Of a stretch of 64,000 bases of DNA, positions 1 through 64,000 are shown piece after piece (the stretch's first letter is position 1; every line of letters begins with the position of its first letter). A model generated the notes under the pieces. It had not been told where the DNA came from and searched no databases. It worked only from the letters and a program-made list of their open reading frames with translations. The translations under genes were made by a program, and so were the position numbers. Source of the stretch: Hyphomicrobiales bacterium (lineage in GTDB: Bacteria > Pseudomonadota > Alphaproteobacteria > Rhizobiales > Rhizobiaceae). Where the stretch lies: the NCBI GenBank assembly GCA_900472785.1, contig UCJH01000020.1, positions 64,388 through 128,387 of the forward strand, read 5' to 3'.

Positions 1-1261
1 AGAACAGTTTCACATCGGTTCTTCGCGCCTTGATTAAGTTCCATAATTCACATTATCTGATTTGCCTGGAATAGGTGGTACATTCTATTTCCAAGTGCGA
101 CATGCCAATGATTACAACGGCTTCACTTTGGAGATTTGGCATGTCTCGATGCCATACGCAGATCACCCTCGCCGATCGACGGCGTCTCCATCACCTTGTC
201 GAGCGTAAAGTCCCGATCAATGAGATGGCCCGCCAGCTCGGGCACCATCGTTCGACGATTTTCCGCGAGCTCAGACGCAATACGTTCGAGGATCAGCAGA
301 TGCCGGATCTCAACGGCTACTACTGCGTGACGGCGAATGCGATGGCACGTGAGCGACGTGCCAAGCTGCGTAAGCTTGCGCGGTTCTCGCATCTGCGTCA
401 GTCGGTTATCGACCGCATCCTGCATGGCTGGTCGCCGCAGCAGATTGCCGGCCGGATGCGACTGGAGCGGCATCCGATCTGCGTCAGTCATGAGACGATC
501 TACAAGTTCGCCTATTCAGTGGACGGCCATGCGATCAAGCTGTGGCGACATCTGCCGGAACATCGTGCCAGACGCCGGCCGCGGTATGCCATGCGCCGCC
601 ATGGCCAGCGTTTTAGCCCGGAGGTCAACATTCTGTATCGCCCCGACGTGGTCGCTGAACGCAAGCAGTTCGGGCATTGGGAATGCGATCTGATTCAGTT
701 CCGAAAGAAATTCGGAAAGGCCAATGTGACGTCGCTGGTCGAACGGGTCAGCCGATTTGCCGTCTTTCTGCGCAACAACGACCGACAATCCAGACCGGTG
801 ATGGACGGCCTGATCCAGGTGCTGCAATCCCTGCCCCACCTCGCCCGTCGTTCGATCACCTTCGACCGAGGCACCGAATTCACCGACTGGCCCTACCTGC
901 AGGCAAGCATCGGAACACAGACATGGTTCTGCGATCCGCAATCGCCCTGGCAGAAAGGTACCGTCGAAAACACAAACGGACGGGCTAGGAAATGGCTTTC
1001 GAGAGAGGTCAACCCGCTGTCGCTCAGCGACCACGATCTCACCGATATCTGCAATCACCTGAACGCAACGCCACGCAAATGCCTCGGCTACAAAACACCA
1101 GCTGAAGTCTTCCGCCAGAAACTCCGCGCCCAAATCAGGCGCACCGGTTAGCCTCTGTCAGCCCGCAAGTCGCGGTTCGCCATGGACTCACAGGTTCCCC
1201 CAGATTCTCCAGCAACATTTTTTCATAGAACGACGAGTGGCTCAATTGACGCCGATTGTCG
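1..1261 (+). mobile_element. IS30-family insertion sequence (ends not resolved)
   Basis: A single IS30-type transposase gene (141-1151) lies in otherwise gene-free flanks. I searched both flanks for terminal inverted repeats and a target duplication and could not define either with confidence, so the span given is only the space between the window start and the next gene stop. The element ends about 110 bases beyond the 3' end of the ABC ATPase gene, whose C-terminus looks intact, so it appears to have inserted downstream of that operon rather than inside it. Confidence 0.6.
141..1151 (+). CDS. IS30 family transposase
   Basis: A 336-residue DDE transposase that would catalyse cut-and-paste/circle-type IS30 transposition. 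The N-terminus has a helix-turn-helix region beginning ITLADRRRLHHLVE and the IS30-type segment HHRSTIFRELRRN. The catalytic core shows HWECDLI (first Asp), ITFDRGTEF (second Asp) and WQKGTVENTNGRARKWL (catalytic Glu with the usual downstream Lys/Arg). Length is normal for the family and no frameshift is seen, so it may be active. I chose the ATG at 141 because GGAG lies 7 bases upstream and the family begins near this point; in-frame GTG 75 and ATG 102 are alternatives. The start codon lies in the right arm of an inverted repeat (99-108 with 136-145). Confidence 0.93.
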   Translation: MSRCHTQITLADRRRLHHLVERKVPINEMARQLGHHRSTIFRELRRNTFEDQQMPDLNGYYCVTANAMARERRAKLRKLARFSHLRQSVIDRILHGWSPQQIAGRMRLERHPICVSHETIYKFAYSVDGHAIKLWRHLPEHRARRRPRYAMRRHGQRFSPEVNILYRPDVVAERKQFGHWECDLIQFRKKFGKANVTSLVERVSRFAVFLRNNDRQSRPVMDGLIQVLQSLPHLARRSITFDRGTEFTDWPYLQASIGTQTWFCDPQSPWQKGTVENTNGRARKWLSREVNPLSLSDHDLTDICNHLNATPRKCLGYKTPAEVFRQKLRAQIRRTG

Positions 1262-2350
1262 TCAGCCGCAGAAGACATGCGCGGTTTCAGGATCGAAATC
1301 GAGCGAGACCGTGTCGCCGCGGGACAGGCCGGAGGTTGCCTCATGGCCGAAGGGAAGCCTGACCGAGATCGTTTCGCCGGACGGCGCTGCAGCCGCGACA
1401 TGGATGCTGCTGCCGAGAAAGGTGATGTCGGTGACGCTGGCTGAAAGACCGGAGGTCCCTTCTCTTGCTGCTTCGCGCCTCAAGGATAAACGCTCGGGCC
1501 GCAGCATCAGGGCCGCCGTTCCACCCGCTACCGCTGTGCCATGCACCGGCACGCCGCTGATCGAGGCGCCGGCACCGATCGACAGGTCGGCCCGTCCATC
1601 CTTTGCCGACAGGATCCTGCAGGTGACGAAGTCGCTGTCGCCGATGAATTCCGCCACGAAGCGGGTGGCAGGATCGGCGTAGAGTTCCGGCCCCGTCCCG
1701 ATCTGGTCGATCACGCCCTTCGAGAAAACCGCGATGCGGTCCGAAAGCCGCAGCGCCTCTTCCTGATCATGGGTGACATAAAGGATCGTCACCTCCGTTT
1801 CCTGGTGAATCCGGCGGATCTCGTGCTGGATTTCCTCGCGAAGCTTCTTGTCGAGCGCCGACAACGGTTCATCCATCAGAAGCACCGGCGGGTCATAGGC
1901 CAGCGCGCGGGCGAGCGCCACGCGCTGCTGCTGTCCGCCCGACATCTGCGCCGGCTTGCGATCCTCGAACCCCTCGAGCCGCACCAGTTGCAGCATCTTC
2001 CTGACCCTGGCATCGATCGCCGCCTTGCCCCAACGACGCACCTTCAGCGGAAAGGCGATGTTTTCACCGACGGACAGATGCGGAAACAAGGTATAGCGCT
2101 GGAATACCATGCCGATATTCCGCTTGTGCGAGGGCGTGGCAATCAGACTTTCGCCATTCAGCAGGATATCCCCCGCTGTCGGGTTTTCGAAGCCCGCGAG
2201 GATATAGAGCGTCGTGCTCTTTCCGGAGCCGGAGGGACCTAGAAAGGTCATGAACTCACCGCGCTCGACAGTCAGGTTGACGTCCTTGACGGCATTCACG
2301 ATGCCGTAGTCCTTGCGCAGGCCGCGGATATGCAAAAAGGGTGCAGTCAT
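1262..2350 (-). CDS. ABC transporter ATP-binding protein, spermidine/putrescine (PotA) type
   Basis: A 362-residue cytoplasmic ATPase that powers the importer formed with the two upstream permeases. Walker A is GPSGSGKST, the signature is MSGGQQQRVALARAL, Walker B is VLLMDEPLSALD, and the H-loop is YVTHDQEEAL. A C-terminal TOBE-like region (roughly residues 270-362) follows, as in PotA/FbpC-type ATPases. ATG 2350 overlaps the permease stop (2347-2349), so translation is probably coupled. It is the last gene of a minus-strand operon that starts near 10.55 kb. Substrate is not deducible from the ATPase; the binding protein suggests a small cationic or organic solute. Confidence 0.93.
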   Translation of the reverse strand: MTAPFLHIRGLRKDYGIVNAVKDVNLTVERGEFMTFLGPSGSGKSTTLYILAGFENPTAGDILLNGESLIATPSHKRNIGMVFQRYTLFPHLSVGENIAFPLKVRRWGKAAIDARVRKMLQLVRLEGFEDRKPAQMSGGQQQRVALARALAYDPPVLLMDEPLSALDKKLREEIQHEIRRIHQETEVTILYVTHDQEEALRLSDRIAVFSKGVIDQIGTGPELYADPATRFVAEFIGDSDFVTCRILSAKDGRADLSIGAGASISGVPVHGTAVAGGTAALMLRPERLSLRREAAREGTSGLSASVTDITFLGSSIHVAAAAPSGETISVRLPFGHEATSGLSRGDTVSLDFDPETAHVFCG

Positions 2351-3147
2351 GATTTCAGTCCTTTGCGCACGAGCGCGGTCAAAAGCATCAGCGCGATGGT
2401 GACGATGATGAGGAGCGTCGAGGCCGCCGCAATCGCCGGCGTCAGGTCCTGACGCAGTGTCGCCCATATTTTCACGGGCAGCGTCTGCAGGGTCGGGCTC
2501 GCCATGAAGATCGCCAGCACGACTTCGTCCCATGAGGTGAGGAACGAGAAGACGGCCGCCGAGAACAGGCCGTGGCTGATCGATGGCAAGGTAATGCGCA
2601 GCTTCGCCTCCAGCGGGCTTGCACCGCAGAGGACGGCTGCATCCTCGATCGATTTGTCGAAACCCTCCAGCGCATTGGTAATGGAAAGGATCGAGAACGG
2701 CAGCGCTACCACGAGATGGGCAATCACGAAGCCGGTGAATGTCCCGTTCAAGCCCACCCGCAGAAAGAAGGCATAGAGTGCGACGGCCAGAACCACGACC
2801 GGCAGGATCATCGGCGTCAGGAACAAGGCCCGCAGCGCTTCCTTGCCGATGAAACGGCCTCGTACCAGTCCGAACGAGGCGACGAGGCCGATCAGCACGG
2901 ACAGCACCGTGACGATCGCAGCGATCCGCAAGCTGGTCCAGGCGGCCTCAAGCCAGCGCGGGTCGGCAAAGAAGGCCGCATACCATTTTAGAGTCCAGCT
3001 GGGTGGCGGAAAGATCAGCCATTGCGAAGAACCGAAAGACAAGGCCGCAATGAAGATGATCGGCAGGATGAGAAAGGCCGTGGTCAGGCCGGTGATGCCA
3101 AGCAGGATCCATTTCCATGCGCCGAGACGGTCAAAATTCAGGAGCAT
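2347..3147 (-). CDS. ABC transporter permease, PotC type
   Basis: A 266-residue inner-membrane protein with about six hydrophobic segments, starting ILLGITGLTTAFLILPIIF. The EAA coupling loop is visible around residues 165-185 (LEGFDKSIEDAAVLCGASP), the contact point for the ATPase. Length and pattern match PotC-like permeases of the spermidine/putrescine/iron (FbpB) class. It starts 1 base after the stop of the preceding permease and overlaps the ATPase start by 4 bases. It presumably forms a heterodimeric channel with its neighbour. Confidence 0.92.
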   Translation of the reverse strand: MLLNFDRLGAWKWILLGITGLTTAFLILPIIFIAALSFGSSQWLIFPPPSWTLKWYAAFFADPRWLEAAWTSLRIAAIVTVLSVLIGLVASFGLVRGRFIGKEALRALFLTPMILPVVVLAVALYAFFLRVGLNGTFTGFVIAHLVVALPFSILSITNALEGFDKSIEDAAVLCGASPLEAKLRITLPSISHGLFSAAVFSFLTSWDEVVLAIFMASPTLQTLPVKIWATLRQDLTPAIAAASTLLIIVTIALMLLTALVRKGLKS

Positions 3148-3148
3148 G

Positions 3149-4024
3149 TCAGCGTCCCTCCATGCGGGCCGTGCCGAACAGCCGGAGTTGAACGGCGTAG
3201 AGCGTCAGCGTGACGATCAGCAGCACCAGTGCGGCTGCGCCGCCCATGCCCCAATTGACGAGGGACTGGACGAACTGGGCAATGAGTTCGGCCAGCATCA
3301 TGTTGGCGGTCCCGCCCAGAAGTGCCGGTGTTACGAAATAACCGAGCGACATGACGAAAACCATCAACGCGCCGGACACCATACCGGGCGCCGCAAGCGG
3401 GATGAGGATCCGGGTCAGCGCCTGCCGGCGCGTCGCGCCGCAAAGCGCCGCCGCCTGCAGGATCGCCGGGTCGATCTTCCGAATGACGCCGTAGAGCGGC
3501 AGGATGATGAAGGGTAGCATGATGTAGGTCATGCCAATGGTTACGCCGACGAGATTGTTGACCAGCGGCAGCGGCTCGCTGATCAGCCCGAGGCCCATCA
3601 GCGTCTTGTTGATGACGCCCGTGCGCTGCAAAAGCACCATCCAAGCATAGGTGCGCGTCAGGAGATTGGTCCACATCGACAAAAGCAGCACGGCAAAGAC
3701 GATCGACGCCCAACGCGATGGCATGATGGCGAGCGCCCAGGCGACGGGAAAGCCGATCGCGAGCGTCACGATGGTGACCAGCGCGGATACGCTGAAGGTG
3801 TTGAGGAATATCTTGAGATAGGTGGTCGAGCCGAGCAGTGCCCTATAGTTGTCGAGACCCGGCTCCGGTTCCATCACGCTGCGCAGCAGCAACGAAACCA
3901 CCGGTAGAATGAAAAACACCACGAGAAGAACCAGTGCCGGAACAGTCAAGGCGAAATTCCTTGACCGAACGGAGCGAGCCCTGGGCGCCGCTGTTCTATT
4001 GTCTGGCTCGGTCAGCAAGGTCAT
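3149..4024 (-). CDS. ABC transporter permease, PotB type
   Basis: A 291-residue inner-membrane permease with a hydrophilic N-terminus then a strong first membrane segment (ALTVPALVLLVVFFILPVV), about six segments in all. The EAA-like loop ILQAAALCGATRRQALTRI near residues 190-210 contacts the ATPase. It is the first permease of the transporter, following the binding-protein gene after a 200-base gap that holds two hairpins. The gap probably lets the binding protein be made in excess. Confidence 0.92.
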   Translation of the reverse strand: MTLLTEPDNRTAAPRARSVRSRNFALTVPALVLLVVFFILPVVSLLLRSVMEPEPGLDNYRALLGSTTYLKIFLNTFSVSALVTIVTLAIGFPVAWALAIMPSRWASIVFAVLLLSMWTNLLTRTYAWMVLLQRTGVINKTLMGLGLISEPLPLVNNLVGVTIGMTYIMLPFIILPLYGVIRKIDPAILQAAALCGATRRQALTRILIPLAAPGMVSGALMVFVMSLGYFVTPALLGGTANMMLAELIAQFVQSLVNWGMGGAAALVLLIVTLTLYAVQLRLFGTARMEGR

Positions 4025-4191
4025 GCTGAAAACTCCTTGAAGCGCCCTGCGTCCGGACGAATGCGTAAAGGTCGTCCCATTTTTTGAATCTAAGGCATGT
4101 TTTCCGGATCAAATGATTTCATCAGAATGGAGATGCCCTGAAGCAGCTCCAGGAAAGCGCGCAGCGGCTTCGGCCTGGAGTTCATAAAACA

Positions 4192-4217
4192 GGCGGGCGC
4201 GATCGTTCGCGCCCGCC
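4192..4217 (-). terminator. Hairpin after the binding-protein gene (attenuator/terminator)
   Basis: An 11-bp perfect stem, GGCGGGCGCGA / TCGCGCCCGCC, with a TCGT loop lies 10 bases past the binding-protein stop. Read on the minus strand it is followed by TGTTTTATG, a weak U-run. A second stem, CTCCAGG / CCTGGAG (4147-4180), follows. Such hairpins between a binding-protein gene and its permeases usually act as partial terminators or 3' mRNA stabilisers; that role is inferred. Confidence 0.7.
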
Positions 4218-4226
4218 GATACAACG

Positions 4227-5237
4227 CTACTTAGCCTGCCAGGCGTACCAGCGTTCACCGATCGCATCGCGGTTCGCCGCCCAATAGCCCATGTCGGCGT
4301 TGATCTGGCTCTTCGACTGCATGTCCGGCAGGCTCATTCGAAGTTTTTCATCCATGTTGGAGCTCGAATCGAGGTTGATCGGCGCGTAGCCGGTCAAGCT
4401 CGCCATGTTGGCTTGCGCTCCGGCGGATGTGGCGTGAGCGATGAACTTCATCGCCGCTTCCTTGTTCTTCGTACCCTTCGGCACAACGAGTGCGTCGGCA
4501 GCCGTGATGTTCTGGTCCCATGAGGTCTCGACCGTGACGCCGGTTTCGGCAAGTGCGGTCAGACGGCCGTTCCAGAAGGAGCCGAACGGCGCTTCCGCCG
4601 AAGCCAGCAGCTGTTGCGACTGGGCGCCGCCGGTCCACCAGATGATGTCGGCCTTGATCGTGTCGAGCTTCTTGAAGGCGCGGTCGAGATCGAGCGGATA
4701 GAGCTTGTCGGCGGCAACACCATCGGCAAGCAAGGCTGCTTCGATGACGCCCGGAGCCGACCACTTGTAGAAGGTGCGCTTGCCCGGGAATTTTGCGGTG
4801 TCGAACAGGTCGGCCCATGTTTTCGGGCAGGCGGATACCGCATCCTTGTTGCAGCCGATAACGAAGGAGTAATAGAAGCTGCCGACCGAATAGTCGGTAA
4901 CGAAGCGCGGGTCGAGCTTCGACTTGTCGATGACGGAGAAATCCAGTTTTTCAAGAAGGCCCGCCTTGCCGGCCTGCACAGCATAATCGCCTTCGACATC
5001 GACCACGTCCCAGGTCACGCCGGCGGCCTCGACCATGGCCTTGATCTTGCCGTAGTCGGTCGGCCCGTCCTGCACCACGGTGATGCCGCTTTCGGCGGTG
5101 AACGGATCGGCCCAAGCCGATTTTTGCACGTCCTGTGTCGTGCCGCCCCAGCTGGTGAAAACCAGATCGGCGGCGCTGGCGGCCGTCGAAAGGCCAAGCG
5201 TTGCGGCAATCGCCGCGATGATCACTGTGTTTTTCAT
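4227..5237 (-). CDS. Extracellular solute-binding protein, PotD-like
   Basis: A 336-residue periplasmic binding protein. The signal peptide MKNTVIIAAIAATLGLSTAASA is followed by the mature start ADLVFTSWGGT, typical of spermidine/putrescine-like cluster D binding proteins. ATG 5237 is preferred over 5252 because AAGGGA lies just upstream. Two cysteines (IGCNKDAVSACPKTW) may form a disulfide, as in related proteins. It would deliver the substrate to the two permeases downstream. Co-location with a flavin monooxygenase system suggests it captures the substrate of that pathway rather than polyamines as such; this is inference. Confidence 0.92.
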   Translation of the reverse strand: MKNTVIIAAIAATLGLSTAASAADLVFTSWGGTTQDVQKSAWADPFTAESGITVVQDGPTDYGKIKAMVEAAGVTWDVVDVEGDYAVQAGKAGLLEKLDFSVIDKSKLDPRFVTDYSVGSFYYSFVIGCNKDAVSACPKTWADLFDTAKFPGKRTFYKWSAPGVIEAALLADGVAADKLYPLDLDRAFKKLDTIKADIIWWTGGAQSQQLLASAEAPFGSFWNGRLTALAETGVTVETSWDQNITAADALVVPKGTKNKEAAMKFIAHATSAGAQANMASLTGYAPINLDSSSNMDEKLRMSLPDMQSKSQINADMGYWAANRDAIGERWYAWQAK

Positions 5238-5370
5238 GTTCCCTTGCTCCATTGGTTTTGGTTCTTCTGCTGATTTCCAGGCACACTTCAGCGTCTCGTG
5301 CCGGGATTTTCCCCTTCCCGAACGATGATGAAGTCCACCAAGTCTGGTCGAGCCGGAGGCTCTTTCCGGA

Positions 5371-5700
5371 TCACACCGGGCGCGATCCTCCCGCTGGAGA
5401 GAAGGCTGCCGGTTTCATGATCTTGTTGTCCGCGACCTCGATCAGGTCGCGGATCTTTGGCAAGAAGTCCTGCCAGGCCGGATCGGCCATCAGTCGCGCG
5501 CGCCGCGCTTCGCGGTCGTCCAGGCCGGGAAAGGCCCAGATGTGGACGATTTCGTTGATCGGACCGATTTCCGAGAAGAAGTAGCCGACGAGTTCGCCGA
5601 GGTGCCGCTTCTGGATGGCGATGCCTTCTTCTTCCACGACCTTGAGATAGGCCGGGATGGCGCCGTTCTTCAGGCGGTAGGTGCGGATTTCATAGACCAT
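5371..5700 (-). CDS. NIPSNAP family protein
   Basis: A 109-residue cytoplasmic protein. The start MVYEIRTYRLKNG and the internal IVHIWAFPGLDDREARRA are typical of NIPSNAP/ferredoxin-like fold proteins, small dimeric alpha+beta barrels found in many catabolic operons. No catalytic residues can be assigned. ATG 5700 gives the family-typical N-terminus; an in-frame GTG at 5709 overlaps the aldehyde dehydrogenase stop (GTGA) and may be used instead. It lies between the dehydrogenase and the binding protein, so it probably acts in or protects the same pathway. Confidence 0.85.
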   Translation of the reverse strand: MVYEIRTYRLKNGAIPAYLKVVEEEGIAIQKRHLGELVGYFFSEIGPINEIVHIWAFPGLDDREARRARLMADPAWQDFLPKIRDLIEVADNKIMKPAAFSPAGGSRPV

Positions 5701-5705
5701 CGCGC

Positions 5706-7172
5706 TCACCGCATCACGAAAGGATCGGGGATCGGATCGTCGGACGTCCGCAGCCAGATGGTCTTGGTGCGGGTATAGCCGAGGGCCGCCTCGATGCCCC
5801 CTTCCCGCCCGTCGCCGGAAAGTCCCGACCCGCCGAAGGGTGCGATCGGCGAGACGGCGCGGTAGGTATTGACCCAGACGATGCCGGCGCGGATTGCCTT
5901 CATCAACCGGTGCGCCCGCGTCAGGTTCTGCGTGAAGATGCCGGAGGCAAGGCCATAGGGCGTGTCGTTGGCGAGCGCCAGCGCTTCCGCCTCGGTGTCG
6001 AAGGACACGACCGACAGCACCGGACCGAAAAACTCCTTGTTCATCGATGGCGAGCGGACATTGTCGCAGTCAAGGATGGTCGGCCGGTAAAAATACCCCT
6101 CCCCTTCCGGTGCAGAGCCGCCGGTCACCAGCTTGGCGCCGGCATCGAGCGAGGCGCCGACCAGTGTCTCGATGTGGCGGCGCTGGCGCTCCGTGGCGAG
6201 CGGGCCGACTTCCGTTTCCATGGAGAGCGGAGAGCCAATGCGGATGGCTTGCGCCTTGGCGGACAGGATGGCCAGAAAGCGATCCTTGACGCTGCGCTCG
6301 ACGATCAGCCGGGAAGCCGCCACGCAGCTCTGGCCCGTGGCCGCGAAAATGCCGGCGACCTGCGCATTCGCGGCGCTGTCGAGATCGGCATCGGCGAAAA
6401 CCAGAAGCGGCGACTTGCCGCCGAGTTCCAGAGAGGTCGAGGCAAGATTTTCCGCTGATCCGCGAACGATATGGCGCGCGGTTTCCGCGCCGCCGGTAAA
6501 GGCAATATGCGCGACCTTCGGATGGGTGGTCAGCGCCGTGCCGCAGGTGGGCCCGAAACCGGTGATGATGTTGACGACACCGGCCGGAAATCCCGCCTCG
6601 TCTACCAGCCGGGCGAATTCCAGAAGCGGACCGGGGCCATCTTCCGAGGCCTTGACGACCAGCGTGCAGCCGGCCGCCAGCGCCGGGCCAATCTTCACGG
6701 CCGCCAGGAACAGCTGGCTGTTCCACGGCACGATCGCCGCGACGACCCCGACTGGTTCGCGCCGCAGCCAGACATCCATATCAGGCTTGTCGATCGGAAG
6801 GTATGCACCTTCGATCTTGTCGGCGAGGCCGGCGTAGTAGCGATAATAGTCGGCGACATAGGCGATCTGCGACGAGGTCTCGCGAATGATCTTGCCGGTG
6901 TCGCGCGTCTCGATTTCCGCCAGGCGCAGTGCATTGGCCGCTACGAGATCAGCCAGCCGGTAGAGCAGCTTGCCGCGCTGCGTGGCCGTCATGCGCGCCC
7001 AGGGACCGTTGCCGTAAAGCGCGTCATGTGCGGCCTCGACAGCACGACCGACATCCCCTGCCCGGCTTTCCGGCATCTGCGCCCATGGCGCGCCGGTGGC
7101 CGGATCGACGCTGTCGAAACGGGCTTCGCCATCCTCGAAGCGGCCATCGATATAGCACTGGAACTGTCGCAT
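5706..7172 (-). CDS. NAD(P)-dependent aldehyde dehydrogenase
   Basis: A 488-residue ALDH-superfamily enzyme oxidising an aldehyde to the acid. The catalytic Cys is in GQSCVAASR, the general-base Glu in LELGGKSPLLVF, the oxyanion Asn region in VPWNSQLFLA, and EFFGPVLSVV supports cofactor binding. Length is normal. ATG 7172 has GGAG about 8 bases upstream; GTG 7181 overlaps the upstream stop by 4 bases and is an alternative. The position directly after the flavin monooxygenase suggests it oxidises an aldehyde (for example a semialdehyde) released by oxidative cleavage. The aldehyde itself cannot be named from sequence. Confidence 0.93.
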   Translation of the reverse strand: MRQFQCYIDGRFEDGEARFDSVDPATGAPWAQMPESRAGDVGRAVEAAHDALYGNGPWARMTATQRGKLLYRLADLVAANALRLAEIETRDTGKIIRETSSQIAYVADYYRYYAGLADKIEGAYLPIDKPDMDVWLRREPVGVVAAIVPWNSQLFLAAVKIGPALAAGCTLVVKASEDGPGPLLEFARLVDEAGFPAGVVNIITGFGPTCGTALTTHPKVAHIAFTGGAETARHIVRGSAENLASTSLELGGKSPLLVFADADLDSAANAQVAGIFAATGQSCVAASRLIVERSVKDRFLAILSAKAQAIRIGSPLSMETEVGPLATERQRRHIETLVGASLDAGAKLVTGGSAPEGEGYFYRPTILDCDNVRSPSMNKEFFGPVLSVVSFDTEAEALALANDTPYGLASGIFTQNLTRAHRLMKAIRAGIVWVNTYRAVSPIAPFGGSGLSGDGREGGIEAALGYTRTKTIWLRTSDDPIPDPFVMR

Positions 7173-7177
7173 CCCAC

Positions 7178-8215
7178 TCACTCCGCGAAGGCCGGCATGA
7201 CGTCGGCGATGAAGCGCTCGAGCGAGGCCTTCTTGCGCTCGAAGCTCATGCCGGTGTCGATCCAGAAGGAATATTCGTCGTAGCCCATCGCCTCATAGGC
7301 CGTCACGCGGGCGATCACCTCGTCGGCACTGCCGACGACATTGTTTTTCCGCATGACATCGCCCGACAGCATGGCGTTGGCGGCGATATCCTCCGGCGAA
7401 ATCCGTTCGATCAGACCCTGCTGGATCGGCTTCTCGTTCTTGAACCAGGCGAAAAAGTAGTTGTAGTAGACGCTCATCTCATGCGCCGCCTGCGCGATAT
7501 CCGCCTCGTCAGAACCGACATAGGTGTGGCGCAGCAGCATGATCTTCGGGCGCTGGATCTCTGCGTGTTTGGCGCAGGCATCGTTGAACCGGGTCATCAG
7601 GGTTTCGACCTCGTCGTCCCCCTGCCAGAGCGGCGTGACCTGCACGTTGCAGCCGTTGGCGACGGCGAATTCATGGCTGTTGGGATCGCGCGCCGCGACC
7701 CAGATCGGCGGATATTTCTGGATTGGCTTCGGCGCGGATGTCGTGGATGGGAACTTATAGAATTCACCGTCATGGGCATAATCGCCCTCCCAGAGCTTCT
7801 GCACGGCGGGGATCAGTTCGCGCATCCGCTGGCCAGCGCCCCACGCATCGAGGCCGGGCAGCAGGCGTTCGTATTCGAAGGCATAAGCGCCACGGGCGAT
7901 ACCGATATCGAGCCGGCCGCCGCAGATGAGGTCGGTCATCGCCGCCTCGCCGGCGAGCTTGATCGGGTGCCAGAAAGGCGCGATTACCGTACCGGTGCCC
8001 AGCCGGGCATGCCTGGTGCGCCGCGCCAGATCGGCGATCGTCACGAAGGGGTTCGGCGCGATGGTGAAATCCATGCCGTGATGCTCGCCGGTCCAGATGG
8101 CATGCATGCCGCCTTTGTCGGCGATTTCGCAGAGCGCCACGAATTCTTCGTAGAGGCTTTTGTGGTCCTGTTCGGCGTCGAGACGTTCCATGTGGACGAA
8201 AAGGGAGAATTTCAT
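7178..8215 (-). CDS. LLM-class (luciferase-like) flavin-dependent monooxygenase
   Basis: A 345-residue TIM-barrel flavin enzyme of the bacterial luciferase-like family that uses reduced FMN from a partner reductase to oxygenate a substrate. Family features include the start MKFSLFVHME, IWTGEHHGMDFTIAPNPF, LGTGTVIAPFWHPIKLAGE, GRLDIGIARGAYAFEYE and the phosphate/flavin-region PPIWVAARDPNS. The adjacent flavin reductase (3-base gap) is its likely reductant source. The set LLM enzyme, reductase, alpha/beta hydrolase and aldehyde dehydrogenase resembles Rut pyrimidine and pyridine ring-opening pathways, but this protein is not obviously RutA. Substrate unknown. Confidence 0.9.
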   Translation of the reverse strand: MKFSLFVHMERLDAEQDHKSLYEEFVALCEIADKGGMHAIWTGEHHGMDFTIAPNPFVTIADLARRTRHARLGTGTVIAPFWHPIKLAGEAAMTDLICGGRLDIGIARGAYAFEYERLLPGLDAWGAGQRMRELIPAVQKLWEGDYAHDGEFYKFPSTTSAPKPIQKYPPIWVAARDPNSHEFAVANGCNVQVTPLWQGDDEVETLMTRFNDACAKHAEIQRPKIMLLRHTYVGSDEADIAQAAHEMSVYYNYFFAWFKNEKPIQQGLIERISPEDIAANAMLSGDVMRKNNVVGSADEVIARVTAYEAMGYDEYSFWIDTGMSFERKKASLERFIADVMPAFAE

Positions 8216-8218
8216 CGT

Positions 8219-9145
8219 TCAGGCTTTCCTTGCGACCGGGTGGACCTTGCCGGCGGTTTCGTTGCCGAAATAGACGCCGAAATCACCGATCGAGCTTTCA
8301 GCGGCGAACCGGCGGAGGATGTCGGTCGTTGCCGGATTGGCCAGCATTTCGGGCGCCAAGTTGGCGGGTGGCAGGAAGCGGCCCGCTGCCGGCTCTCCAT
8401 CACCCGCAGATGCACGGTAGACGATATGCTGGCGGTTGTCGGCGCGGCTTTCGTAGACGGAATAGAGGAAGCCGACGGAGACTGCGAGACCCGTCAGGTC
8501 CCGGAGGTAATCCTGCAACGTCGCGGTGGGCTCGCCGCCGGCCATTGCGCAGGCCGGAAGGGTCAGGCTCGTATCGCCGAGCAGCAGCACGGTCCCATTG
8601 CGCTCCAGCACGGCGCTCAACTCGACTTCGCCTTCTGCCGCCGCCGAAACCGCCTTGCCGGCCAGTGCGGGGGTGAAATAGCTGCCCTTGGCATAGCCGA
8701 GGCCGTTCAGCCCATTGTCTGCAAAGGCCTGCACGCGACCCATGAGGATAACGTGGTCGCCGGCCTCAATGACCTGTTCCATCGAACAATCGAACCAGGC
8801 GGCGACGCTGTCGAAAACCGGTGCTCCATGAGGCCCGTTGTTCCATGCAACCGCCGAAAAACGGTCCTCCACCGGCCGTGCAAACGTGTTGGAAATGTCC
8901 TTTTGCGTTTCGGACAGAATATTGATGGCGAAACCCGTAGCTTCCGTCATGACCGCAAAATTGCGCGAGGTTTTCGCAAGGCAGACCAGAAGCAGCGGCG
9001 GATCGAGCGAAACGGAGGTGAAGGAATTTGCCGTGAAACCGATTGGATGCCCGCCCGGATCATGGGTGGTCACGACCGTCACGCCGGTTGGAAACGCGCC
9101 GAAGGCATTGCGCAGGGCGCGCGTGTCGAAGGTCGCATTGCTCAT
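8219..9145 (-). CDS. Flavin reductase with a C-terminal degenerate Nudix-like extension
   Basis: A 308-residue protein. Residues 1-160 are a flavin reductase-like split-barrel domain (FGAFPTGVTVVTTHDPGG, PIGFTANSFTSVSLDPPLLL, LAKTSRNFAV, GDHVILMGRV), which reduces FMN with NAD(P)H for the LLM monooxygenase. Family members usually end here at 160-190 residues. About 140 extra residues follow; this part (AVLERNGTVLLLGD ... LPACAMAGGEPTATLQDYL ... TGLAVSVGFLYSVYE) has a Nudix-like layout but lacks a recognisable GX5EX7REUXEEXGU box. The extension might be a regulatory nucleotide-binding domain. It overlaps the hydrolase stop by 4 bases. Confidence 0.85.
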   Translation of the reverse strand: MSNATFDTRALRNAFGAFPTGVTVVTTHDPGGHPIGFTANSFTSVSLDPPLLLVCLAKTSRNFAVMTEATGFAINILSETQKDISNTFARPVEDRFSAVAWNNGPHGAPVFDSVAAWFDCSMEQVIEAGDHVILMGRVQAFADNGLNGLGYAKGSYFTPALAGKAVSAAAEGEVELSAVLERNGTVLLLGDTSLTLPACAMAGGEPTATLQDYLRDLTGLAVSVGFLYSVYESRADNRQHIVYRASAGDGEPAAGRFLPPANLAPEMLANPATTDILRRFAAESSIGDFGVYFGNETAGKVHPVARKA

Positions 9146-9939
9146 CTCATCCCCTCCTCAAGGGCCAGCCAGTCCGAAAGGATGGCGTTGACCTCCGCCG
9201 GTGCCGTCAGGTTGACCATGTGCCGCTGTCCGTCGATCAGCACGGCATAACCGGCCGGTGCCGCATCGGCCATGGCTTTTGCCATCGCCGGCGTCGAATT
9301 CGGATCGTCGGAACCGGTCAGGAACAAGGCCGGGCATTTCACCTGCGACCAGCGATCGGCGTAGGTGGCGTCGCCGCCAGCAAATGCCGAATAAGCGGTG
9401 GCATAGCCCTTGTGATCCACAACCGAAAGCCAACTTCTGGTCTTGCGATAGGCCTCGGTTTCGCGGCTGTCCTTTCCGAACCAGCGCAGCAGGGGACCAT
9501 CTATATCGATGGCGCCCTCGCGGATTTCGGCAGCGCGCGTCATCACCGCGGCACGGGCCGCCGGGTCTCGACGGTGAACGCCGTTGAGCAACGCCACGCG
9601 CGAAATCCGCTGGCCGAACGTCGCTGCGGCACCACCCGCAATGAGGGCGCCCATGGAATGTCCAGCCAGGCTCGCCGTCTGCAATTCGAGATCGTCGAAA
9701 AACACCTTCAGCCAAGCCACGAAGCCTGCAAGGTCGGTGCCCTCCGGAAGCCGCCGGCTTTCACCATGGCCCGGCATGTCGACGGCGATGACCCGGTGCG
9801 TCGCGCAAAGGGCCGCGATCTGCGGTGCCCAGGCCTCGAGCCGCATGCCGACGCCATGGACCAGGACCAGCGGTGCGCCCCTGCCGGCTTCCGCCCAGGC
9901 CGTGCCGTTTCTGCTATGAAGCCGCGGGAGGCTGTCCAT
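9142..9939 (-). CDS. Alpha/beta-fold hydrolase
   Basis: A 265-residue serine hydrolase. The oxyanion/HG motif is LVLVHGVGMR, the nucleophile elbow is LAGHSMGALIAGG, the acid is probably in LTGSDDPNSTP, and the catalytic His is in IDGQRHMVNL. ATG 9939 is chosen because it begins 7 bases after the upstream stop and has TGAGG nearby; ATG 9975 would overlap the upstream gene by 29 bases. In an operon with an LLM monooxygenase it occupies the role RutD plays in uracil catabolism: hydrolysing an acyl, carbamoyl or ring-opened intermediate. Confidence 0.9.
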   Translation of the reverse strand: MDSLPRLHSRNGTAWAEAGRGAPLVLVHGVGMRLEAWAPQIAALCATHRVIAVDMPGHGESRRLPEGTDLAGFVAWLKVFFDDLELQTASLAGHSMGALIAGGAAATFGQRISRVALLNGVHRRDPAARAAVMTRAAEIREGAIDIDGPLLRWFGKDSRETEAYRKTRSWLSVVDHKGYATAYSAFAGGDATYADRWSQVKCPALFLTGSDDPNSTPAMAKAMADAAPAGYAVLIDGQRHMVNLTAPAEVNAILSDWLALEEGMR

Positions 9940-9946
9940 GTCGGCC

Positions 9947-10549
9947 TCAGACCGCCGCCGGATTGGTTGCGTCATGACCGAGGTCCTTCAGGTCCTGATA
10001 GCGATCGCCGATGCGGTGATGCGGACGGCCACCGACGGAAGCACCGAGCGCGACGACGATCTCGCCGGCCGACGGGGCATCGGGGATCGCTGTCTGGATC
10101 GTCAGGTAGTGGGAACGGCGTCCCTCGTCGTTCTTGTCCATCAGCGGAATCATCACCGGCGCATTGGCCGGTCCGCGCGTGTTACAGAAGGCAAGATAGG
10201 ATTTTGCGCCGACAGCCTGGCGATAATGATTGCCGAAACGCAGCGTGTGGATCAGTGCCGAGGCGTGTTCGAGTTCGCCGTCGAGCCCGACCACCGCAGC
10301 CTTGCCATAGGCTTCGACCAGTTCGCCTGAGCCGACAGCATCCAGGATCATTTTCGTCAGAAGCGCACCCAGCACGGGTGCTGCTGCATGGATTTCCGGC
10401 TTGAGATCCTCGACATAGCCGAGGCCTGCCCAAGGATTTTTGACCACGGCCATCGCGGCGAACAGCTTGAGCGGCGCGCCGGCAGCCTTCCCGCCTTCGA
10501 TCAGCGTGGTCTCCATCTGCAGCAGCGTCTTGCGAATCTCGATGGCCAT
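9947..10549 (-). CDS. AA_synth/DUF1185 family protein
   Basis: A 200-residue cytoplasmic protein of the PF06684 (DUF1185, 'amino acid synthesis') family, whose known structures show a chorismate-mutase-like fold without an established reaction. Recognisable segments are TTLIEGGKAAGAPLKLFAA, NPWAGLGYVEDL, GKAAVVGLDGELEHASAL and GGRPHHRIGDRYQD. It is the first gene of the monooxygenase operon, so it is likely produced at the highest level on induction. A role in processing a ring-opened or unstable intermediate is plausible but unproven. Confidence 0.85.
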   Translation of the reverse strand: MAIEIRKTLLQMETTLIEGGKAAGAPLKLFAAMAVVKNPWAGLGYVEDLKPEIHAAAPVLGALLTKMILDAVGSGELVEAYGKAAVVGLDGELEHASALIHTLRFGNHYRQAVGAKSYLAFCNTRGPANAPVMIPLMDKNDEGRRSHYLTIQTAIPDAPSAGEIVVALGASVGGRPHHRIGDRYQDLKDLGHDATNPAAV

Positions 10550-10581
10550 GGGATTGTCCTTACGTCAAGTTTGATATGCCG

Positions 10582-10601
10582 TATGTTGGTATACCATCAT
10601 A
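10582..10601. promoter_or_regulatory. GntR/FadR-type operator palindrome in the divergent promoter
   Basis: A 20-bp near-perfect palindrome (half sites TATGTTGGTA and TACCATCATA, 9 of 10 matched) centres on TGGTATACCA at 10587-10596. This fits the TGGT-N2-ACCA core known for FadR-subfamily GntR regulators. It lies in the 101-bp gap between the monooxygenase operon and the divergent gntR gene, so the regulator probably represses both. Confidence 0.75.
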
Positions 10602-10650
10602 TCAAGTGTCAAGTCTTGTTTAGACTCTTTTCTGCGTCTATGACTGGCGT

Positions 10651-11376
10651 ATGAGCCAGAAGCTGTTCGCCCCCACCGCCGCAGATGTTGTCCATGATCT
10701 CGGATCGCTGCGAATCGACAACCCGCCCATCACCCTTCGCGAGATGTCGCTCGACCGGCTGCGCAACGCCATCATCGCCGGGCTTTTCAGGCCCGGACAA
10801 CGGCTTGTCGAACGCACGCTCTGCGACCAGCTTGGGGTTTCCCGCTCCGTCATCCGCGAGGTCTTGCGGCATCTGGAGGCCGAGGGACTGGTCGAAACGG
10901 CGCCGAAGCAAGGGCCGATCGTGGCGCTGATCGTCTGGCATCAGGCGCGGCAGATCTACGATATCCGCATTGCACTGGAGACCACGGCCGTTGCCGATTG
11001 CGCACGTAACGCCGACCCCGCGACCAAGGAAAAGCTGCGAGCGGTGCTGGAGGATCTCGACCGGAATTCGGCAAAAAACGATGCCATGACCATCCTTGCC
11101 GCGACAAACGCGTTTTACGAGACGATCTTCCTGTCCGGAGGCCACGAGATCGCCTGGGATATCGTCAAGCGTCTGAACGGCAGGATTTCCAGGCTTCGGG
11201 TGATGACCCTGGCGACGGCGAACCGCACAGTGTCCGGCCCTGCCAGCATGCGCGAAATCTTCAATGCGATCCTGCGCAACGACCCGGACGCTGCAACCGC
11301 CGCCTGCCGCGCCCATATCACGCAGGCTGCGCGGATCGCCGAAAGTCTGCTTGCGCCGGAAGCCGAATTGTCATGA
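10651..11376 (+). CDS. GntR family transcriptional regulator (FCD domain)
   Basis: A 241-residue FadR-subfamily regulator. The N-terminal winged helix (residues about 25-90) contains LVERTLCDQLGVSRSVIREVLRHLEAEGLVE, and an all-alpha FCD ligand domain follows (IYDIRIALETTAVADCARN, ATNAFYETIFLSGGHE, CRAHITQAARI). His and Asp residues in the FCD part are consistent with metal-assisted carboxylate binding. Divergent transcription from the ten-gene operon and the TGGTATACCA palindrome between them identify it as the probable local regulator. The effector is likely a pathway acid intermediate, which is inference. Confidence 0.92.
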   Translation: MSQKLFAPTAADVVHDLGSLRIDNPPITLREMSLDRLRNAIIAGLFRPGQRLVERTLCDQLGVSRSVIREVLRHLEAEGLVETAPKQGPIVALIVWHQARQIYDIRIALETTAVADCARNADPATKEKLRAVLEDLDRNSAKNDAMTILAATNAFYETIFLSGGHEIAWDIVKRLNGRISRLRVMTLATANRTVSGPASMREIFNAILRNDPDAATAACRAHITQAARIAESLLAPEAELS

Positions 11377-11429
11377 TGTAGCGTCGCCGCTTTCCGAACG
11401 GGAAAACCGCGGTGGGAGGGCGTCTTGAC

Positions 11430-12428
11430 ATGAACATCCTGATCATCGGCGCGGCAGGCATGCTGGGCCGCAAGCTCGTGGCAGCGTTGATCGAGCGCGG
11501 AGAAATCGGCGGCCGCCGGATCGAAACATTGACCCTTGCCGACATTGTGGCGCCGGAGCAGCCCGCTTTTTCGGGCGCGGCCGAAACCGTTGCTGCAGAT
11601 CTCTCCTTGCCCGGCGCGGCTGAAGCCTTGATCGAGCAACGCCCCGACCTGATCTTCCATCTCGCGGCGATCGTTTCCGGAGAGGCGGAGGCGGATTTCG
11701 AGAAGGGCTACAGGGTCAATCTGGAAGGAACACAGAGCCTGTTCGAAGCCATTCGGCTTGCGGGCAGCAGGCACGCTTATTGCCCCAAGCTCGTTTTCAC
11801 CTCATCGATCGCCGTTTTCGGACAGCCTTTGCCGGAGAGAATCGGCGATACGCACATCCTGGCGCCGTTGACCAGCTACGGGACGCAGAAGGCGATCTGC
11901 GAATTGCTGCTTGCGGACTATTCCCGACGCAGTTTTTTCGATGGAATCGGCATCCGCCTGCCGACGGTCTGCATTCGACCGGGCAAGCCGAACAAGGCGG
12001 CCTCCGGTTTCTTTTCCGGCATTCTGCGCGAGCGGCTGGTCGGGCTGGAAGCGGTATTGCCGGTGTCTGAAACCGTGCGCCACTGGTTTGCAAGCCCGCG
12101 GGCAGCCATTGGTTTCCTGCTGCGTGCCGCAGAGCTCGATACCGTTTGTCTCGGCCAACGCCGCACCTTGAACATGCCAGGCCTGTCGGCCACCGTCGCA
12201 GACCAGATCGAAGCGCTCCGGCGCGTCGCTGGCGACGGCGCAGTGGCGCTCATCCGCCGCGAGGACGACAAGACGGTGGCTGATATCGTTGCCGGCTGGC
12301 CGCAAGGTTTTGACGCGCAGCGCGCCCTGGATCTGGGTTTCAAGGCGGACGCTTCCTTTGACGAGATCATTCGTGCCCATATCGAAGATGAATTGGGAAA
12401 TTCCGACGTGTTTTCCCGACAGGATTGA
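11430..12428 (+). CDS. NAD-dependent epimerase/dehydratase, D-erythronate dehydrogenase (DenD)-like
   Basis: A 332-residue extended-SDR protein. The Rossmann motif is IIGAAGMLGRKLV, the substrate-side Ser region is VFTSSIAVFG, and the catalytic pair is in SYGTQKAICE (Tyr and Lys). LPTVCIRPGKPNKAASGFFS closely fits the DenD group, which oxidises D-erythronate to 2-oxo-tetronate. ATG 11430 matches the Rossmann start; ATG 11412 is an in-frame alternative. It follows the gntR gene by about 50 bases. The other tetronate genes (denT/otnK, otnC, otnI) are not nearby, so the substrate may differ from erythronate. Confidence 0.85.
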   Translation: MNILIIGAAGMLGRKLVAALIERGEIGGRRIETLTLADIVAPEQPAFSGAAETVAADLSLPGAAEALIEQRPDLIFHLAAIVSGEAEADFEKGYRVNLEGTQSLFEAIRLAGSRHAYCPKLVFTSSIAVFGQPLPERIGDTHILAPLTSYGTQKAICELLLADYSRRSFFDGIGIRLPTVCIRPGKPNKAASGFFSGILRERLVGLEAVLPVSETVRHWFASPRAAIGFLLRAAELDTVCLGQRRTLNMPGLSATVADQIEALRRVAGDGAVALIRREDDKTVADIVAGWPQGFDAQRALDLGFKADASFDEIIRAHIEDELGNSDVFSRQD

Positions 12429-12578
12429 GGGATTGTCACGCGGCGACATGGGCAATTTCGTTTGACCCAAAAATAACGCATCCTCGATTTATCCACGCCA
12501 TTTCAAATATTAGGATTTTCGCCTATTCATTCTCCTCGCTCGATGAACGAGCTGAGCCATGATTTTGGGGGGAATCCG

Positions 12579-12938
12579 ATGAAGCGCATTTTGGTTGCAA
12601 GCCTGCTTGGCCTGATGATGGTCGCGCCTGCGGCGGCACAGACCGTCAACGCCGGAAAATACACTGTCGAAGGCACAAATCTGGATGGGTCGGCCTATAC
12701 GGGCACGGCCGAAATCACCCTGGCCAGCGAGACGACCTGCGTGATCGAATGGGACACGAACGGTACTAAGTCCTCGGGTGTCTGCATGCTCAACGGCGAC
12801 GCCTTCGCGGCAGCCTATGTGCTTGGCGACGCACTCGGACTGATCGTTTACAAGGTGAACGGCGATGGCACGCTCGAGGGCGCCTGGACGATCACCGGCA
12901 AGGATGGCAGCGGCACGGAAACGCTGACGGCGCAGTAG
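12579..12938 (+). CDS. Small secreted protein, function unknown
   Basis: A 119-residue protein with a clear signal peptide (MKRILVASLLGLMMVAPAAA, cleavage after AQ-like residues). The mature part is short, beta-rich and acidic, with YTVEGTNLDGSAYTGTAEI and two cysteines (TTCVIEW, SGVCMLN) that could form a disulfide. ATG 12579 is preceded by GGGGGGAA, a strong ribosome site, which favours it over ATG 12543. I do not recognise the family; similar small exported proteins with 'G.Y.V.G.N.DGS.Y.G...I' patterns are common in rhizobia. It stands alone, with its own hairpin terminator. Confidence 0.75.
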   Translation: MKRILVASLLGLMMVAPAAAQTVNAGKYTVEGTNLDGSAYTGTAEITLASETTCVIEWDTNGTKSSGVCMLNGDAFAAAYVLGDALGLIVYKVNGDGTLEGAWTITGKDGSGTETLTAQ

Positions 12939-12940
12939 CG

Positions 12941-13012
12941 GTAGCGACCGTCTGGTTTTGACGAACAGCAGAACCGATCAGGTGCTGACGAAGGTCGCTA
13001 CTCGTCAGCACC
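12941..13012. terminator. Hairpin terminator whose loop can pair with upstream RNA
   Basis: The stem GGTGCTGACGA (12981-12991) / TCGTCAGCACC (13002-13012) is an 11-bp perfect pair with a 10-base loop, followed by GATTTATT. It lies between convergent genes ending at 12938 and 13019. The loop contains GGTCGCTAC (12993-13001), exactly complementary to GTAGCGACC at 12941-12949, so a 9-bp pseudoknot-like or alternative pairing is possible. Confidence 0.65.
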
Positions 13013-13018
13013 GATTTA

Positions 13019-13249
13019 TTAGCTGTTCGTCATCGCTTCGCGCAACACATCGTTGATACGGTCCTGCCAGCCGGGGCCGTCCTTCTGGAAATATTCGAGG
13101 ACGACGCTGTCGATCTTGATCGACACGAGTTCCTTGGTGTTCGGCAGGGCGGGTGTTTCCCGTGCCGGCGCCGCAACTTTTTTCGTTGGTTTGAACAAAG
13201 CTTCGGCCGCATCCATCGGATTGAGCGGCCGGCGTGGGGTCGTTGCCAT
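13019..13249 (-). CDS. BrnA-like antitoxin (DUF4415), without partner toxin
   Basis: A 76-residue protein whose C-terminal half (VSIKIDSVVLEYFQKDGPG, then WQDRINDVLREAM) matches the ribbon-helix-helix region of BrnA/DUF4415 antitoxins. The N-terminus is basic and Pro/Ala-rich. BrnA normally neutralises and co-represses the BrnT RNase, encoded just upstream. Here the 64 bases upstream, before the SDR gene, leave no room for brnT, so this is an orphan antitoxin or a stand-alone regulator. Confidence 0.75.
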   Translation of the reverse strand: MATTPRRPLNPMDAAEALFKPTKKVAAPARETPALPNTKELVSIKIDSVVLEYFQKDGPGWQDRINDVLREAMTNS

Positions 13250-13313
13250 GGATTATTGTCCTTGCTGAAAGGCGCGCCACGATGAGTGCGCCGGATTGGG
13301 TAAGCGTTCGGCT

Positions 13314-14102
13314 TCAGGGCATCAATTGGCCGCCATTGACTTCAATGACCTGCCCGGTGATGTAGCCGGAAAGCATGTCGGAGGCGAGGAAAAGATAGGC
13401 GCCGACACATTCCTCCGGCGACCCTATCCGGCCCATCGGCACAGTCTTGCGCTGTGCGTCCAGCATCTCCGGATCAGTATAGCGGTCATGAAAAGGCGTG
13501 GAGATGACGCCGGGCGCGACTGCATTGACGCGAATTCGGTCCGGCACGAATTCCTTGGCGTGTCCCTTGGTGATAGTGGAAACGAAGCCCTTGGAGGCAG
13601 CATACAGGATGGCGCCGTTGCCGCCGCCGTTGCGGGCGGCGATCGATGTCGTGTTGATGATGAAGCCGCCCTGCTTTGCAAGCCATGGCTGGGCGGTGCG
13701 CGTCGCGGCAAGAACGGAACGCGCGTTGAGGTTCATGACGCGGTCGTAGTGGGCGTCGCTCATTTCGGCGGTCGTCAGCCGGCCGAGCATGCCGCCGGCA
13801 TTGTTGATCAGCCCGTCGAGCCGGCCGAAATGCGTTGCCGCCTCGTTGACCACCCTCTCGGTCTCGCCATCCGCGGAAACGTCGCCCTGAACCAACACAA
13901 CATCGCCGCCTGTTGCCGAAACCTCCGCGGCCAGCTCCGTTGCAGCGGCACGGCTTTCATTGTAGTGAATGGCGACTTTTGCGCCTTGCGCCACAAACGC
14001 CCGGACGAGCGCGGCGCCGATCCCGGTCGAGGCGCCGGTGATCAGTACGGCTTTGCCGGACAGATCCGGTATTCTGATTCCGCTCCACACTGTATCCGCC
14101 AT
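13314..14102 (-). CDS. SDR family NAD(P)-dependent oxidoreductase
   Basis: A 262-residue classical short-chain dehydrogenase. The cofactor motif is TGASTGIG, the structural motif is NNAGG, the catalytic Ser is in INTTSIAAR, and the active site is YAASKGF (Tyr and Lys). The C-terminal VNAVAPGVISTPFHD and GYITGQVIEVNGGQ complete the fold. Substrate is unknown; 3-ketoacyl-ACP reductase-like and sugar/alcohol dehydrogenases share this layout. It is transcribed alone towards the BrnA-like gene and away from the oxygenase operon. Confidence 0.9.
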   Translation of the reverse strand: MADTVWSGIRIPDLSGKAVLITGASTGIGAALVRAFVAQGAKVAIHYNESRAAATELAAEVSATGGDVVLVQGDVSADGETERVVNEAATHFGRLDGLINNAGGMLGRLTTAEMSDAHYDRVMNLNARSVLAATRTAQPWLAKQGGFIINTTSIAARNGGGNGAILYAASKGFVSTITKGHAKEFVPDRIRVNAVAPGVISTPFHDRYTDPEMLDAQRKTVPMGRIGSPEECVGAYLFLASDMLSGYITGQVIEVNGGQLMP

Positions 14103-14345
14103 GCCGAAAATCTCCTCGTGCTCTGTCCGCGATGCGCCTGCCGCCGATCCGTCAGGCCGCTGAAGTCCGGAGGGACGCTACTGCATAATGGATCGGATCG
14201 GAATCGATATATTGCGTTGGATCTCGCCTTGCCAAAGGTTCTGGACGAGAAGACTGTTGGCAACAATGCTTCGCTTTGATGATTTTCATTCCTCAAGATC
14301 GTTCACGCGCTATGCTGGGGGCTTGAACAGCAGATGCGAGCCGCG

Positions 14346-14615
14346 ATGACAGAACCAGAGACCGATCAACTTCTGGAGCGAATGACGATCATGGGTGATC
14401 TCGATGGCGCTTCCTTTCTTCCGTGGATCCGACGCCATGCCACCAAGCTCGGGCTATCGCACGCCATATCGCACTCAGGTCCCGACCGGATCGAACTTGA
14501 GATTGCGGGGCCGGAAGCGTTGATCGACATGATGGAGGTTGGATGTTCTCTGGGTCCGATCGAGGTGTGGGTGGAGAAAATTGAACGCAAAGCGATTGTC
14601 GGGAAAACACGATAG
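14346..14615 (+). CDS. Acylphosphatase-like protein lacking catalytic residues
   Basis: An 89-residue protein with acylphosphatase length and layout: RMTIMGDLDGASFLPWI aligns with the G-x-V-Q-G-V-x-F-R loop, then ATKLGL, IELEIAGPEALIDMM and LGPIEVWVEKIE. The catalytic Arg of the loop is Leu here, the Gln is Asp, and the usual N..DG Asn segment reads SHSGPDR. The protein is therefore probably not a phosphatase and may be a binding pseudoenzyme. In-frame ATG 14334 is an alternative start. It is monocistronic, 164 bases before the oxygenase operon. Confidence 0.7.
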   Translation: MTEPETDQLLERMTIMGDLDGASFLPWIRRHATKLGLSHAISHSGPDRIELEIAGPEALIDMMEVGCSLGPIEVWVEKIERKAIVGKTR

Positions 14616-14779
14616 GGCGGCGATCGCTCTTTTCCCACAAACACATATTGTGCATCTTATTTAATCAATATTGCCAATGCGAAATTATTATGCAAGCGTG
14701 GGATCGCTGAGCGTGAAAGGCCTTCATCACGAGGTGACTTTTTCTCGGCAAACACATGATTTGTTTGGAAAGTCTAGTC

Positions 14780-15427
14780 ATGCCATCCGATACGACCGGC
14801 TTTTGGACGCCCGTCGCCCTTTCAGCGGATTTGCCTGCGGGAACCGTGATTCCGGCGCGGACGCCTGCGGGATCGGTCGCCTTGTGGCGCAGCGAAGCGG
14901 GACGCCTGGCGGCATCGGCGGATCGCTGTCCGCACCGTGGAATGCGCCTGTCGCACGGGTTCGTCCGCGGCGAGGCACTATCCTGCATCTATCATGGTTG
15001 GAGCTATGCGCAGGCCGGAAACTGTCTGCGCATCCCGGCCCATCCGGGGCTCACGCCGCCGGAGACCATCCGCGTTGCCATCCATGAGGTAGCGGAGGCG
15101 GACGGCGTGATCTGGGTGGCTGCGGGCGTGCCTGCGTCGAAGCCGCCGAGGCTTGACGGCTTGACGCCGCTGCGCTCGCTGACGGTGCTCGCCGGCAAAG
15201 ACGCGATCGAGACCGCAGCCGGTGGAAAGACGAGCCCCGACGGCCTTGTCGAAACCGCCGCCGGCGCAGGCGGCGTATGGCTACTCGCCGCGGATGACGG
15301 CCAGACGCTGGTCCATGTCCTGGTGAGGGATGATGCCGGCACCAAAGACCGCATCGCTGCATCGCGAGCTGCGGAAAGCCTGCGCCGCAGGGCCGAGAAT
15401 CTTCAGCGGGAGGGGATCGTGCAATGA
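14780..15427 (+). CDS. Stand-alone Rieske [2Fe-2S] protein of a split oxygenase
   Basis: A 215-residue cytoplasmic iron-sulfur protein. The N-terminal half is an oxygenase-type Rieske domain: FWTPVALSADLPAG, then the ligands in CPHRGMRLSHG and CIYHGW (Cys-x-His ... Cys-x2-His), then NCLRIPAHPG. No mononuclear-iron motif (D-x2-H-x4-H) follows. The last ~90 residues (ending TLVHVLVRDDAGTKDR and an alpha-helical tail) are unassigned. ATG 14780 is chosen from the Rieske alignment and a GGAAAG upstream. It overlaps the next gene, which has the complementary catalytic domain, by 4 bases. I infer it supplies electrons to that subunit, as NdmD's Rieske domain does for NdmC. Confidence 0.88.
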   Translation: MPSDTTGFWTPVALSADLPAGTVIPARTPAGSVALWRSEAGRLAASADRCPHRGMRLSHGFVRGEALSCIYHGWSYAQAGNCLRIPAHPGLTPPETIRVAIHEVAEADGVIWVAAGVPASKPPRLDGLTPLRSLTVLAGKDAIETAAGGKTSPDGLVETAAGAGGVWLLAADDGQTLVHVLVRDDAGTKDRIAASRAAESLRRRAENLQREGIVQ

Positions 15428-16269
15428 CCGCTCAAGCGATGATCGACGAATGGTATCCGGTCGGGCTTTTCAGCCAGCTTCAGCCGGCCGGCCGACAGAC
15501 GGCGCTGATGGGCGAACCGATTGTGGTGTCCTCCGATGCTGACGGCAACGCAACGGTGACCGGCGGAAACGGCCGGAGCCTGCCGGTGCTGGTACGGTAT
15601 GGCCACGTCTGGTCGTCCCTCGGGCAACCGAAAAAAGCGCTGTTTCCGATCCCGGAGGCCGATCAGCCCGGACGGCGCTTCGTCGATGTCGGCGCGGTGC
15701 GCGTGCGCTGCTCGCCGTTGCGAGCCGTCGAGAACTTCCTTGATATCGCCCATTTTCCCTTCGTGCACACCGATATCCTCGGTGCCGAGCCCCATACGGA
15801 AGTGCAGAACTACAAGGTGGAAATCCGCGAAGATGTCGACGAGGTCTGGGCAACGCAGGTGAAATTCTACCAGCCGCAGGCAGCGAAATCGGCTGCCGGA
15901 GGGATCACCACGGAATATATGTACCGCGTCCCCGCCCCCACCTGCTCAGTGCTCTACAAGACCTGCCCGCCGCGCCCCAGCGAATGGGACGTGATCACGC
16001 TCTTCGTACAGCCGCTGGCGGAGGACCTCTGCGACGTCTGGCCTTGGATGGCGCTGTTCGACGACGATACCTCAATGACCGACCTCATCCATTTTCAGCA
16101 GACGATCTTCCTGCAGGATCGCTCGATCCTGGAAAACCAGATCCCGCGACTTCTGCCGCTCGATCCCGGCATGGAAATCCCGACCCGGGCGGACCTGACA
16201 TCGATTGCGTATCGCCGCTGGCTGAAGCGCCGCAACTATACCTATGGCGCACAGTTGGTGGCGCAATGA
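15424..16269 (+). CDS. Ring-hydroxylating oxygenase catalytic subunit without Rieske ligands (NdmC-like)
   Basis: A 281-residue protein with the mononuclear non-heme iron site of Rieske oxygenases in ENFLDIAHFPFVHTDIL (Asp, His, His: D-x2-H-x4-H). The third ligand is probably an acidic residue further on. The N-terminal 75 residues keep outer parts of a Rieske domain (EWYPVGLFSQL, LMGEPIVV, LPVLVRYGHVWSSLG), but the loops bearing the two Cys and two His ligands are absent. Size and architecture match NdmC, the purine N7-demethylase subunit that borrows a Rieske centre from a partner. Four-base overlaps with the Rieske and GST genes imply a stoichiometric complex. Confidence 0.85.
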   Translation: MTAQAMIDEWYPVGLFSQLQPAGRQTALMGEPIVVSSDADGNATVTGGNGRSLPVLVRYGHVWSSLGQPKKALFPIPEADQPGRRFVDVGAVRVRCSPLRAVENFLDIAHFPFVHTDILGAEPHTEVQNYKVEIREDVDEVWATQVKFYQPQAAKSAAGGITTEYMYRVPAPTCSVLYKTCPPRPSEWDVITLFVQPLAEDLCDVWPWMALFDDDTSMTDLIHFQQTIFLQDRSILENQIPRLLPLDPGMEIPTRADLTSIAYRRWLKRRNYTYGAQLVAQ

Positions 16270-16925
16270 AACTCTACGACTACATTCTCTCGCCCAGTTG
16301 CTACAAGGTTCGTCTGATGGCGGCGCTGACCGGGGTGAAGCTCGACCTGCAGCCCGTTGATTTCCATCCCGGCCTCGAACATCGCGGCCCGGAATTGCTG
16401 GCACTCAATCCCGCGGGTTCTATCCCGATTTTGAAGGACGGCGACCTTATCCTGACTGAATCCTCGGCGATCCTCGTCTATCTCGCGGCAAAGGCTGCTG
16501 CGGAATGGCTGGCCGGCGACAAGCCGGAGGAAGCGGCCCGCGTCCAGCAATGGCTGTCCTTCTCCGGCCGGCTCACGACAAGTCTCGGCGGGGCGCGTCT
16601 GCATGAGATGCTGCTGCGACCCGGGGATATCGACGCGCTGCAGGCCCAAGGGATCTCCGCCCTTCGCGAACTGGAGGCCGGCCTTGTCGAGCAGAGCCTG
16701 CGCGGCCGGCGCTTTGTCGCAGCCGATCGCCCGACCGTGGCGGATATCGCCTGTTTTCCCTACGTGGCGCTTGCTCCGGACGGCGGCGTCTCGCTCGATC
16801 CCTATCCCGCTATCCGGCTTTGGTCGCGTGCACTGCGGTCCCTGGATGGTTTCATCGAGATGCCCGGCATCCATCGGCTGCACGAATTGAAGCCCGAACC
16901 GCTTATCGAAACAGGCGAGGCATGA
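16266..16925 (+). CDS. Glutathione S-transferase family protein (NdmE-like context)
   Basis: A 219-residue GST-fold protein. The N-terminal thioredoxin-like domain starts MKLYDYILSPSCYKVRLMAA, with LNPAGSIPILKDGDLILTES (cis-Pro and Glu/Ser glutathione contact). A helical C-terminal domain has FVAADRPTVADIACFPYVAL. ATG 16266 overlaps the oxygenase stop by 4 bases. In the NdmCDE complex a GST homologue (NdmE) holds the Rieske-less oxygenase against its electron donor. The same gene neighbourhood here suggests a structural role rather than detoxification, although ordinary GST catalysis cannot be excluded. Confidence 0.88.
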   Translation: MKLYDYILSPSCYKVRLMAALTGVKLDLQPVDFHPGLEHRGPELLALNPAGSIPILKDGDLILTESSAILVYLAAKAAAEWLAGDKPEEAARVQQWLSFSGRLTTSLGGARLHEMLLRPGDIDALQAQGISALRELEAGLVEQSLRGRRFVAADRPTVADIACFPYVALAPDGGVSLDPYPAIRLWSRALRSLDGFIEMPGIHRLHELKPEPLIETGEA

Positions 16926-16926
16926 G

Positions 16927-18297
16927 ATGACCGGCACGCTCCTGAAAAACTGCGCCGCCGTGATCGTCAATGATGGCAAAGGTCCGGTCGTGCGGCGCGA
17001 TATTGACCTGCTGACCGACGGCCCGGCGATCAAGGCCATCGGCGAAAATTTGATCGCGCCCGTCGGCACCACGGTTCAGGATGCCACCGGCTGGTTCGTC
17101 TATCCCGGCCTCGTTAACACCCATCATCACTTCTTCCAGTGCTTCGTGCGCAACCGTGCCGATCTCGACTGGACGAAACTTTCTGTCATCGAATGGCTGG
17201 ACCGCATCTATCCGATCTTCTCGCAGCTCAATGAGGAATGCTTCTATCACTCCTCCGTCACGGCGATGGCAGAGATGATCAAGCATGGTTGCACCACGGC
17301 CTTCGACCACCAATACAATTTCCCGCGCCATGCTGGAAAGCGCTTGATCGATCGACAGTTCGAGGCGGCCGATCTCTTCGGCATGCGGTTTCATGCCGGG
17401 CGCGGCGGCAACACGCTGCCGAAATCGGAAGGCTCCACGATCCCCGACGAGATGCTGGAAACGACGGACGAGTTCATTTTCGACTGTGCCCGCCTGATCG
17501 ATACCTATCACGACGCCAGCCCCTTCAGCATGCGCCAGGTCGTGGTTGCGCCCTGCCAGCCGGTCAATTGCTACCGCGAGACCTTCGTCGAATCCGTGGC
17601 GCTGGCGCGCGATCGCGGCGTCATGATGCATACCCATGTCGGCGAAGGCGAAAGCCCGGTCATTCTCGCCCGCCACGGCAAGCGCACCGTCGATTATCTC
17701 GAAGCGCTTGGCTTCGCAGGCCCCGACGCCTTTTATGCCCATTGCTGGGAGCTGACCCATGAGGAACTGAGGTCGATGGCGGCAAGTGGCACCGGCATTT
17801 CGCACTGCCCGGAGCCGGTCTATCTGGTCGGTGCGGAAGTGACCGATATTCCCGCCATGGCCGCCTTTGGCCTGCGCGTCGGTATCGGCTGCGACGGCGC
17901 GGCCTCGAACGACAATTCCAACCTCATGCACTGCCTGCACTCGGCCTATATGCTGCAGTGCCTCGTCTCTTCCACGCGCGCCCACCCCGTGCCGCCGCCA
18001 GTCGATTTTCTCGGATATGGAACCACCGGTGGCGCGAGCCTTCTCGGGCGTGCGGACATCGGCCGGCTTGCGCCAGGCATGGCCGCCGACCTGTTTGCCA
18101 TCGACACCCGCCGCATGGATTACGTCGGCACACGACATGATCCCTTAAGCCTCATTCCGCGCGTCGGCATCGGCATGGCAACCGACATGACCATGATCAA
18201 CGGCCGCATCGTCTGGCAGAAGGGCGAATTCGTCGGGCTCGACGAAGCCAAACTCTTTGCCGATGCGGAAGCGGCGCTTGCAACCGTAGACTTCTAA
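16927..18297 (+). CDS. Amidohydrolase, 8-oxoguanine/guanine deaminase-like
   Basis: A 456-residue TIM-barrel metal-dependent deaminase/hydrolase of the AtzA/TrzN-8-oxoguanine deaminase group. Metal ligands are PGLVNTHHHFFQ (His-x-His), MMHTHVGEGES (His), FYAHCWEL (His) and GIGCDGAASND (Asp). MRFHAGRGG and VVVAPCQPV correspond to segments of 8-oxoguanine deaminase, but the HCP-x-S-N loop reads HCPEPVYLVG here, so specificity has probably changed. It starts 1 base after the GST stop. It would deaminate the purine or pterin-like product of the oxygenase, or prepare its substrate. Confidence 0.87.
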   Translation: MTGTLLKNCAAVIVNDGKGPVVRRDIDLLTDGPAIKAIGENLIAPVGTTVQDATGWFVYPGLVNTHHHFFQCFVRNRADLDWTKLSVIEWLDRIYPIFSQLNEECFYHSSVTAMAEMIKHGCTTAFDHQYNFPRHAGKRLIDRQFEAADLFGMRFHAGRGGNTLPKSEGSTIPDEMLETTDEFIFDCARLIDTYHDASPFSMRQVVVAPCQPVNCYRETFVESVALARDRGVMMHTHVGEGESPVILARHGKRTVDYLEALGFAGPDAFYAHCWELTHEELRSMAASGTGISHCPEPVYLVGAEVTDIPAMAAFGLRVGIGCDGAASNDNSNLMHCLHSAYMLQCLVSSTRAHPVPPPVDFLGYGTTGGASLLGRADIGRLAPGMAADLFAIDTRRMDYVGTRHDPLSLIPRVGIGMATDMTMINGRIVWQKGEFVGLDEAKLFADAEAALATVDF

Positions 18298-18320
18298 AAA
18301 CCAAAAAAGAGGGAACTGAC

Positions 18321-19421
18321 ATGCTGAACAATCTGACCCGCAGAACATTGATGAAGGGCCTTGCCGCCACCGGTCTCGCCGGCACGCTCGGCAGCCGTCT
18401 TGCCTTGGCGGCAGACGAGCCGCTGGGCATCACACTCGTGATCCCGTCACCCGTCGGCGATGTCGGCTGGGGCCATGCGCTGGCCGCCGGTCTTGAGCCG
18501 ATCAAGGCCGCTTACGGTGACAAGGTTAAGGTCACCATCCTGGAGAATATCGCGGAAGGCCCGGATGCCGACCGCATCATGAACAAGACCGTTGCCGACG
18601 GGAACAAGTTTCTGATCGCCGGCTCCTTCGGCTACCAGAACGGCGCGCTGCAGATTGCCCGCCGCGACCCCAGCGTCACCGTGCTGCATGCCTCCGGCTT
18701 CCAGGTCGCGCCGAATTTCAGTCCTTTTGCCGCGAAATATTTCCAGGGCACATACCTGCTCGGCATGGCGGCGGCGGCCCTGTCGAAGACCGGCAAGCTG
18801 GGCTCGGTCTCGGCCTTTGCCATCCCGGAACTGATTACCTCTATCAACGCCTTCACGCTCGGCGCCCAGACCGTCAACCCGGACATCGAAGTCTCGGTCG
18901 TCTGGGTCAATTCGTGGTTCGACCCGGCCAAGGAGCAGGAGGCCGCCAAGGCGCTGATCGCGCAGAAATGCGACGTGATCTTCTCCAACGCGCAGGATAC
19001 GCCTTCCGTCATCGCCGCTTGCGAGGAAGCGGGCGTCTATGCCTTCAACCTCAACTCATCGATGAAGAAATATGCCGAGAAGACCTACCTCGGCTGCGTC
19101 GCGACGGATTGGTCGCCCTTCTTCAAGGCGTCGGTCGAGGACCATCTTGCCGGCACCTTCAAGGGCGCCAACGCCTTCCTCGGCGTCGCCGAAAAGGTTG
19201 TTGAAGTGGTCGATTGGAACCCCGCTATCCCGGCGGAAACCATGACGAAGATCAAGGAACTCGAGACCAAGATCGCCAATGGCAGCTTCTCGCCATTCAC
19301 CGGGCCCATCACCAAGGCCGACGGCAGCGAAGGCGTCGCGGCCGGCGCAACCCTGCCCGATGCCGATATCATCGCCATGAACTGGCACGTCAAGGGCGTC
19401 GCCACGCCGCTGCCGAAGTAA
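18321..19421 (+). CDS. BMP family ABC transporter substrate-binding protein (nucleobase/nucleoside type)
   Basis: A 366-residue periplasmic lipoprotein-family homologue (BMP/PnrA/Med family), here with a twin-arginine-like leader (LTRRTLMKGLAATGLAGTLG) rather than a lipobox. The ligand domain shows VIPSPVGDVGWGHALAAGL, FLIAGSFGYQNG and ATDWSPFFKASVED. BMP proteins bind purine nucleosides or nucleobases in characterised cases. It begins 23 bases after the amidohydrolase gene and leads directly into its ATPase, so it probably captures the purine-like compound handled by the oxygenase and deaminase. Confidence 0.9.
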   Translation: MLNNLTRRTLMKGLAATGLAGTLGSRLALAADEPLGITLVIPSPVGDVGWGHALAAGLEPIKAAYGDKVKVTILENIAEGPDADRIMNKTVADGNKFLIAGSFGYQNGALQIARRDPSVTVLHASGFQVAPNFSPFAAKYFQGTYLLGMAAAALSKTGKLGSVSAFAIPELITSINAFTLGAQTVNPDIEVSVVWVNSWFDPAKEQEAAKALIAQKCDVIFSNAQDTPSVIAACEEAGVYAFNLNSSMKKYAEKTYLGCVATDWSPFFKASVEDHLAGTFKGANAFLGVAEKVVEVVDWNPAIPAETMTKIKELETKIANGSFSPFTGPITKADGSEGVAAGATLPDADIIAMNWHVKGVATPLPK

Positions 19422-19426
19422 GCAGC

Positions 19427-20950
19427 ATGACCGCACCCCTTCTCTCGCTACGCGGCATTTCGAAGAGCTACGGCCAGATCCACGCCAACCAGGCGATCGA
19501 TCTGGATGTGGCGCCGCAGTCGATCCATGCGATTTTGGGGGAAAACGGCGCAGGAAAATCGACGCTGATGAAGCTTATCTACGGCGTCGAGCAACCGGAC
19601 GACGGCAGCGTTGTCTGGGAAGGACAACCCCTGCGTCTCGCCTCCCCCGCGGAAGCGAGGCGCAAGGGCATCGGCATGGTCTTCCAGCACTTCTCGCTTT
19701 TCGAGACCCTGACGGTGCTTGAAAATATCCGGCTGGTCGTGCCGGGCCGGAAAGCCGATCTCAGGGAACGCATCCGGACGCTCGGGCGGGAGTTCGGCCT
19801 TGACGTCGATCCGCTTGCCCATGTGCACGCTTTGTCCGTCGGCGAGCGCCAGCGGGTCGAGATCGTCCGCTGTCTGATGACCAATCCGAAACTTTTGATC
19901 CTCGACGAGCCGACCTCCGTCCTGCCGCCGCAACTGGTGGAAAAGCTTTTCGATACATTGCGTCGCCTGCGCGACGGCGGCGTGTCGATCCTCCTGATCT
20001 CCCACAAGCTGGAGGAAATCCGGGCGATCTGCGACCGGGCGACGATCCTGCGTGGCGGACGCGTGACCGGAGACGTCGATCCGCGCGACCACGATGCCCA
20101 TGATCTTGCCCGCATGATGATCGGCCGCGACATGCCGGCGCCGATCCCGGCACTGCCCCGGTCGGGCGGCGAAAAGCGGCTGGAGATCATTGGTCTGGAC
20201 CACCGGCCCGAAGATCCCTTCGCCGTCTCGCTCTCCGGCATCAGCCTTGAAGTTCGGGCCGGCGAGATTCTTGGTATCGCCGGCATTTCCGGCAACGGCC
20301 AGAGCGAGCTTGCCGCCCTGATATCCGGCGAGACCGTGCTGGGACGCGAGCAGCGCGACCGCATTTACATGATGGGAACGGATGTCGGCGGGTGCGATGC
20401 CGCAGCGCGACGCGAGCTCGGGTTTGCTTTCGTTCCCGAAGACAGACTGGGGCGCGGCGCCGTGCCGGAAATGTCGCTCGTCCTCAACAGCCTGCTGACA
20501 GCCCATCCGCTTGATCTGTTGCGGCATGGTCTTGTCGACACGACGCGGGCAACGGCGTTCACCAGGGAGTGCATTCTTCAAAACGATGTCCGCACGCCAG
20601 GCCCGAACGCCGAGGCCGGAACGCTTTCCGGCGGCAATCTGCAAAAGTTCATCGTCGGCCGGGAGATCATGCTGTCTCCGAAACTGCTGTTCGTCGCCCA
20701 GCCGACCTGGGGCGTCGATATCGGCGCCGCATCCGCCATCCGCAACCGTCTGGTTGCCTTGCGCAATCAAGGCATGGCCATTCTGGTCATTTCCGAGGAG
20801 CTTGAAGAGTTGTTCGAGCTTTGCGATTCCATCCAGGTTCTGCATCACGGCACCTTGAGCCTGCGGCTCGTTACAAAGGAGACGCGACCCGAAGAGATCG
20901 GTCGTTACATGATCGGGGCGCAAGCCCCCGTCGAGAAAGCCTATATATGA
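19427..20950 (+). CDS. ABC transporter ATP-binding protein, two-domain nucleoside/sugar (NupA/RbsA) type
   Basis: A 507-residue tandem ATPase. Domain 1 has Walker A GENGAGKST, signature LSVGERQRVEIVRCL and Walker B LLILDEPTSVL. Domain 2 has GISGNGQSE in place of a full Walker A, signature LSGGNLQKFIVGREI, and a modified Walker B FVAQPTWGVD (no catalytic Glu). This asymmetry is normal for RbsA/NupA-type ATPases, where one site is catalytic. ATG 19427 lies 5 bases after the binding-protein stop. It overlaps the first permease by 4 bases. Confidence 0.93.
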   Translation: MTAPLLSLRGISKSYGQIHANQAIDLDVAPQSIHAILGENGAGKSTLMKLIYGVEQPDDGSVVWEGQPLRLASPAEARRKGIGMVFQHFSLFETLTVLENIRLVVPGRKADLRERIRTLGREFGLDVDPLAHVHALSVGERQRVEIVRCLMTNPKLLILDEPTSVLPPQLVEKLFDTLRRLRDGGVSILLISHKLEEIRAICDRATILRGGRVTGDVDPRDHDAHDLARMMIGRDMPAPIPALPRSGGEKRLEIIGLDHRPEDPFAVSLSGISLEVRAGEILGIAGISGNGQSELAALISGETVLGREQRDRIYMMGTDVGGCDAAARRELGFAFVPEDRLGRGAVPEMSLVLNSLLTAHPLDLLRHGLVDTTRATAFTRECILQNDVRTPGPNAEAGTLSGGNLQKFIVGREIMLSPKLLFVAQPTWGVDIGAASAIRNRLVALRNQGMAILVISEELEELFELCDSIQVLHHGTLSLRLVTKETRPEEIGRYMIGAQAPVEKAYI

Positions 20951-22059
20951 CGTCCTGGTCCCTTGCGTCTCTTCCCGTCCTTGTCCGCCGCGAGCGCGCC
21001 TCGCTGACGGCTGCCGTCGTCGCGCCCGTCGTTGCACTGGGAACGGCACTCGCCCTCAATCTCGGCCTCTATGTCCTGATGGGTCGCGATCCCCTCGCGG
21101 TCGCCTATGCGATGCTTTTCGAGCCGTTCCTCTCCTGGGCGTCGTTTTCGGAAGTGCTTTTGAAGGCAGGCCCGCTGCTTCTTATCGCCCAAGGGCTCGC
21201 GATCGGATTTCGGGCCAAGGTCTTCAATATCGGCGCCGAAGGCCAGTTCATTCTCGGCGCGATCTTCGCTTCGGCCATTCCGGTCTGGTTTCCGCAGGCA
21301 ACGGGCCAATGGATCTGGCCGGCGATGCTGTTGCTCGGAGCTATCGGCGGCGCTCTTTGGGCATCGATCACCGCCTTCTGGCGCGTGCGGCTCAATGCCA
21401 ACGAAATCCTCGTTTCGCTGATGCTGAGCCTGGTTGCGGCACAAGTCCTGAACTACCTGCTGCTCGGTCCATGGAAAGATCCGAACGGCTTCAACTTTCC
21501 CCAGTCGGTGATGTTCCAGTACGACGCGATGGTGCCGACCCTGATTGCCGGTACCCGCGTCAACGTTTCCTTCCTCATCACGCTCGTTTTGTCGGTTGCG
21601 GCCTTTGTCTTCATGCAAAAGAGCTTCGCCGGCTATAAGCTGCAGGTCGGTGGTCTCGCGCCTCGGGCTGCCGGCTATGCCGGCTTCAAGGAAGGATGGG
21701 CGATCTGGCTGTCGCTGCTGATCGGCGGGTTTGCCGCGGGGCTTGCCGGCGCAGCCGAAGTTGCGGGTCCGCTTGGCCAGCTGCAGCGCTCGATCTCGAG
21801 CGGCTACGGTTACGCGGCCATCATCGTTGCCTATCTCGGCGGGCTGCATCCGATCGGCATCGTCGTCTCGGCGCTGGTCATGGCCGTGATCTATATCGGC
21901 GGCGACAATGCCATGGTCTCTGCGAACCTGCCGATCGCCGCCGTCCGGGTCTTCCAGGGCAGCCTGCTGCTCGCCTATCTCATTGCCGTCGCCTTCGTAC
22001 GCTATCGCCTCGAATGGCCGGGAGCAGTCAAGACGACCACATACCGGAGCTTGTCATGA
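20947..22059 (+). CDS. ABC transporter permease, NupB/BmpB type
   Basis: A 370-residue inner-membrane protein with about eight to ten hydrophobic segments, of the branched-chain/ribose-type permease family used by BMP systems. Typical segments are AEGQFILGAIFAS, LNANEILVSLMLSLVAAQ and GLAGAAEVAGPLGQL. ATG 20947 overlaps the ATPase stop, and its own stop overlaps the next permease by 4 bases. It forms the channel with the following gene product. Confidence 0.92.
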   Translation: MTSWSLASLPVLVRRERASLTAAVVAPVVALGTALALNLGLYVLMGRDPLAVAYAMLFEPFLSWASFSEVLLKAGPLLLIAQGLAIGFRAKVFNIGAEGQFILGAIFASAIPVWFPQATGQWIWPAMLLLGAIGGALWASITAFWRVRLNANEILVSLMLSLVAAQVLNYLLLGPWKDPNGFNFPQSVMFQYDAMVPTLIAGTRVNVSFLITLVLSVAAFVFMQKSFAGYKLQVGGLAPRAAGYAGFKEGWAIWLSLLIGGFAAGLAGAAEVAGPLGQLQRSISSGYGYAAIIVAYLGGLHPIGIVVSALVMAVIYIGGDNAMVSANLPIAAVRVFQGSLLLAYLIAVAFVRYRLEWPGAVKTTTYRSLS

Positions 22060-22967
22060 ACGCCATCGAGTTCATCCTTGCCGGCATGCTCGCGGCCGCA
22101 ACACCGTTTCTTCTGGCGGCGCTCGGCGAATTGGTGGTCGAGCGCGCCGGCGTCCTGAACCTCGGCGTCGAAGGGCTGATGGCCTTTGGCGCGGTGCTTG
22201 CATTCATTGTCGTCTACCATGGCGGCGGGCATTTTCTGGGTTTCCTTGCAGCGGGCATCGCCAGCGCGGCGCTTTCCCTGATCTTCGCCTTCGTCACGCT
22301 CGGGTTTCGGGCCAATCAGGTGGCGGCAGGCCTTGCCATCGGCATCCTTGGACAGGGCCTCTCTGCACTTTTCGGCAAGACCTATGAGAGCCTGACCATC
22401 AAGGGACTTCCAAAGCTTTCGATCCCCGGGCTTTCGGAAATCCCGGTGGTTGGCGGTCTTTTCACGCAGGATGTCGTCGTCTGGATTTCACTCGCCGCAA
22501 CCCTCGGCATCTGGGTGATATTTGCCTATACAAAGCTCGGTCTCGTCATCCGCGCCGTCGGCGAGAACCCGAAGGCGGCCCATGCCATCGGCTATTCCGT
22601 CGTCACCGTCCGCGTCCTTGCAATCGCCTTTGGAGGCGCGATGGCAGGCTTTGCCGGCGCCTATGCTGCGGTTGTCTACACCCCACTCTGGGCCGACGGT
22701 ATGATCGCCGGGCGCGGCTGGATCGCCATTGCGCTTGTCGTCTTCGGCACCTGGATGACCGGCCGCATCTTCCTTGGCGCCTGCCTGTTCGGCGCTGTCT
22801 CCCTGATGGGTCTGGCCGCCCAGGCAACCGGGCTGGATGTGCCCTCGCAGCTGCTGTCGAGCCTGCCCTATCTCGTCACGATCATCGTGCTCGGCATCAT
22901 CTCCGCCGATCGCCGGCTCTTGAAGCTCAATGGCGTCGCCTCGCTCGGCGAACCCTTCGAGCGCTGA
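22056..22967 (+). CDS. ABC transporter permease, NupC/BmpC type
   Basis: A 303-residue inner-membrane permease; the start FILAGMLAAATPFLLAALGE, GVLNLGVEGLMAFGAV and LGFRANQVAAGLAIGILG are characteristic of the second permease of BMP-linked nucleoside/nucleobase importers. It is the last gene of the operon that begins with the Rieske protein at 14780. The gene ends 32 bases from the convergent rsgA stop. Confidence 0.92.
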   Translation: MNAIEFILAGMLAAATPFLLAALGELVVERAGVLNLGVEGLMAFGAVLAFIVVYHGGGHFLGFLAAGIASAALSLIFAFVTLGFRANQVAAGLAIGILGQGLSALFGKTYESLTIKGLPKLSIPGLSEIPVVGGLFTQDVVVWISLAATLGIWVIFAYTKLGLVIRAVGENPKAAHAIGYSVVTVRVLAIAFGGAMAGFAGAYAAVVYTPLWADGMIAGRGWIAIALVVFGTWMTGRIFLGACLFGAVSLMGLAAQATGLDVPSQLLSSLPYLVTIIVLGIISADRRLLKLNGVASLGEPFER

Positions 22968-22999
22968 GCGACATCGGTGCAAACGCGCGGAACAGACAC

Positions 23000-24034
23000 T
23001 CAGCGACCTTTTCTGGCGGCTGACTTGTTGCCGCGCGGACCGGTCAGCACCGGTGTGTTGCTGCGGTTCTCGTCCGACAGTTTGCGCCATCGCGCCAGGC
23101 GCTCGACCGAAAGCGTGCCAGCCCGCACGGCTGCCTGAACCGCACATCCGGGTTCGTGATCGTGGGTGCAGTCTCGAAAACGGCACGAGGGTGCCAAATC
23201 GGTGATCTCCGAAAACAGTGTCTCGATGCCCTCTGCGGAATCGCTAACATGCAGTGTCCGCAGGCCGGGCGTGTCGATGACCCATCCGCCACCTTTAATC
23301 GCATGAAGCGAGCGGGCCGTCGTCGTGTGACGCCCCTTGGCGTCGTCCTCGCGAATGGCTCCGGTTTTCTGTTGCGCGTCCTGCGTCAGTCCGGCCAAGC
23401 TATTGACGAGCGTCGACTTGCCCACACCTGAAGAGCCGACCAGCGCGACCGTGAGCCCGCTGGTGCACCAGGGGGCGAGGACCGCTCCGGCATTCCCGGA
23501 ACGGGCATCGAGCACGACGACTTCCAAATCGCGCTGGAGCGCCATCGCTTCACGGCGGTACGTCTGAGCGTCATCGACCGTATCCGCCTTGGTCAGGACG
23601 ATCACCGGTGACGTGCCGGCCTGGTTGGCAAGGGCCAGGTAGCGCTCAAGGCGGGCAGGATTGAAATCGGCATTGCAGGATGTGACGATGAAGAGCGTAT
23701 CGACATTCGCGGCGGCGAGTTGCTGCGCGCTTCGTCCTTCCGTCCGCCGCTGCAGAAGCGTCCTGCGATCGAGCCGGCGCACCAGCATATGGCTCTGCGC
23801 GTCGACGGTGACCCAGTCGCCGACAGCGTAGTCAGCCGTATTGGTGCGCTCCGGCAGTTCGAGTTCGATTGCGCCTACTAGTGACAAGGCAACCAGGCGG
23901 GTGCGGTGAACCCTGGCGATCCTTGCCGGTATGATTTCCAGTTCACCCGGTTCAAGCTGGTCGGCAAAAAAACTCGACCATCCGAGAGATTCCAGCGATG
24001 CGGTCTCCGCGACAACCAAACCTGTCACCGGCAT
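23000..24034 (-). CDS. rsgA: Ribosome small-subunit-dependent GTPase A
   Basis: A ~344-residue circularly permuted GTPase involved in late 30S maturation. The order is an N-terminal OB domain (IARVHRTRLVALS), G4 VLTKADTV, G1 LVGSSGVGKSTLVNSL, G2-region HTTTARSLHAI, G3 IDTPGLRTL, then a zinc finger with CRFRDCTHDHEPGCAV (Cys, Cys, His, Cys). All key residues are present. ATG 24034 is the likely start; GTG 24073 is an in-frame alternative with no better ribosome site. The C-terminal tail is basic (GNKSAARKGR). It is not part of the flanking operons. Confidence 0.93.
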   Translation of the reverse strand: MPVTGLVVAETASLESLGWSSFFADQLEPGELEIIPARIARVHRTRLVALSLVGAIELELPERTNTADYAVGDWVTVDAQSHMLVRRLDRRTLLQRRTEGRSAQQLAAANVDTLFIVTSCNADFNPARLERYLALANQAGTSPVIVLTKADTVDDAQTYRREAMALQRDLEVVVLDARSGNAGAVLAPWCTSGLTVALVGSSGVGKSTLVNSLAGLTQDAQQKTGAIREDDAKGRHTTTARSLHAIKGGGWVIDTPGLRTLHVSDSAEGIETLFSEITDLAPSCRFRDCTHDHEPGCAVQAAVRAGTLSVERLARWRKLSDENRSNTPVLTGPRGNKSAARKGR

Positions 24035-24148
24035 ATCTGGACAGCGAAATCTTCTGCTGCGTTCATGGGACACCTCGTGGCGAATGGAAATTCTCTAGCC
24101 AACACACTTAGCAGGTGCAGCCGCCTCATGCAGCCTTGTTTCGGAATT

Positions 24149-25000
24149 TTACTCGGCCGATGTCCGCTGTGTCTCCATACGGGCAGTCCGCCACGAGGAC
24201 CAGAGGAAGGCGACAATGAAGATCAGGGTCATCAGGAGCACGATGGTCGGTGCGGGCGCACTGTCGATGAAGAATGACAGGTAGACGCCGGTAAAAGAGG
24301 CAGCGGTCGCGACCAACACCGCGACGATGAGCATCATCCCCATCGTCCGGGTGAGCAGAAAAGCAATGGCGCCGGGTGCGATCAGCATGGCGATGGCAAG
24401 GATGAGGCCGACGGCCTTCAACGCGCCGACGATCGTCAGCGACAGCAGCGCAAGCAATCCATAATGGAGCCAATTGACCCGCAGGCCGACGGCCTTCGCC
24501 TGGGCCGGATCGAAGGCGTGCAACAGGAAATCCCGCCATTTGAGCGCAAGAATGACGGTCGTCAGCAGGGCGATCAGGCCTGTTTCGAGGATATCGGGCC
24601 AGCCGATGCCAAGCATGTCGCCAAAGAGGATGTGGTCGAGATGAACGTCGCTCTGGATCTTGGTATAGAGAACCAGGCCAAAACCGAACATGCCCGAAAA
24701 GACCACGCCCATGACCGTATCCTGCTTGATGCGGCTGTTTTCCTTGAGATAGCCCGTCAGAAGCGCACAGGACATGCCGGCAGCAAAGGCGCCGACGGCG
24801 AACGGCAGGCCGACGATATAGGAGGTGACGACGCCTGGAAAAACCGCGTGCGAAATGGCGTCGCCCATCAGCGACCAGCCTTTCAGCACGAGAAAGCAGG
24901 AGAGCATCGCCGTCGGGATGGCCACCAGCACGGAGATCAGCAGCGCATTGCGCATGAAGGCGAATTCAAAGACAGCCATGAGCATGTCGAGCGATATCAT
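24149..25000 (-). CDS. sitD: Manganese/iron ABC transporter permease SitD
   Basis: A 283-residue inner-membrane permease of the ABC-3 (metal cation) family, with about eight hydrophobic segments and the family segments SCFLVLKGWSLMGDAISHAVFPGVV and GLILAIAMLIAPGAIAFLL. It is the last gene of sitABCD and overlaps sitC by 4 bases. With SitC it forms the Mn(II)/Fe(II) channel. Its C-terminus is basic and cytoplasmic. Confidence 0.92.
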   Translation of the reverse strand: MISLDMLMAVFEFAFMRNALLISVLVAIPTAMLSCFLVLKGWSLMGDAISHAVFPGVVTSYIVGLPFAVGAFAAGMSCALLTGYLKENSRIKQDTVMGVVFSGMFGFGLVLYTKIQSDVHLDHILFGDMLGIGWPDILETGLIALLTTVILALKWRDFLLHAFDPAQAKAVGLRVNWLHYGLLALLSLTIVGALKAVGLILAIAMLIAPGAIAFLLTRTMGMMLIVAVLVATAASFTGVYLSFFIDSAPAPTIVLLMTLIFIVAFLWSSWRTARMETQRTSAE

Positions 25001-25857
25001 GGGGTCACCTCAAGCGCTTCGGCGGTGCGCCTGCGGGCAGCAAGAAGACCATGTTTCGGAGCAAAGACGAAGGCGAGCAGAAAGATCAGCGTCTGCAGCA
25101 CGATAATGATGCCGCCGGTGGCGCCGTCGAGGAAATAGCTGAAATAGGCGCCTAAGAAGCTGGTCAGTGCGCCGATCGCGACGCTGATGATGATCAGCCG
25201 GGGAAAGCGGTCGGTGAGCAGATAGGCCGTCGCGCCGGGCGTGACCACCATGGCGATGACCAGGAAGGCACCGACCGTCTGCAGCGCGGCGACCGTGCAG
25301 GCCGACAACAGGGTGAAGAACAGCACCTTGAGGAAAGTCGTGCGCACACCGATCGAGCGGGCATGGCTTTCGTCGAAGAAGGTCACCATCAGGTCCTTCC
25401 ATTTGGCTGTCAGAATGATCAGCGAGATCACGCCGATCAGGGCGAGTTGCAGCGTATCTGCCGGCGTGATGGCAAGGATGTTGCCGAGCACGATCGTCTG
25501 GATGTTCACCGAGGTCGGCGACAGCGACACCATGAACAGGCCAAGGCCGAAGAAGGACGTGAAGATCAAACCGATAATGGTGTCTTCCTTCAGCCGGGTG
25601 CGCTGGTTGAGGAACAGCATCGCGGCGGCAGCTAGCCCGCCGGAAAAGAAGGCGCCGAGCGAAAAGGGCAGGCCGAGCATATAGGCGCCGGCGACGCCGG
25701 GAACGATCGCGTGCGAAAGCGCGTCGCCGATCAGCGACCAGCCTTTCAACATCAGATAGGAAGACAGGAAGGCGCAGACGGCGCCGACCAGCGCGCTCAC
25801 CCACATCGCGTTCAGCATGTAGTTATAAGTAAACGGCTCGACCAGCGTGGCGATCAT
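24997..25857 (-). CDS. sitC: Manganese/iron ABC transporter permease SitC
   Basis: A 286-residue ABC-3 family permease paralogous to SitD ([45 protein letters not shown]). ATG 25857 overlaps the sitB stop by 4 bases, and its stop overlaps the sitD start. The conserved GDALSHA segment lines the metal pathway in the family. Regulation is expected through the Mur-type regulator encoded divergently from sitA. Confidence 0.92.
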
Positions 25858-26789
25858 CGGTCGTTCGCCTGCGGATCGATCTCGGGTTTGGCCGGTTGCG
25901 GCACCATCTGGCCGCATGCGCCATACATCACCAGCGGCCGCTCGTCGTCGGTGATGACAGACAATTGCCGTGGGTCGGCATCGTCATGAAGGCTGTCGCC
26001 ACCAAGCACGAAGTGGCGAAGCACGCCGCCGAAAGCAAGTTCGAGGTTTTCCCTCGTGAAGGTGGTCTCGGTCGGGCCGTAAGCCAGTACGGTATTTTTG
26101 AGCAGAATCGTGCGATCGCAGAATTCCGGAACGCTGCCGAGATTATGGGTCGATACCAGCATGACGCGGCCTTCGTCACGCAGCCCGATCAGCAGGCGGA
26201 TGATCGCATCTTCGGTCTTGACGTCGACGCCGGTGAAAGGCTCATCCAGCAGGATGACCCGTCCGTCCTGCGCCAGCGCCCTGGCAAGAAAGACGCGCTT
26301 CTTCTGGCCGCCCGACAATTCGCCGATCTGGCGCTTGCGGAAATCGCTCATGCCGACGCGCGCGAGCGCGGCCTCAACCGCCTCATGATCGGCCTTCTTT
26401 GCCATGCGCAGCATGTTCATGTGGCCATAACGCCCCATCATCACCACGTCTTCGACAAGAACCGGAAAATTCCAGTCGACTTCTTCGGCCTGCGGCACAT
26501 AGGCAACGAGGTTTTTCTTCAGGGCTTCCGGCACCGAAAGGCCGAGCACCGAGATTTCCCCGCGCGCCAGCCGGGCAAATCCCATGATCGCCTTGAACAG
26601 CGTCGACTTGCCGCTGCCGTTGACGCCGACCAGCGCCGTGATCGTGCCTGTCGGGATTTCGAAGGAGGCATCGAGCAAGGCCCGATGCCCGTTGCGATAG
26701 GTTACCGTTGCCCCGGAGACGCGGATGCCGCTTCCCGGCTTGCCCGGCGCAGGCATGTCGCTCGGCCGTGCTTTAACCTGGAGGTTCAT
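25854..26789 (-). CDS. sitB: Manganese/iron ABC transporter ATP-binding protein SitB
   Basis: A 311-residue ATPase. Walker A is GVNGSGKST, the Q-loop [12 protein letters not shown] is typical of metal importers, the signature is [15 protein letters not shown], Walker B is [12 protein letters not shown], and the H-loop is VSTHNLGSV. The C-terminal 40 residues ([16 protein letters not shown]...) are an extension seen in Rhizobium SitB proteins. It overlaps the sitA stop and the sitC start by 4 bases each. Confidence 0.93.
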
Positions 26790-27691
26790 TGCAAAAGGCC
26801 CTTGGCGATGGTTTCGGATGTGACGCGCAGCAGATCGATATAGGTGGGAACCGGGCCGTCCGCTTCGCTGAGAGAATCAACATAGAGCACGCCGCCGTAT
26901 TTCACACCGGTCTCGCGTGCCACCTGCTGTGCTGGATCGGGCGAAATCGTGCTTTCCGAGAAAACCACCGGGATATTGTTGGCACGAACCGCGTCGATCA
27001 CCTTGCGGACCTGTTGCGGCGTGCCTTGCTGATCGGCGTTGATCGGCCACAGATAGAGTTCCTTCAAGCCGAAGTCGCGGGTGAGGTAGCTGAAGGCGCC
27101 TTCGCTTGAAACCAGCCAGCGCTTCTCTTCCGGAATCTTCGCTATTTCCGCCCGGATGGGGGCAATCGCCGCCTCGATCTTCTTCTTGTAGGCCTCGGCA
27201 TTGGCCTTGTAGGTCTCCGCATTGGCCGGATCGTATTTCACGAACGCGTCGCGGATATTGTCAACATAGATCAACGCGGCCGACGGCGACATCCAGGCAT
27301 GCGGGTTCGGCTTGCCGCTATACGGCCCTTCCGCAATGCCCATCGGCTCAATGCCCTCGGACACGACCACGCCGGGGATGGCATCGAAATTCTGGAAGAA
27401 TTTTTCGAACCAGAGTTCGAGATTGAGACCGTTCCAGAGGATCAGCTTGGCGTCGTGCGCCTTCAGGATGTCGCGCGGGGTTGGCTGGTAGTTGTGGATT
27501 TCTGCGCCGGGCTTGGTGATCGATTCGACGATGGCAGCGTCTCCTGCGACATTCTTTGCCATGTCGGCGATCACGGTGAACGTCGTGACGGCCTTGAACT
27601 TCTCCTGCGCCGCTGCGACGCCCGGAACCAGGACAGCGACTGCCAAGACTGTTGCTGCTGCGAGGATCGCACGTCTCGTCTGATCGATCAT
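26786..27691 (-). CDS. sitA: Manganese/iron ABC transporter substrate-binding protein SitA
   Basis: A 301-residue cluster A-I metal-binding protein. The signal peptide ([23 protein letters not shown]) precedes [20 protein letters not shown]. Metal ligands probably include the His in [10 protein letters not shown], the His in PNPHAWMSP, the Glu in [11 protein letters not shown] and an Asp near the C-terminus, as in SitA/PsaA. ATG 27691 follows AAGGGAG and is preferred to 27715. It is the first gene of sitABCD, divergent from mur. Confidence 0.94.
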
Positions 27692-27735
27692 TCCGAACTC
27701 CCTTGATTGTCCCATACAGCCCTAGGCGAATGATC

Positions 27736-27751
27736 TGCATAAGTCAATGCA
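27736..27751. promoter_or_regulatory. Inverted repeat in the sitA-mur intergenic region, candidate Mur operator
   Basis: TGCAT-N6-ATGCA (TGCATAAGTCAATGCA) is a perfect 5-bp inverted repeat 45 bases upstream of sitA, in the 120-base gap shared with the divergent Fur-family gene. A second TTGCAA-centred sequence lies near 27763-27770. Rhizobial Mur binds TGCA-containing palindromes upstream of sitA, so this is a good candidate; the match to any published consensus was not computed. Confidence 0.55.
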
Positions 27752-27811
27752 CATGAGAAGCATTTGCAACTGGCTATTTTCAAAACTTTCGTGCTTGGCT
27801 AGTGTCTGGCC

Positions 27812-28240
27812 ATGAAACAGAGCAAGAATCGTGTCGAGGAATTGGAGGGCCTCCTGCGGGACGGCGGCGTGCGTGTGACGCGCCAGCGTGCCGCCATTCT
27901 GAAAATCCTTGCGACCGCCGAGGATCACCCGGATGCAAACGAACTGCATCGCCGGGCGAAGGAAATCGATGCAACCGTCTCGCTCTCGACGGTCTACCGG
28001 ACACTTTCGGCGCTGGAGCAGCAGGGTGTCGTGCAGCGACATGCATTTGAAAGCGCCACTGCCCGCTTCGAGACCGCCGATGCCCCCCATCACGACCATC
28101 TGATCGATATCGACACCGGTGCGGTCATCGAATTTCGCTCAGACAAGATCGAGCAACTGCAGGCGGAAATCGCCGCGGAACTCGGCTATGACCTCGTCCG
28201 TCACCGTCTCGAACTCTACTGCCGAAAACGCAAGAACTGA
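27812..28240 (+). CDS. mur: Fur family regulator, probable manganese uptake regulator Mur
   Basis: A 142-residue Fur-family repressor. The winged helix is GVRVTRQRAAILKILATAED to LSTVYRTLSALEQQGVVQ, and the metal/dimer domain contains ADAPHHDHLIDIDTG and FRSDKIEQLQ. Only one C-terminal Cys (LYCRKRKN) is present and the CxxC zinc pairs of classical Fur are missing, as in rhizobial Mur. Divergence from sitABCD strongly supports a Mn-responsive role. Iron control in this group is normally by RirA/Irr instead. Confidence 0.88.
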   Translation: MKQSKNRVEELEGLLRDGGVRVTRQRAAILKILATAEDHPDANELHRRAKEIDATVSLSTVYRTLSALEQQGVVQRHAFESATARFETADAPHHDHLIDIDTGAVIEFRSDKIEQLQAEIAAELGYDLVRHRLELYCRKRKN

Positions 28241-28372
28241 CCGGCATTGACCAGTCCGTTGCGGATCAACCTGCGAACGACAGGTGAATGCCTCCGTCTC
28301 ATAGCCGGGCTTCAGGGAGCGCTCTCCTCACTGAGAATGATCGTTCGAGACAGCGATCGACGATCGCCTATT

Positions 28373-28389
28373 TTGTGCTTAGTGCACAA
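28373..28389. promoter_or_regulatory. Palindrome upstream of the sigma54 promoter, candidate NtrC site
   Basis: TTGTGC-TTAGT-GCACAA is a perfect 6-bp inverted repeat about 93 bases upstream of the -24 element at 28482. Its spacing suits an enhancer for NtrC (or another sigma54 activator), and it contains GTGCAC-like elements of NtrC sites. The exact consensus match is imperfect. Confidence 0.45.
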
Positions 28390-28481
28390 TTTTTGACAGC
28401 CATTGCCGATGATTTAGTCGCAGCAGAACGTGGCAAGGCGATTTTCGTCAAAAATCAGCTTGAATTGCCAGGATTTCGAAC

Positions 28482-28497
28482 TGGCACGGTGATTGCA
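28482..28497 (+). promoter_or_regulatory. Sigma54 (RpoN) promoter of the narK-nirBD operon
   Basis: TGGCAC-GGTGA-TTGCA fits the sigma54 -24/-12 consensus exactly (TGGCAC-N5-TTGCW). Transcription would begin near 28509, leaving a leader of about 165 bases before the transporter start. Nitrogen control through NtrC/RpoN is expected for nitrate/nitrite assimilation genes. Confidence 0.85.
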
Positions 28498-28509
28498 TTT
28501 GGATATGCG

Positions 28510-28673
28510 AGCCGAAAGGCTGCATTTTCGGCGTCCAACGCAGGGCGTCTCAAGCAAAGCCGCTGACCCAGGATATTCCGCGTACTTCTGTGCGTGTGCC
28601 TTGGCGTGCGGCGTTTTGTGTTTCCGACCCTTAACGATGGATTGGCACGACTTTGTCGGGCCGCGGAGAAGTC
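28510..28673 (+). promoter_or_regulatory. Structured 5' leader of narK-nirBD
   Basis: About 164 bases without a gene separate the sigma54 start site from the transporter. Short stems are visible: AGCC-GAAA-GGCT (28510-28521), ACGC-AGG-GCGT (28538-28548) and CGAC-TTT-GTCG (28648-28658). CCGAC at 28624-28628 could pair instead with GTCGG at 28655-28659, competing with the last stem next to the ribosome site. Nitrate-responsive antitermination by NasT-type ANTAR proteins acts on leaders in this position in other proteobacteria; no NasT gene is in the window. Confidence 0.4.
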
Positions 28674-29939
28674 ATGTCTGATTTTAAGAAAACGCATTTC
28701 ATGTCCGCCGGCGAGCCGGAGAAAGCGCTTTGGATTTCCACGGCCGCCTTTACCGTCTGTTTTGCCGTGTGGACGATCTTTGCGATCATCGGCATCCGCA
28801 TCAAGCAGGATCTCGGTCTGAGCGAGGCCGAGTTCGGGCTTCTGGTCGGTACCCCCGTGCTGACGGGGTCCGTCGTCCGCATCGTCCTTGGCATATGGAC
28901 GGGGCGCTACGGCGGCCGTGTCGTGTACACGCTGACCATGCTGGCATCGGCCTTGGCGACCTTTCTGCTCTCCTATGCGACGAGCTATTCCGAAATGCTC
29001 ATTGCCGGCCTGGGTGTAGGTCTTGCCGGCGGCTCCTTCGCGGTCGGCGTGGCCTATGTCTCCCCCTTCTTTCCGCCGGAAAAGCAGGGCACGGCGCTCG
29101 GCATCTTCGGTGCCGGAAATGTCGGGGCGGCGGTCACCAAGTTCGCGGCACCCTTTGTTCTCATCGCATGGGGATGGCAGGCCGTTGCAGAAATCTGGGC
29201 TCTCGTGCTGGCGGCAACCGCAATCATCTTCTGGTTCTCGACCACCGATGATCCGGCATTCCTTGACCGCCGCAATCGCCAGCTTCAACCCAAAAGCCTG
29301 CTGCAGGAATTCGCACCGCTGAAGAATGTGCAGGTCTGGCGCTTTTCGCTCTACTATGCGTTCGCCTTCGGTGGCTTCGTCGCGCTGTCCTTGTGGTTGC
29401 CCCGCTATCTCGTCGGTGTCTATGGCTTCAACCTTGGGGTCGCGGGCATGATCGCCGCCGCCTATTCCATACCCGGCAGTATCTTCCGCGCTTTCGGTGG
29501 TGTCCTGTCGGACAAAAAGGGTGCCAGAAGCGTCATGTACGCCATGCTGGTCGTTTCCGCCGTGGCTACCCTCATCCTGTCGCTGCCGGCCGCACCGGCA
29601 TCGGGCGTTGGCTTCGGCATCACCCCGGCCGTTTTCATTGTCGTCATCTTCGTGCTCGGCTTTTTCATGAGCCTCGGCAAGGCAGCCGTCTTCAAGCATA
29701 TCCCGGCCTACTACCCGGACAATGTCGGCGCTGTTGGCGGCATTGTCGGCATGATGGGCGGATTGGGCGGCTTCATTCTCCCGATCGCCTTCGGCCTCCT
29801 CAAGGACCTGACCGGCCTTTGGTCCAGCTGCTTCCTGCTGCTGTTCGCGATCGTCGCGATCTCTCTCATCTGGATGCACCTGTCCGTCAAACAAATGCAA
29901 CGCCAGGCGCTTTCCGCACCTGCGGCAGTCACAGCCTAA
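28674..29939 (+). CDS. NarK-type nitrate/nitrite MFS transporter
   Basis: A 421-residue major facilitator protein with about twelve membrane segments. The nitrate/nitrite porter signatures are GGSFAVGVAYVSPFFPPEKQG (first) and GKAAVFKHIPAYYPDNVG (second); the conserved Arg of segment 2 is in GSVVRIVLGIWTG. It imports nitrate or exchanges nitrate and nitrite for the assimilatory reductases. ATG 28674 is preferred to 28653 because GGAGAAG precedes it. It is followed by nirB after 16 bases. Confidence 0.92.
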   Translation: MSDFKKTHFMSAGEPEKALWISTAAFTVCFAVWTIFAIIGIRIKQDLGLSEAEFGLLVGTPVLTGSVVRIVLGIWTGRYGGRVVYTLTMLASALATFLLSYATSYSEMLIAGLGVGLAGGSFAVGVAYVSPFFPPEKQGTALGIFGAGNVGAAVTKFAAPFVLIAWGWQAVAEIWALVLAATAIIFWFSTTDDPAFLDRRNRQLQPKSLLQEFAPLKNVQVWRFSLYYAFAFGGFVALSLWLPRYLVGVYGFNLGVAGMIAAAYSIPGSIFRAFGGVLSDKKGARSVMYAMLVVSAVATLILSLPAAPASGVGFGITPAVFIVVIFVLGFFMSLGKAAVFKHIPAYYPDNVGAVGGIVGMMGGLGGFILPIAFGLLKDLTGLWSSCFLLLFAIVAISLIWMHLSVKQMQRQALSAPAAVTA

Positions 29940-29955
29940 CTGGGGATTTGGAAGT

Positions 29956-32403
29956 ATGACTCAGAAACTTGTGATCATCGGCAATGGGATGGCGCCGGGT
30001 CGGATGCTGGAAGAGCTGTTCGAGCGGTCGGCTGGGCTTTATGAGGTGACGATTTTCAATGCGGAGCCTCGGGTCAACTACGACCGGATCATGCTGTCGC
30101 CGGTTCTGTCAGGCGAGAAGGCCTATGAGGACATCGTCATCCATGGCGACGACTGGTATCGCGACCATGGGGTGACGCTGCATCGCGGCGCGCGGGTCAG
30201 CGGCATCGATCGGGCTGCGAAGACCGTAACGGCCGAGAACGGCATCACCGCACCTTACGACCGGCTGGTGATCGCCACCGGTTCGCTGCCCTTCATCATC
30301 CCGGTGCCGGGCCACCAGCTGCCGGGCGTGCTTGCCTATCGCGATCTCGACGATGTCGAGAAGATGCTCGCCATCGCCAGGAACAAGGGCAAGGCGATCG
30401 TCATCGGCGCCGGCCTTCTGGGGCTGGAGGCCGCCTATGGCCTGAAGCGCCAGGGCATGGACGTGACGGTCGTGCACCTGATGCCGACGATCATGGAACG
30501 CCAGCTCGATCCGGCCGCCGCCTATCTTCTGGAAAAGGCGCTGACCGAGCGCGGCATCGCCATCATCACCAAGGCCGACACCAAGGCGATCCTCGGCACC
30601 ACCCGTGTCGAGGGCGTCGAACTCAAGGACGGTCGCATTCTCGACGGCGAGATGGTCGTCATGGCCGTCGGCATCCGTCCGGCGTCGGCGCTGGCGAAAG
30701 AGGCCGGCATCGCCGTCAACCGCGGCATCGTCGTCGACGACGGCATGATGACCTCGGACCCGAACATCTACGCGCTCGGCGAATGCGCCGAACACCGCGG
30801 CACCTGCTACGGGTTGGTCGCGCCGCTTTATGAGAGCGCCCGCATCCTTGCCGACCGGCTGTGCGGCGGCAGCGGCGAATATGCAGGCTCGGTCGTCAAC
30901 ACCAAGCTCAAGGTCACCGGCATCAACCTGTTCTCGGCCGGCGATTTCGCCGAGGGAGACGACCGCGAGGAGATCGTGCTGCGCGATGCGACGGCCGGTG
31001 TCTACAAGCGGCTGGTCTTGAAGAATGACCGGATCATCGGCGCGGTGCTCTATGGCGAGACGGCGGATGGGTCGTGGTACTTCGACCTGATGAAGCGCGG
31101 CGTGCCGGTCACGGAAATGCGCGACACGCTGATCTTCGGCCAGGCCTACCAGGGCGGTTCGCCGCTCGATCCTGCGGCGGCGGTTGCGGCCCTGCCGGAC
31201 GATGCGGAGATCTGCGGCTGCAACGGCGTGTGCAAGGGCAAGATCACGGCGGCGATCACAGGCAAGGGCCTGACGACGCTCGACGACGTGCGGGCGCATA
31301 CCAAGGCCTCGGCCTCCTGCGGCTCCTGCACCGGGCTTGTCGAGCAGCTGATGGCGGTGACGCTCGGCGACGCCTACAATCCGGCCGCCGTCACGCCGAT
31401 GTGCAAATGCACCGGGCTTGGCCATGACGACGTCCGCCGGCTGATCAAGGCCAAGGGCCTGAAGACCATTCCGGCGGTGATGCAGGAACTGGAATGGAAG
31501 ACGTCGTGCGGCTGCGCCAAGTGCCGGCCGGCGCTCAACTACTATCTCGTCTGCGACTGGCCGGACGACTATGCCGACGACTACCAGTCGCGCTTCATCA
31601 ACGAGCGCGTCCATGCCAACATCCAGAAGGACGGCACCTATTCGGTGGTGCCGCGCATGTGGGGCGGGGTGACGAGTGCGTCGGAGCTGCGCGCGATTGC
31701 CGACGTCGTCGACAAGTTCGAGATCCCGATGGTCAAGGTCACCGGCGGCCAGCGCATCGACCTGCTCGGCATCGAGAAGGAGGACCTGCCGGCCGTCTGG
31801 GCCGATCTCGGCCAGGCCGGCTTCGTCTCGGGCCAGGCCTATGCCAAGGGGCTTCGCACGGTCAAGACCTGCGTCGGCTCCGACTGGTGCCGGTTCGGCA
31901 CGCAGGATTCGACCGGGCTCGGCATCCGCATCGAGAAGTTCATGTGGGGTTCGTGGACGCCGGCCAAATTGAAGCTGGCAGTCTCGGGCTGTCCGCGCAA
32001 CTGCGCCGAGGCGACCTGCAAGGACATCGGCGTCATCTGCGTCGACAGTGGCTTCGAGATCCACTTCGCCGGGGCCGCCGGCCTCGACATCAAGGGGACG
32101 GAGGTTCTCGGCCTGGTGAAGACCGAGGACGAGGCGCTCCAATACATCGTGGCGCTGACCCAGATGTATCGCGAGCAGGGCCATTATCTTGAGCGCATCT
32201 ACAAATGGGCGAAACGCATCGGGCTGGCCGAAATCCGCCGCCAGATCATGGACGATGCCGACAAGCGCCAGGGCTACTACCAACGCTTCGTCTTCTCCCA
32301 GACATTCGCCCAGGTCGACCCTTGGTCCGAACGCGTCTCCGGAAAACACAAACATGAGTTCAAACCGATGGCGACGGTTGCGTATTCGGAGGCGGCGGAG
32401 TGA
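29956..32403 (+). CDS. nirB: Assimilatory nitrite reductase (NADH), large subunit
   Basis: An 815-residue siroheme enzyme reducing nitrite to ammonium. The N-terminal FAD/NAD(P) module (residues 1-~400) has VIIGNGMAPGRMLEEL, VIGAGLLGLEAAYGL and an NADH fold. BFD-like [2Fe-2S] modules follow (CGCNGVCKGKI, SCGSCTGLV, then TSCGCAKCRPALNYYL). The C-terminal siroheme/[4Fe-4S] part has TCVGSDWCRFG and SGCPRNCAEATCKDIG, which supply the four Cys. Full length. It overlaps nirD by one base. Confidence 0.96.
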   Translation: MTQKLVIIGNGMAPGRMLEELFERSAGLYEVTIFNAEPRVNYDRIMLSPVLSGEKAYEDIVIHGDDWYRDHGVTLHRGARVSGIDRAAKTVTAENGITAPYDRLVIATGSLPFIIPVPGHQLPGVLAYRDLDDVEKMLAIARNKGKAIVIGAGLLGLEAAYGLKRQGMDVTVVHLMPTIMERQLDPAAAYLLEKALTERGIAIITKADTKAILGTTRVEGVELKDGRILDGEMVVMAVGIRPASALAKEAGIAVNRGIVVDDGMMTSDPNIYALGECAEHRGTCYGLVAPLYESARILADRLCGGSGEYAGSVVNTKLKVTGINLFSAGDFAEGDDREEIVLRDATAGVYKRLVLKNDRIIGAVLYGETADGSWYFDLMKRGVPVTEMRDTLIFGQAYQGGSPLDPAAAVAALPDDAEICGCNGVCKGKITAAITGKGLTTLDDVRAHTKASASCGSCTGLVEQLMAVTLGDAYNPAAVTPMCKCTGLGHDDVRRLIKAKGLKTIPAVMQELEWKTSCGCAKCRPALNYYLVCDWPDDYADDYQSRFINERVHANIQKDGTYSVVPRMWGGVTSASELRAIADVVDKFEIPMVKVTGGQRIDLLGIEKEDLPAVWADLGQAGFVSGQAYAKGLRTVKTCVGSDWCRFGTQDSTGLGIRIEKFMWGSWTPAKLKLAVSGCPRNCAEATCKDIGVICVDSGFEIHFAGAAGLDIKGTEVLGLVKTEDEALQYIVALTQMYREQGHYLERIYKWAKRIGLAEIRRQIMDDADKRQGYYQRFVFSQTFAQVDPWSERVSGKHKHEFKPMATVAYSEAAE

Positions 32404-32744
32404 TGGACATGAAAACCAACTGGATCGCAATCGGCGACATCTCCGATATTCCGCTGCGCGGCGCCCGCTGCGTCAAGACCCCGCAGGGCAAGATCGCCGT
32501 CTTCCGCACGGCCGAGAACGAGGTCTTCGCCATCGAGGACCACTGCCCGCACAAGGGCGGCCCCCTCAGCCAGGGCATCGTCCACGGCAAGGCCGTCACC
32601 TGCCCCCTCCACAACTGGGTCATCTCGCTCGAAACCGGAAAGGCGCTCGGTGCGGACGAAGGGGCAGTCAACACCATCGCCGTTCGCAACGAGGATGGTG
32701 CACTCTTCATCGCATTCGAAAGCCTGTTGATGGCGGCGGAATAG
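32403..32744 (+). CDS. nirD: Nitrite reductase (NADH) small subunit
   Basis: A 113-residue Rieske-fold subunit of NirBD. Unlike enterobacterial NirD, which lost the cluster, it keeps both ligand pairs: HCPHKGGPLSQG (Cys-x-His) and TCPLHNW (Cys-x2-His). It may therefore carry a [2Fe-2S] centre. ATG 32403 overlaps the nirB stop by one base; ATG 32409 and GTG 32400 are alternatives. In related genomes nasA (nitrate reductase) and cysG often follow, but not here. Confidence 0.93.
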   Translation: MDMKTNWIAIGDISDIPLRGARCVKTPQGKIAVFRTAENEVFAIEDHCPHKGGPLSQGIVHGKAVTCPLHNWVISLETGKALGADEGAVNTIAVRNEDGALFIAFESLLMAAE

Positions 32745-32764
32745 ATGCATGGAGCACGAAATGC

Positions 32765-32789
32765 CTTCTGTCAGCAAAGCTGACAGAAG
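32765..32789. terminator. Perfect 11-bp hairpin after nirD
   Basis: CTTCTGTCAGC-AAA-GCTGACAGAAG begins 21 bases after the nirD stop. No U-run follows on the plus strand, so it may be a Rho-dependent end, an mRNA stabiliser or a remnant of a mobile sequence. It separates the nitrite operon from the convergent VapBC pair. Confidence 0.55.
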
Positions 32790-32916
32790 AGGTAATAGCC
32801 GCGGAGCCCAGATGGCATGAGCATCCGTGCCCGCTGAAACCAAAGACACCTGTCTTCGTTGCGGGTCTAGCCGTGTCGAAACCAAACGGAAACGGTCGCA
32901 GGTCTATTTTCCATCG

Positions 32917-33303
32917 TCATGCGATCGCGATGTCGGTTTGGGAGAAATCATCTCCCTTGAAGAGCAATGGCTCGCCGCGCGTTGCTGCCAGCCCGTAGGA
33001 GAAGCAGTCGCCGTAGTTCAGTCCGGCGGGATGGCGCCCCTTGCCAAATTTACGCCAGGCTCTTCGCGCCGTGTCGATTTGTTCGACATCGACAGGAACG
33101 ACCTCCACGGCGGCTTTGTGAAGCCACAAATCCAGTTCGGCCGCGCCGGCGGACCCGAGGCGGGATTCGATCACCATCGATAATTCCAGCACCGTTGCCG
33201 CGGAAATCATCCTTACCGGATCATCGGCGATCTTTCGCTCCAGCGTTTCCGCTTCCGGTTCGCCCAGAACGATGGCCACGATTGCCGAGGTGTCGATGAC
33301 CAT
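32917..33303 (-). CDS. VapC-type PIN-domain ribonuclease toxin
   Basis: A 128-residue PIN-domain RNase. Conserved acidic residues are visible in VIDTSAIVAIVLGE (first Asp), ATVLELSMVIE (Glu), LNYGDCFSYGLA (Asp) and LLFKGDDFSQTD (Asp). VapC toxins cleave tRNAs or rRNA when freed from VapB. Its ATG (33303) overlaps the vapB stop by one base, so the two are translationally coupled. It looks intact. Confidence 0.92.
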   Translation of the reverse strand: MVIDTSAIVAIVLGEPEAETLERKIADDPVRMISAATVLELSMVIESRLGSAGAAELDLWLHKAAVEVVPVDVEQIDTARRAWRKFGKGRHPAGLNYGDCFSYGLAATRGEPLLFKGDDFSQTDIAIA

Positions 33304-33557
33304 CAGCTCGGAAGCCCGTTGTCGTCATAACCAAGGATCTCGTCTGCAGGACGGGGATCGAGAACGGGAAGAGCCGCGAAGCGCTTGCGGCTGGCAGCCA
33401 GGTCCTCTAGCAGGGCATCACGACGTGCTGTGCCACCGAAACGGCGCAGACGGTCCTCAAGGGCGCGTCGCGTGGCAAGGGTAATGGTTTCGCCTGTCTT
33501 TTCTGCGAGAACCTTGGCCAGACGTTCCGTTTCCGGGTCCTTTATGCTCAATGCCAT
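33303..33557 (-). CDS. VapB-type antitoxin
   Basis: An 84-residue antitoxin of the VapB/Rv0623-like family. The N-terminal DNA-binding part is MALSIKDPETERLAKVLAEK with GETITLATRRALEDRL, and an acidic, proline-rich C-terminus (LDPRPADEILGYDDNGLPS) would wrap the toxin. It precedes vapC, the usual order. Direct repeats upstream at 33568-33594 are a candidate operator for autoregulation by the VapBC complex. Confidence 0.92.
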   Translation of the reverse strand: MALSIKDPETERLAKVLAEKTGETITLATRRALEDRLRRFGGTARRDALLEDLAASRKRFAALPVLDPRPADEILGYDDNGLPS

Positions 33558-33567
33558 ACTGTCAACT

Positions 33568-33594
33568 TTCTACCTGTTTTGCTGTATTCTACCT
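33568..33594 (-). promoter_or_regulatory. Direct repeats upstream of vapB, candidate VapBC operator
   Basis: TTCTACCT occurs at 33568-33575 and again at 33587-33594 (AGGTAGAA on the coding strand), 19 bases apart, close to two helical turns. It lies 11 bases upstream of the vapB start, an appropriate place for autorepression. Confidence 0.5.
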
Positions 33595-33996
33595 AAAATT
33601 TGCCGAATGAACACGTCTGATGCTGAATATTCTACGCTTGGATGAAAACGTGTGTTCGCTTGGGGCGAACAGCGGATTCCGCCTATTTTTCGCCGCGCAG
33701 CGGATCATGTCGAAGTCCCTGTCGATCAGGCTTGAGTATTGTTCATTCCCTGATTTTCACGCAAATCGGATAGTGTTTTCGTTAAATGGATATATTTTGG
33801 TGGCAAAAGCGTTTGCGAAATTACTAATACGTGTAAAAATCATACTAATTGGAACACTGAAGCACGTGATGGTGTTCCGGTTCGGCGTAGAAGCGTAGAT
33901 GAGGAGAGTTGGCGGCTTGGCCTTGCGAGTGCTCTTCCATGTCATAGCGTCGCTCTCTGCAGCAGAGCTGTTTCCCCTGTTTGCTCGAGGTCTGCA
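33595..33996. other. AT-rich non-coding stretch between vapB and an AraC gene
   Basis: About 400 bases with clearly lower GC than the rest of the window, particularly 33700-33870. The small open frame 33620-33898 (92 codons) has no ribosome site and a composition unlike the neighbours, so I do not call it. The stretch may hold the promoter of the AraC gene and probably entered with the toxin-antitoxin pair. Confidence 0.5.
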
Positions 33997-34986
33997 ATGA
34001 GCAGAGCCGGCCAAGTCTCGCGCTTCAAGGTCGTTGAAGCCGATGTCGACAAACTTCGGGAACATTATGCGCAGACCCTGAAACCCGTTCGCGTCGATGC
34101 GCTGCATAAAGGCACTTCGATTTCGGTGGAGGACACGCATTTCTTGACCGGGGATTTCGACATCTGGTCGGGTGTATGTCGTTCCGGAATGGAGGTCAGT
34201 TTCCAGGAGCCGCCGGATGCCTTCGCCATATACCTGCCACTTGGCGGGGCAATGGAACTGACAGCGCACGGGCGTGATTTTACCTCGACGCCTTCCAGTC
34301 TGATCGCAATGGATCTTTCGGAAGCCAGAATGCTGCGGCTGCATGAGCAGCGCAGTCACATCGGCATTGCATTCAGTCGCAAGGCTGTGGTCCGGCAGCT
34401 TTCAGATCTGCTGGAAACGCCGATCATCCACGATCTCGATCTTGCTGCGGAATGCGATATGCGCTCACAGGGCGGAGCCAAACTCGCCGCCTTCGGACAA
34501 CTTCTCTGGGATACGCTGGCCAGCGGTCCGGCGGAGAATATTTCAGCCCGCTCGACCGAATATTTCTTCCGGACGATCATGGTCGCCATGCTCGAAAGCG
34601 TGCCGCACCGCTATTCGCAACTGCTGGAGCGCCCCGTATCGCCTGCCATGCCGCGGCAGGTGAAGCGGGCAATCGACTACATGGTTGCGAATATTTCCAA
34701 TCCGATCGGCGTTGAAGACATCGCACAATCCGCCGGCGTCGGCGTGCGGGCGCTACAGGTGGCCTTCCAGCAGTTCAAGGATACAACGCCGCTGAACTAT
34801 CTGCGGCAATTGCGTCTGGAAAGCGTTCGCCGCCAGCTCATCGCCGTTGAACATGAAGCGGTTTCGATTTCCGACGTTGCCCGCAGCTGCGGATTTACCC
34901 ATATGGGGCGGTTTTCACTTCTTTACCGCGAGACATTTGGCGAAATGCCGACGGAAACCCTGAGATTGCCGCGTTTTGACAAATAA
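33997..34986 (+). CDS. AraC family transcriptional regulator
   Basis: A 329-residue regulator. The first ~200 residues resemble the AraC-binding-like domain of the cupin type (FDIWSGVCRSGMEVSFQ, AIYLPLGGAMELTAHG). The C-terminal double helix-turn-helix (about 220-325) contains ISNPIGVEDIAQSAGVGVRALQVAFQQF and DVARSCGFTHMGRFSLLYRETFG. ATG 33997 is the first start after a stop-rich AT region. No obvious target operon adjoins it; the neighbour downstream is convergent. Ligand unknown. Confidence 0.9.
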   Translation: MSRAGQVSRFKVVEADVDKLREHYAQTLKPVRVDALHKGTSISVEDTHFLTGDFDIWSGVCRSGMEVSFQEPPDAFAIYLPLGGAMELTAHGRDFTSTPSSLIAMDLSEARMLRLHEQRSHIGIAFSRKAVVRQLSDLLETPIIHDLDLAAECDMRSQGGAKLAAFGQLLWDTLASGPAENISARSTEYFFRTIMVAMLESVPHRYSQLLERPVSPAMPRQVKRAIDYMVANISNPIGVEDIAQSAGVGVRALQVAFQQFKDTTPLNYLRQLRLESVRRQLIAVEHEAVSISDVARSCGFTHMGRFSLLYRETFGEMPTETLRLPRFDK

Positions 34987-35024
34987 TTCGGCTGCGACGG
35001 GACGACAGAGCTTCAAACCAGCCG

Positions 35025-35189
35025 TCACGCAAGGCTCGGCGGTGCGATGAATTGATAGTAAGACCAGACGGCGATCAGCGCAGCGATGACGGCGAGCCAG
35101 ATCAGTGCCTTCTTCATCCCCGGCGTAACCGTTTTCGGCTTTTTCTGTGGCTTAGGCTTGCGAAATTTGATCACATTGTCGTCGTTCAT
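35025..35189 (-). CDS. Small single-pass membrane protein
   Basis: A 54-residue protein with a basic cytoplasmic N-terminus (MNDDNVIKFRKPKPQKKPK) and one membrane helix (ALIWLAVIAALIAVWSYYQF), with a short periplasmic tail. ATG 35189 is chosen because it begins a composition typical of conserved small rhizobial proteins; upstream in-frame starts give an implausible N-terminus. Function unknown. Its C-terminus lies close to the stop of the AraC gene (convergent). Confidence 0.7.
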   Translation of the reverse strand: MNDDNVIKFRKPKPQKKPKTVTPGMKKALIWLAVIAALIAVWSYYQFIAPPSLA

Positions 35190-35324
35190 TGGGGTCCTCG
35201 CAGAAAATCCCGAACTCCATAACACGGGAGGCATGAACATATTTCCAGCCAATTACAATTTTCCACTCTCTGCTACGACATGTGTTTTTGGCTTATCTTT
35301 TGGTTTCATGCAATCAGACAGCAA

Positions 35325-35351
35325 ATCGGGAGGGCTCGAGGCCCTCCCGAT
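35325..35351 (-). terminator. Terminator of the TonB-dependent receptor gene
   Basis: ATCGGGAGGGC / GCCCTCCCGAT, an 11-bp perfect stem with a 5-base TCGAG loop, lies 39 bases beyond the receptor stop. The minus strand continues TTTGCTGTC, a short U-run; the plus strand continues CCGTTTTAAC, so it could work in both directions. Confidence 0.75.
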
Positions 35352-35389
35352 CCGTTTTAACGCTTCCTGACGTCAGATTTTGAAACGGC

Positions 35390-37558
35390 TTACCATTTCT
35401 TGCTGAGCTTCAGCGTGATCGTGCGCTGGTCGCCATAGCCGCAGGTGAAAAGGCCCTGGCAACCCTTGACGTATTCCTTGTCGAACAGGTTGGCGACATT
35501 CAGCGCCGCGCCCCAGCCGTTCTTTTCGTAGCGGATCGCGGCATCCGCGATCAGAGCGTCCGGAACAAAGGCGGTGTTTTCGATGTCTGCCGCCGATTCG
35601 CCCTGATAGCGCAGGCCCCCGCCGATGCTGACGCCCTCAAGTGCGCCTTCCGTCACAGTGTAATCGACCCAGAGCGATGCCTGATGTTCGGGGATCAGCC
35701 GCGGTCGTTTGCCGAGATAGGACGCAACGCCTTCCTTGGTGATTTCCATGTCGGTGTAGGTGTAGGAGGCCAGAAGCTTCCAATTTTGATCGAGATTGAC
35801 CTTCCCCTCCAGCTCGATGCCCCGGGATTCGACTTCGCCCAGTTGCGTCTGCGTGAAGCCATCGGGGTTGAGCGCGTTTTCCTTGGTCAGATGGAAGACG
35901 GACGCCGTCAGCATTCCGTCGATGAAGGTCGGCTCGTATTTGATCCCTGCCTCGTATTGGGTGCCCTCTTCCGGAACCAACGGCGTGCCGGAGGCTGAGA
36001 TGCCGATCAGCGGGTTGAAGAAGGTCGCGGCAGACACGTAGGGCGTCAAGCCGTTGTCGAAAGCATAGGCAAGACCGACACGACCGCTGAGCGCGCCCTC
36101 GTCCGATTCATAGGACCCTGTCGGAAGCCGGGAGTCCGCTTCGGTCTTGACGTAATCGTATCGTCCGTTTGCCGTCAGAATCCAGCCATCGCCAAACCGG
36201 ATCTGGTCCTGCGCATAGATGCCGACTTGCTGCATGCGGGTCACGCTGTCGAGATAGGTGAAATACGGTGTCGTCAGCGGGTCGCCGTAGACCGGGTCGG
36301 CCGGATCGAGATCGGGCGCCGGGAAGGATGACGCCTGTTGCTGGTCGATCTTGTAGTTCTTGTAATCAAGACCGAGCAGGAGCGAATGATCGAAGGCTCC
36401 CGTCGAAAATTCCGTTTCAGCACGGTTGTCGATGTTCAGGCTGTCGACGGAGGTGTCGTGCTTGAAGCCGAGGCGCGCAAATTCAAAAGTCGGCGTATAG
36501 GCATAGGGGTAGACAAGCTCTTCGGCCTTGTCGAGATGGCTGTAGCGCAGGTTCTGCGAGAGCTTCCAGCCGTTGTCGAACTCGTGCGAGAACTCGTAGC
36601 CGAACAGCTGCTGATCATAGCGGCCGTAATCATGATCCGGCTCGCCGAAGAAGAGGTCGCGATCGATCCGTGTAAACGGTGCGCCCACGGGAGCATCGAC
36701 CGCCGTGCCGTAGTAAGGCAGGAAGCCGTTGCCGACATGGGTCTGGTCGAGGGCAGAAGCAATGGCGTAGACGGTCAGGCTGGTTGCGTCATCCGGCGCG
36801 TAGGTGATTTGCGGCATGACAAAACCACGCAAATCCTCCGAATAATCGCTGTAATTGTCGCCACCCGAAACCTTGCCGGTGATACGGTAGGTTACGGTGC
36901 CATCGACATTCAGCTTGTCCGTGGCATCGAATCCGAAGAAGGCGTTGCCGAAATTGTTGATGCCGATTTCGGTGGAATAGGCGGGCTCCGCCTGGGGGCG
37001 CTTGCGCACGAGATCGACGATGCCGCCGGGATTGGCGCCGCCATAAAGGACCGATGCCGGGCCTTTGAGAACCTCGACGCGCTCCAGCATGTAGGCATCC
37101 GTCTGGAATCCGCCGAAGCCGTAGGTGAACAGGTTGAGGCCATCGAGAAACACGCCGGTCTGCGTCGCGTCGAAGCCGCGAATGTAGAACCAGTCGGTAT
37201 CCGGGTCAGAGCCGAAGGGCTCGGCAGCAACGCCCGCCGTATAGCGCAAAGCTTCATCGATCTTGGTGACGACGCCACGGTCTTCAAGCTCTTGCCGGCC
37301 GACCACCGAAACCGACTGCGGAATTTCAGCGAGCGGCGTTGCCGTTTTCGCGCCTGTGCCCGTGTCCTTTGCGACATAGCCCTCGACGGGGCCGGTGGCG
37401 CTCTCCTTCGTCGCGCCGCCTTCGACGGACAGGCGCTCCAACTGCGTTACATCTGCCGCATCCTGCGCCTTGGCGGCATTGGGCAACAGGAGGGCAGCGA
37501 TCGCCACGCCCGTCATCAGGAATTGTTTGCGCTTCGCCCCACTCACATTGATCTGCAT
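35390..37558 (-). CDS. TonB-dependent siderophore receptor (FhuA/FoxA-like)
   Basis: A 722-residue outer-membrane receptor. The signal peptide (FLMTGVAIAALLLPNAAKAQ) precedes a TonB-box-like region, then the plug domain (PLAEIPQSVSVVGRQELED, WFYIRGFDATQTGVFLDGL, VEVLKGPASVLYGGANPGG). A 22-strand-type barrel follows, with the terminal strand TITLKLSKKW ending in an aromatic residue as needed for BAM insertion. KGCQGLFTCGYGDQR near the end is typical of ferrichrome/ferrioxamine-type receptors. An iron-box-like site lies upstream and an AraC regulator is encoded next to it; no ABC importer genes adjoin. Confidence 0.93.
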   Translation of the reverse strand: MQINVSGAKRKQFLMTGVAIAALLLPNAAKAQDAADVTQLERLSVEGGATKESATGPVEGYVAKDTGTGAKTATPLAEIPQSVSVVGRQELEDRGVVTKIDEALRYTAGVAAEPFGSDPDTDWFYIRGFDATQTGVFLDGLNLFTYGFGGFQTDAYMLERVEVLKGPASVLYGGANPGGIVDLVRKRPQAEPAYSTEIGINNFGNAFFGFDATDKLNVDGTVTYRITGKVSGGDNYSDYSEDLRGFVMPQITYAPDDATSLTVYAIASALDQTHVGNGFLPYYGTAVDAPVGAPFTRIDRDLFFGEPDHDYGRYDQQLFGYEFSHEFDNGWKLSQNLRYSHLDKAEELVYPYAYTPTFEFARLGFKHDTSVDSLNIDNRAETEFSTGAFDHSLLLGLDYKNYKIDQQQASSFPAPDLDPADPVYGDPLTTPYFTYLDSVTRMQQVGIYAQDQIRFGDGWILTANGRYDYVKTEADSRLPTGSYESDEGALSGRVGLAYAFDNGLTPYVSAATFFNPLIGISASGTPLVPEEGTQYEAGIKYEPTFIDGMLTASVFHLTKENALNPDGFTQTQLGEVESRGIELEGKVNLDQNWKLLASYTYTDMEITKEGVASYLGKRPRLIPEHQASLWVDYTVTEGALEGVSIGGGLRYQGESAADIENTAFVPDALIADAAIRYEKNGWGAALNVANLFDKEYVKGCQGLFTCGYGDQRTITLKLSKKW

Positions 37559-37637
37559 ACGCGTGTCACCCCAGCATCAAGGCCGCTTGCTGCTGTCCCC
37601 CAGCGAATGCAAACGGCAATCTCTTCGATTAATAACT

Positions 37638-37652
37638 TGATTACTTATATCA
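37638..37652. promoter_or_regulatory. TGA-N9-TCA iron-box-like site upstream of the receptor
   Basis: TGATTACTTATATCA fits the TGA-N9-TCA pattern of rhizobial IRO boxes bound by RirA, within the larger repeat TTGAT-N7-ATCAA. It sits 80 bases upstream of the receptor start, so iron repression is likely. A match of this simplicity can arise by chance. Confidence 0.55.
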
Positions 37653-37702
37653 ACTATCCATGGGCGGCTTGTCGCGATCCCCGGAAATTGAACGTTTTTG
37701 GG

Positions 37703-38632
37703 CTATTTTCCGCAATGCAAACAGCTGTCGCCGCGTGTCTCGCTGCGATGGTGCGAGGCTTTCTTCCAGTTTGACGGCGTGGCGCCGACGGTCTTGCGGA
37801 AAACCCGGGTAAAGTGGGCCTGGTCTGAGAAACCGGTTTCTGCCGCAATATTTGTCAAAGGTATATTTCTCTTCAGCATCAATTGCTTGGCGCGTTCTAT
37901 CCGGGCGTTCATCTGCCATTGATGTGGCGGCAGGCCGGTGGATGCCTTGAAGGCGTGGCTGAAATAGGATTGCGAAAGGCCGGTGAGCGAAGCCAGTTCC
38001 TCGAGCCTTATGCTGCGCAGGCAATTTTCTTCGATGTAGTCGATCGCCCGGCGCAATTGCCAGCCGGCGAGCTGGCTGCGCTTGCGTGCCACGGCGCCGC
38101 CGCCGAGACGCATCAGTTCTATGAACATGGCGACCGTCAGCCCATCGCCATAGAGGTCGTGCAGCGGTTCCGGGTTGATGCATTCGGCGGCGATCAGTTC
38201 AGCAAGCGCCAGAAAGCGCTGGTCGGAAAACATCAGGCGGGGAATGTCGATGCGTTTCTGGTCGAGATCCTCCATTAACCGGCGTCGCAGGGTCTCGACA
38301 TCGAAATGCAGATCGAGATGACGGACGTAATCGACATCAATAATCTCCGCCCGGACTTCCATCCCTGCGGGAATGTAGGAAACGGCCTGATGATGGTGGT
38401 TCTGTACCATGCCGTGGCCACTGGCGGTAAGCTTGATGTTGCAGTTTCCGGTCCCCTTGGCATCGAGCACGATGAACAGACGGGGATCATCCGCCACGTA
38501 ATATCCCCCTGCCTGCGGTGCGCAGCGCACATCCCAGAGATCGGCGACCACGCCATTCCAGGTGCGACGGTTGAGCCCGCCGATCACCGAGAAGCCATTG
38601 ATTCTGTTGTTCATGCGCGGCTGGAAGGTCAT
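37703..38632 (-). CDS. AraC family regulator of siderophore uptake (RhrA/PchR-like)
   Basis: A 309-residue regulator with an N-terminal ligand domain (YYVADDPRLFIVLDAKGTGN, FSDQRFLALAELIAAEC) and a C-terminal AraC double helix-turn-helix (about 205-295): LEELASLTGLSQSYFSHAFKAS and IAAETGFSDQAHFTRVFRKTVG. Its location 144 bases upstream of, and codirectional with, a siderophore receptor suggests ligand-dependent activation of that receptor, as RhrA and PchR do. Substrate identity is not evident. Confidence 0.9.
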   Translation of the reverse strand: MTFQPRMNNRINGFSVIGGLNRRTWNGVVADLWDVRCAPQAGGYYVADDPRLFIVLDAKGTGNCNIKLTASGHGMVQNHHHQAVSYIPAGMEVRAEIIDVDYVRHLDLHFDVETLRRRLMEDLDQKRIDIPRLMFSDQRFLALAELIAAECINPEPLHDLYGDGLTVAMFIELMRLGGGAVARKRSQLAGWQLRRAIDYIEENCLRSIRLEELASLTGLSQSYFSHAFKASTGLPPHQWQMNARIERAKQLMLKRNIPLTNIAAETGFSDQAHFTRVFRKTVGATPSNWKKASHHRSETRGDSCLHCGK

Positions 38633-38675
38633 CGTGGACTCGTGTCGTCGATCATCGGCGTTGCGACAATCGTCA

Positions 38676-38707
38676 ATTAAACTTGTATGATACAGTCAAG
38701 TTTTAAT
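38676..38707. promoter_or_regulatory. Inverted repeat upstream of the siderophore AraC gene
   Basis: ATTAAACTTG (38676-38685) and CAAGTTTTAAT (38697-38707) are complementary apart from one extra base, around a central TGTATGATACA palindrome. It lies 45-75 bases upstream of the AraC start. It is a candidate operator for autoregulation or iron control. Confidence 0.5.
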
Positions 38708-38895
38708 ATCGAACAATATGCGTTGTTGCAATTGGAGAGCCATGGAATTTGCGCCCCGCTGACACGGTTTAACATCCTGACTGCGCCGAAAACGCAACAC
38801 TTTTGTAGCGGTATTCGCCAACGAGGCCCGTTGAAACTATTTGATCAAGGCTGCTTGACGCGGCTTACGGACTTTGCATATTGTCCAGATGTCAG

Positions 38896-38907
38896 ACCAA
38901 TTCTGGT
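38896..38907. promoter_or_regulatory. ACCA-N4-TGGT palindrome upstream of gntR
   Basis: ACCAATTCTGGT lies 17 bases upstream of the FadR-type regulator start. It is a short perfect half-site pair suitable for autorepression by a GntR protein. The arms are only 4 bp, so confidence is modest. Confidence 0.4.
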
Positions 38908-38923
38908 TTCAGAGATTTTGTAG

Positions 38924-39643
38924 ATGGCGGAACAAGCTGCAAGAGCATCCCTGCTGCCCCTGCCCCCGGCCGACCGGGTGAGGCAGGCGACGGCCGCCCT
39001 TGCGGATTTTATCGAGCGATCGATGCTGGCTGCCGGCGAGAGGCTGCCGACGGAGCGTGAACTCGCTGCCGCGCTTGGCGTCGGCCGCTCCACCATTCGC
39101 GAGGTCATCCGGCATTTCCAGGCGCTTGGCGTCGTCGAGGCGCGCAAGGGCAGCGGTACCTATCTGCTACGGGCGATTTCCGCGGCGACGGTACATATGC
39201 CGCTGTCGCTCGAAACGACCCATCTGCGTGACGTGCTGTTGAAGACGCTGGAGGTCCGTCGCGGCATCGAGGCCGAGGCCGGCATGGTCGCGGCGCGCAC
39301 GCGGACCCTGGACGATCTGCAGGTGATCGAAGAGAAGCTCGACGAGATGGAACGGGTGCATCTGTCCAAGGGCTCATCCGGCCCGGAGGATCTCGCCTTC
39401 CACCTCGCCATCTATGATGCCACCCACAATCCGCTGTTCCGGCAGCTGCTCGAACAGATGCGCGAAGCCTTCGAGCGATTCTGGGAAAAACCTTTCGACC
39501 GGCCGGATTTCGCCCGTCGCTCCTTTCCCTTTCACCGCACGCTGTTCAACGCGATTGCCGCCGGCGATCCGGAAGCGGCGCGCGCCGAGACACTGAAGAT
39601 CCTCGCCATTGTCGAGGAAGACATCAAGGAAATGTCCAAATGA
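38924..39643 (+). CDS. GntR family transcriptional regulator (FadR/FCD type)
   Basis: A 239-residue regulator. The winged helix (about 20-85) contains GERLPTERELAAALGVGRSTIREVIRHFQALGVVE. The FCD domain follows with LLKTLEVRRGIEAEAGMVAA, EDLAFHLAIYDATHNPLF and FPFHRTLFNAI; its Asp and His residues could bind a metal and a carboxylate. Its stop overlaps the start of the PLP enzyme gene by 4 bases, so it is the first gene of the operon to 45152 and probably controls it. Confidence 0.92.
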   Translation: MAEQAARASLLPLPPADRVRQATAALADFIERSMLAAGERLPTERELAAALGVGRSTIREVIRHFQALGVVEARKGSGTYLLRAISAATVHMPLSLETTHLRDVLLKTLEVRRGIEAEAGMVAARTRTLDDLQVIEEKLDEMERVHLSKGSSGPEDLAFHLAIYDATHNPLFRQLLEQMREAFERFWEKPFDRPDFARRSFPFHRTLFNAIAAGDPEAARAETLKILAIVEEDIKEMSK

Positions 39644-40848
39644 GCAACGGGTCCAATCCGTTCGAAGAAGCTTCCCTCATCGTCGCCCACGACGTGAGCA
39701 ACGCCTATGACGCCGTCGTGCCGCCGATCGTACAGACGTCGCTCTTCACCTTCACCGACTATGACGACATGATCGCCTCCTATCGCGGCGAAAAAATACG
39801 CCCGATCTACACGCGTGGCCTGAACCCGACGGTCCGCATGTTCGAGGAGATGCTGGCGAAACTTGAGGGCGCGGAAGACGCGATCGGCTTTGCCAGCGGC
39901 ATGTCGGCGATTTCCTCCACTGTTCTGTCTTTCGTCGAGCCGGGTGACCGCATCGTTGCCGTCAAGCATCTCTATCCAGATGCCTTCCGCCTGTTCGGTA
40001 CGCTCTTCAAACGCATGAAGATCGAGGTCACCTATGTCGATGGCAAGGATGAGGAGGAGGTCGCCAAGGTCCTGCCCGGGGCAAAGCTTCTCTATCTGGA
40101 AAGCCCAACGAGCTGGGTGATGGAAACCCATGACGTGGCAGCTCTCGCAGCCCTTGCCCGGAAGCATGGCGTTATCACCACCATCGACAACAGCTGGGCG
40201 AGCCCGGTCTTCCAGCAGCCGATCTCGCTCGGCGTCGATCTGGTGATCCATTCTGCTTCGAAATATCTCGGTGGCCACAGCGACGTCGTTGCCGGCGTTG
40301 TCGCGGGTTCGAAGGAGTTGATCGGCCGTATCCGGGCCGAGGCATATCCGTATCTCGGCGGCAAGCTGTCGCCCTTCGATGCCTGGCTTCTCATTCGCGG
40401 CATGCGTACCCTGCCAATTCGCATGAAGGCGCACGAACAATCTACCGTCGAGATCGCAAAGCGCCTGCAGTCTCACGAGGCAGTTGAGACAGTTTGTTAT
40501 CCGGGGCTGGCAAACCAGCTGCCGCCGGGGCTTAAGGGCACGTCCGGCCTGTTTTCTTTCATCTTCAAGAACGGTGTCGATGTCCGCGCCTTTTCTGATC
40601 ATCTCGACCTGTTCAAGTTGGGTGTCAGCTGGGGTGGACACGAAAGCCTGATCGTACCGGGCGATGTCGTCCTAGCACAAAAAGCACAACCGAATTCCGC
40701 GGTCGCCTTCGGCATCAGCCCGCGGTCAGTAAGGCTCCATGTCGGCCTGGAGGGAACGGAGGCCCTCTGGAGCGATATCGAAGCGGCAATTGCCGCCTCG
40801 ATAGGCTGGCACGACAAAACCAAACACAGCAAACAAGAAGGGGAATGA
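39640..40848 (+). CDS. Trans-sulfuration (Cys/Met metabolism) PLP-dependent enzyme
   Basis: A 402-residue fold-type I PLP enzyme of the cystathionine beta/gamma-lyase family. The PLP lysine is in HSASKYLGGHSDVVAG. IYTRGLNPTVRMFEEMLAKLEGAEDAIGFASGM is the usual N-terminal cofactor/tetramer region, and TTIDNSWASPVFQQP carries the Asp that pairs with the pyridine nitrogen. SWGGHESLIV matches the C-terminal substrate carboxylate region. Reaction type (beta-lyase, gamma-lyase or sulfhydrylase) cannot be fixed. It is embedded between a GntR gene and a carbohydrate-type ABC importer, an unusual partnership. Confidence 0.9.
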   Translation: MSNGSNPFEEASLIVAHDVSNAYDAVVPPIVQTSLFTFTDYDDMIASYRGEKIRPIYTRGLNPTVRMFEEMLAKLEGAEDAIGFASGMSAISSTVLSFVEPGDRIVAVKHLYPDAFRLFGTLFKRMKIEVTYVDGKDEEEVAKVLPGAKLLYLESPTSWVMETHDVAALAALARKHGVITTIDNSWASPVFQQPISLGVDLVIHSASKYLGGHSDVVAGVVAGSKELIGRIRAEAYPYLGGKLSPFDAWLLIRGMRTLPIRMKAHEQSTVEIAKRLQSHEAVETVCYPGLANQLPPGLKGTSGLFSFIFKNGVDVRAFSDHLDLFKLGVSWGGHESLIVPGDVVLAQKAQPNSAVAFGISPRSVRLHVGLEGTEALWSDIEAAIAASIGWHDKTKHSKQEGE

Positions 40849-40849
40849 A

Positions 40850-42109
40850 ATGAGGAAACTAGTTGCTGCGACCTTGCTTGCCACACTGATGGCCGGCACG
40901 GCACTTGCCGATACAAAGCTCAAGCTGGTGGAAGTCATCACCAGCCCGGAACGCACTGAAACGCTGAAGTCCATCGTCGCCAAGTTTGAATCGGCCAATC
41001 CGGGCACGACCGTCGAGGTCATCTCGCTGCCCTGGGGCGAAGCCTTCCAGAAGTTCGCGACCATGGTTTCGGCCGGTGAAATCCCCGACGTCATGGAAAT
41101 GCCGGACACCTGGCTGTCGCTCTATGCCAACAACGGCATGCTCGAAAGCCTCGAGCCTTACCTCAAGGACTGGGAGCACACGCCCCAGTTGACCGATCGC
41201 GCGCTCGAACTCGGCCGTGACGTCAAGGACACGGCCTATATGCTGCCCTACGGCTTCTATCTGCGCGCGATGTTCTACAACAAGAAGATCTTCGCGGAAG
41301 CCGGCGTCGCTGGCCCGCCGAAGACGATGGACGACTTCGTCGCCGCTGCCGAGAAGATCAAGAAGCTGCCGGGCAAATATGCCTATTGCATGCGCGGCGG
41401 TCCGGGCGGCCTCAATGGCTGGATGATGATGGGCGCCACGATGGCCGGCGACAACACGTTCTTCAACGCGGACGGTACGTCGAAGTTCTCCGAAGAGGGC
41501 TGGGTCAAGGGCTTCACTTGGCTGATCGACCTCTACAAGAACGGTTACGCACCGAAGGACAGCGTCAACTGGGGCTTCAACGAGATCGTCGCCGGGTTCT
41601 ACACCGGAACCTGCGCAATGCTCGACCAGGATCCGGACGCGCTGATCGCGATTGCCGAACGCATGGATGCAGCCGACTACGGCATCACCACCATGCCGAA
41701 GGGTCCGTCCGGCAAGACATTCCCGACGATCGGCTTTGCCGGCTGGTCGATGATGTCGGCCAGCGCCAACAAGGACCTGTCCTGGAAGCTGATCGCCACG
41801 CTCGAAGGCCCTGAAGGCAATGTCGAGTGGAACAAGAAGATCGGCGCGCTGCCGGCTCTGAAGTCCGCCGAAAAGGACCCCTTCTTTGCCACCGACCAGT
41901 TCAAGGGCTGGTTCGAGGAACTGGCGGACAAGGACGCGGTACCGACCACCATGCCGACCTATCTGGAAGAGTTCGCCTTCTTCAAGGATTCGCTCGCCAT
42001 CAAGACCAGCCAGGAAGCCATGCTCGGCGATATCACGCCGGAAGAAATGGCCAAACAATGGGCTGACTACATGACCAAGGCTCAACAGAAATTCCTCGCG
42101 AGCAAGTAA
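40850..42109 (+). CDS. Extracellular solute-binding protein, carbohydrate type
   Basis: A 419-residue periplasmic protein of the family 1 (cluster D, maltose/glycerol-phosphate type) binding proteins. The signal peptide MRKLVAATLLATLMAGTALA precedes KLKLVEVITSPER. LYANNGMLESLEPYLKDWE and YMLPYGFYLRAMFYNKKIF are family-typical. It begins 1 base after the PLP enzyme stop. Ligand unknown: sugars, sugar phosphates or polyols are usual, but the linked PLP enzyme hints at a sulfur- or amino-containing compound. Confidence 0.92.
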   Translation: MRKLVAATLLATLMAGTALADTKLKLVEVITSPERTETLKSIVAKFESANPGTTVEVISLPWGEAFQKFATMVSAGEIPDVMEMPDTWLSLYANNGMLESLEPYLKDWEHTPQLTDRALELGRDVKDTAYMLPYGFYLRAMFYNKKIFAEAGVAGPPKTMDDFVAAAEKIKKLPGKYAYCMRGGPGGLNGWMMMGATMAGDNTFFNADGTSKFSEEGWVKGFTWLIDLYKNGYAPKDSVNWGFNEIVAGFYTGTCAMLDQDPDALIAIAERMDAADYGITTMPKGPSGKTFPTIGFAGWSMMSASANKDLSWKLIATLEGPEGNVEWNKKIGALPALKSAEKDPFFATDQFKGWFEELADKDAVPTTMPTYLEEFAFFKDSLAIKTSQEAMLGDITPEEMAKQWADYMTKAQQKFLASK

Positions 42110-42123
42110 GTCAGGCCTTGAGC

Positions 42124-42262
42124 CTGTGAGCCCCTCCCCATCCCCTCCCCACAAGGGGGAGGGGCTTAACCTGCCACCCTGTCCGAGGCTGAAAACCTGA
42201 GGCAGCGGCCGGGTCTCTCCCCCTTGTGGGGGAGATGGCCGACAGGCCAGAGAGGGGCTGTC
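42124..42262. repeat. Rhizobiales-type mosaic palindromic repeat inside the operon
   Basis: Two GC-rich hairpin modules lie between the binding-protein and permease genes: CCCCTCCCC / GGGGAGGGG (42142-42164), and TCTCCCCC-TTGT-GGGGGAGA (42216-42235) directly followed by TGGCC-GACA-GGCCA (42236-42249). CTCCCCC...GGGGGAGATGGCC...GGCCAGAG is a motif repeated many times in Rhizobium, Mesorhizobium and Brucella genomes. It probably gives differential mRNA stability, favouring the binding protein. Confidence 0.75.
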
Positions 42263-42300
42263 TTGACGGACGAACGATTGAGAAACGGAAATATTTGACG

Positions 42301-43239
42301 ATGGCTTCAACTGCAGCCCGCACCGGCGGCTTCCGAAGAGATCCCCGGCCGCTGAAAAAGCGCCTGGCCGACGCCTCGGCGCCCTATCTTTACAGTGCGC
42401 CGGCGCTGATCCTGATCGTCACCGTCATGCTTGTGCCTCTGGTGCTCGGCATGTCCTATGCCTTCCGCGATATTCAGCTGCTCAATCCATTCTCTGGAGG
42501 CTTCATCGGTCTCGACCATTTCAAGACGCTGTCGCAGGATCAGAATTTCTATCGTGCCCTGCGAAACACGCTCTGGTGGACCGGCTGGTCTGTCCTTCTG
42601 CAGTTCGTCTTCGGGCTGATTCTCGCGCTTTTGCTCGACAAGCCGTTTTTCGGCCGTGCCATCGTCCAGGCCCTGGTTTTCCTGCCCTGGGCGGTTCCAA
42701 GCTTCCTCGCCGGCCTCAACTGGGCCTGGCTGTTCAATCCGGTGGTCGGTCCCCTGCCCCATTGGTTGTTCGCGCTCGGCGTCATGAATGAGCCCAGCAA
42801 TATCCTGTCGGACCCGCAGCTTGCCATGTGGGGACCGATTATCGCCAATGTCTGGTGGGGCATTCCGTTCTTTGCCATCACGCTTCTGGCAGCGCTTCAG
42901 GCGATCCCGCGCGATCTCTATGAGGCGGCCAGCATCGACGGCGCCGGACCGGTGCAGCGTTTCGTTTCGATCACCCTGCCTTTCCTCGCACCGACCATCG
43001 CCATCACGGTGCTTCTGCGCACAGTTTGGATTTCCAATTTCGCCGACCTGATCATCGTCATGACCAATGGCGGTCCGGCCGACCGAACGCAGATCGTTGC
43101 CAGCTATATCTTCACCCAGGCTTTCAAGCGGTTGGACTTCGGGTATGCATCGGCCATCGCATTGGTGCTACTCGCTCTTCTGATCACCTATTCCATGCTG
43201 ATTGTCGTTCTGCGGCAATGGCTTCTGAGCAAGGATTGA
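42301..43239 (+). CDS. Carbohydrate-type ABC transporter permease 1 (UgpA/MalF type)
   Basis: A 312-residue inner-membrane permease with six hydrophobic segments (PALILIVTVMLVPLVLGMSY first). The EAA loop is YEAASIDGAGPVQRFVSITLP near residues 220-240. ATG 42301 is the natural start just after the palindromic repeat; earlier in-frame starts run back into the repeat. It forms the channel with the gene 4 bases downstream. Confidence 0.92.
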   Translation: MASTAARTGGFRRDPRPLKKRLADASAPYLYSAPALILIVTVMLVPLVLGMSYAFRDIQLLNPFSGGFIGLDHFKTLSQDQNFYRALRNTLWWTGWSVLLQFVFGLILALLLDKPFFGRAIVQALVFLPWAVPSFLAGLNWAWLFNPVVGPLPHWLFALGVMNEPSNILSDPQLAMWGPIIANVWWGIPFFAITLLAALQAIPRDLYEAASIDGAGPVQRFVSITLPFLAPTIAITVLLRTVWISNFADLIIVMTNGGPADRTQIVASYIFTQAFKRLDFGYASAIALVLLALLITYSMLIVVLRQWLLSKD

Positions 43240-43243
43240 GATC

Positions 43244-44077
43244 ATGACCGGAAAACGCTTCGTTTCCATTCTGGCTCATCGCCTAGCCATCCTCGCCTAC
43301 GTCGCCTTCGCGCTGTTTCCGCTCTACTGGCTGCTCAAGGTCTCCGTCACACCCAACAAGCTGCTCTATTCGGAAGGCATCCGCATGTGGCCTTCAAGCA
43401 TGAGTTTCGAGCATTTCGAATTCGTGCTGAAACACAGCGATTTCCCGGTGTTTTTCAAAAACAGTCTGATCGTATCCGGCTCGACCGCGGTCGTCGTCAC
43501 GGCGCTTGCCTCGCTCGCAGGCTATGCGCTGTCGCGCTTCAACTTTCGTGGAAAATACTGGATCGTTGCACTGATGCTGCTGACACAGATGTTTCCTTTG
43601 GTCATGCTGGTCGCGCCAATCTTCAAGATGCTGTCGCCGCTCGGCCTGACCAACAGCCTGACCGGCCTTGTCATCGTCTACACCGCCTTCAACGTGCCGT
43701 TTGCGACCTTCCTGATGCAGTCCTTCTTTGACGGCATCCCCAAGGACCTCGAGGAGGCTGCGATGATCGATGGTGCGACGCAGTTCGTTGCCTTTCGCCA
43801 GATCATCCTGCCGCTGACCCTGCCCGGCATTGCCGCCACGCTCGGATTTGTCTTCACGGCCGCATGGAGCGAGCTTCTGTTCTCGCTGATGCTGATTTCC
43901 GGAAACGACGCTGCGACCTTCCCGGTCGGGCTTCTATCCTTCGTGTCGAAATTCTCTGTTGATTTCGGACAGATGATGGCGGCGGGCGTGCTCGCGCTCA
44001 TCCCGGCCTGCCTGTTCTTCCTGTTGATCCAACGTTATCTCGTGCAGGGCCTGACGGCCGGCGCCGTGAAAGGCTGA
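43244..44077 (+). CDS. Carbohydrate-type ABC transporter permease 2 (UgpE/MalG type)
   Basis: A 277-residue inner-membrane permease. LAYVAFALFPLYWLLKVSVTP begins the first segment, and IPKDLEEAAMIDGATQFVAFRQIILPLTLPG is the EAA loop. PLVMLVAPIFKMLSPLGLTNSL is typical of this family. It follows permease 1 by 4 bases and precedes the ATPase by 4 bases. Confidence 0.92.
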   Translation: MTGKRFVSILAHRLAILAYVAFALFPLYWLLKVSVTPNKLLYSEGIRMWPSSMSFEHFEFVLKHSDFPVFFKNSLIVSGSTAVVVTALASLAGYALSRFNFRGKYWIVALMLLTQMFPLVMLVAPIFKMLSPLGLTNSLTGLVIVYTAFNVPFATFLMQSFFDGIPKDLEEAAMIDGATQFVAFRQIILPLTLPGIAATLGFVFTAAWSELLFSLMLISGNDAATFPVGLLSFVSKFSVDFGQMMAAGVLALIPACLFFLLIQRYLVQGLTAGAVKG

Positions 44078-44081
44078 TCCC

Positions 44082-45152
44082 ATGGCATCGATCGATATTT
44101 CCAACATCCACAAGTCCTACGGCATCCATCCGGTGCTTCATGGTGTCGACCTCGATATCAAGGACGGCGAATTCGTCGTGCTGGTCGGCCCGTCCGGCTG
44201 TGGCAAGTCCACGCTGCTGCGGATGATTGCAGGCCTCGAAGCCGTGACGAACGGTGAAATCCGTATCGACGGGAAGCGCGTCAACGACCTTGCCCCGAAG
44301 GACCGTGACATTGCCATGGTGTTCCAGTCCTATGCGCTCTACCCGCATATGAGCGTGGCGAAGAACATGAGCTACAGTCTTCGTCTCAGAAAGACCGCCA
44401 AGGAAAAGATCGCCGCCGTTGTAACCAGCGCCGCCGGCAAGCTGGGGCTCGAGCCCTTGATGGAACGTCGCCCGAAGGCACTCTCCGGGGGGCAGCGACA
44501 GCGCGTCGCCATGGGCCGCGCCATCGTCCGCGAGCCGAAGGCGTTCCTGTTCGACGAGCCGCTGTCCAATCTCGACGCACGGCTCCGCGAACAGATGCGC
44601 GCCGAAATCAAGAAGCTGCACAAGGATCTCGGTGCCACCTCGATCTACGTCACCCATGACCAGATCGAAGCCATGACGCTCGCCGACCGGATCGTTGCCA
44701 TGCACGGCGGCATCATTCAGCAGGTGGGCAGTCCGCTCGAGCTCTACGACAATCCGGCCAATCTCTTCGTTGCCGGCTTTATCGGTTCGCCGGGCATGAA
44801 CTTTTTTGAAGGCCGCTATCTGATCCTTGACGGCAAACCTGTCTTTGCCCCCACCGGCGGTGTCGAACTCGTGCTCGAAGCACCGGCCAAACTTGCCGAG
44901 GGTAGCCGCGCGACGCTCGGCATCAGGCCCGAACATGTGGTGCTCGGTGCGGAAGGACCGGAGGCGCAGATGGCGGCGATCGATCTGGTCGAGCCCACCG
45001 GGTTCGGGATCATCCTGCACCTGAGGCTCGGTCCCGTCTCGTTCAAGGCGTTCACCCTCGACCGGCGCTTTTTGAGTGCCAGCGGCGAAGTGGCGGTGCG
45101 GTTGCCGGCCAGTCATCTGCATTTCTTCGACGAGACCGGCAGGAAGGTCTGA
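44082..45152 (+). CDS. ABC transporter ATP-binding protein, UgpC/MsmK type
   Basis: A 356-residue ATPase. Walker A is GPSGCGKST, the signature is LSGGQRQRVAMGRAI, Walker B is AFLFDEPLSNLDA, and the H-loop is YVTHDQIEAMTLADR. A regulatory TOBE domain is present from about residue 240 (GIRPEHVVLG, FIGSPGMNFF). It is the last gene of the operon and ends 5 bases from the convergent cyclase stop. Confidence 0.93.
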   Translation: MASIDISNIHKSYGIHPVLHGVDLDIKDGEFVVLVGPSGCGKSTLLRMIAGLEAVTNGEIRIDGKRVNDLAPKDRDIAMVFQSYALYPHMSVAKNMSYSLRLRKTAKEKIAAVVTSAAGKLGLEPLMERRPKALSGGQRQRVAMGRAIVREPKAFLFDEPLSNLDARLREQMRAEIKKLHKDLGATSIYVTHDQIEAMTLADRIVAMHGGIIQQVGSPLELYDNPANLFVAGFIGSPGMNFFEGRYLILDGKPVFAPTGGVELVLEAPAKLAEGSRATLGIRPEHVVLGAEGPEAQMAAIDLVEPTGFGIILHLRLGPVSFKAFTLDRRFLSASGEVAVRLPASHLHFFDETGRKV

Positions 45153-45157
45153 GAGAC

Positions 45158-46378
45158 TCAGACCTCCTCGCTCTCCAGCGGCATCAGCGTGAACAGCTCC
45201 TGCGCCTTCTTGACGCCGCGCAGCGCATAGCGGCCGATCGATACCATTTCGCCGTCGCGGGGCGGCGGAGCGGCTGAGACGAAGCTCGACGACATGACGA
45301 TGCTGCGGTCGACGAAGCGACAGAGCGAGGCGATGCGGCTGACCTCGTTGACAGCCGGGCCGATGACGGTGAAGTCCAGCCGATCGCTCGAGCCGATATT
45401 GCCGTAGAAGACATCGCCGATATGCAGGCCGAGATAGACCTCGGTGACGGGGCGGCCCTCCGCGTTGCGGCGGGCATTAAGGCCTTGCAGCTTTTCCCGC
45501 AGCAGATATTCCGCTCGAAGCGCGCGACCGCAGGCTTCTTCCGCCTCCTCCGCTTTGAAGATCGCCAGCGTGCCATCGCCGATCAGCTTCAGCACATTGC
45601 CGCCTGCCTCGTGGATCGAGGAAATCACCGCATCGGCATAGTCGTTGAGAAACGGGATGATCTCGTCCGGCGGCAGGTTGTCGGAAATGCGCGTGTAATT
45701 CTGCAGGTCGGAGAACCAGAGCGCTGCCGAAATCCGCTCCGCCTTGCCGCGGCTGATGCGGCCTTCCAGCACCTGTTTGGCAGCATCCTCACCCAGATAG
45801 ACCTCGGCTATGGTTCGGGAAATGCGCGCGAGGGAAGCCGATTTGATCGCCAGCGCCAGCACCGGCACAAGCTTGCGCAGCGCAAGCAGGCCATCGTCCG
45901 AAAAGCCGTCCGGGGCGGTCGTCGCCCAGTGCGAGTAGAAGCAGTCCATCTCGCCGATATGGGTATCCTCGGCGAAGCGGTGAATCATCGCGATGTAGTC
46001 CTTGTGCCCGGCAGCCAGAAGCGTATCGAGCATGAAGAAGTCGGCGGGTTCGCCGAAGCCGATACGGCGGCGCACTTCCTCGCCTCCGCTCGTGCGCAGA
46101 TGATAGAAGGCCGAACGCATCCAGTTGTCGGCTTCCGTGCCATCGACGGTCGGGCCGTATTCGAAGGCCCGGTGCTCATTGGCAATGCCATCCCACTGGA
46201 ATGCGCGTCCCTCGTAGACAGGGTGAAGCGTATCGATCAAAGCGAGCGCGCGGTCGATCGGCAATCCGTGCTTGCGGCAACGGTCGCAGAAGCCGTCGAG
46301 GATTTCCATTTCGGAGGAACCCTTCAGGCCTTGGGCGATGAGCCAGGACGCGATTTCGCCGATATTCATGGGGTTCAT
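45158..46378 (-). CDS. Class III adenylate/guanylate cyclase
   Basis: A ~406-residue cytoplasmic cyclase. The catalytic domain (about 210-400) keeps both metal Asp residues (LWFSDLQNYTRIS and LIGDGTLAIF) and the transition-state Asn/Arg (FTVIGPAVNEVSRIA), so it should be active. The N-terminal ~190 residues (FCDRCRKHGLPIDRALALIDTL, HIGEMDCFYSHWATTA) are a sensor-like region found in rhizobial cyclases, with no known ligand. ATG 46378 or 46369 is preferred over 46411. It is transcribed alone; the sRNA array lies upstream on the same strand. Confidence 0.88.
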   Translation of the reverse strand: MNPMNIGEIASWLIAQGLKGSSEMEILDGFCDRCRKHGLPIDRALALIDTLHPVYEGRAFQWDGIANEHRAFEYGPTVDGTEADNWMRSAFYHLRTSGGEEVRRRIGFGEPADFFMLDTLLAAGHKDYIAMIHRFAEDTHIGEMDCFYSHWATTAPDGFSDDGLLALRKLVPVLALAIKSASLARISRTIAEVYLGEDAAKQVLEGRISRGKAERISAALWFSDLQNYTRISDNLPPDEIIPFLNDYADAVISSIHEAGGNVLKLIGDGTLAIFKAEEAEEACGRALRAEYLLREKLQGLNARRNAEGRPVTEVYLGLHIGDVFYGNIGSSDRLDFTVIGPAVNEVSRIASLCRFVDRSIVMSSSFVSAAPPPRDGEMVSIGRYALRGVKKAQELFTLMPLESEEV

Positions 46379-46513
46379 GGTGGCATCCTTGATTCTCTCG
46401 GCGGGCGACACCTTTAATACGGAATGTGACAGCAGGGAAGCAGACGGTCACCGCTGGAAAATGCCGGTTTTACCGTCTGGCGGCCATGAAACATTCGAAA
46501 AGAGAGACGCCGG

Positions 46514-46637
46514 CAAAGAAAAAGCCCGGTGCGGGAGGAGGTGCACCGGGCTTTCAATTGGGACCGACAGCTGGGAGGAGGAGTGCTGTCCGTCGGATCG
46601 AAGCGAATTCGGGAGGAGGTGAACCGCTTCGATGAAA
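46514..46637 (-). ncRNA. Tandem cuckoo/CcsR-like sRNA array with three CCUCCUCCC loops
   Basis: On the minus strand three consecutive hairpins each display CCUCCUCCC in the loop. Hairpin A (46633-46597) has stem ATCGAAGC/GCTTCGAT with inner TTC/GAA. Hairpin B (46594-46562) has stem GACAGC/GCTGTC plus GAC/GTC across a mismatch. Hairpin C (46554-46521) has a perfect 12-bp stem, AAAGCCCGGTGC/GCACCGGGCTTT, followed by TTTTTCTTTG, a Rho-independent terminator. CCUCCUCCC is complementary to Shine-Dalgarno sequences and is the defining motif of the cuckoo RNAs of Rhizobiales and CcsR1-4 of Rhodobacter. A sigma32-like promoter lies just upstream. Confidence 0.85.
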
Positions 46638-46642
46638 ACAAG

Positions 46643-46669
46643 ATAATGCTGCATCGCAGCAAAATCAAG
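46643..46669 (-). promoter_or_regulatory. Sigma32 (RpoH)-like promoter of the sRNA array
   Basis: Reading the minus strand, CTTGAT (46669-46664) and CATTAT (46648-46643) are separated by 15 bases. The 17 bases between CTTG and CATTAT fit alphaproteobacterial RpoH promoters (CTTG-N17). Transcription would start near 46637, immediately before hairpin A. The spacer contains TGCTGC-GAT-GCAGCA, a perfect inverted repeat. Confidence 0.55.
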
Positions 46670-46889
46670 CCATCTTTACCAGAAAGTAAAAATATGCGCC
46701 AAATCGGCAACACTCCGAACCGTACAGCCTCCCGATCCTGCCTTTCAGATATTGCCGGGTTGCCCTGTCGAAACCGGAAATCTCCCCTTTCTTCCTAGGC
46801 GGCACGATGCACCCCACAATGTCCAGTTGACAATTTCCCGCGAAGTTTCAACATACGGCGCATCGAGACGGGCAGCGGTGGGAGGACTT

Positions 46890-49800
46890 ATGTCTATGCG
46901 CGCGTTCATCGGGTTTTCAGCCTTTTTTCTGATTGCTCTTGCCACCAGCCAGCCGGCTGTCGCGACGGATCCGAGCCGTGACATCGTCACGACGCAGGAT
47001 GGCGACTATTTCGGGTTCGACCTGCGCACCGTGCAGGATGTCAGTCTCGACCAGTGCAAGAGCACATGTCTCGATGACCAGTCGTGCCGTGCCTTCACCT
47101 ACAATCCGAAGGTGAAATGGTGCTTCCTCAAAACCGACTTCAATCAGTTGAATACGTTTCCGGGCGCCATAGCCGGTAAAGTGGTGAAGGTGGATGGCGA
47201 TCCCGATATCGGGGCTGCCCCGAAACTCGATTTCGTCTCCGACGAACTGCTCCAGCAGGCGCGCGACTTGAAGGCGGGGCTTGTGCTGACGGCCGGCCAG
47301 CAGATGATGGGCTATGAAGGCCTGCAGGCGATCGCCCGTGCCAATCTTGGTCTTTCGCAGATTGAACAGGCCGTCAACACGCTGAAGGGCGCGCTCGCCA
47401 TTACCCCGGACGACGACGCGCTGTGGATTGAAACAGCCCGTGCCGGCAACCGGGCATCCATCAACTCGAGCCTTGCCGCAGAAGCGCAATTGAGCGCGCT
47501 CAACGGCTATCAGCTCAGCCGCTCGACGCGGAGTCGCGCCGAGGCGCTGGCCGTGCTGGCGGAAGCGTTCCGCAACAGCGAAAATTTCCGTTCCGCGCTC
47601 AGCGCCTACAAGGCAAGCCTGGCGCTTGTCGATTCCCAGACCGTTCTGGCTGCCTATGCCGACCTGAAATCGCGACAGGGCTTCCGTATGGTCGGCAACA
47701 CGATTGATGCCGACAGCGCCAATCCGCGAGCCTGCGTTCAGTTTTCCGAGCCGCTGGTGAAAATCGGCGCCGACTACGCGCCGTTCGTTACGATCGATGG
47801 CGCCGCTCCCAAGGGCGTCGAAGCCAAGGGCAGCGAAATCTGCGTCGAGGGCCTGACCCATGGCCAACGCTATAAGCTCTCCTTCCGCGCCGGCCTGCCC
47901 TCCTCCGTCGAGGAGCCGCTGGATGCGCAGGTTGATCTGAACATCTACGTGCCGGACCGTTCGGCCAGCGTCCGTTTCACCGGAGACAGCTTCGTCTTGC
48001 CGGGCACGGCGCGTCGCGGCATCCCGATCGTTTCGGTCAACACCCAGAGCGCCGACCTCAAGCTCTATCGGGTCGGCGACCGCAGCATCGCAAACCTTCT
48101 GACGAATTCGCAGTTCCTGACCCAGATGGACGGATACAGCGCGCAGCGCATCCAGGACGAGAGCGGCGAACTCGTCTGGCAGGGCAAGATCGATCTGCCG
48201 ACCGAGCTCAACAAGGACGTGATCACCAGCTTTCCCGTCGATGAAGCGCTGCCGCAGCGCAAACCCGGCGTCTATGTCCTGACCGCAATATCGTCGAGCG
48301 CCCGTACGGACGAATGGGAAGCCAAGGCAACCCAATGGTTCGTGGTCTCCGATATCGGCGTTTCCACCTATGCGGGCACGGACGGACTGAATGTCTTTGC
48401 GCGGTCGCTGGCCAGCGCCAAGCCGCTTGCCGGCGTGACGCTCGAGCTTCTCGCCAAGAACAATGAAATCCTCGGAACGGCGACAACGGACGGCGAAGGC
48501 CGCGCCACGTTCACCGCTGGCCTGATGCGCGGCACGGCCGCCATGGCGCCGGCGGTCATCACGGCCCGCGACGGCGACAAGGACTACGTGTTTCTTGACA
48601 TGACGCGTGCCGGCTTCGATCTGTCGGACCGCGGCGTCACCGGCCGCGCGGCCCCCGGCGCGATCGACGTTCTGACCTGGACGGAACGCGGCATCTACCG
48701 TGCCGGCGAAACCGTGCACGTCTCGGCGCTGGCCCGCGACAGCGAAGCGAATGCCGTCGAGAAACTGCCTTTGACCTTCGTCTTCCTGCGTCCGGATGGT
48801 GTTGAGGATCGTCGCATCGTGAGCGATGGCGGCGTTGCCGGCGGACATACGCTCGATCTGCCGCTGCAGACCAATTCGATGCGCGGCACCTGGACCATGC
48901 AGATATTCACCGACCCCAAGGGCACGTCGATTGCCGAAAAACAGTTCATGGTCGATGATTTCGTGCCGGACCGGATCGAGTTCGACCTGACGAGCCAGGC
49001 CAAGGAGATCGACCCGGAGGCGGCGACACCTGTTTCCGTCGATGGCCGCTATCTTTACGGCGCACCCGCCGCCGGGCTGGAAATCGAAGGCGACGTCGCC
49101 CTGAAGCCGACCCGCAGCAGCGCTGCCTTTCCGGGTTATGTCTTTGGTCTTGCCGACGAGGAGGCAAGCGAAGACAGCCGCACGACGCTGGAAGGTCTTG
49201 ATGTTCTCGACGAGAACGGCAAAACGACGTTCGACGTCACGCTTGGCGAGGTTCCCTCGACGACCCAGCTCCTCAATGCCGATATCGTGGTGCGCATGAA
49301 GGAAGCCGGCGGGAGGGCGGTGGAACGGACGCTGACCCTGCCCGTCAAATCCACTGGACCGACGATCGGGATCAAGCCGGAATTTTCCGGCGAACTTGCC
49401 GAGAATTCGATCGGCAATTTCCGCGTCATCTCCGTCGATGCGGCGGGCCAGAAACAGGCCATGAAGGGTCTTGCCTGGAAGCTTGTCAGCGTCGAGCGCA
49501 ATTACCAATGGTACCGGGAGGGTACGTCCTGGCGGTATGAACCGGTGACATCGACCAAGCTCATCGCCAATGGAACCGTCGATGCAGGCCTGGATGGCGC
49601 GGAGATTGCGGTCCCCATCACCTGGGGCCGCTACCGGCTCGAGGTCGAAACGGCGGCCATCGATGGTCCGACGTCGAGCGTCGAGTTCGATGCCGGCTGG
49701 TACGTGGAGGCCACATCGACGGAAACGCCGGACGGTCTCGAAATCGCTCTGGACAAGGAAAGCTATGCCGTCGGCGAGACCGCGAGGCTCAAGGTTAGTT

Positions 49801-52340
49801 CGCGTTTCGCCGGTGAATTGATGGTCACGGTCGGCGCCGAAGCGCTGATCACGACGAAAAACGCCACCATTGCTGCGGAGGGCGGCGAGATCGAGATTCC
49901 GGTTACTGCCGAGTGGGGCGCGGGTGCCTATGTTACCGCCACGCTTTTCCGGCCGGGCGATGCGCAGGAAAGCCGCATGCCGATGCGCGCCATCGGCATC
50001 AAATGGCTGACCGTCAATCCCGGCGACCGCAAGCTTTCGGTGACGCTCGACCTTCCCGAAAAGACCTTGCCGCGGCAGACGCTGAACATCCCCGTGTCCG
50101 TTGCCGGCGCCGGCCTGGAAGAGGCCTACGTCACCGTCGCGGCTGTTGATGTCGGCATTCTCAACCTGACACGCTACGAAGTGCCGAATCCGGACGGATG
50201 GTATTTTGGACAGCGCCGCCTCGGCCTCGAAATCCGCGACCTGTATGGACGGCTGATTGACGGATCGCTGGGTGCCACCGGCCGCTTGCGCACGGGTGGT
50301 GACGGCTCGGAAATGCCGCTGCAAGGCAATCCGCCGACAGAACAGCTGGTTGCCTTTTTCTCAGGCCCGGTGAAGCTCGATGCGGACGGCAAGGCGATCA
50401 TCAGCTTCGACATTCCGCAGTTCAACGGTACGGCGCGCATCATGGCGGTCGCCTGGTCGAAAACCGGCGTCGGCCATGCGACGGCGGATGTGATCATTCG
50501 CGATCCGATCGTCGTCACCGCCAGCCTGCCGAAATTCCTCTCTCCCGGAGATCTTTCGGAATTGCGGCTCGACATCGCCAACACCGACGCGCCGGCCGGC
50601 GACTATCAGTTGCAGGTCACCAGCAATCCTGTCGTCACCGTCGATCCGGTGGCTGCGGGGCAAACCGTCAAGCTTGCTGCCGGCGGAAAATTCGACATCA
50701 CCCTGCCGCTGATGGGGGGCTATAACGGTGATGGCGTCATCTCCGTAAAACTGTCGAACGCCTCCGGATTGTCGCTGGAACAGGTTTTGAACATCCCGGT
50801 CCGACCTTCCTCCCTGCCGATCACCACCCGTCGTCCCGTAACCATTCCGCCGAACGGCAGCCTTCTCGTCGATGGTGAGCTATTGGCTGACAGTATCCTG
50901 CAAGGGGCATCGGTAAGCCTCAGCGTTTCCCGATCCTCGGCTTTCGATATTCCCGCGTTGCTGATGACGCTCGACCGCTACCCTTATGGCTGCGCCGAGC
51001 AAACGACCAGCCGTGCCCTGCCGCTGCTCTACCTCAGCGAAATGGCGAAAAAATCGGGTATTGCGGATGATGGCGAGGTCAAGAAGCGCGTTCAGGAGGC
51101 GATTTATCGCGTCCTGTCCTATCAGGCTTCGTCCGGCAGCTTCGGGCTTTGGAGCCCCGGATCCGGCGATCTCTGGCTTGACGCCTATGTCAGCGATTTC
51201 CTGACCCGAGCCCGCGAGCAGAAATACGACGTTCCCGAACAGGCCATGGTGCAGGCGCTCGAAAACCTGCGCAATTCGCTGTCCTACGACGTTAATGTCC
51301 AGGATCAAGGCAACGAGATTGCCTATGCTCTCTACGTTCTGGCGCGCAACCGCAAGGCGTCGATCAGCGATCTTCGCTATTACGCCGACACGAAGCTTTC
51401 GGATTTCCCGACGCCACTTGCCCGTGCCCATATCGCCGGCGCTCTGGCGCTCTATGGCGATGCGCAACGCGCGATGACGATTTTCGAGGATTCGTTGCAG
51501 ATGTCGACCGGGTTGGTGAATGTCAGCCTTAAGCGTTCAGACTACGGATCGTCGCTGCGTGACGATGCCGCCGTTCTGGCGCTGGCTGCAGAAAGCCGCC
51601 CGGTTCCGACGATCATTCCGGCCCTGTCGAAGATCGTCGCTCGTGAATGGGAGCAGAAGCGCTACACGAGTACCCAGGAACAAACCTGGATGCTTCTTGC
51701 CGCCCGTGCCATCCAGGATGGCGACCAGGACCTGAAACTGGAGATCAACGGCACCGAGCAAAGCGGCAGCTATTCCGCCCGTGTGACCGGAGATGACCTG
51801 CTGAGCCAGCCCGTGACCATCCGCAATCGCACCAACGACCCGGTTGCCGCCGTGGTCACCACGATTGCGGCACCCGCCCAGCCGCTTCCGGCCGGTGGTG
51901 ATGGTTTTGCGATCACGCGGACCTACTACACACTGGATGGTGAGGAGGCCAATGTCAGCCAGGCCCAGCAGAACGAACGTTATGTCGTCGTGCTGAAGGC
52001 GACCGAGACAAACGACTGGCCTTCGCGCGTACTGATCACCGACCTCTTGCCGGCCGGCTTCGAGATCGACAATCCGGGTCTCGTCGACAGCGCCAAACTG
52101 TCGAACTTCGACTGGATCGGCGAGGTCGAGGCAGCCCATACCGAGTTCCGTAGCGACCGCTTCGTCGCGGCTTTCGATCGTGCGACCGGCGATAATCGTG
52201 AAATCACGCTCGCCTATGTCGTGCGCGCCGTGACGCCCGGAACCTATGACCATCCCGCCGCCAGCGTCGAGGACATGTATCGTCCCCAATTCTCGGCCCG
52301 GACGGCGACGGGCCGCATGGAGGTCGTCGCAGCGCAATAA
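46890..52340 (+). CDS. Alpha-2-macroglobulin family protein with N-terminal PAN/apple domain
   Basis: A 1816-residue secreted macroglobulin-like protease trap. A signal peptide (residues 1-~26, IGFSAFFLIALATSQPAVA) is followed by a PAN/apple-like domain with Cys56, 60, 66 and 78 (DQCKSTCLDDQSC). Next come helical-repeat and macroglobulin beta domains, then the thioester motif GCAEQ at about Cys1368 in PYGCAEQTTSRALPLLYL. The intact Cys-x-x-Gln suggests covalent trapping. The E. coli homologue is a lipoprotein; this one has no lipobox and should be soluble in the periplasm. ATG 46890 follows GGAGGA. It is coupled to pbpC by a 1-base overlap. Confidence 0.94.
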   Translation: MSMRAFIGFSAFFLIALATSQPAVATDPSRDIVTTQDGDYFGFDLRTVQDVSLDQCKSTCLDDQSCRAFTYNPKVKWCFLKTDFNQLNTFPGAIAGKVVKVDGDPDIGAAPKLDFVSDELLQQARDLKAGLVLTAGQQMMGYEGLQAIARANLGLSQIEQAVNTLKGALAITPDDDALWIETARAGNRASINSSLAAEAQLSALNGYQLSRSTRSRAEALAVLAEAFRNSENFRSALSAYKASLALVDSQTVLAAYADLKSRQGFRMVGNTIDADSANPRACVQFSEPLVKIGADYAPFVTIDGAAPKGVEAKGSEICVEGLTHGQRYKLSFRAGLPSSVEEPLDAQVDLNIYVPDRSASVRFTGDSFVLPGTARRGIPIVSVNTQSADLKLYRVGDRSIANLLTNSQFLTQMDGYSAQRIQDESGELVWQGKIDLPTELNKDVITSFPVDEALPQRKPGVYVLTAISSSARTDEWEAKATQWFVVSDIGVSTYAGTDGLNVFARSLASAKPLAGVTLELLAKNNEILGTATTDGEGRATFTAGLMRGTAAMAPAVITARDGDKDYVFLDMTRAGFDLSDRGVTGRAAPGAIDVLTWTERGIYRAGETVHVSALARDSEANAVEKLPLTFVFLRPDGVEDRRIVSDGGVAGGHTLDLPLQTNSMRGTWTMQIFTDPKGTSIAEKQFMVDDFVPDRIEFDLTSQAKEIDPEAATPVSVDGRYLYGAPAAGLEIEGDVALKPTRSSAAFPGYVFGLADEEASEDSRTTLEGLDVLDENGKTTFDVTLGEVPSTTQLLNADIVVRMKEAGGRAVERTLTLPVKSTGPTIGIKPEFSGELAENSIGNFRVISVDAAGQKQAMKGLAWKLVSVERNYQWYREGTSWRYEPVTSTKLIANGTVDAGLDGAEIAVPITWGRYRLEVETAAIDGPTSSVEFDAGWYVEATSTETPDGLEIALDKESYAVGETARLKVSSRFAGELMVTVGAEALITTKNATIAAEGGEIEIPVTAEWGAGAYVTATLFRPGDAQESRMPMRAIGIKWLTVNPGDRKLSVTLDLPEKTLPRQTLNIPVSVAGAGLEEAYVTVAAVDVGILNLTRYEVPNPDGWYFGQRRLGLEIRDLYGRLIDGSLGATGRLRTGGDGSEMPLQGNPPTEQLVAFFSGPVKLDADGKAIISFDIPQFNGTARIMAVAWSKTGVGHATADVIIRDPIVVTASLPKFLSPGDLSELRLDIANTDAPAGDYQLQVTSNPVVTVDPVAAGQTVKLAAGGKFDITLPLMGGYNGDGVISVKLSNASGLSLEQVLNIPVRPSSLPITTRRPVTIPPNGSLLVDGELLADSILQGASVSLSVSRSSAFDIPALLMTLDRYPYGCAEQTTSRALPLLYLSEMAKKSGIADDGEVKKRVQEAIYRVLSYQASSGSFGLWSPGSGDLWLDAYVSDFLTRAREQKYDVPEQAMVQALENLRNSLSYDVNVQDQGNEIAYALYVLARNRKASISDLRYYADTKLSDFPTPLARAHIAGALALYGDAQRAMTIFEDSLQMSTGLVNVSLKRSDYGSSLRDDAAVLALAAESRPVPTIIPALSKIVAREWEQKRYTSTQEQTWMLLAARAIQDGDQDLKLEINGTEQSGSYSARVTGDDLLSQPVTIRNRTNDPVAAVVTTIAAPAQPLPAGGDGFAITRTYYTLDGEEANVSQAQQNERYVVVLKATETNDWPSRVLITDLLPAGFEIDNPGLVDSAKLSNFDWIGEVEAAHTEFRSDRFVAAFDRATGDNREITLAYVVRAVTPGTYDHPAASVEDMYRPQFSARTATGRMEVVAAQ

Positions 52341-54424
52341 TGGCGATCCTGCGCACCATTGGCATTGGCGTTTCGGTCAGTTTCCTGCTGGCCGTGGCCT
52401 GCTTCTTCGGCTTGCGGGCGGCGGACAGGGCCTTTCCGCCGCCGCTCGAAAAAGCCTATGAGGTCTCGGCCGAAGTCCTTGACGCGGATGGGCAGTTGTT
52501 GCGCGCCTTTGCCACCAGCGAGGGACGCTGGCGGCTGAAGACCACTGCAAAGGACGTCGATCCACAGTTCATCCGTATGCTGGTCGCATATGAGGACCAG
52601 CGTTTTGCCGAACATCGCGGTGTTGATCTGCTGGCGCTTTTGCGGGCGGCGACGCAATTCGTCGGCAATGGCCGGATCGTTTCCGGCGCCTCGACGCTTT
52701 CGATGCAGGTGGCGCGTCTGATCGAGCCGCGCGAGGGGCGCTCCTTTCTTGCCAAGCTTCGGCAGATCGCCCGCGCGCTACAGATCGAGCGCCGGCTGAG
52801 CAAGGCGGAAATCCTCGATCTCTACCTGACGCATGCGCCCTATGGCGGCAATCTCGAGGGTATCCGGGCAGCGAGCCTGGCCTATTTCGGCAAGGAGCCG
52901 AAGCGTCTGACAGTGGCGCAATCGGCGCTTCTCGTCGCCCTGCCGCAACTTCCGGAACGCCGCCGGCCCGACCGACATCTTGCCGCGGCGGAGGCTGCCC
53001 GCCAAAGGGTACTCGAGCGCATGGCGGTGTCGCAGGTGATCGGCGAGGGTGAGGCCGGGCGCGCGACGCTCGAAGCCGTTCCGTCCCGCCGCCTGCAACT
53101 GCCCGCTTTTGCCGCTCATGTCGCTGAAGCGGCGCTGCGCAAACAACCCGACGCGCAACTGCATAGGACGACGTTGCGAAGAAGTATTCAGAAAGGCCTG
53201 GAAGGCGTGGCGCGGGAAGCGGCGGCGAAGCTCGGCCCGAAAGTGTCGATTGCCATGGTCATGGCCGATGTCCGCACCGGCGAGATTGTCGGTGAGCTTG
53301 GTTCGGCTGACTATTTCGACGCCAGCCGCTCAGGCTGGATCGATATGACGCGCGTCACGCGCTCGCCCGGATCGACCTTGAAGCCGTTCATCTACGGCCT
53401 TGCCTTCGAGGAAGGTCTGGTTTCCCAGGAAACCATCATCGAGGATCGGCCGGCGGATTTCTTCGGCTACCGCCCGCGCAATTTCGACATGAGCTACCAG
53501 GGAGATGTCAGTATTCGCCAAGCGCTGCAGTTGTCACTCAACGTGCCGGCGATCCGGTTGCTCGACGCGGTCGGGCCGACCCGGCTGATGGTACGGTTTC
53601 GGCGCGCAGACGTCCGGCCGTCCCTGCCGAAGGACGAGCCGCCCGGCCTTGCGATCGGTCTTGGCGGCGTCGGCATCACGCTGAAGGATCTCGTGCAACT
53701 CTATGCCGGCCTTGCCAATCGCGGCCAGCCGGTGCGGCTTGGCGACGGCATACAAGGCGCGCCGGATCGGATTATCGGCGAGCCCCTGATGGAGGCTGTC
53801 GCCGCCTGGCACGTGGCCGATATTCTCTCCGGCGTCATCCCGCCGTCGGGCAGCCGTCAGCGCGGCATCGCCTACAAGACCGGAACCAGCTACGGCTATC
53901 GCGACGCTTGGTCGGTCGGCTTCGACGGCCGCTATGTGCTTGGCGTCTGGGTGGGGCGGCCGGACAATGGCGCGGTTCCCGGTATTACCGGCTATGGCAG
54001 CGCTGCGCCCATCCTGTTCGAAGCTTTTGCCAAGTCTGGTGTGGCGATCACCGCCCTGCCCGGTGCACCTGCGGGTGCCGTGCGCATTTCGCAGACACAG
54101 CTGCCGATCAGCCAACGGCGCTTTTCGATGACGTCCAGCGGGCTTTTATCGTCTTCCACTCGGGAACCGGCGCCGCAGATCGTCTATCCGCCGGAAGGCG
54201 CCCGCGTCGAATTGGGCGTGGCGTCAGGCGGCGAACTCATGCCGCTTGCGCTGAAACTCCAGGGCGGCCGGGCGCCCTTCCGCTGGCTTGCCAATGGCAA
54301 GCTGCTGCCCGACACCACACGTCGCCGCACGAGCCAATGGGTCCCCGACGGCGGCGGTTATTCAACCTTGACCGTTATCGACGCAGTTGGCCGTGCCGCA
54401 AGTGTCCGGGTGTTCGTCGAATAG
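52340..54424 (+). CDS. pbpC: Penicillin-binding protein 1C
   Basis: A 694-residue bifunctional inner-membrane peptidoglycan synthase. After an N-terminal anchor (ILRTIGIGVSVSFLLAVACFF), the GT51 glycosyltransferase has YEDQRFAEHRGVD (catalytic Glu85) and GASTLSMQVARL. The transpeptidase has SPGSTLKP (Ser345, Lys348), SLN and YKTGTSYG (Lys513). A C-terminal BiPBP_C-like beta domain (PQIVYPPEGARVELG) ends the protein. The pairing with alpha-2-macroglobulin is the classic yfhM-pbpC arrangement, thought to guard and repair the wall against host or competitor attack. Confidence 0.95.
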   Translation: MAILRTIGIGVSVSFLLAVACFFGLRAADRAFPPPLEKAYEVSAEVLDADGQLLRAFATSEGRWRLKTTAKDVDPQFIRMLVAYEDQRFAEHRGVDLLALLRAATQFVGNGRIVSGASTLSMQVARLIEPREGRSFLAKLRQIARALQIERRLSKAEILDLYLTHAPYGGNLEGIRAASLAYFGKEPKRLTVAQSALLVALPQLPERRRPDRHLAAAEAARQRVLERMAVSQVIGEGEAGRATLEAVPSRRLQLPAFAAHVAEAALRKQPDAQLHRTTLRRSIQKGLEGVAREAAAKLGPKVSIAMVMADVRTGEIVGELGSADYFDASRSGWIDMTRVTRSPGSTLKPFIYGLAFEEGLVSQETIIEDRPADFFGYRPRNFDMSYQGDVSIRQALQLSLNVPAIRLLDAVGPTRLMVRFRRADVRPSLPKDEPPGLAIGLGGVGITLKDLVQLYAGLANRGQPVRLGDGIQGAPDRIIGEPLMEAVAAWHVADILSGVIPPSGSRQRGIAYKTGTSYGYRDAWSVGFDGRYVLGVWVGRPDNGAVPGITGYGSAAPILFEAFAKSGVAITALPGAPAGAVRISQTQLPISQRRFSMTSSGLLSSSTREPAPQIVYPPEGARVELGVASGGELMPLALKLQGGRAPFRWLANGKLLPDTTRRRTSQWVPDGGGYSTLTVIDAVGRAASVRVFVE

Positions 54425-54464
54425 GCCCGCGGTTCGAATTCGCCGGAAAAAAAATGGGCCTTTT
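54424..54464 (+). terminator. Probable terminator after pbpC
   Basis: GGCCC (54424-54428) pairs with GGGCC (54456-54460), with inner CGG/CCG pairing, and TTTT follows directly. It overlaps the pbpC stop. The stem is short and the loop A-rich, so the call is moderate. Confidence 0.5.
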
Positions 54465-54595
54465 CCAAAATTTCTATTTAAAATCAATCATCCGACAGTG
54501 CCGACGCGCGAATTTGGCAAGATGGAATAGCGAATTGTCGTGATCGACGGATGCGTGGATATCGTTCACAAAGGCGGTATCACAGGAGAATCGAT

Positions 54596-54820
54596 ATGCT
54601 GCCAACAATCAAACTGAGTTCTTGGCATGACGGCCTGATGGTTCGCCCGCCTGCACTGGTGGAGCTTCAGGAGTTGCGCAATATTCTGCTCTCGCTGACC
54701 GATTTCGATGAAGGAAAAGTCGATCTGATCTGCTCGTCCGTCGAAGAAGAAGGTGGCTGCCAGTTGATCGACGAGGAAGAAGATTGCCTCTTCGTGCTGG
54801 AGCGGGTCCTCCATTCCTGA
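54596..54820 (+). CDS. Small acidic protein, function unknown
   Basis: A 74-residue cytoplasmic protein starting MLPTIKLSSWHDGLMVRPPA, with an acidic C-terminal half (SSVEEEGGCQLIDEEEDCLF) containing three Cys. AGGAGA precedes ATG 54596, supporting this start over ATG 54551. No recognised domain. It is isolated, with about 170 bases upstream and 150 downstream free of genes. It could be a small regulator or metal-binding protein; I have no further evidence. Confidence 0.65.
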   Translation: MLPTIKLSSWHDGLMVRPPALVELQELRNILLSLTDFDEGKVDLICSSVEEEGGCQLIDEEEDCLFVLERVLHS

Positions 54821-54972
54821 CATTGAATGCAGGAGGCGATTCCGCCCTCTAAGGGCTGGGCAGCTCGATCAGAAGAGGGTCGAGATCGATGGATGTTCAG
54901 CCTGAAGGCCGATCGACGCCAGAACCTGCTAGGTGACCAAGCGTCGATTATGCTTGAGAATGCCGGCCTGTC

Positions 54973-56667
54973 CTAGCCGAATTTCTGTCTCGACCAGTCG
55001 TCCAGACGTTCGTCAAGCTGCTGGCGTTCATCCTCTGAGAGACCCGTCAGAATACCCTGAAGCTGTTTGAGCGCCTCTTCACGCCCTTCGCGAGACGCCA
55101 GCGTATACCAGAAGGCGGCCTCCATGGGGTCGGCCTTGATGCCACCCTTACCTTCGGCATAGATATTTCCAAGGTTGATATAGGCGGCAACAGCGCCGAG
55201 GCGGGCGGCGCGTGAAAAGAGGTCACGCGCGATCACATTGTCCTTCTTGACGCCGGTTCCCTTCATATAAAGGGAGGCGAGATTGACCATCGAACCCCGG
55301 TCGCCGAGATTGGTGCCTCTCTGGAAATAATCTATGGCCTTGTCCATATCCGCCTTTGTGCCCAATCCCTTCATATAAATGAGGCCAATCTTGTCGAGGG
55401 CCCAGGACCAGTTCTGTTCCGCAGCGAGCGACAACCATTTCAAAGCCTGCGCGTAATCCTGCTTTACGCCCTGACCCTGCATATACATGTAGCCGACATT
55501 GCTCATGTCTTCGACATGGCCGCGTTCCGCCGCATAGAGGTAGAGTTCGAATGCCTTCGGCAGATCCTTTTCGACCCCAAGGCCCTTTCGATAGAGATTG
55601 CCCATGTTGTGATAAGCGGCAAGGCTGCCGGCCTTCATGGCAATCTCATTGAGATCGCGGGCTTCCTCGCCGCGGCCGGCCTTGTCCAGGGCGCGTGCCA
55701 GAAGCGTTTTGAACCGCATGTTCGGCGGATCCTGCTTGACGGCCGCTTCGCATGCCGGAATGGCAATGTTCGGATCGAGGTTGGCGTATTCGACGCTGGG
55801 TCCGATCCGGTCTGGATCCGACGGATGGGCGGCGGCGAGATCACAAGGGCTGGCTTGTATGATCGCCTTCTCGCCTGCGCGGGGCTGCAGAACGATATCC
55901 GTCACGAGCGACGAATTTTCCCAGGGAAGCTGCTTGCCCTCGGTTTCCTTGACGACTTTCGCGCGTGCGCGCTTGAAGATCGTCTCGATCGATTGGCCGG
56001 GCTCGACCAGAGTCTCGGCGAGAGCCGTGGTGTAAGGACTGTTGCCGCCACTGCCATCCTGCGCGACTGCGCCGGGTGAGGTCGAAAAAGCGATCAGCGT
56101 GCCCGTCTTGTTGCTTGCAATCCTTGCAAGGCCGCGTGTCGTGCCGCCGCCGATGGACCGGGTCTTGGATTTACCGCTCCAGAACGGGTTGTCGCGGCAG
56201 GCATCGAGAATGAAAATCAACGATCCGGCCTGGGAGGCCTCGAACTGCCGCACCACTTCATTGGCAGCGATGGCAAACCATGGCAGATCCTCGACGGAAC
56301 CCAATGCGGCATCGACCGGTACGAGATAGTTCTCTTCGTTTGCCTGAATGCCATGGCCAGCAAAATAGATGACGATGATATCGTCCGGCTGGATCCGGTT
56401 GCGGAAATCGACCATGGCGCGGCCCATCGCCGTCTTGTCGGCGTTGGCCAGCAAGGTGACATCGAAGCCGACCTTGCGCAGCGCCCCCGATATCAACTCG
56501 GCATCGGCCACGGAGTTCTTGAGAACCGGCAGTTTCTCGTAGGTCTTGTTGCCGATCACCAGTGCCAGTTTTCGAACCGGCTTTTCAGTCTCTGCCGCAG
56601 AAACAGTGCCGGTCAGAAGGACGACCGCTGTAAAAATCGATAACATCAGCAATCTGATGTATGTCAC
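54973..56667 (-). CDS. Secreted caspase-like (peptidase C14) protein with Sel1 repeats
   Basis: A 564-residue protein with signal peptide (LLMLSIFTAVVLLTGTVSAA). The caspase domain (about 33-250) has LALVIGNKTYEKLPVLKN, the catalytic His in VIYFAGHGIQ and the catalytic Cys in FILDACRDNPF, with an Asp-rich, Lys/Arg-type specificity region likely. The C-terminal half has Sel1-like repeats (YHNMGNLYRKGLGVEKD, MSNVGYMYMQGQGVKQD, MVNLASLYMKGTGVKKD). Export argues against an intracellular death effector. A second protein of the same architecture lies at 59194-61284. Confidence 0.9.
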   Translation of the reverse strand: MTYIRLLMLSIFTAVVLLTGTVSAAETEKPVRKLALVIGNKTYEKLPVLKNSVADAELISGALRKVGFDVTLLANADKTAMGRAMVDFRNRIQPDDIIVIYFAGHGIQANEENYLVPVDAALGSVEDLPWFAIAANEVVRQFEASQAGSLIFILDACRDNPFWSGKSKTRSIGGGTTRGLARIASNKTGTLIAFSTSPGAVAQDGSGGNSPYTTALAETLVEPGQSIETIFKRARAKVVKETEGKQLPWENSSLVTDIVLQPRAGEKAIIQASPCDLAAAHPSDPDRIGPSVEYANLDPNIAIPACEAAVKQDPPNMRFKTLLARALDKAGRGEEARDLNEIAMKAGSLAAYHNMGNLYRKGLGVEKDLPKAFELYLYAAERGHVEDMSNVGYMYMQGQGVKQDYAQALKWLSLAAEQNWSWALDKIGLIYMKGLGTKADMDKAIDYFQRGTNLGDRGSMVNLASLYMKGTGVKKDNVIARDLFSRAARLGAVAAYINLGNIYAEGKGGIKADPMEAAFWYTLASREGREEALKQLQGILTGLSEDERQQLDERLDDWSRQKFG

Positions 56668-56736
56668 GGATCGACCTCATGCATTGGGGCCAAGCTGAAC
56701 CCTGGCATCTCGTTGATTTATAGCGTTCAACGAGTC

Positions 56737-56973
56737 CTAGTAATTCTGGTTTCTGTTTGCCGTAGCCTTAACAACCACCGTGCTCTTGGCCTTTGCTCTG
56801 GGTTTTGCCTTGGCTTTGAAAGTCTTCGGCTGCGCGCAACGCTGCTTGGCCGAAGATGCTTTGGTTCGACAAATCTCCGGCTTTCCAGCTGTTGTTTCAC
56901 AACCGCTAATAACCATGGTACCGGCCAGCATGGCGACGACCGCAGCAATTTTTCCTGTCAAAAACTTTGTCAT
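56737..56973 (-). CDS. Small lysine-rich lipoprotein
   Basis: A 78-residue protein with a lipoprotein signal peptide: basic start, hydrophobic core IAAVVAMLAGTMV, lipobox ISGC before ETTAGKPEICR. The mature part is short and strongly basic (QPKTFKAKAKPRAKAKSTV), with two further Cys. A Lys/Ala-rich tail of this type could interact with peptidoglycan or lipopolysaccharide. Function unknown. It lies upstream of, and codirectional with, the first caspase gene. Confidence 0.7.
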   Translation of the reverse strand: MTKFLTGKIAAVVAMLAGTMVISGCETTAGKPEICRTKASSAKQRCAQPKTFKAKAKPRAKAKSTVVVKATANRNQNY

Positions 56974-57309
56974 CACGACACCGGGTAACGAGAGGGGAAA
57001 TCATTTTAGAGAAAATGCAGCAACAATCTGAACTATATCCAAATTCTGCTTAGCAAATGACAATATGTCAACTGGAAAACAAGGGATTCAATGGTATTGG
57101 CGCGTATTTAACTAGATGCGCAAATAGGTTGTGGTTGCAGATCGCAACATTCCGCGCGGCCCAAGTTGTTTCCTGCGATCCGGACGTGCCACCACTTGTG
57201 GATATATTCGCGCCCGGGTAGCCTGCTTTCCCGGAACAAAGGGCCTGACGCGGGTTCATGCGTGGGAGCCGGCGTGCGGATTGCAGCGTTGGGATGACGG
57301 GAGGCGTGC
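56974..57309. other. Gene-free region upstream of the heparinase-like gene
   Basis: About 336 bases between the divergent lipoprotein and heparinase-like genes. I see no convincing open frame, repeat or operator. It must hold both divergent promoters. The ribosome site of the heparinase-like gene (GGGAGG, about 5 bases before the TTG start) is at its right end. Confidence 0.5.
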
Positions 57310-59046
57310 TTGCTGTTCCTCAGGGGAGAAGATGCCTCCGCGCTCCGGCGACGGGTAGCGGAGAGCTCGCATGCCAGTGCGCAGGCGCAGGTCCTTCTGG
57401 CGAAGGCACAGGCGATCCTGGCGGAACCGCTGATCGAGCGTCGTTTCGAGCCCGGACGTCCGGTGATGCTGCCGACATCGCGATTGATGGCAGACCGTGT
57501 CTTTTTTCTGGGTATGGCGTTTTTTCTGAGCGGCGGGCAGATCTACAGGCGGCGGCTGATCGATGAAATGCTTGTGGTCTGCGCCTTTCCCGATTGGAAC
57601 AGATCGCATTTCATCGATACCGCGGAAATGGCCGCTGCAGTCGCCATCGGCCGCGACTGGTGCGGGCCGCTTCTGACCTCAAGCGAAAAGCAGACCATCG
57701 ATACCGCGATTGTCGAGTTCGGTCTTGTCCCAGGGCTACAATCCCTGAACGGAGGTTCCGCCTGGACGAAAATACCGACAAACTGGAACATCGTTTGCTG
57801 CGCCGGATTGATCATCGCTGCCGTCGTCGCGAGGGATAAGAAGATCAGCAGCGCCGTGCTGGAAAAAGCCTCTGCCGCCATCCGGGTCGGGCTCGCAGCC
57901 TATGGCGACGATGGCGGATGGCCGGAAGGAGCGACCTATTGGGAGTATGCCACCCGGTTTGCGGTCTTGGCTTTCGCAGCCCTCGAAAGCAACCACAGCG
58001 CTTTGCTCACGGTGGATGAATTTCCGGCCTTTGCACAAACCTGGCGCTTCGGGCGCGCGCTCACGGCCCCCTCGGGTATGGTCTTTGATTCCGGGGACAG
58101 TACTCCCGTTGGTCGCCGTCTGCCGGTCTATGGCTGGCTTGCGCAGAAGAGCAACGACGCGGAAGCGGCGCGTTGGCAGTGGCAGGCGCCGGGAGATGTC
58201 CATCCTCTGGATTTGCTATGGTACGCAGCACCGCCATCGACACCGGCTGCGGCACCGCGACCGGCCATCGAAACATTTCCGGATGCAGGCTATGCGGTGC
58301 TGCAAAACAACGATTTAGAGCACTGCTTTTATCTCGCCGTGCAGGGCGGCTTCAACAGCACAAATCACTGCCATCTCGATCTGGGTACATTTGTCCTCGA
58401 ATATTTCGGTATCCGTTTCGTCAGCGATCTTGGTCGCGAGGACTACGCCGCAGCCGGTTATTTCGAGCCTGACAAGCGCTTCACGCATTTTCGCACCCGC
58501 ACCCGCGCACACAATACGATAAGCCTTGACCAGCGTGATCAATCCATTGAAGCGGTAGCCCATTTCGTTGCGCGCCGGTCCGATGGAGACGTTCAGGAAA
58601 TTGCCTGCCGTATCGACGACCCGAACGCTCCGTTCCTTCACTGTCGAGGCTTTGCGCTATGGAACGATGATACGATCGTCATTCTGGATCTCCTGATCCC
58701 CAAAGCCGATGAAATCACAATAGTCGACATGGAGTGGAATATCCACACGCAGGCGGCGGTGACGGTTCGTGAAGGCAGGCTGGAACTCGCCATGGCTGAC
58801 AAGCAGCTGCATCTGACGATCAGCCGATCATCGGCTTCGGTGCTGACGGTCGAACCGGTCAGCGAAATTCGCGATCTTTCCGGGGAGAGCAATTTTTCCC
58901 GTATTTCGCTGAAGCAAAAGGTGAAAGGCACGACGACGGTCGCGGCTGTCTTCTCAAGCGCGCCCGAGGGCGATCATTCCGCACGAATCCGTCACCTGAA
59001 CCAATGGTTGGACGGCCTCATTCAATCGGGTACGATCGGCCTGTGA
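57310..59046 (+). CDS. Heparinase II/III family protein
   Basis: A 578-residue protein resembling polysaccharide lyases of the heparinase II/III type: an alpha-helical toroid (DGGWPEGATYWEYATRF, typical of the helical domain) followed by a beta-sandwich with GGFNSTNHCHLDLGTFVLEYFG, whose His is a candidate active-site residue, and RTRAHNTISLD. No signal peptide is seen at the TTG start (57310), which is supported by GGGAGG 5 bases upstream and a stop codon five codons earlier. Family members act on uronic acid polymers or take part in surface polysaccharide synthesis. Substrate unknown. Confidence 0.85.
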   Translation: MLFLRGEDASALRRRVAESSHASAQAQVLLAKAQAILAEPLIERRFEPGRPVMLPTSRLMADRVFFLGMAFFLSGGQIYRRRLIDEMLVVCAFPDWNRSHFIDTAEMAAAVAIGRDWCGPLLTSSEKQTIDTAIVEFGLVPGLQSLNGGSAWTKIPTNWNIVCCAGLIIAAVVARDKKISSAVLEKASAAIRVGLAAYGDDGGWPEGATYWEYATRFAVLAFAALESNHSALLTVDEFPAFAQTWRFGRALTAPSGMVFDSGDSTPVGRRLPVYGWLAQKSNDAEAARWQWQAPGDVHPLDLLWYAAPPSTPAAAPRPAIETFPDAGYAVLQNNDLEHCFYLAVQGGFNSTNHCHLDLGTFVLEYFGIRFVSDLGREDYAAAGYFEPDKRFTHFRTRTRAHNTISLDQRDQSIEAVAHFVARRSDGDVQEIACRIDDPNAPFLHCRGFALWNDDTIVILDLLIPKADEITIVDMEWNIHTQAAVTVREGRLELAMADKQLHLTISRSSASVLTVEPVSEIRDLSGESNFSRISLKQKVKGTTTVAAVFSSAPEGDHSARIRHLNQWLDGLIQSGTIGL

Positions 59047-59193
59047 ATGACAATGCTGGAGAAAGCAAACTGATGCTGCACGACGATGGTGATGCGGCTG
59101 CCAGGCGTCCCGCATTTTCGGTGCGTCTGGCATGTGGACGACTTACCGTCCGTCGCATACGCTGTGAAGACTTCCTGATGGTGAGGTGAGCAG

Positions 59194-61284
59194 ATGTTGG
59201 CCCTTAAAATTCCGGCGGTCCTTATCTTGTTGCTGCTGACGGCAATCGGTGCCCGTGCCGAAGGCGATTCCAGAGTTGCTCTGATCATCGGGAATTCCGC
59301 CTATAAGTCACTCCCGAAACTCCCCAATCCCATCGAAGATGCGCGCCTGATGGAAAGTGCGCTGAAGGCTGTCGGATTTGATACGATTACGATCGTCGAC
59401 GCGCAGCGGCAAAAGGTCATCGAGGGCATGAAAACCCTCTTGTCGAAAATCGGCCCCGACAGCAGCGTCGTGGTCTTTTACGCCGGCCATGGAATTCAGT
59501 ATGAAAATGAGAACTACCTGATTCCGATCGACAGCGAATTGTCGGATGCGGCCAGCCTGCCGTTCGAGGCGTTCAGCTTGAAGCTTGTAACGGATCAGAT
59601 CGCACGGGTGCAGCCAAAGATCGCCATCTTCATTCTTGATGCGTGCCGCAACAATCCTCTGGAGACCAACCGCTCCGCAGGAAGCGGCGGTGCGACGCCG
59701 AACGGTGCTACCCGCGGCCTTGCCCGCACGACAGGGCCGCTTGGAACCTATGTCGCCTATGCCACCGCCCCAGGCCAGGTGGCGAGCGATGGCAAAGGCA
59801 AGAACAGTCCGTTCACGCAGGCACTGGCGCGGGTTATAACGACGCCGGGCCTTCCCGTCGAACAGGTGTTCAAGAGAGTGCGGGAACGTGTTGTCGAGGA
59901 CACGAAAGGGGCGCAGATTCCCTGGGACAACTCTTCGCTGATCAAGGATTTCTTCTTCAAAACCGCACTGACGGAGGAGCCGCAATTTTCTGTCGAGGCG
60001 ACGCAGGACGCGAAAGCCTGGCAAGTGGCCTCGGCTGCCGATACGCAAACAGCCTATGTCACCTATCGCGATGCCTTCCCCCAAGGGCTTTTCGCTGATA
60101 TCGCCGAGACGCGATTGAAGAGCTACGAGAAGGCCAAGGACAATACGCCCGACGTGGCGGTTGCCCAACTGCCGGCCAACCGCACGGTCGACACCTCGAC
60201 CGATCTTCTTACATGGAATGAAATCTCCAGTTCCACCGACCCGGATCGATATCGCGACTATCTCGAAAAATATCCGGACGGGCTTTTCGCCAAGCTTGCC
60301 CGCTTGCGGCTGGAGGACTTGTCGAAGGACGGCATCAGTGCTGTGACGAATCTTGATGCAAAGCTTTCGCCGCGCTTCGCCGAATTCGAGGAAACGCCGC
60401 TTTATCCGGAAATCACCGAATGCGATCGCCAGGCGGGCCATGTCCAGGAGATCGCGGATCCGTCCGTAGGCGTCTATTTCAAGGAAATCGTTCCGGAAAA
60501 GGCCATTCCGGCGTGCCTGGACGCCTTGAAGCAGTTTCCCGACAGTTTGCGCATCCTCGTCAACTACGCCCGCGCCATCGATGCAGCCGGACGGCATGAT
60601 GAGGCGCGCGAAATCTACCGCATGGGCGCCGAAAAGGGATTTCCGATTGCGATGCGTTCGCTGGGCGACGTCTATAGGGATGGCCGCGGCGTCGAGAAGA
60701 ACCTGAACGAAGCACGCTACTGGTACGTGCTGGGTGCAGCAAAAAACAACGTTTTTGCCGAATTCAATCTCGGCCTGATCTTCCTGCAGGGCCTGGGCGT
60801 TCCGGAAAACAAGGAAAAGGCCGTTTTCTGGTTCTGGCGCGCCGCACGACAGGGATTTGCCCCGGCGATGCAGCGGCTTGCGAATTTTTATATTGCCGGC
60901 GAGGTGGTCAACAAGGACGAGCAGCAGGGAAGGATATTGTTGCAGGGCGCCGCGGAGATGGGCAACTCGGCCGCAAGGCTTCGCTACGGCGAAGTCTTGA
61001 TCGAGGGTATCGGTGGAGAAAAGGACGCGAAAGGCGGAAAGCAGTGGATCGAAAGCGCGGCGTTGAGCGGATATGGCTCAGCGCAGGTCAAGCTTGCCGG
61101 GCTTTATAGGGATGGCATCGGCGGCAAGCCCGACGCCCAGCAAGCGCTGAACTGGCTTGTGCTCGCCGAAAAAGGCGGAGCCGCCTCTGCCAAGGCCGCC
61201 GTTCCGCCGCTTGCCAAGCAGCTCGGCAAGACCGGCCTCAAGAAGGCCGGAAAGTTTGCGGACGCCTTCGTGCCCAAACCATAA
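59194..61284 (+). CDS. Secreted caspase-like (peptidase C14) protein with Sel1 repeats, second copy
   Basis: A 696-residue protein with signal peptide (IPAVLILLLLTAIGARA). The caspase domain has VALIIGNSAYKSLPKLPN, His in VVFYAGHGIQYENENYL and Cys in FILDACRNNPL. A middle region follows (WQVASAADTQTAYVTYRDAFP, a repeated 'W..i..s.dp..Y..Yl..yP.G.fa..A..r' unit also at WNEISSSTDPDRYRDYL). The C-terminal part has Sel1 repeats (MRSLGDVYRDGRGVEKNLN, FNLGLIFLQGLGVPENKEK). Same architecture as 54973-56667 but longer. GAGGTGAG precedes ATG 59194. Confidence 0.9.
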   Translation: MLALKIPAVLILLLLTAIGARAEGDSRVALIIGNSAYKSLPKLPNPIEDARLMESALKAVGFDTITIVDAQRQKVIEGMKTLLSKIGPDSSVVVFYAGHGIQYENENYLIPIDSELSDAASLPFEAFSLKLVTDQIARVQPKIAIFILDACRNNPLETNRSAGSGGATPNGATRGLARTTGPLGTYVAYATAPGQVASDGKGKNSPFTQALARVITTPGLPVEQVFKRVRERVVEDTKGAQIPWDNSSLIKDFFFKTALTEEPQFSVEATQDAKAWQVASAADTQTAYVTYRDAFPQGLFADIAETRLKSYEKAKDNTPDVAVAQLPANRTVDTSTDLLTWNEISSSTDPDRYRDYLEKYPDGLFAKLARLRLEDLSKDGISAVTNLDAKLSPRFAEFEETPLYPEITECDRQAGHVQEIADPSVGVYFKEIVPEKAIPACLDALKQFPDSLRILVNYARAIDAAGRHDEAREIYRMGAEKGFPIAMRSLGDVYRDGRGVEKNLNEARYWYVLGAAKNNVFAEFNLGLIFLQGLGVPENKEKAVFWFWRAARQGFAPAMQRLANFYIAGEVVNKDEQQGRILLQGAAEMGNSAARLRYGEVLIEGIGGEKDAKGGKQWIESAALSGYGSAQVKLAGLYRDGIGGKPDAQQALNWLVLAEKGGAASAKAAVPPLAKQLGKTGLKKAGKFADAFVPKP

Positions 61285-61316
61285 ATTCCGTTGTCATGGC
61301 GCCGCATGGTCCGCTT

Positions 61317-62024
61317 TCAGTTTTTTTGCAGGAAGAAGACCGCGTTGTTGTTGAAACCATGCCAGGCGCTTTCCGGTATGTTCATTTCCCTAAGCCGTTC
61401 CTGCGGGAAAAGCCGCGTGGCATCGTAACTTTCGGGGATCGGCAAAACGGCTCCGAGCGTTTGGTGGAAATCCTCCGGCGAAAAAATCCGCCAGTGATCC
61501 CATTGGCCGCAATGCTTGACGCGCCATTCCTCATCATGTTCGGGCGATGCCTCGCGGTACCCACCGGGCATGAACGGGACGGACAGGATATGCCATCCAC
61601 CCGTCTTGACCAGCATGTCCAGCTTTGTCAGCACCGGGCGATAATCGCAGGCGACATGTTCGATGACATGGTTGTGGATCACCAGATCAAAGGAGCCGTC
61701 TGCAAATTGCCCGAGGTCATGGCACAGATCGAGCGTCGCCGCCCCGCGATCGCTGAACCGGCCGACGTCCTTGTCGCCATGAATGTAGTTTCGTCCAAAC
61801 CGTGCCCTTAAAATGGGAGCGAGGCAACGTTCCGGTGCGATATGGAGGACACGAAGATTGCCGGAAAGCAAACCCTTGTCCTTCAGGAAAGCGAAGACAA
61901 GCCGATGGCGCTCGAGGGAATGGCAATGTTCGCATACGACGCCTTTGCGGACAAAGATGCTTCTGTCCGTCTGACGCATGTCGATGAATGCGCCGTGGCC
62001 ACAGATGTTGCATGCCGATTGCAT
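61317..62024 (-). CDS. Class I SAM-dependent methyltransferase with N-terminal zinc ribbon
   Basis: A 235-residue protein. Two Cys pairs at the N-terminus (CNICG and CEHCHSLERHRL) form a probable zinc ribbon. A SAM-binding Rossmann region follows: LRVLHIAPERCL (motif I variant with Pro/Glu), then LDLCHDLGQFADGSFDLVIHNHVIEHV. WRIFSPEDFHQTLG is typical of surface-glycan methyltransferases. The gene starts 9 bases after the glycosyltransferase stop, so the two are probably co-transcribed and modify the same molecule. Confidence 0.85.
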   Translation of the reverse strand: MQSACNICGHGAFIDMRQTDRSIFVRKGVVCEHCHSLERHRLVFAFLKDKGLLSGNLRVLHIAPERCLAPILRARFGRNYIHGDKDVGRFSDRGAATLDLCHDLGQFADGSFDLVIHNHVIEHVACDYRPVLTKLDMLVKTGGWHILSVPFMPGGYREASPEHDEEWRVKHCGQWDHWRIFSPEDFHQTLGAVLPIPESYDATRLFPQERLREMNIPESAWHGFNNNAVFFLQKN

Positions 62025-62032
62025 GATGGTTC

Positions 62033-64000
62033 CTAAGACATTTCCGGTGGCTCAGCGCTGGTGACATCCCAATCCGTCCGCACCAGTCGAGCATGATCCT
62101 CGAAAAACCGGGTGATTTCACGCGCTCCGTTCGTCCATTTGATGGCGCGGCAGCGCGTGGCGATGCGATGGCGTTCGGCGGGATCGAGCAATTGCTCGAT
62201 ATGATCTGGCACATGCGCCAGATCATAGTCCCGGCGCATCACCAGGCCATGTCCCGTCAGTTCCGCCCAGCGCGCGCGGTTCAACTGCAGGTCCATCTCA
62301 TCCGCCTCATTGGGTACGAAAAGCGTGGGTATGGCGCCCAGGACATGTTCATGGAATGTGTTGTAGCCGGCAGCCGTCACGGCAGCATCGAAAGCGCGGC
62401 TGTAGCGGAAACTCGGGAAAAGCTCTGCGGTGCGATAACGCGGATGCTTCGGTGGGGCAGCAACCGTCTCCGCTGCGATCGGCGATCGCAGGTCGAGCAG
62501 CAGGGTGTCGGGCCGCGCCAGAACGGCGGCGATGACAGCCTCGCGGATCGGTGCCATGTCGAAATTGGCGCCGGAGCCAAGCTGCAGCGCGACCACCGTC
62601 AGGCCTTCCGGAAGATCGAGGGCCGCCCTCGCCGCCTCGCGGCTCATCCGCTCCTCCGGCTCGACGTGCAGCACCGGCGGTACGAGCAGAACCTTTCCGC
62701 GTTCTGATTTTGTCGGGCCTTGATCGAAATCCTGGGCGAGCTCAGCCGGTTCGATGACCGCATCGAAATGCACGGATTTTTCCAGAAATTGCCGATGGCT
62801 TTCGCGCCACATCGGGCGGCGGACCCATACGGAAAAGCTGTTCGGGAACATGGCCATGACATCCACGATGCCGCTATATACGGCCGTTGCGTCATAGGCG
62901 AAGATGGTCGGGCGAAGATGGGCGAGGAGTTCGAACACTTCCTCCGCCAATGTCCGGTTCCAGTCCTCCGTGTCGGCGTTCAGATGCCGGTGATAGGTCA
63001 GGAAATGTGCAAGATATCCCTCCTGAACCACAGCCTTCATGGAATGGGACATGGTGGCGAACACGGCCCGTAGGTCCGGCGGAAGATGGCGGGCTATCGA
63101 AAGCTGCCTGGCCAGATGGCCCATGCCGATGCCGTTGGAGGAAACAAACAGAATATTGCGGGTCGGCAATGGCTGCGGCAATCCGCTGGGTTGCGGCGCC
63201 GGTACCCCGAAAGCATCGCGCAACCGTCCGATCCGCCCCTCATAGACATCGGCCGAGCACATGTTGACGGCAAAGCTGCGGGCCTTGCGGCCTTGCGATT
63301 CGTAGGCTGCCGGGTGCGAGACAAAACGGCTGATCTCCGCTTCCACCTGATCGGGTGTCGCATAGATGGCCGCGCCGCCGAATATGGTTTCGAAGTGTGG
63401 CGGCAGGATCACCACCAATCCGACCGCAAGCGCCTCGAGTATGGTACGGCCAAAAGCTTCCGACCATTTTTCATCGTGATAATAGACATAAAAATCCAGC
63501 GATGCGAGGAAGGCGGCAATTCCCGTCCAGGCAAAAGGGAGTAGTTCCCAATTGGCGGGAAGCGTGCCGTATTTCTCCTGCAGGAAGTCGCCAGCGCCGA
63601 GGACGCGGACATGGTACCGTTTCCCGTCCGGCGGATAGGCCAGCCACGCGTCCTCCCTGGATGGCCATTTGAGCGCATCAGGCCTTGAATGCCGGCCGAT
63701 CACGATCGGCTTTCCAACCGGCCGAGTTTTGCGCGCCGGCCAATCGTCGATGTCGATCAGGTTCATCCAGTCCTCATCAAGGACGGTCACATGTTTCGGC
63801 AGGGATCGGGTCAGGCTGTTGCGAACGACGCCGCTGACCGGCGCGAGGGCAGGCCACAGCCCGAAAGCGGTCCAGCAGTTTTTTGCAACGATGAACGGGT
63901 CATACTGCATGTTCCCATGTCGATCGAACATCGGATGATGCAGGACAACGACAAGCGCACGGGTCTCGACGCGCAACGGTATCGTTGGACGGTTTGACAT
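62033..64000 (-). CDS. Two-module glycosyltransferase (5' end at window edge)
   Basis: At least 655 residues; the frame is open to the window end, so the start may lie beyond it. The first part (1-~270) resembles the C-terminal half of GT4-type glycosyltransferases (EAFGRTILEALAVGLVVILP, FGGAAIYATPDQVEAEI). The second part (~290-655) is a MurG/UGT-like GT-B fold starting ILFVSSNGIGMGHLARQL, with LVVPPVLH-type nucleotide-sugar loop and AVTAAGYNTFHEHVLGAIPTLFVP. It probably assembles a cell-surface glycan. The fusion of two different transferase halves is unusual. Confidence 0.8.
   Translation of the reverse strand: MSNRPTIPLRVETRALVVVLHHPMFDRHGNMQYDPFIVAKNCWTAFGLWPALAPVSGVVRNSLTRSLPKHVTVLDEDWMNLIDIDDWPARKTRPVGKPIVIGRHSRPDALKWPSREDAWLAYPPDGKRYHVRVLGAGDFLQEKYGTLPANWELLPFAWTGIAAFLASLDFYVYYHDEKWSEAFGRTILEALAVGLVVILPPHFETIFGGAAIYATPDQVEAEISRFVSHPAAYESQGRKARSFAVNMCSADVYEGRIGRLRDAFGVPAPQPSGLPQPLPTRNILFVSSNGIGMGHLARQLSIARHLPPDLRAVFATMSHSMKAVVQEGYLAHFLTYHRHLNADTEDWNRTLAEEVFELLAHLRPTIFAYDATAVYSGIVDVMAMFPNSFSVWVRRPMWRESHRQFLEKSVHFDAVIEPAELAQDFDQGPTKSERGKVLLVPPVLHVEPEERMSREAARAALDLPEGLTVVALQLGSGANFDMAPIREAVIAAVLARPDTLLLDLRSPIAAETVAAPPKHPRYRTAELFPSFRYSRAFDAAVTAAGYNTFHEHVLGAIPTLFVPNEADEMDLQLNRARWAELTGHGLVMRRDYDLAHVPDHIEQLLDPAERHRIATRCRAIKWTNGAREITRFFEDHARLVRTDWDVTSAEPPEMS

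Follow-up and report, generated by a model that had tools for sequence, protein, structure and literature searches.

The window, a 64,000-nucleotide stretch of DNA from a member of the Hyphomicrobiales, contains an operon that very probably encodes a split oxygenase of the NdmCDE kind, in which the Rieske cluster and the mononuclear iron site reside on separate proteins. The gene content suggests that the operon serves the uptake and breakdown of a purine base. A purine is the likely substrate, and N-dealkylation is moderately favoured over ring hydroxylation. The combined assignment as a split oxygenase performing purine N-dealkylation is likewise the reading to which we incline. A methylguanine is proposed as the actual substrate only tentatively.

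Gene content of the operon

Eight tightly coupled genes had been predicted between positions 14780 and 22967, and all eight open reading frames were found there. A ninth gene at 14334-14615, missing from that list, belongs to the operon as well. The operon thus comprises the following genes.

14334..14615, plus strand: acylphosphatase-fold protein (PF00708, 25.3 bits), just upstream of the Rieske gene
14780..15427, plus strand: free-standing Rieske [2Fe-2S] subunit, 215 aa (PF00355, 68.2 bits)
15424..16269, plus strand: Rieske-less oxygenase subunit, 281 aa (VanA_C PF19112, 67.8 bits)
16266..16925, plus strand: GST-fold protein, NdmE-like (GST_N PF02798)
16927..18297, plus strand: amidohydrolase, 8-oxoguanine-deaminase-like (Amidohydro_1; NF006055 score)
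18321..19421, plus strand: BMP-family substrate-binding protein (Bmp PF02608, 145 bits)
19427..20950, plus strand: ABC importer ATPase with two ABC domains (ABC_tran PF00005, two stretches; start codon at 19427 chosen in this analysis)
20947..22059, plus strand: ABC importer permease 1 (BPD_transp_2 PF02653)
22056..22967, plus strand: ABC importer permease 2 (BPD_transp_2 PF02653)

The Rieske and oxygenase genes overlap by 4 bases, as do the oxygenase and GST genes. The deaminase gene follows the GST gene after 1 base, and the genes for the BMP protein, the ATPase and the two permeases lie downstream of it, no gap exceeding 23 bases. The predicted gene contents (Rieske protein, Rieske-less oxygenase, GST, deaminase-like protein and BMP importer) were matched by domain searches. 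According to Pfam the BMP-type importer is complete, with a Bmp protein, an ATPase carrying two ABC domains and two BPD_transp_2 permeases.

The Rieske-less oxygenase subunit and the free-standing Rieske subunit

Judged from its sequence, the oxygenase subunit has lost the Rieske cluster and retained the iron triad and the bridging aspartate. Residues D107, H110, H115 and D232 are invariant in both oxygenase alignments (A1, 18 rows; A4, 44 rows). Further loci were taken from a named-genome set consisting of the best 80 of at least 507 oxygenase relatives; these are the closest to the window, and counts from this set therefore describe the window's own type. All 80 of these best-matching oxygenases contain ENFLDxxHxxxxH as well as IFxQD, and none contains a CxH...CxxH pair. 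A Pfam search of the window oxygenase at E 0.001 gave no Rieske domain match, and hhalign aligned the protein with full-length relatives at E 2e-59, the cluster region of these having no counterpart in it. Motif counts, Pfam and hhalign agree in supporting the predicted oxygenase with a mononuclear iron site and no Rieske ligands. An alignment over a full Rieske domain with ligands, named in the original prediction as a refuting result, did not occur. The best structural matches of the oxygenase model are full-length Rieske oxygenases. Against the preferred reading, the pLDDT of this model lies below 50 at residues 109-125, the span of both iron histidines.

In the Rieske subunit C50, H52, C69 and H72 are invariant (alignment A2, 16 rows; A3, 46 rows), and CxH-x15-18-CxxH is found in 80/80 Rieske proteins of the best 80 of at least 507 relatives. 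PF00355 is the sole Pfam match of the 215-aa protein at E 0.001. The best Foldseek matches of the structure model (pLDDT 90.9) are full-length Rieske oxygenases, with query-length TM-scores of up to 0.79; rmsd values among the matches listed range from 4.7 to 8.7 angstrom. The Rieske domain alone (approximately 122 of the 215 residues) caps the query-normalised TM-score at about 0.57. The C-terminal part of the modelled subunit may represent what is left of an oxygenase domain. Unfavourably for this idea, the sequence profile of the C-terminal part gave E values of 0.18 and 0.039 against the oxygenase domain, neither of them significant, and one of 20 column-shuffled controls scored above the E 0.18 comparison. 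Consequently, it is solely the fold match that carries the remnant claim.

A separate electron-delivering Rieske protein can probably be shared between oxygenases. In all six genomes examined a single strong Rieske match (E <1e-60) accompanies two Rieske-less oxygenases. Genome G334 is an example of two such catalytic heads with a single Rieske gene. One of the six (G237) contains a second, weaker match in a 186-aa frame (E 5.5e-24), which speaks against sharing.

Conservation of the split system

The split system is found in rhizobia, Rhodobacterales and others. Rhizobium johnstonii 3841 carries the Rieske, oxygenase, GST-like and acylphosphatase-like genes on pRL10 (RL_RS29065 to RL_RS29080). 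The co-occurrence of the trio across genomes, proposed earlier as a check and its absence as a refuting result, was observed: Rieske, oxygenase and GST genes stand together in the loci of other genomes. In all of the best 80 loci (of at least 507 relatives) a Rieske and a GST gene are found no farther than 4.5 kb from the oxygenase gene, and in 78 of them the acylphosphatase-like gene adjoins the system. With gene starts picked by script, the same 4-base overlap was counted at the oxygenase-GST junction in 69/80 and at the Rieske-oxygenase junction in 70/80 of these loci. This gene coupling exceeds chance expectation.

The nearly constant Rieske-oxygenase overlap also bears on the possibility that the Rieske protein is a mere ferredoxin-like shuttle for other oxygenases, the Rieske-less subunit working otherwise or not at all. 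The window's genome does have nine places with a Rieske match, and some oxygenase paralogues are located away from a Rieske gene. However, the constancy of the junction, the invariant iron ligands and bridging aspartate and the precedent of NdmC make a mere shuttle highly improbable.

A wider set covers the order and plasmids. Neighbours were counted at oxygenase places that scored 200 or more in tblastn and exceeded 450 bases in length; among the 77 loci L039-L115 this filter drops 10, whose oxygenases are full-length, distant or broken. At 12 of 77 oxygenase places of the wider set no Rieske gene was found within 4.5 kb, which counts against the preferred reading. Some contigs are shared between the two sets, and their counts were therefore never summed.

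The acylphosphatase-like protein

With 25.3 bits against a cut-off of 22.5 for PF00708, the product of the ninth gene belongs to the acylphosphatase family. PF00708 was also matched by 22 of 26 relatives at E 0.01, and the profile of the protein finds PDB entry 1v3z (E 5.5e-6). The catalytic residues of acylphosphatase, which we take to be Arg and Asn, were located in the copies by alignment to 1v3z. Among 119 copies, duplicates included, Arg occupies its place once and Asn never. These residues indicate a pseudoenzyme that has lost its catalytic residues. The acylphosphatase-like gene is absent from all 27 places of the wider set with a fused Rieske-reductase only. Homology and co-occurrence sustain the proposed NdmCDE-like oxygenase; its description as a three-part system has to be extended by this fourth conserved component.

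Electron supply

None of the nine operon genes encodes a reductase, and the window Rieske protein is not a Rieske-reductase fusion of the NdmD type. Searched with the reductase portion of the Sinorhizobium fusion protein (E <=1e-10), 10 of 13 selected genomes that have the split system yielded no NdmD-type reductase. The window's genome, which is outside the 13, does contain NdmD-type reductases. Its best PDR/VanB reductase is located on another contig (G000:C45:69334-70278, 35% identity), which argues against the preferred reading. This protein was considered as a dedicated donor. Relatives, counted at E <=1e-20 in chosen genomes, turned up in 8 of 16 that have the system and in 5 of 7 that lack it, one of these five being weak (35% identity). 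Since the relatives do not track the system, a dedicated role was rejected.

Substrate and reaction

The deaminase of the operon had been described as guanine/8-oxoguanine deaminase-like, a description that held. Its closest solved structure is the 8-oxoguanine deaminase 7ww2, and the HxH, HTHxGE, AHC and CDGA motifs are present. The NF006055 score of 356.7 bits is below the curated cut-off of 532, which weakens the assignment and thus places the protein in a separate subfamily. Among the best 80 of at least 507 relatives, with types assigned at 200 bits, 68 loci contain the window-type deaminase and four others guanine deaminase, never both; eight loci contain neither, which counts against the preferred reading. 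The guanine-deaminase-like proteins exceed the TIGR02967 cut-off in seven of eight cases scanned (L060, L061, L085, L097, L113, L188, L195); the eighth (L098), cut short here, reaches 371.9 of 375.4 bits. The NF006055 cut-off is exceeded at six related loci (L042, L067, L068, L105, L106, L112). On the oxygenase tree (16 labelled rows), from which one badly placed outgroup row with stops had been removed beforehand, the deaminase type switches at least five times.

Among the 77 loci in the order and plasmid set, four (L044, L078, L079, L083) have a gene for glutathione-dependent formaldehyde dehydrogenase adjoining the system. In PMC4408171, frmA is described next to ndmABCDE. The guanine and 8-oxoguanine deaminases together with the formaldehyde dehydrogenase at related loci make N-demethylation of a methylated guanine-type purine the best guess.

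Alternatively, the imported purine might be hydroxylated at a carbon, for example C8 of guanine, and the deaminase would then yield urate or xanthine. The window deaminase is indeed nearest to 8-oxoguanine deaminase, and the six related loci mentioned above have true 8-oxoguanine deaminases. Moreover, a search at 300 bits within 10 kb found formaldehyde dehydrogenase at none of the 80 window-type loci (best 80 of at least 507), a result unfavourable to demethylation, and match names annotate the Rieske oxygenase HpxD as a molybdenum-independent xanthine hydroxylase. Nevertheless, we consider ring hydroxylation unlikely: guanine deaminase takes its place in further operons of this oxygenase clade, formaldehyde dehydrogenase is present at the four loci named, and N-demethylases are the nearest relatives with a characterised function (PMC4408171).

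Substrates outside the purines were weighed as well, namely other N-heterocycles of the pterin, triazine or B6-like kind. The top models of the transporter genes are named 'putative B6 ABC transporter', and the PDB matches of the amidohydrolase include triazine hydrolases. However, the B6 models score far under their cut-off, the binding protein reaching 86 of 400 bits, and the linked deaminases above cut-off are guanine and 8-oxoguanine deaminases, plus adenosine deaminases beside full-length relatives. A non-purine substrate is thus quite improbable.

For the preferred N-demethylation the following course is proposed. The BMP transporter would import the purine base. The Rieske subunit would dock on the oxygenase like the Rieske domain of the neighbouring subunit in an ordinary trimer, and electrons would pass from it via Asp107 to the mononuclear iron. 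A general reductase or ferredoxin would supply the Rieske subunit with electrons, and the GST-like protein, perhaps also the acylphosphatase-like pseudoenzyme, would hold the assembly together. An N-methylated guanine-type purine, with 7-methylguanine as first candidate, would be oxidatively demethylated to the purine and formaldehyde, and the amidohydrolase would deaminate the purine before or after this step.

A wider proposal, doubtful when taken as one reading, unites this methylguanine-demethylating catalytic head with a modular class of Rieske oxygenases and a common mode of origin. Its detachable module would consist of the Rieske subunit, the GST-like scaffold and the acylphosphatase-like pseudoenzyme and would feed several interchangeable Rieske-less heads without a dedicated reductase. 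Both subunits would derive from single-chain oxygenases by loss of opposite halves. If this is true, rhizobia and Rhodobacterales would be able to salvage 7-methylguanine and similar bases.

Comparison with known systems

The trio was compared with NdmC, NdmD and NdmE, as had been suggested, through an ndm-like locus on a Klebsiella plasmid (L233) and not with the CBB5 proteins directly. Beside it lies a gene for an NdmB-like protein, which scores 623 bits against PDB 6icl. The window oxygenase shares 46% identity over 271 residues with the NdmC-like protein, the Rieske subunit 35% over 153 residues with the NdmD-type protein and the GST 41% over 205 residues with the NdmE-like protein. The three proteins are hence homologues of NdmC, of the Rieske portion of NdmD and of NdmE; within NdmD, it is the N-terminal part that the Rieske subunit matches.

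In the caffeine N7-demethylase NdmCDE of Pseudomonas putida CBB5 a Rieske-less oxygenase likewise uses the Rieske centre of a partner, and a GST homologue, also present in the window operon, is needed (PMC4408171, PMC13237722). In contrast to NdmCDE, the window Rieske domain is unfused and the operon lacks an NdmD-type reductase, but an acylphosphatase-like partner, an own deaminase and a BMP importer are added. A further difference is that no glutathione-dependent formaldehyde dehydrogenase accompanies the system in the 80 window-type loci (300 bits).

NdmCDE had been named as the only characterised parallel known. Less is new here than that view held, since PMC4408171 mentions ndmCDE homologues with unknown function in Sinorhizobium and Mesorhizobium. 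Scattered ndmC, ndmD or ndmE homologues of unknown function in other bacteria are noted in PMC8055839. In literature mostly outside subscription journals, including the accessible portions of PMC8055839, PMC4408171, PMC12445004 and PMC13237722, neither a free-standing Rieske form nor a methylguanine demethylase of such type was found. A 2015 review termed NdmCDE very unique among Rieske oxygenases (PMC4408171), and its complex structure was stated to be unsolved in 2026 (PMC13237722).

Intermediate forms exist. The ndmCDE-like clusters of Sinorhizobium (L040) likewise combine oxygenase, Rieske protein, GST and BMP importer, but their Rieske protein is fused to a reductase, the oxygenases are in tandem and the acylphosphatase-like gene is absent; in S. 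meliloti the cluster encodes a BMP importer and a GST alongside two oxygenases and a 588-aa Rieske-reductase. The Paracoccus locus has separate, adjoining genes for the Rieske protein and a PDR/VanB reductase and also contains a BMP importer, an acylphosphatase-like gene and an 8-oxoguanine deaminase. The 8-oxoguanine (NF006055) and guanine (TIGR02967) deaminases share the amidohydrolase family and the operon place with the window enzyme.

The single-chain oxygenases SxtT/GxtA and NdmA/NdmB (PDB 6wnc, 6wn3, 6ick, 6icl) have the fold of both subunits, and sequence stretches match. They carry both centres in one chain, whereas the window proteins have one centre each. The small four-protein system appears suited to structure work and would offer a natural test of Rieske-centre sharing between catalytic subunits as well as a testable candidate route for bacterial reuse of methylated guanines. 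The window shows a broader NdmCDE-like family in which the Rieske domain has been fully freed.

Operon content and conservation

The eight coupled genes at 14780-22967 lay where the original prediction had placed them and were packed as it had described. Pfam and NCBIfam profiles recovered the parts it had named: a Rieske protein, an oxygenase with a VanA_C oxygenase domain and without a Rieske domain, a GST and a full BMP importer. For the amidohydrolase, 8-oxoguanine deaminase was the nearest family as predicted, but the score (356.7 of 532 bits) stayed below the family cut-off. The conserved unit includes a ninth gene:

14334-14615, ninth gene, match to acylphosphatase

The same operon is found on plasmid pRL10 of Rhizobium johnstonii 3841. 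On the Agrobacterium plasmid pAtCFBP7129a (related locus L043) a second BMP importer, an amidase and a cytosine deaminase, the latter over its cut-off, occupy 1452-8656, immediately upstream of it.

The window oxygenase had a match in 91 of 397 genomes of an order-level sample (E 0.001), distant full-length oxygenases being counted in. The oxygenase profile matched in 24 of 398 genomes of a phylum sample (E 1e-30), with some frames long enough for full-length oxygenases. A scan of genome contigs revealed at least 507 oxygenase relatives. The best 80, from Rhizobium, Mesorhizobium, Shinella, Martelella, Paracoccus, Rhodobacter, Marivita and others, were retained for neighbourhood counts. Among these best 80 of at least 507 relatives the proposed co-occurrence of the trio was borne out, since a Rieske gene and a GST gene were each present within 4.5 kb of the oxygenase in 80 of 80 loci. 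The acylphosphatase-like gene lay within the same distance in 78 of them, and a BMP protein gene was found within 9 kb in 73, the remainder showing early contig ends or lacking the gene. A wider set covered 67 loci with 77 oxygenase places; at 64 of these places, a GST gene and either a Rieske protein gene or an NdmD-like fusion lay within 4.5 kb of the oxygenase.

The acylphosphatase-like gene adjoins 33 of the 38 places of the wider set with a separate Rieske gene, and none of the 27 fusion-only places within 4.5 kb. It is more distant, past the transporter genes, in Paracoccus and at locus L083. A profile of 26 copies matched solved acylphosphatases (E 5.5e-6). With duplicates counted, the catalytic Arg place holds Arg in one of 119 copies and the catalytic Asn place holds Asn in none. 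The protein looks like a pseudoenzyme linked to the separate Rieske subunit, presumably with a structural or assembly role.

Origin of the split

The best matches of the Rieske subunit and the oxygenase were complementary parts of the same single-chain oxygenases. Profile comparisons with nine full-length relatives (E 2e-59) aligned almost the entire oxygenase; it lacks the cluster-binding subdomain and retains the beginning of the Rieske domain (38 columns, E 2e-7). The model of the Rieske subunit (pLDDT 90.9) reached a query-normalised TM-score of up to 0.79 against full-length oxygenases, which is above what a Rieske domain alone can reach and suggests a shrunken catalytic domain behind the Rieske domain. 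Sequence comparison with the oxygenases did not show such a remnant. In a tree of 41 rows, whose root is unsure because of long outgroup branches, the Rieske-less oxygenases formed one group versus seven full-length ones (support 98/99), and the free-standing-Rieske type also formed one group (93/85, branch not starred).

BMP importers adjoin full-length oxygenase relatives at loci L045, L085, L086 and L087, with a guanine-deaminase-like gene too at L085 and L087. The purine context may thus be older than the split.

Mechanism and electron supply

His110, His115, Asp232 and Asp107 of the oxygenase are invariant in alignments of relatives. By position, we take the first three to be the iron triad and Asp107 to be the bridging aspartate of Rieske oxygenases. 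The oxygenase model is poor near both histidines (pLDDT <50 at 109-125). In ordinary Rieske oxygenase trimers the bridging residue contacts the Rieske centre of the adjacent subunit; hence, a separate Rieske subunit could occupy this neighbour-subunit position.

Six sampled genomes (G293, G347, G099, G278, G334, G237) contain two Rieske-less oxygenases of this family apiece and a single strong Rieske-subunit match each (E <1e-60). Their weaker Rieske matches are frames of 344-448 aa, as for ordinary oxygenases, except for a 186-aa frame in G237 (E 5.5e-24). Where the wider set showed no Rieske gene within 4.5 kb of an oxygenase (12 places), the genome was always one of these six, G383 or G244; in the latter two a Rieske gene is present elsewhere on the same examined stretch. 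NdmD is likewise common to NdmA, NdmB and NdmC, as stated in an excerpt of PMC4408171.

Among 13 chosen genomes that carry the system, 10 yielded no NdmD-type reductase. Reductase candidates of the window's genome are encoded outside the operon, and the best one was rejected as dedicated donor because its occurrence does not track the system. Rieske-oxygenase reductases are described as moderately promiscuous (excerpt of PMC12445004).

Elsewhere in the window, at 29956-32741, assimilatory nitrite reductase NirB (904 bits) is followed by a small Rieske-matching open frame, which is probably NirD. The window also encodes a bacterial alpha-2-macroglobulin of 1862 aa (46752-52337) and two Peptidase_C14 (caspase-domain) proteins, both containing Sel1 repeats (54976-56667 and 59194-61281), on opposite strands a few kilobases apart.

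Substrate

Among the best 80 of at least 507 relatives the deaminase slot held the window type in 68 loci and guanine deaminase in four further loci, both together in none and neither in eight. Seven of eight scanned guanine-deaminase-like proteins exceeded the curated cut-off, including that of L085, which neighbours a full-length oxygenase relative. The eighth, shortened by the chosen coordinates, was just under (371.9 of 375.4 bits). Six 8-oxoguanine deaminases at related loci were over their curated cut-off. A different family of the phylum has full-length oxygenase relatives (L220, L221, L223, L224) encoded between a BMP protein and an adenosine-deaminase-like protein, and adenosine deaminase was over its cut-off in both loci scanned (L220, L223). 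The theme common to the linked deaminases is a purine base. Formaldehyde dehydrogenase adjoins the system in four related loci, which points to demethylation; loci of the window's own type had no such gene (0 of the best 80 of at least 507 relatives). Methylated guanine as candidate substrate is the reading that unites the deaminase and formaldehyde dehydrogenase observations.

A second kind of Rieske-less oxygenase, with another deaminase-like amidohydrolase, was observed at L066, L067, L069, L072, L111 and L115, also at L105 and L106. The first six loci additionally carry a molybdenum hydroxylase of the xanthine dehydrogenase type, and aldehyde dehydrogenase and GMC oxidoreductase genes lie near these oxygenases. 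Such loci perhaps serve to N-dealkylate purines that bear longer side chains.

Comparison with NdmCDE

On a Klebsiella plasmid, genes for a 281-aa oxygenase, a GST and a Rieske-reductase of 585 aa accompany one for an NdmB-like protein (623 bits against PDB 6icl). The predicted homology to Ndm-type proteins held for the whole trio: identities to these plasmid proteins were 46% over 271 aligned residues for the oxygenase, 35% over 153 for the Rieske protein and 41% over 205 for the GST. According to an excerpt of PMC4408171, NdmC has no Rieske cluster, the cluster resides on NdmD and NdmE is needed; homologous clusters of unknown function in Sinorhizobium and Mesorhizobium are already noted there. 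Taken with these roles, the identities mark the window system as NdmCDE-like, and it is predicted to work as NdmCDE does. A further ndm-like cluster, on Cupriavidus plasmid p352-3 (L044), is accompanied by a nucleobase symporter and formaldehyde dehydrogenase; its oxygenase, Rieske-reductase and GST matches are each in two pieces.

No description of the window's variant was found in the open-access literature searched. In contrast to NdmCDE, its counterpart of NdmD consists of the Rieske part alone, and by the criterion of a fused reductase it is not a member. The window system is a real variant of a rare, already known kind, and its conservation is wide.
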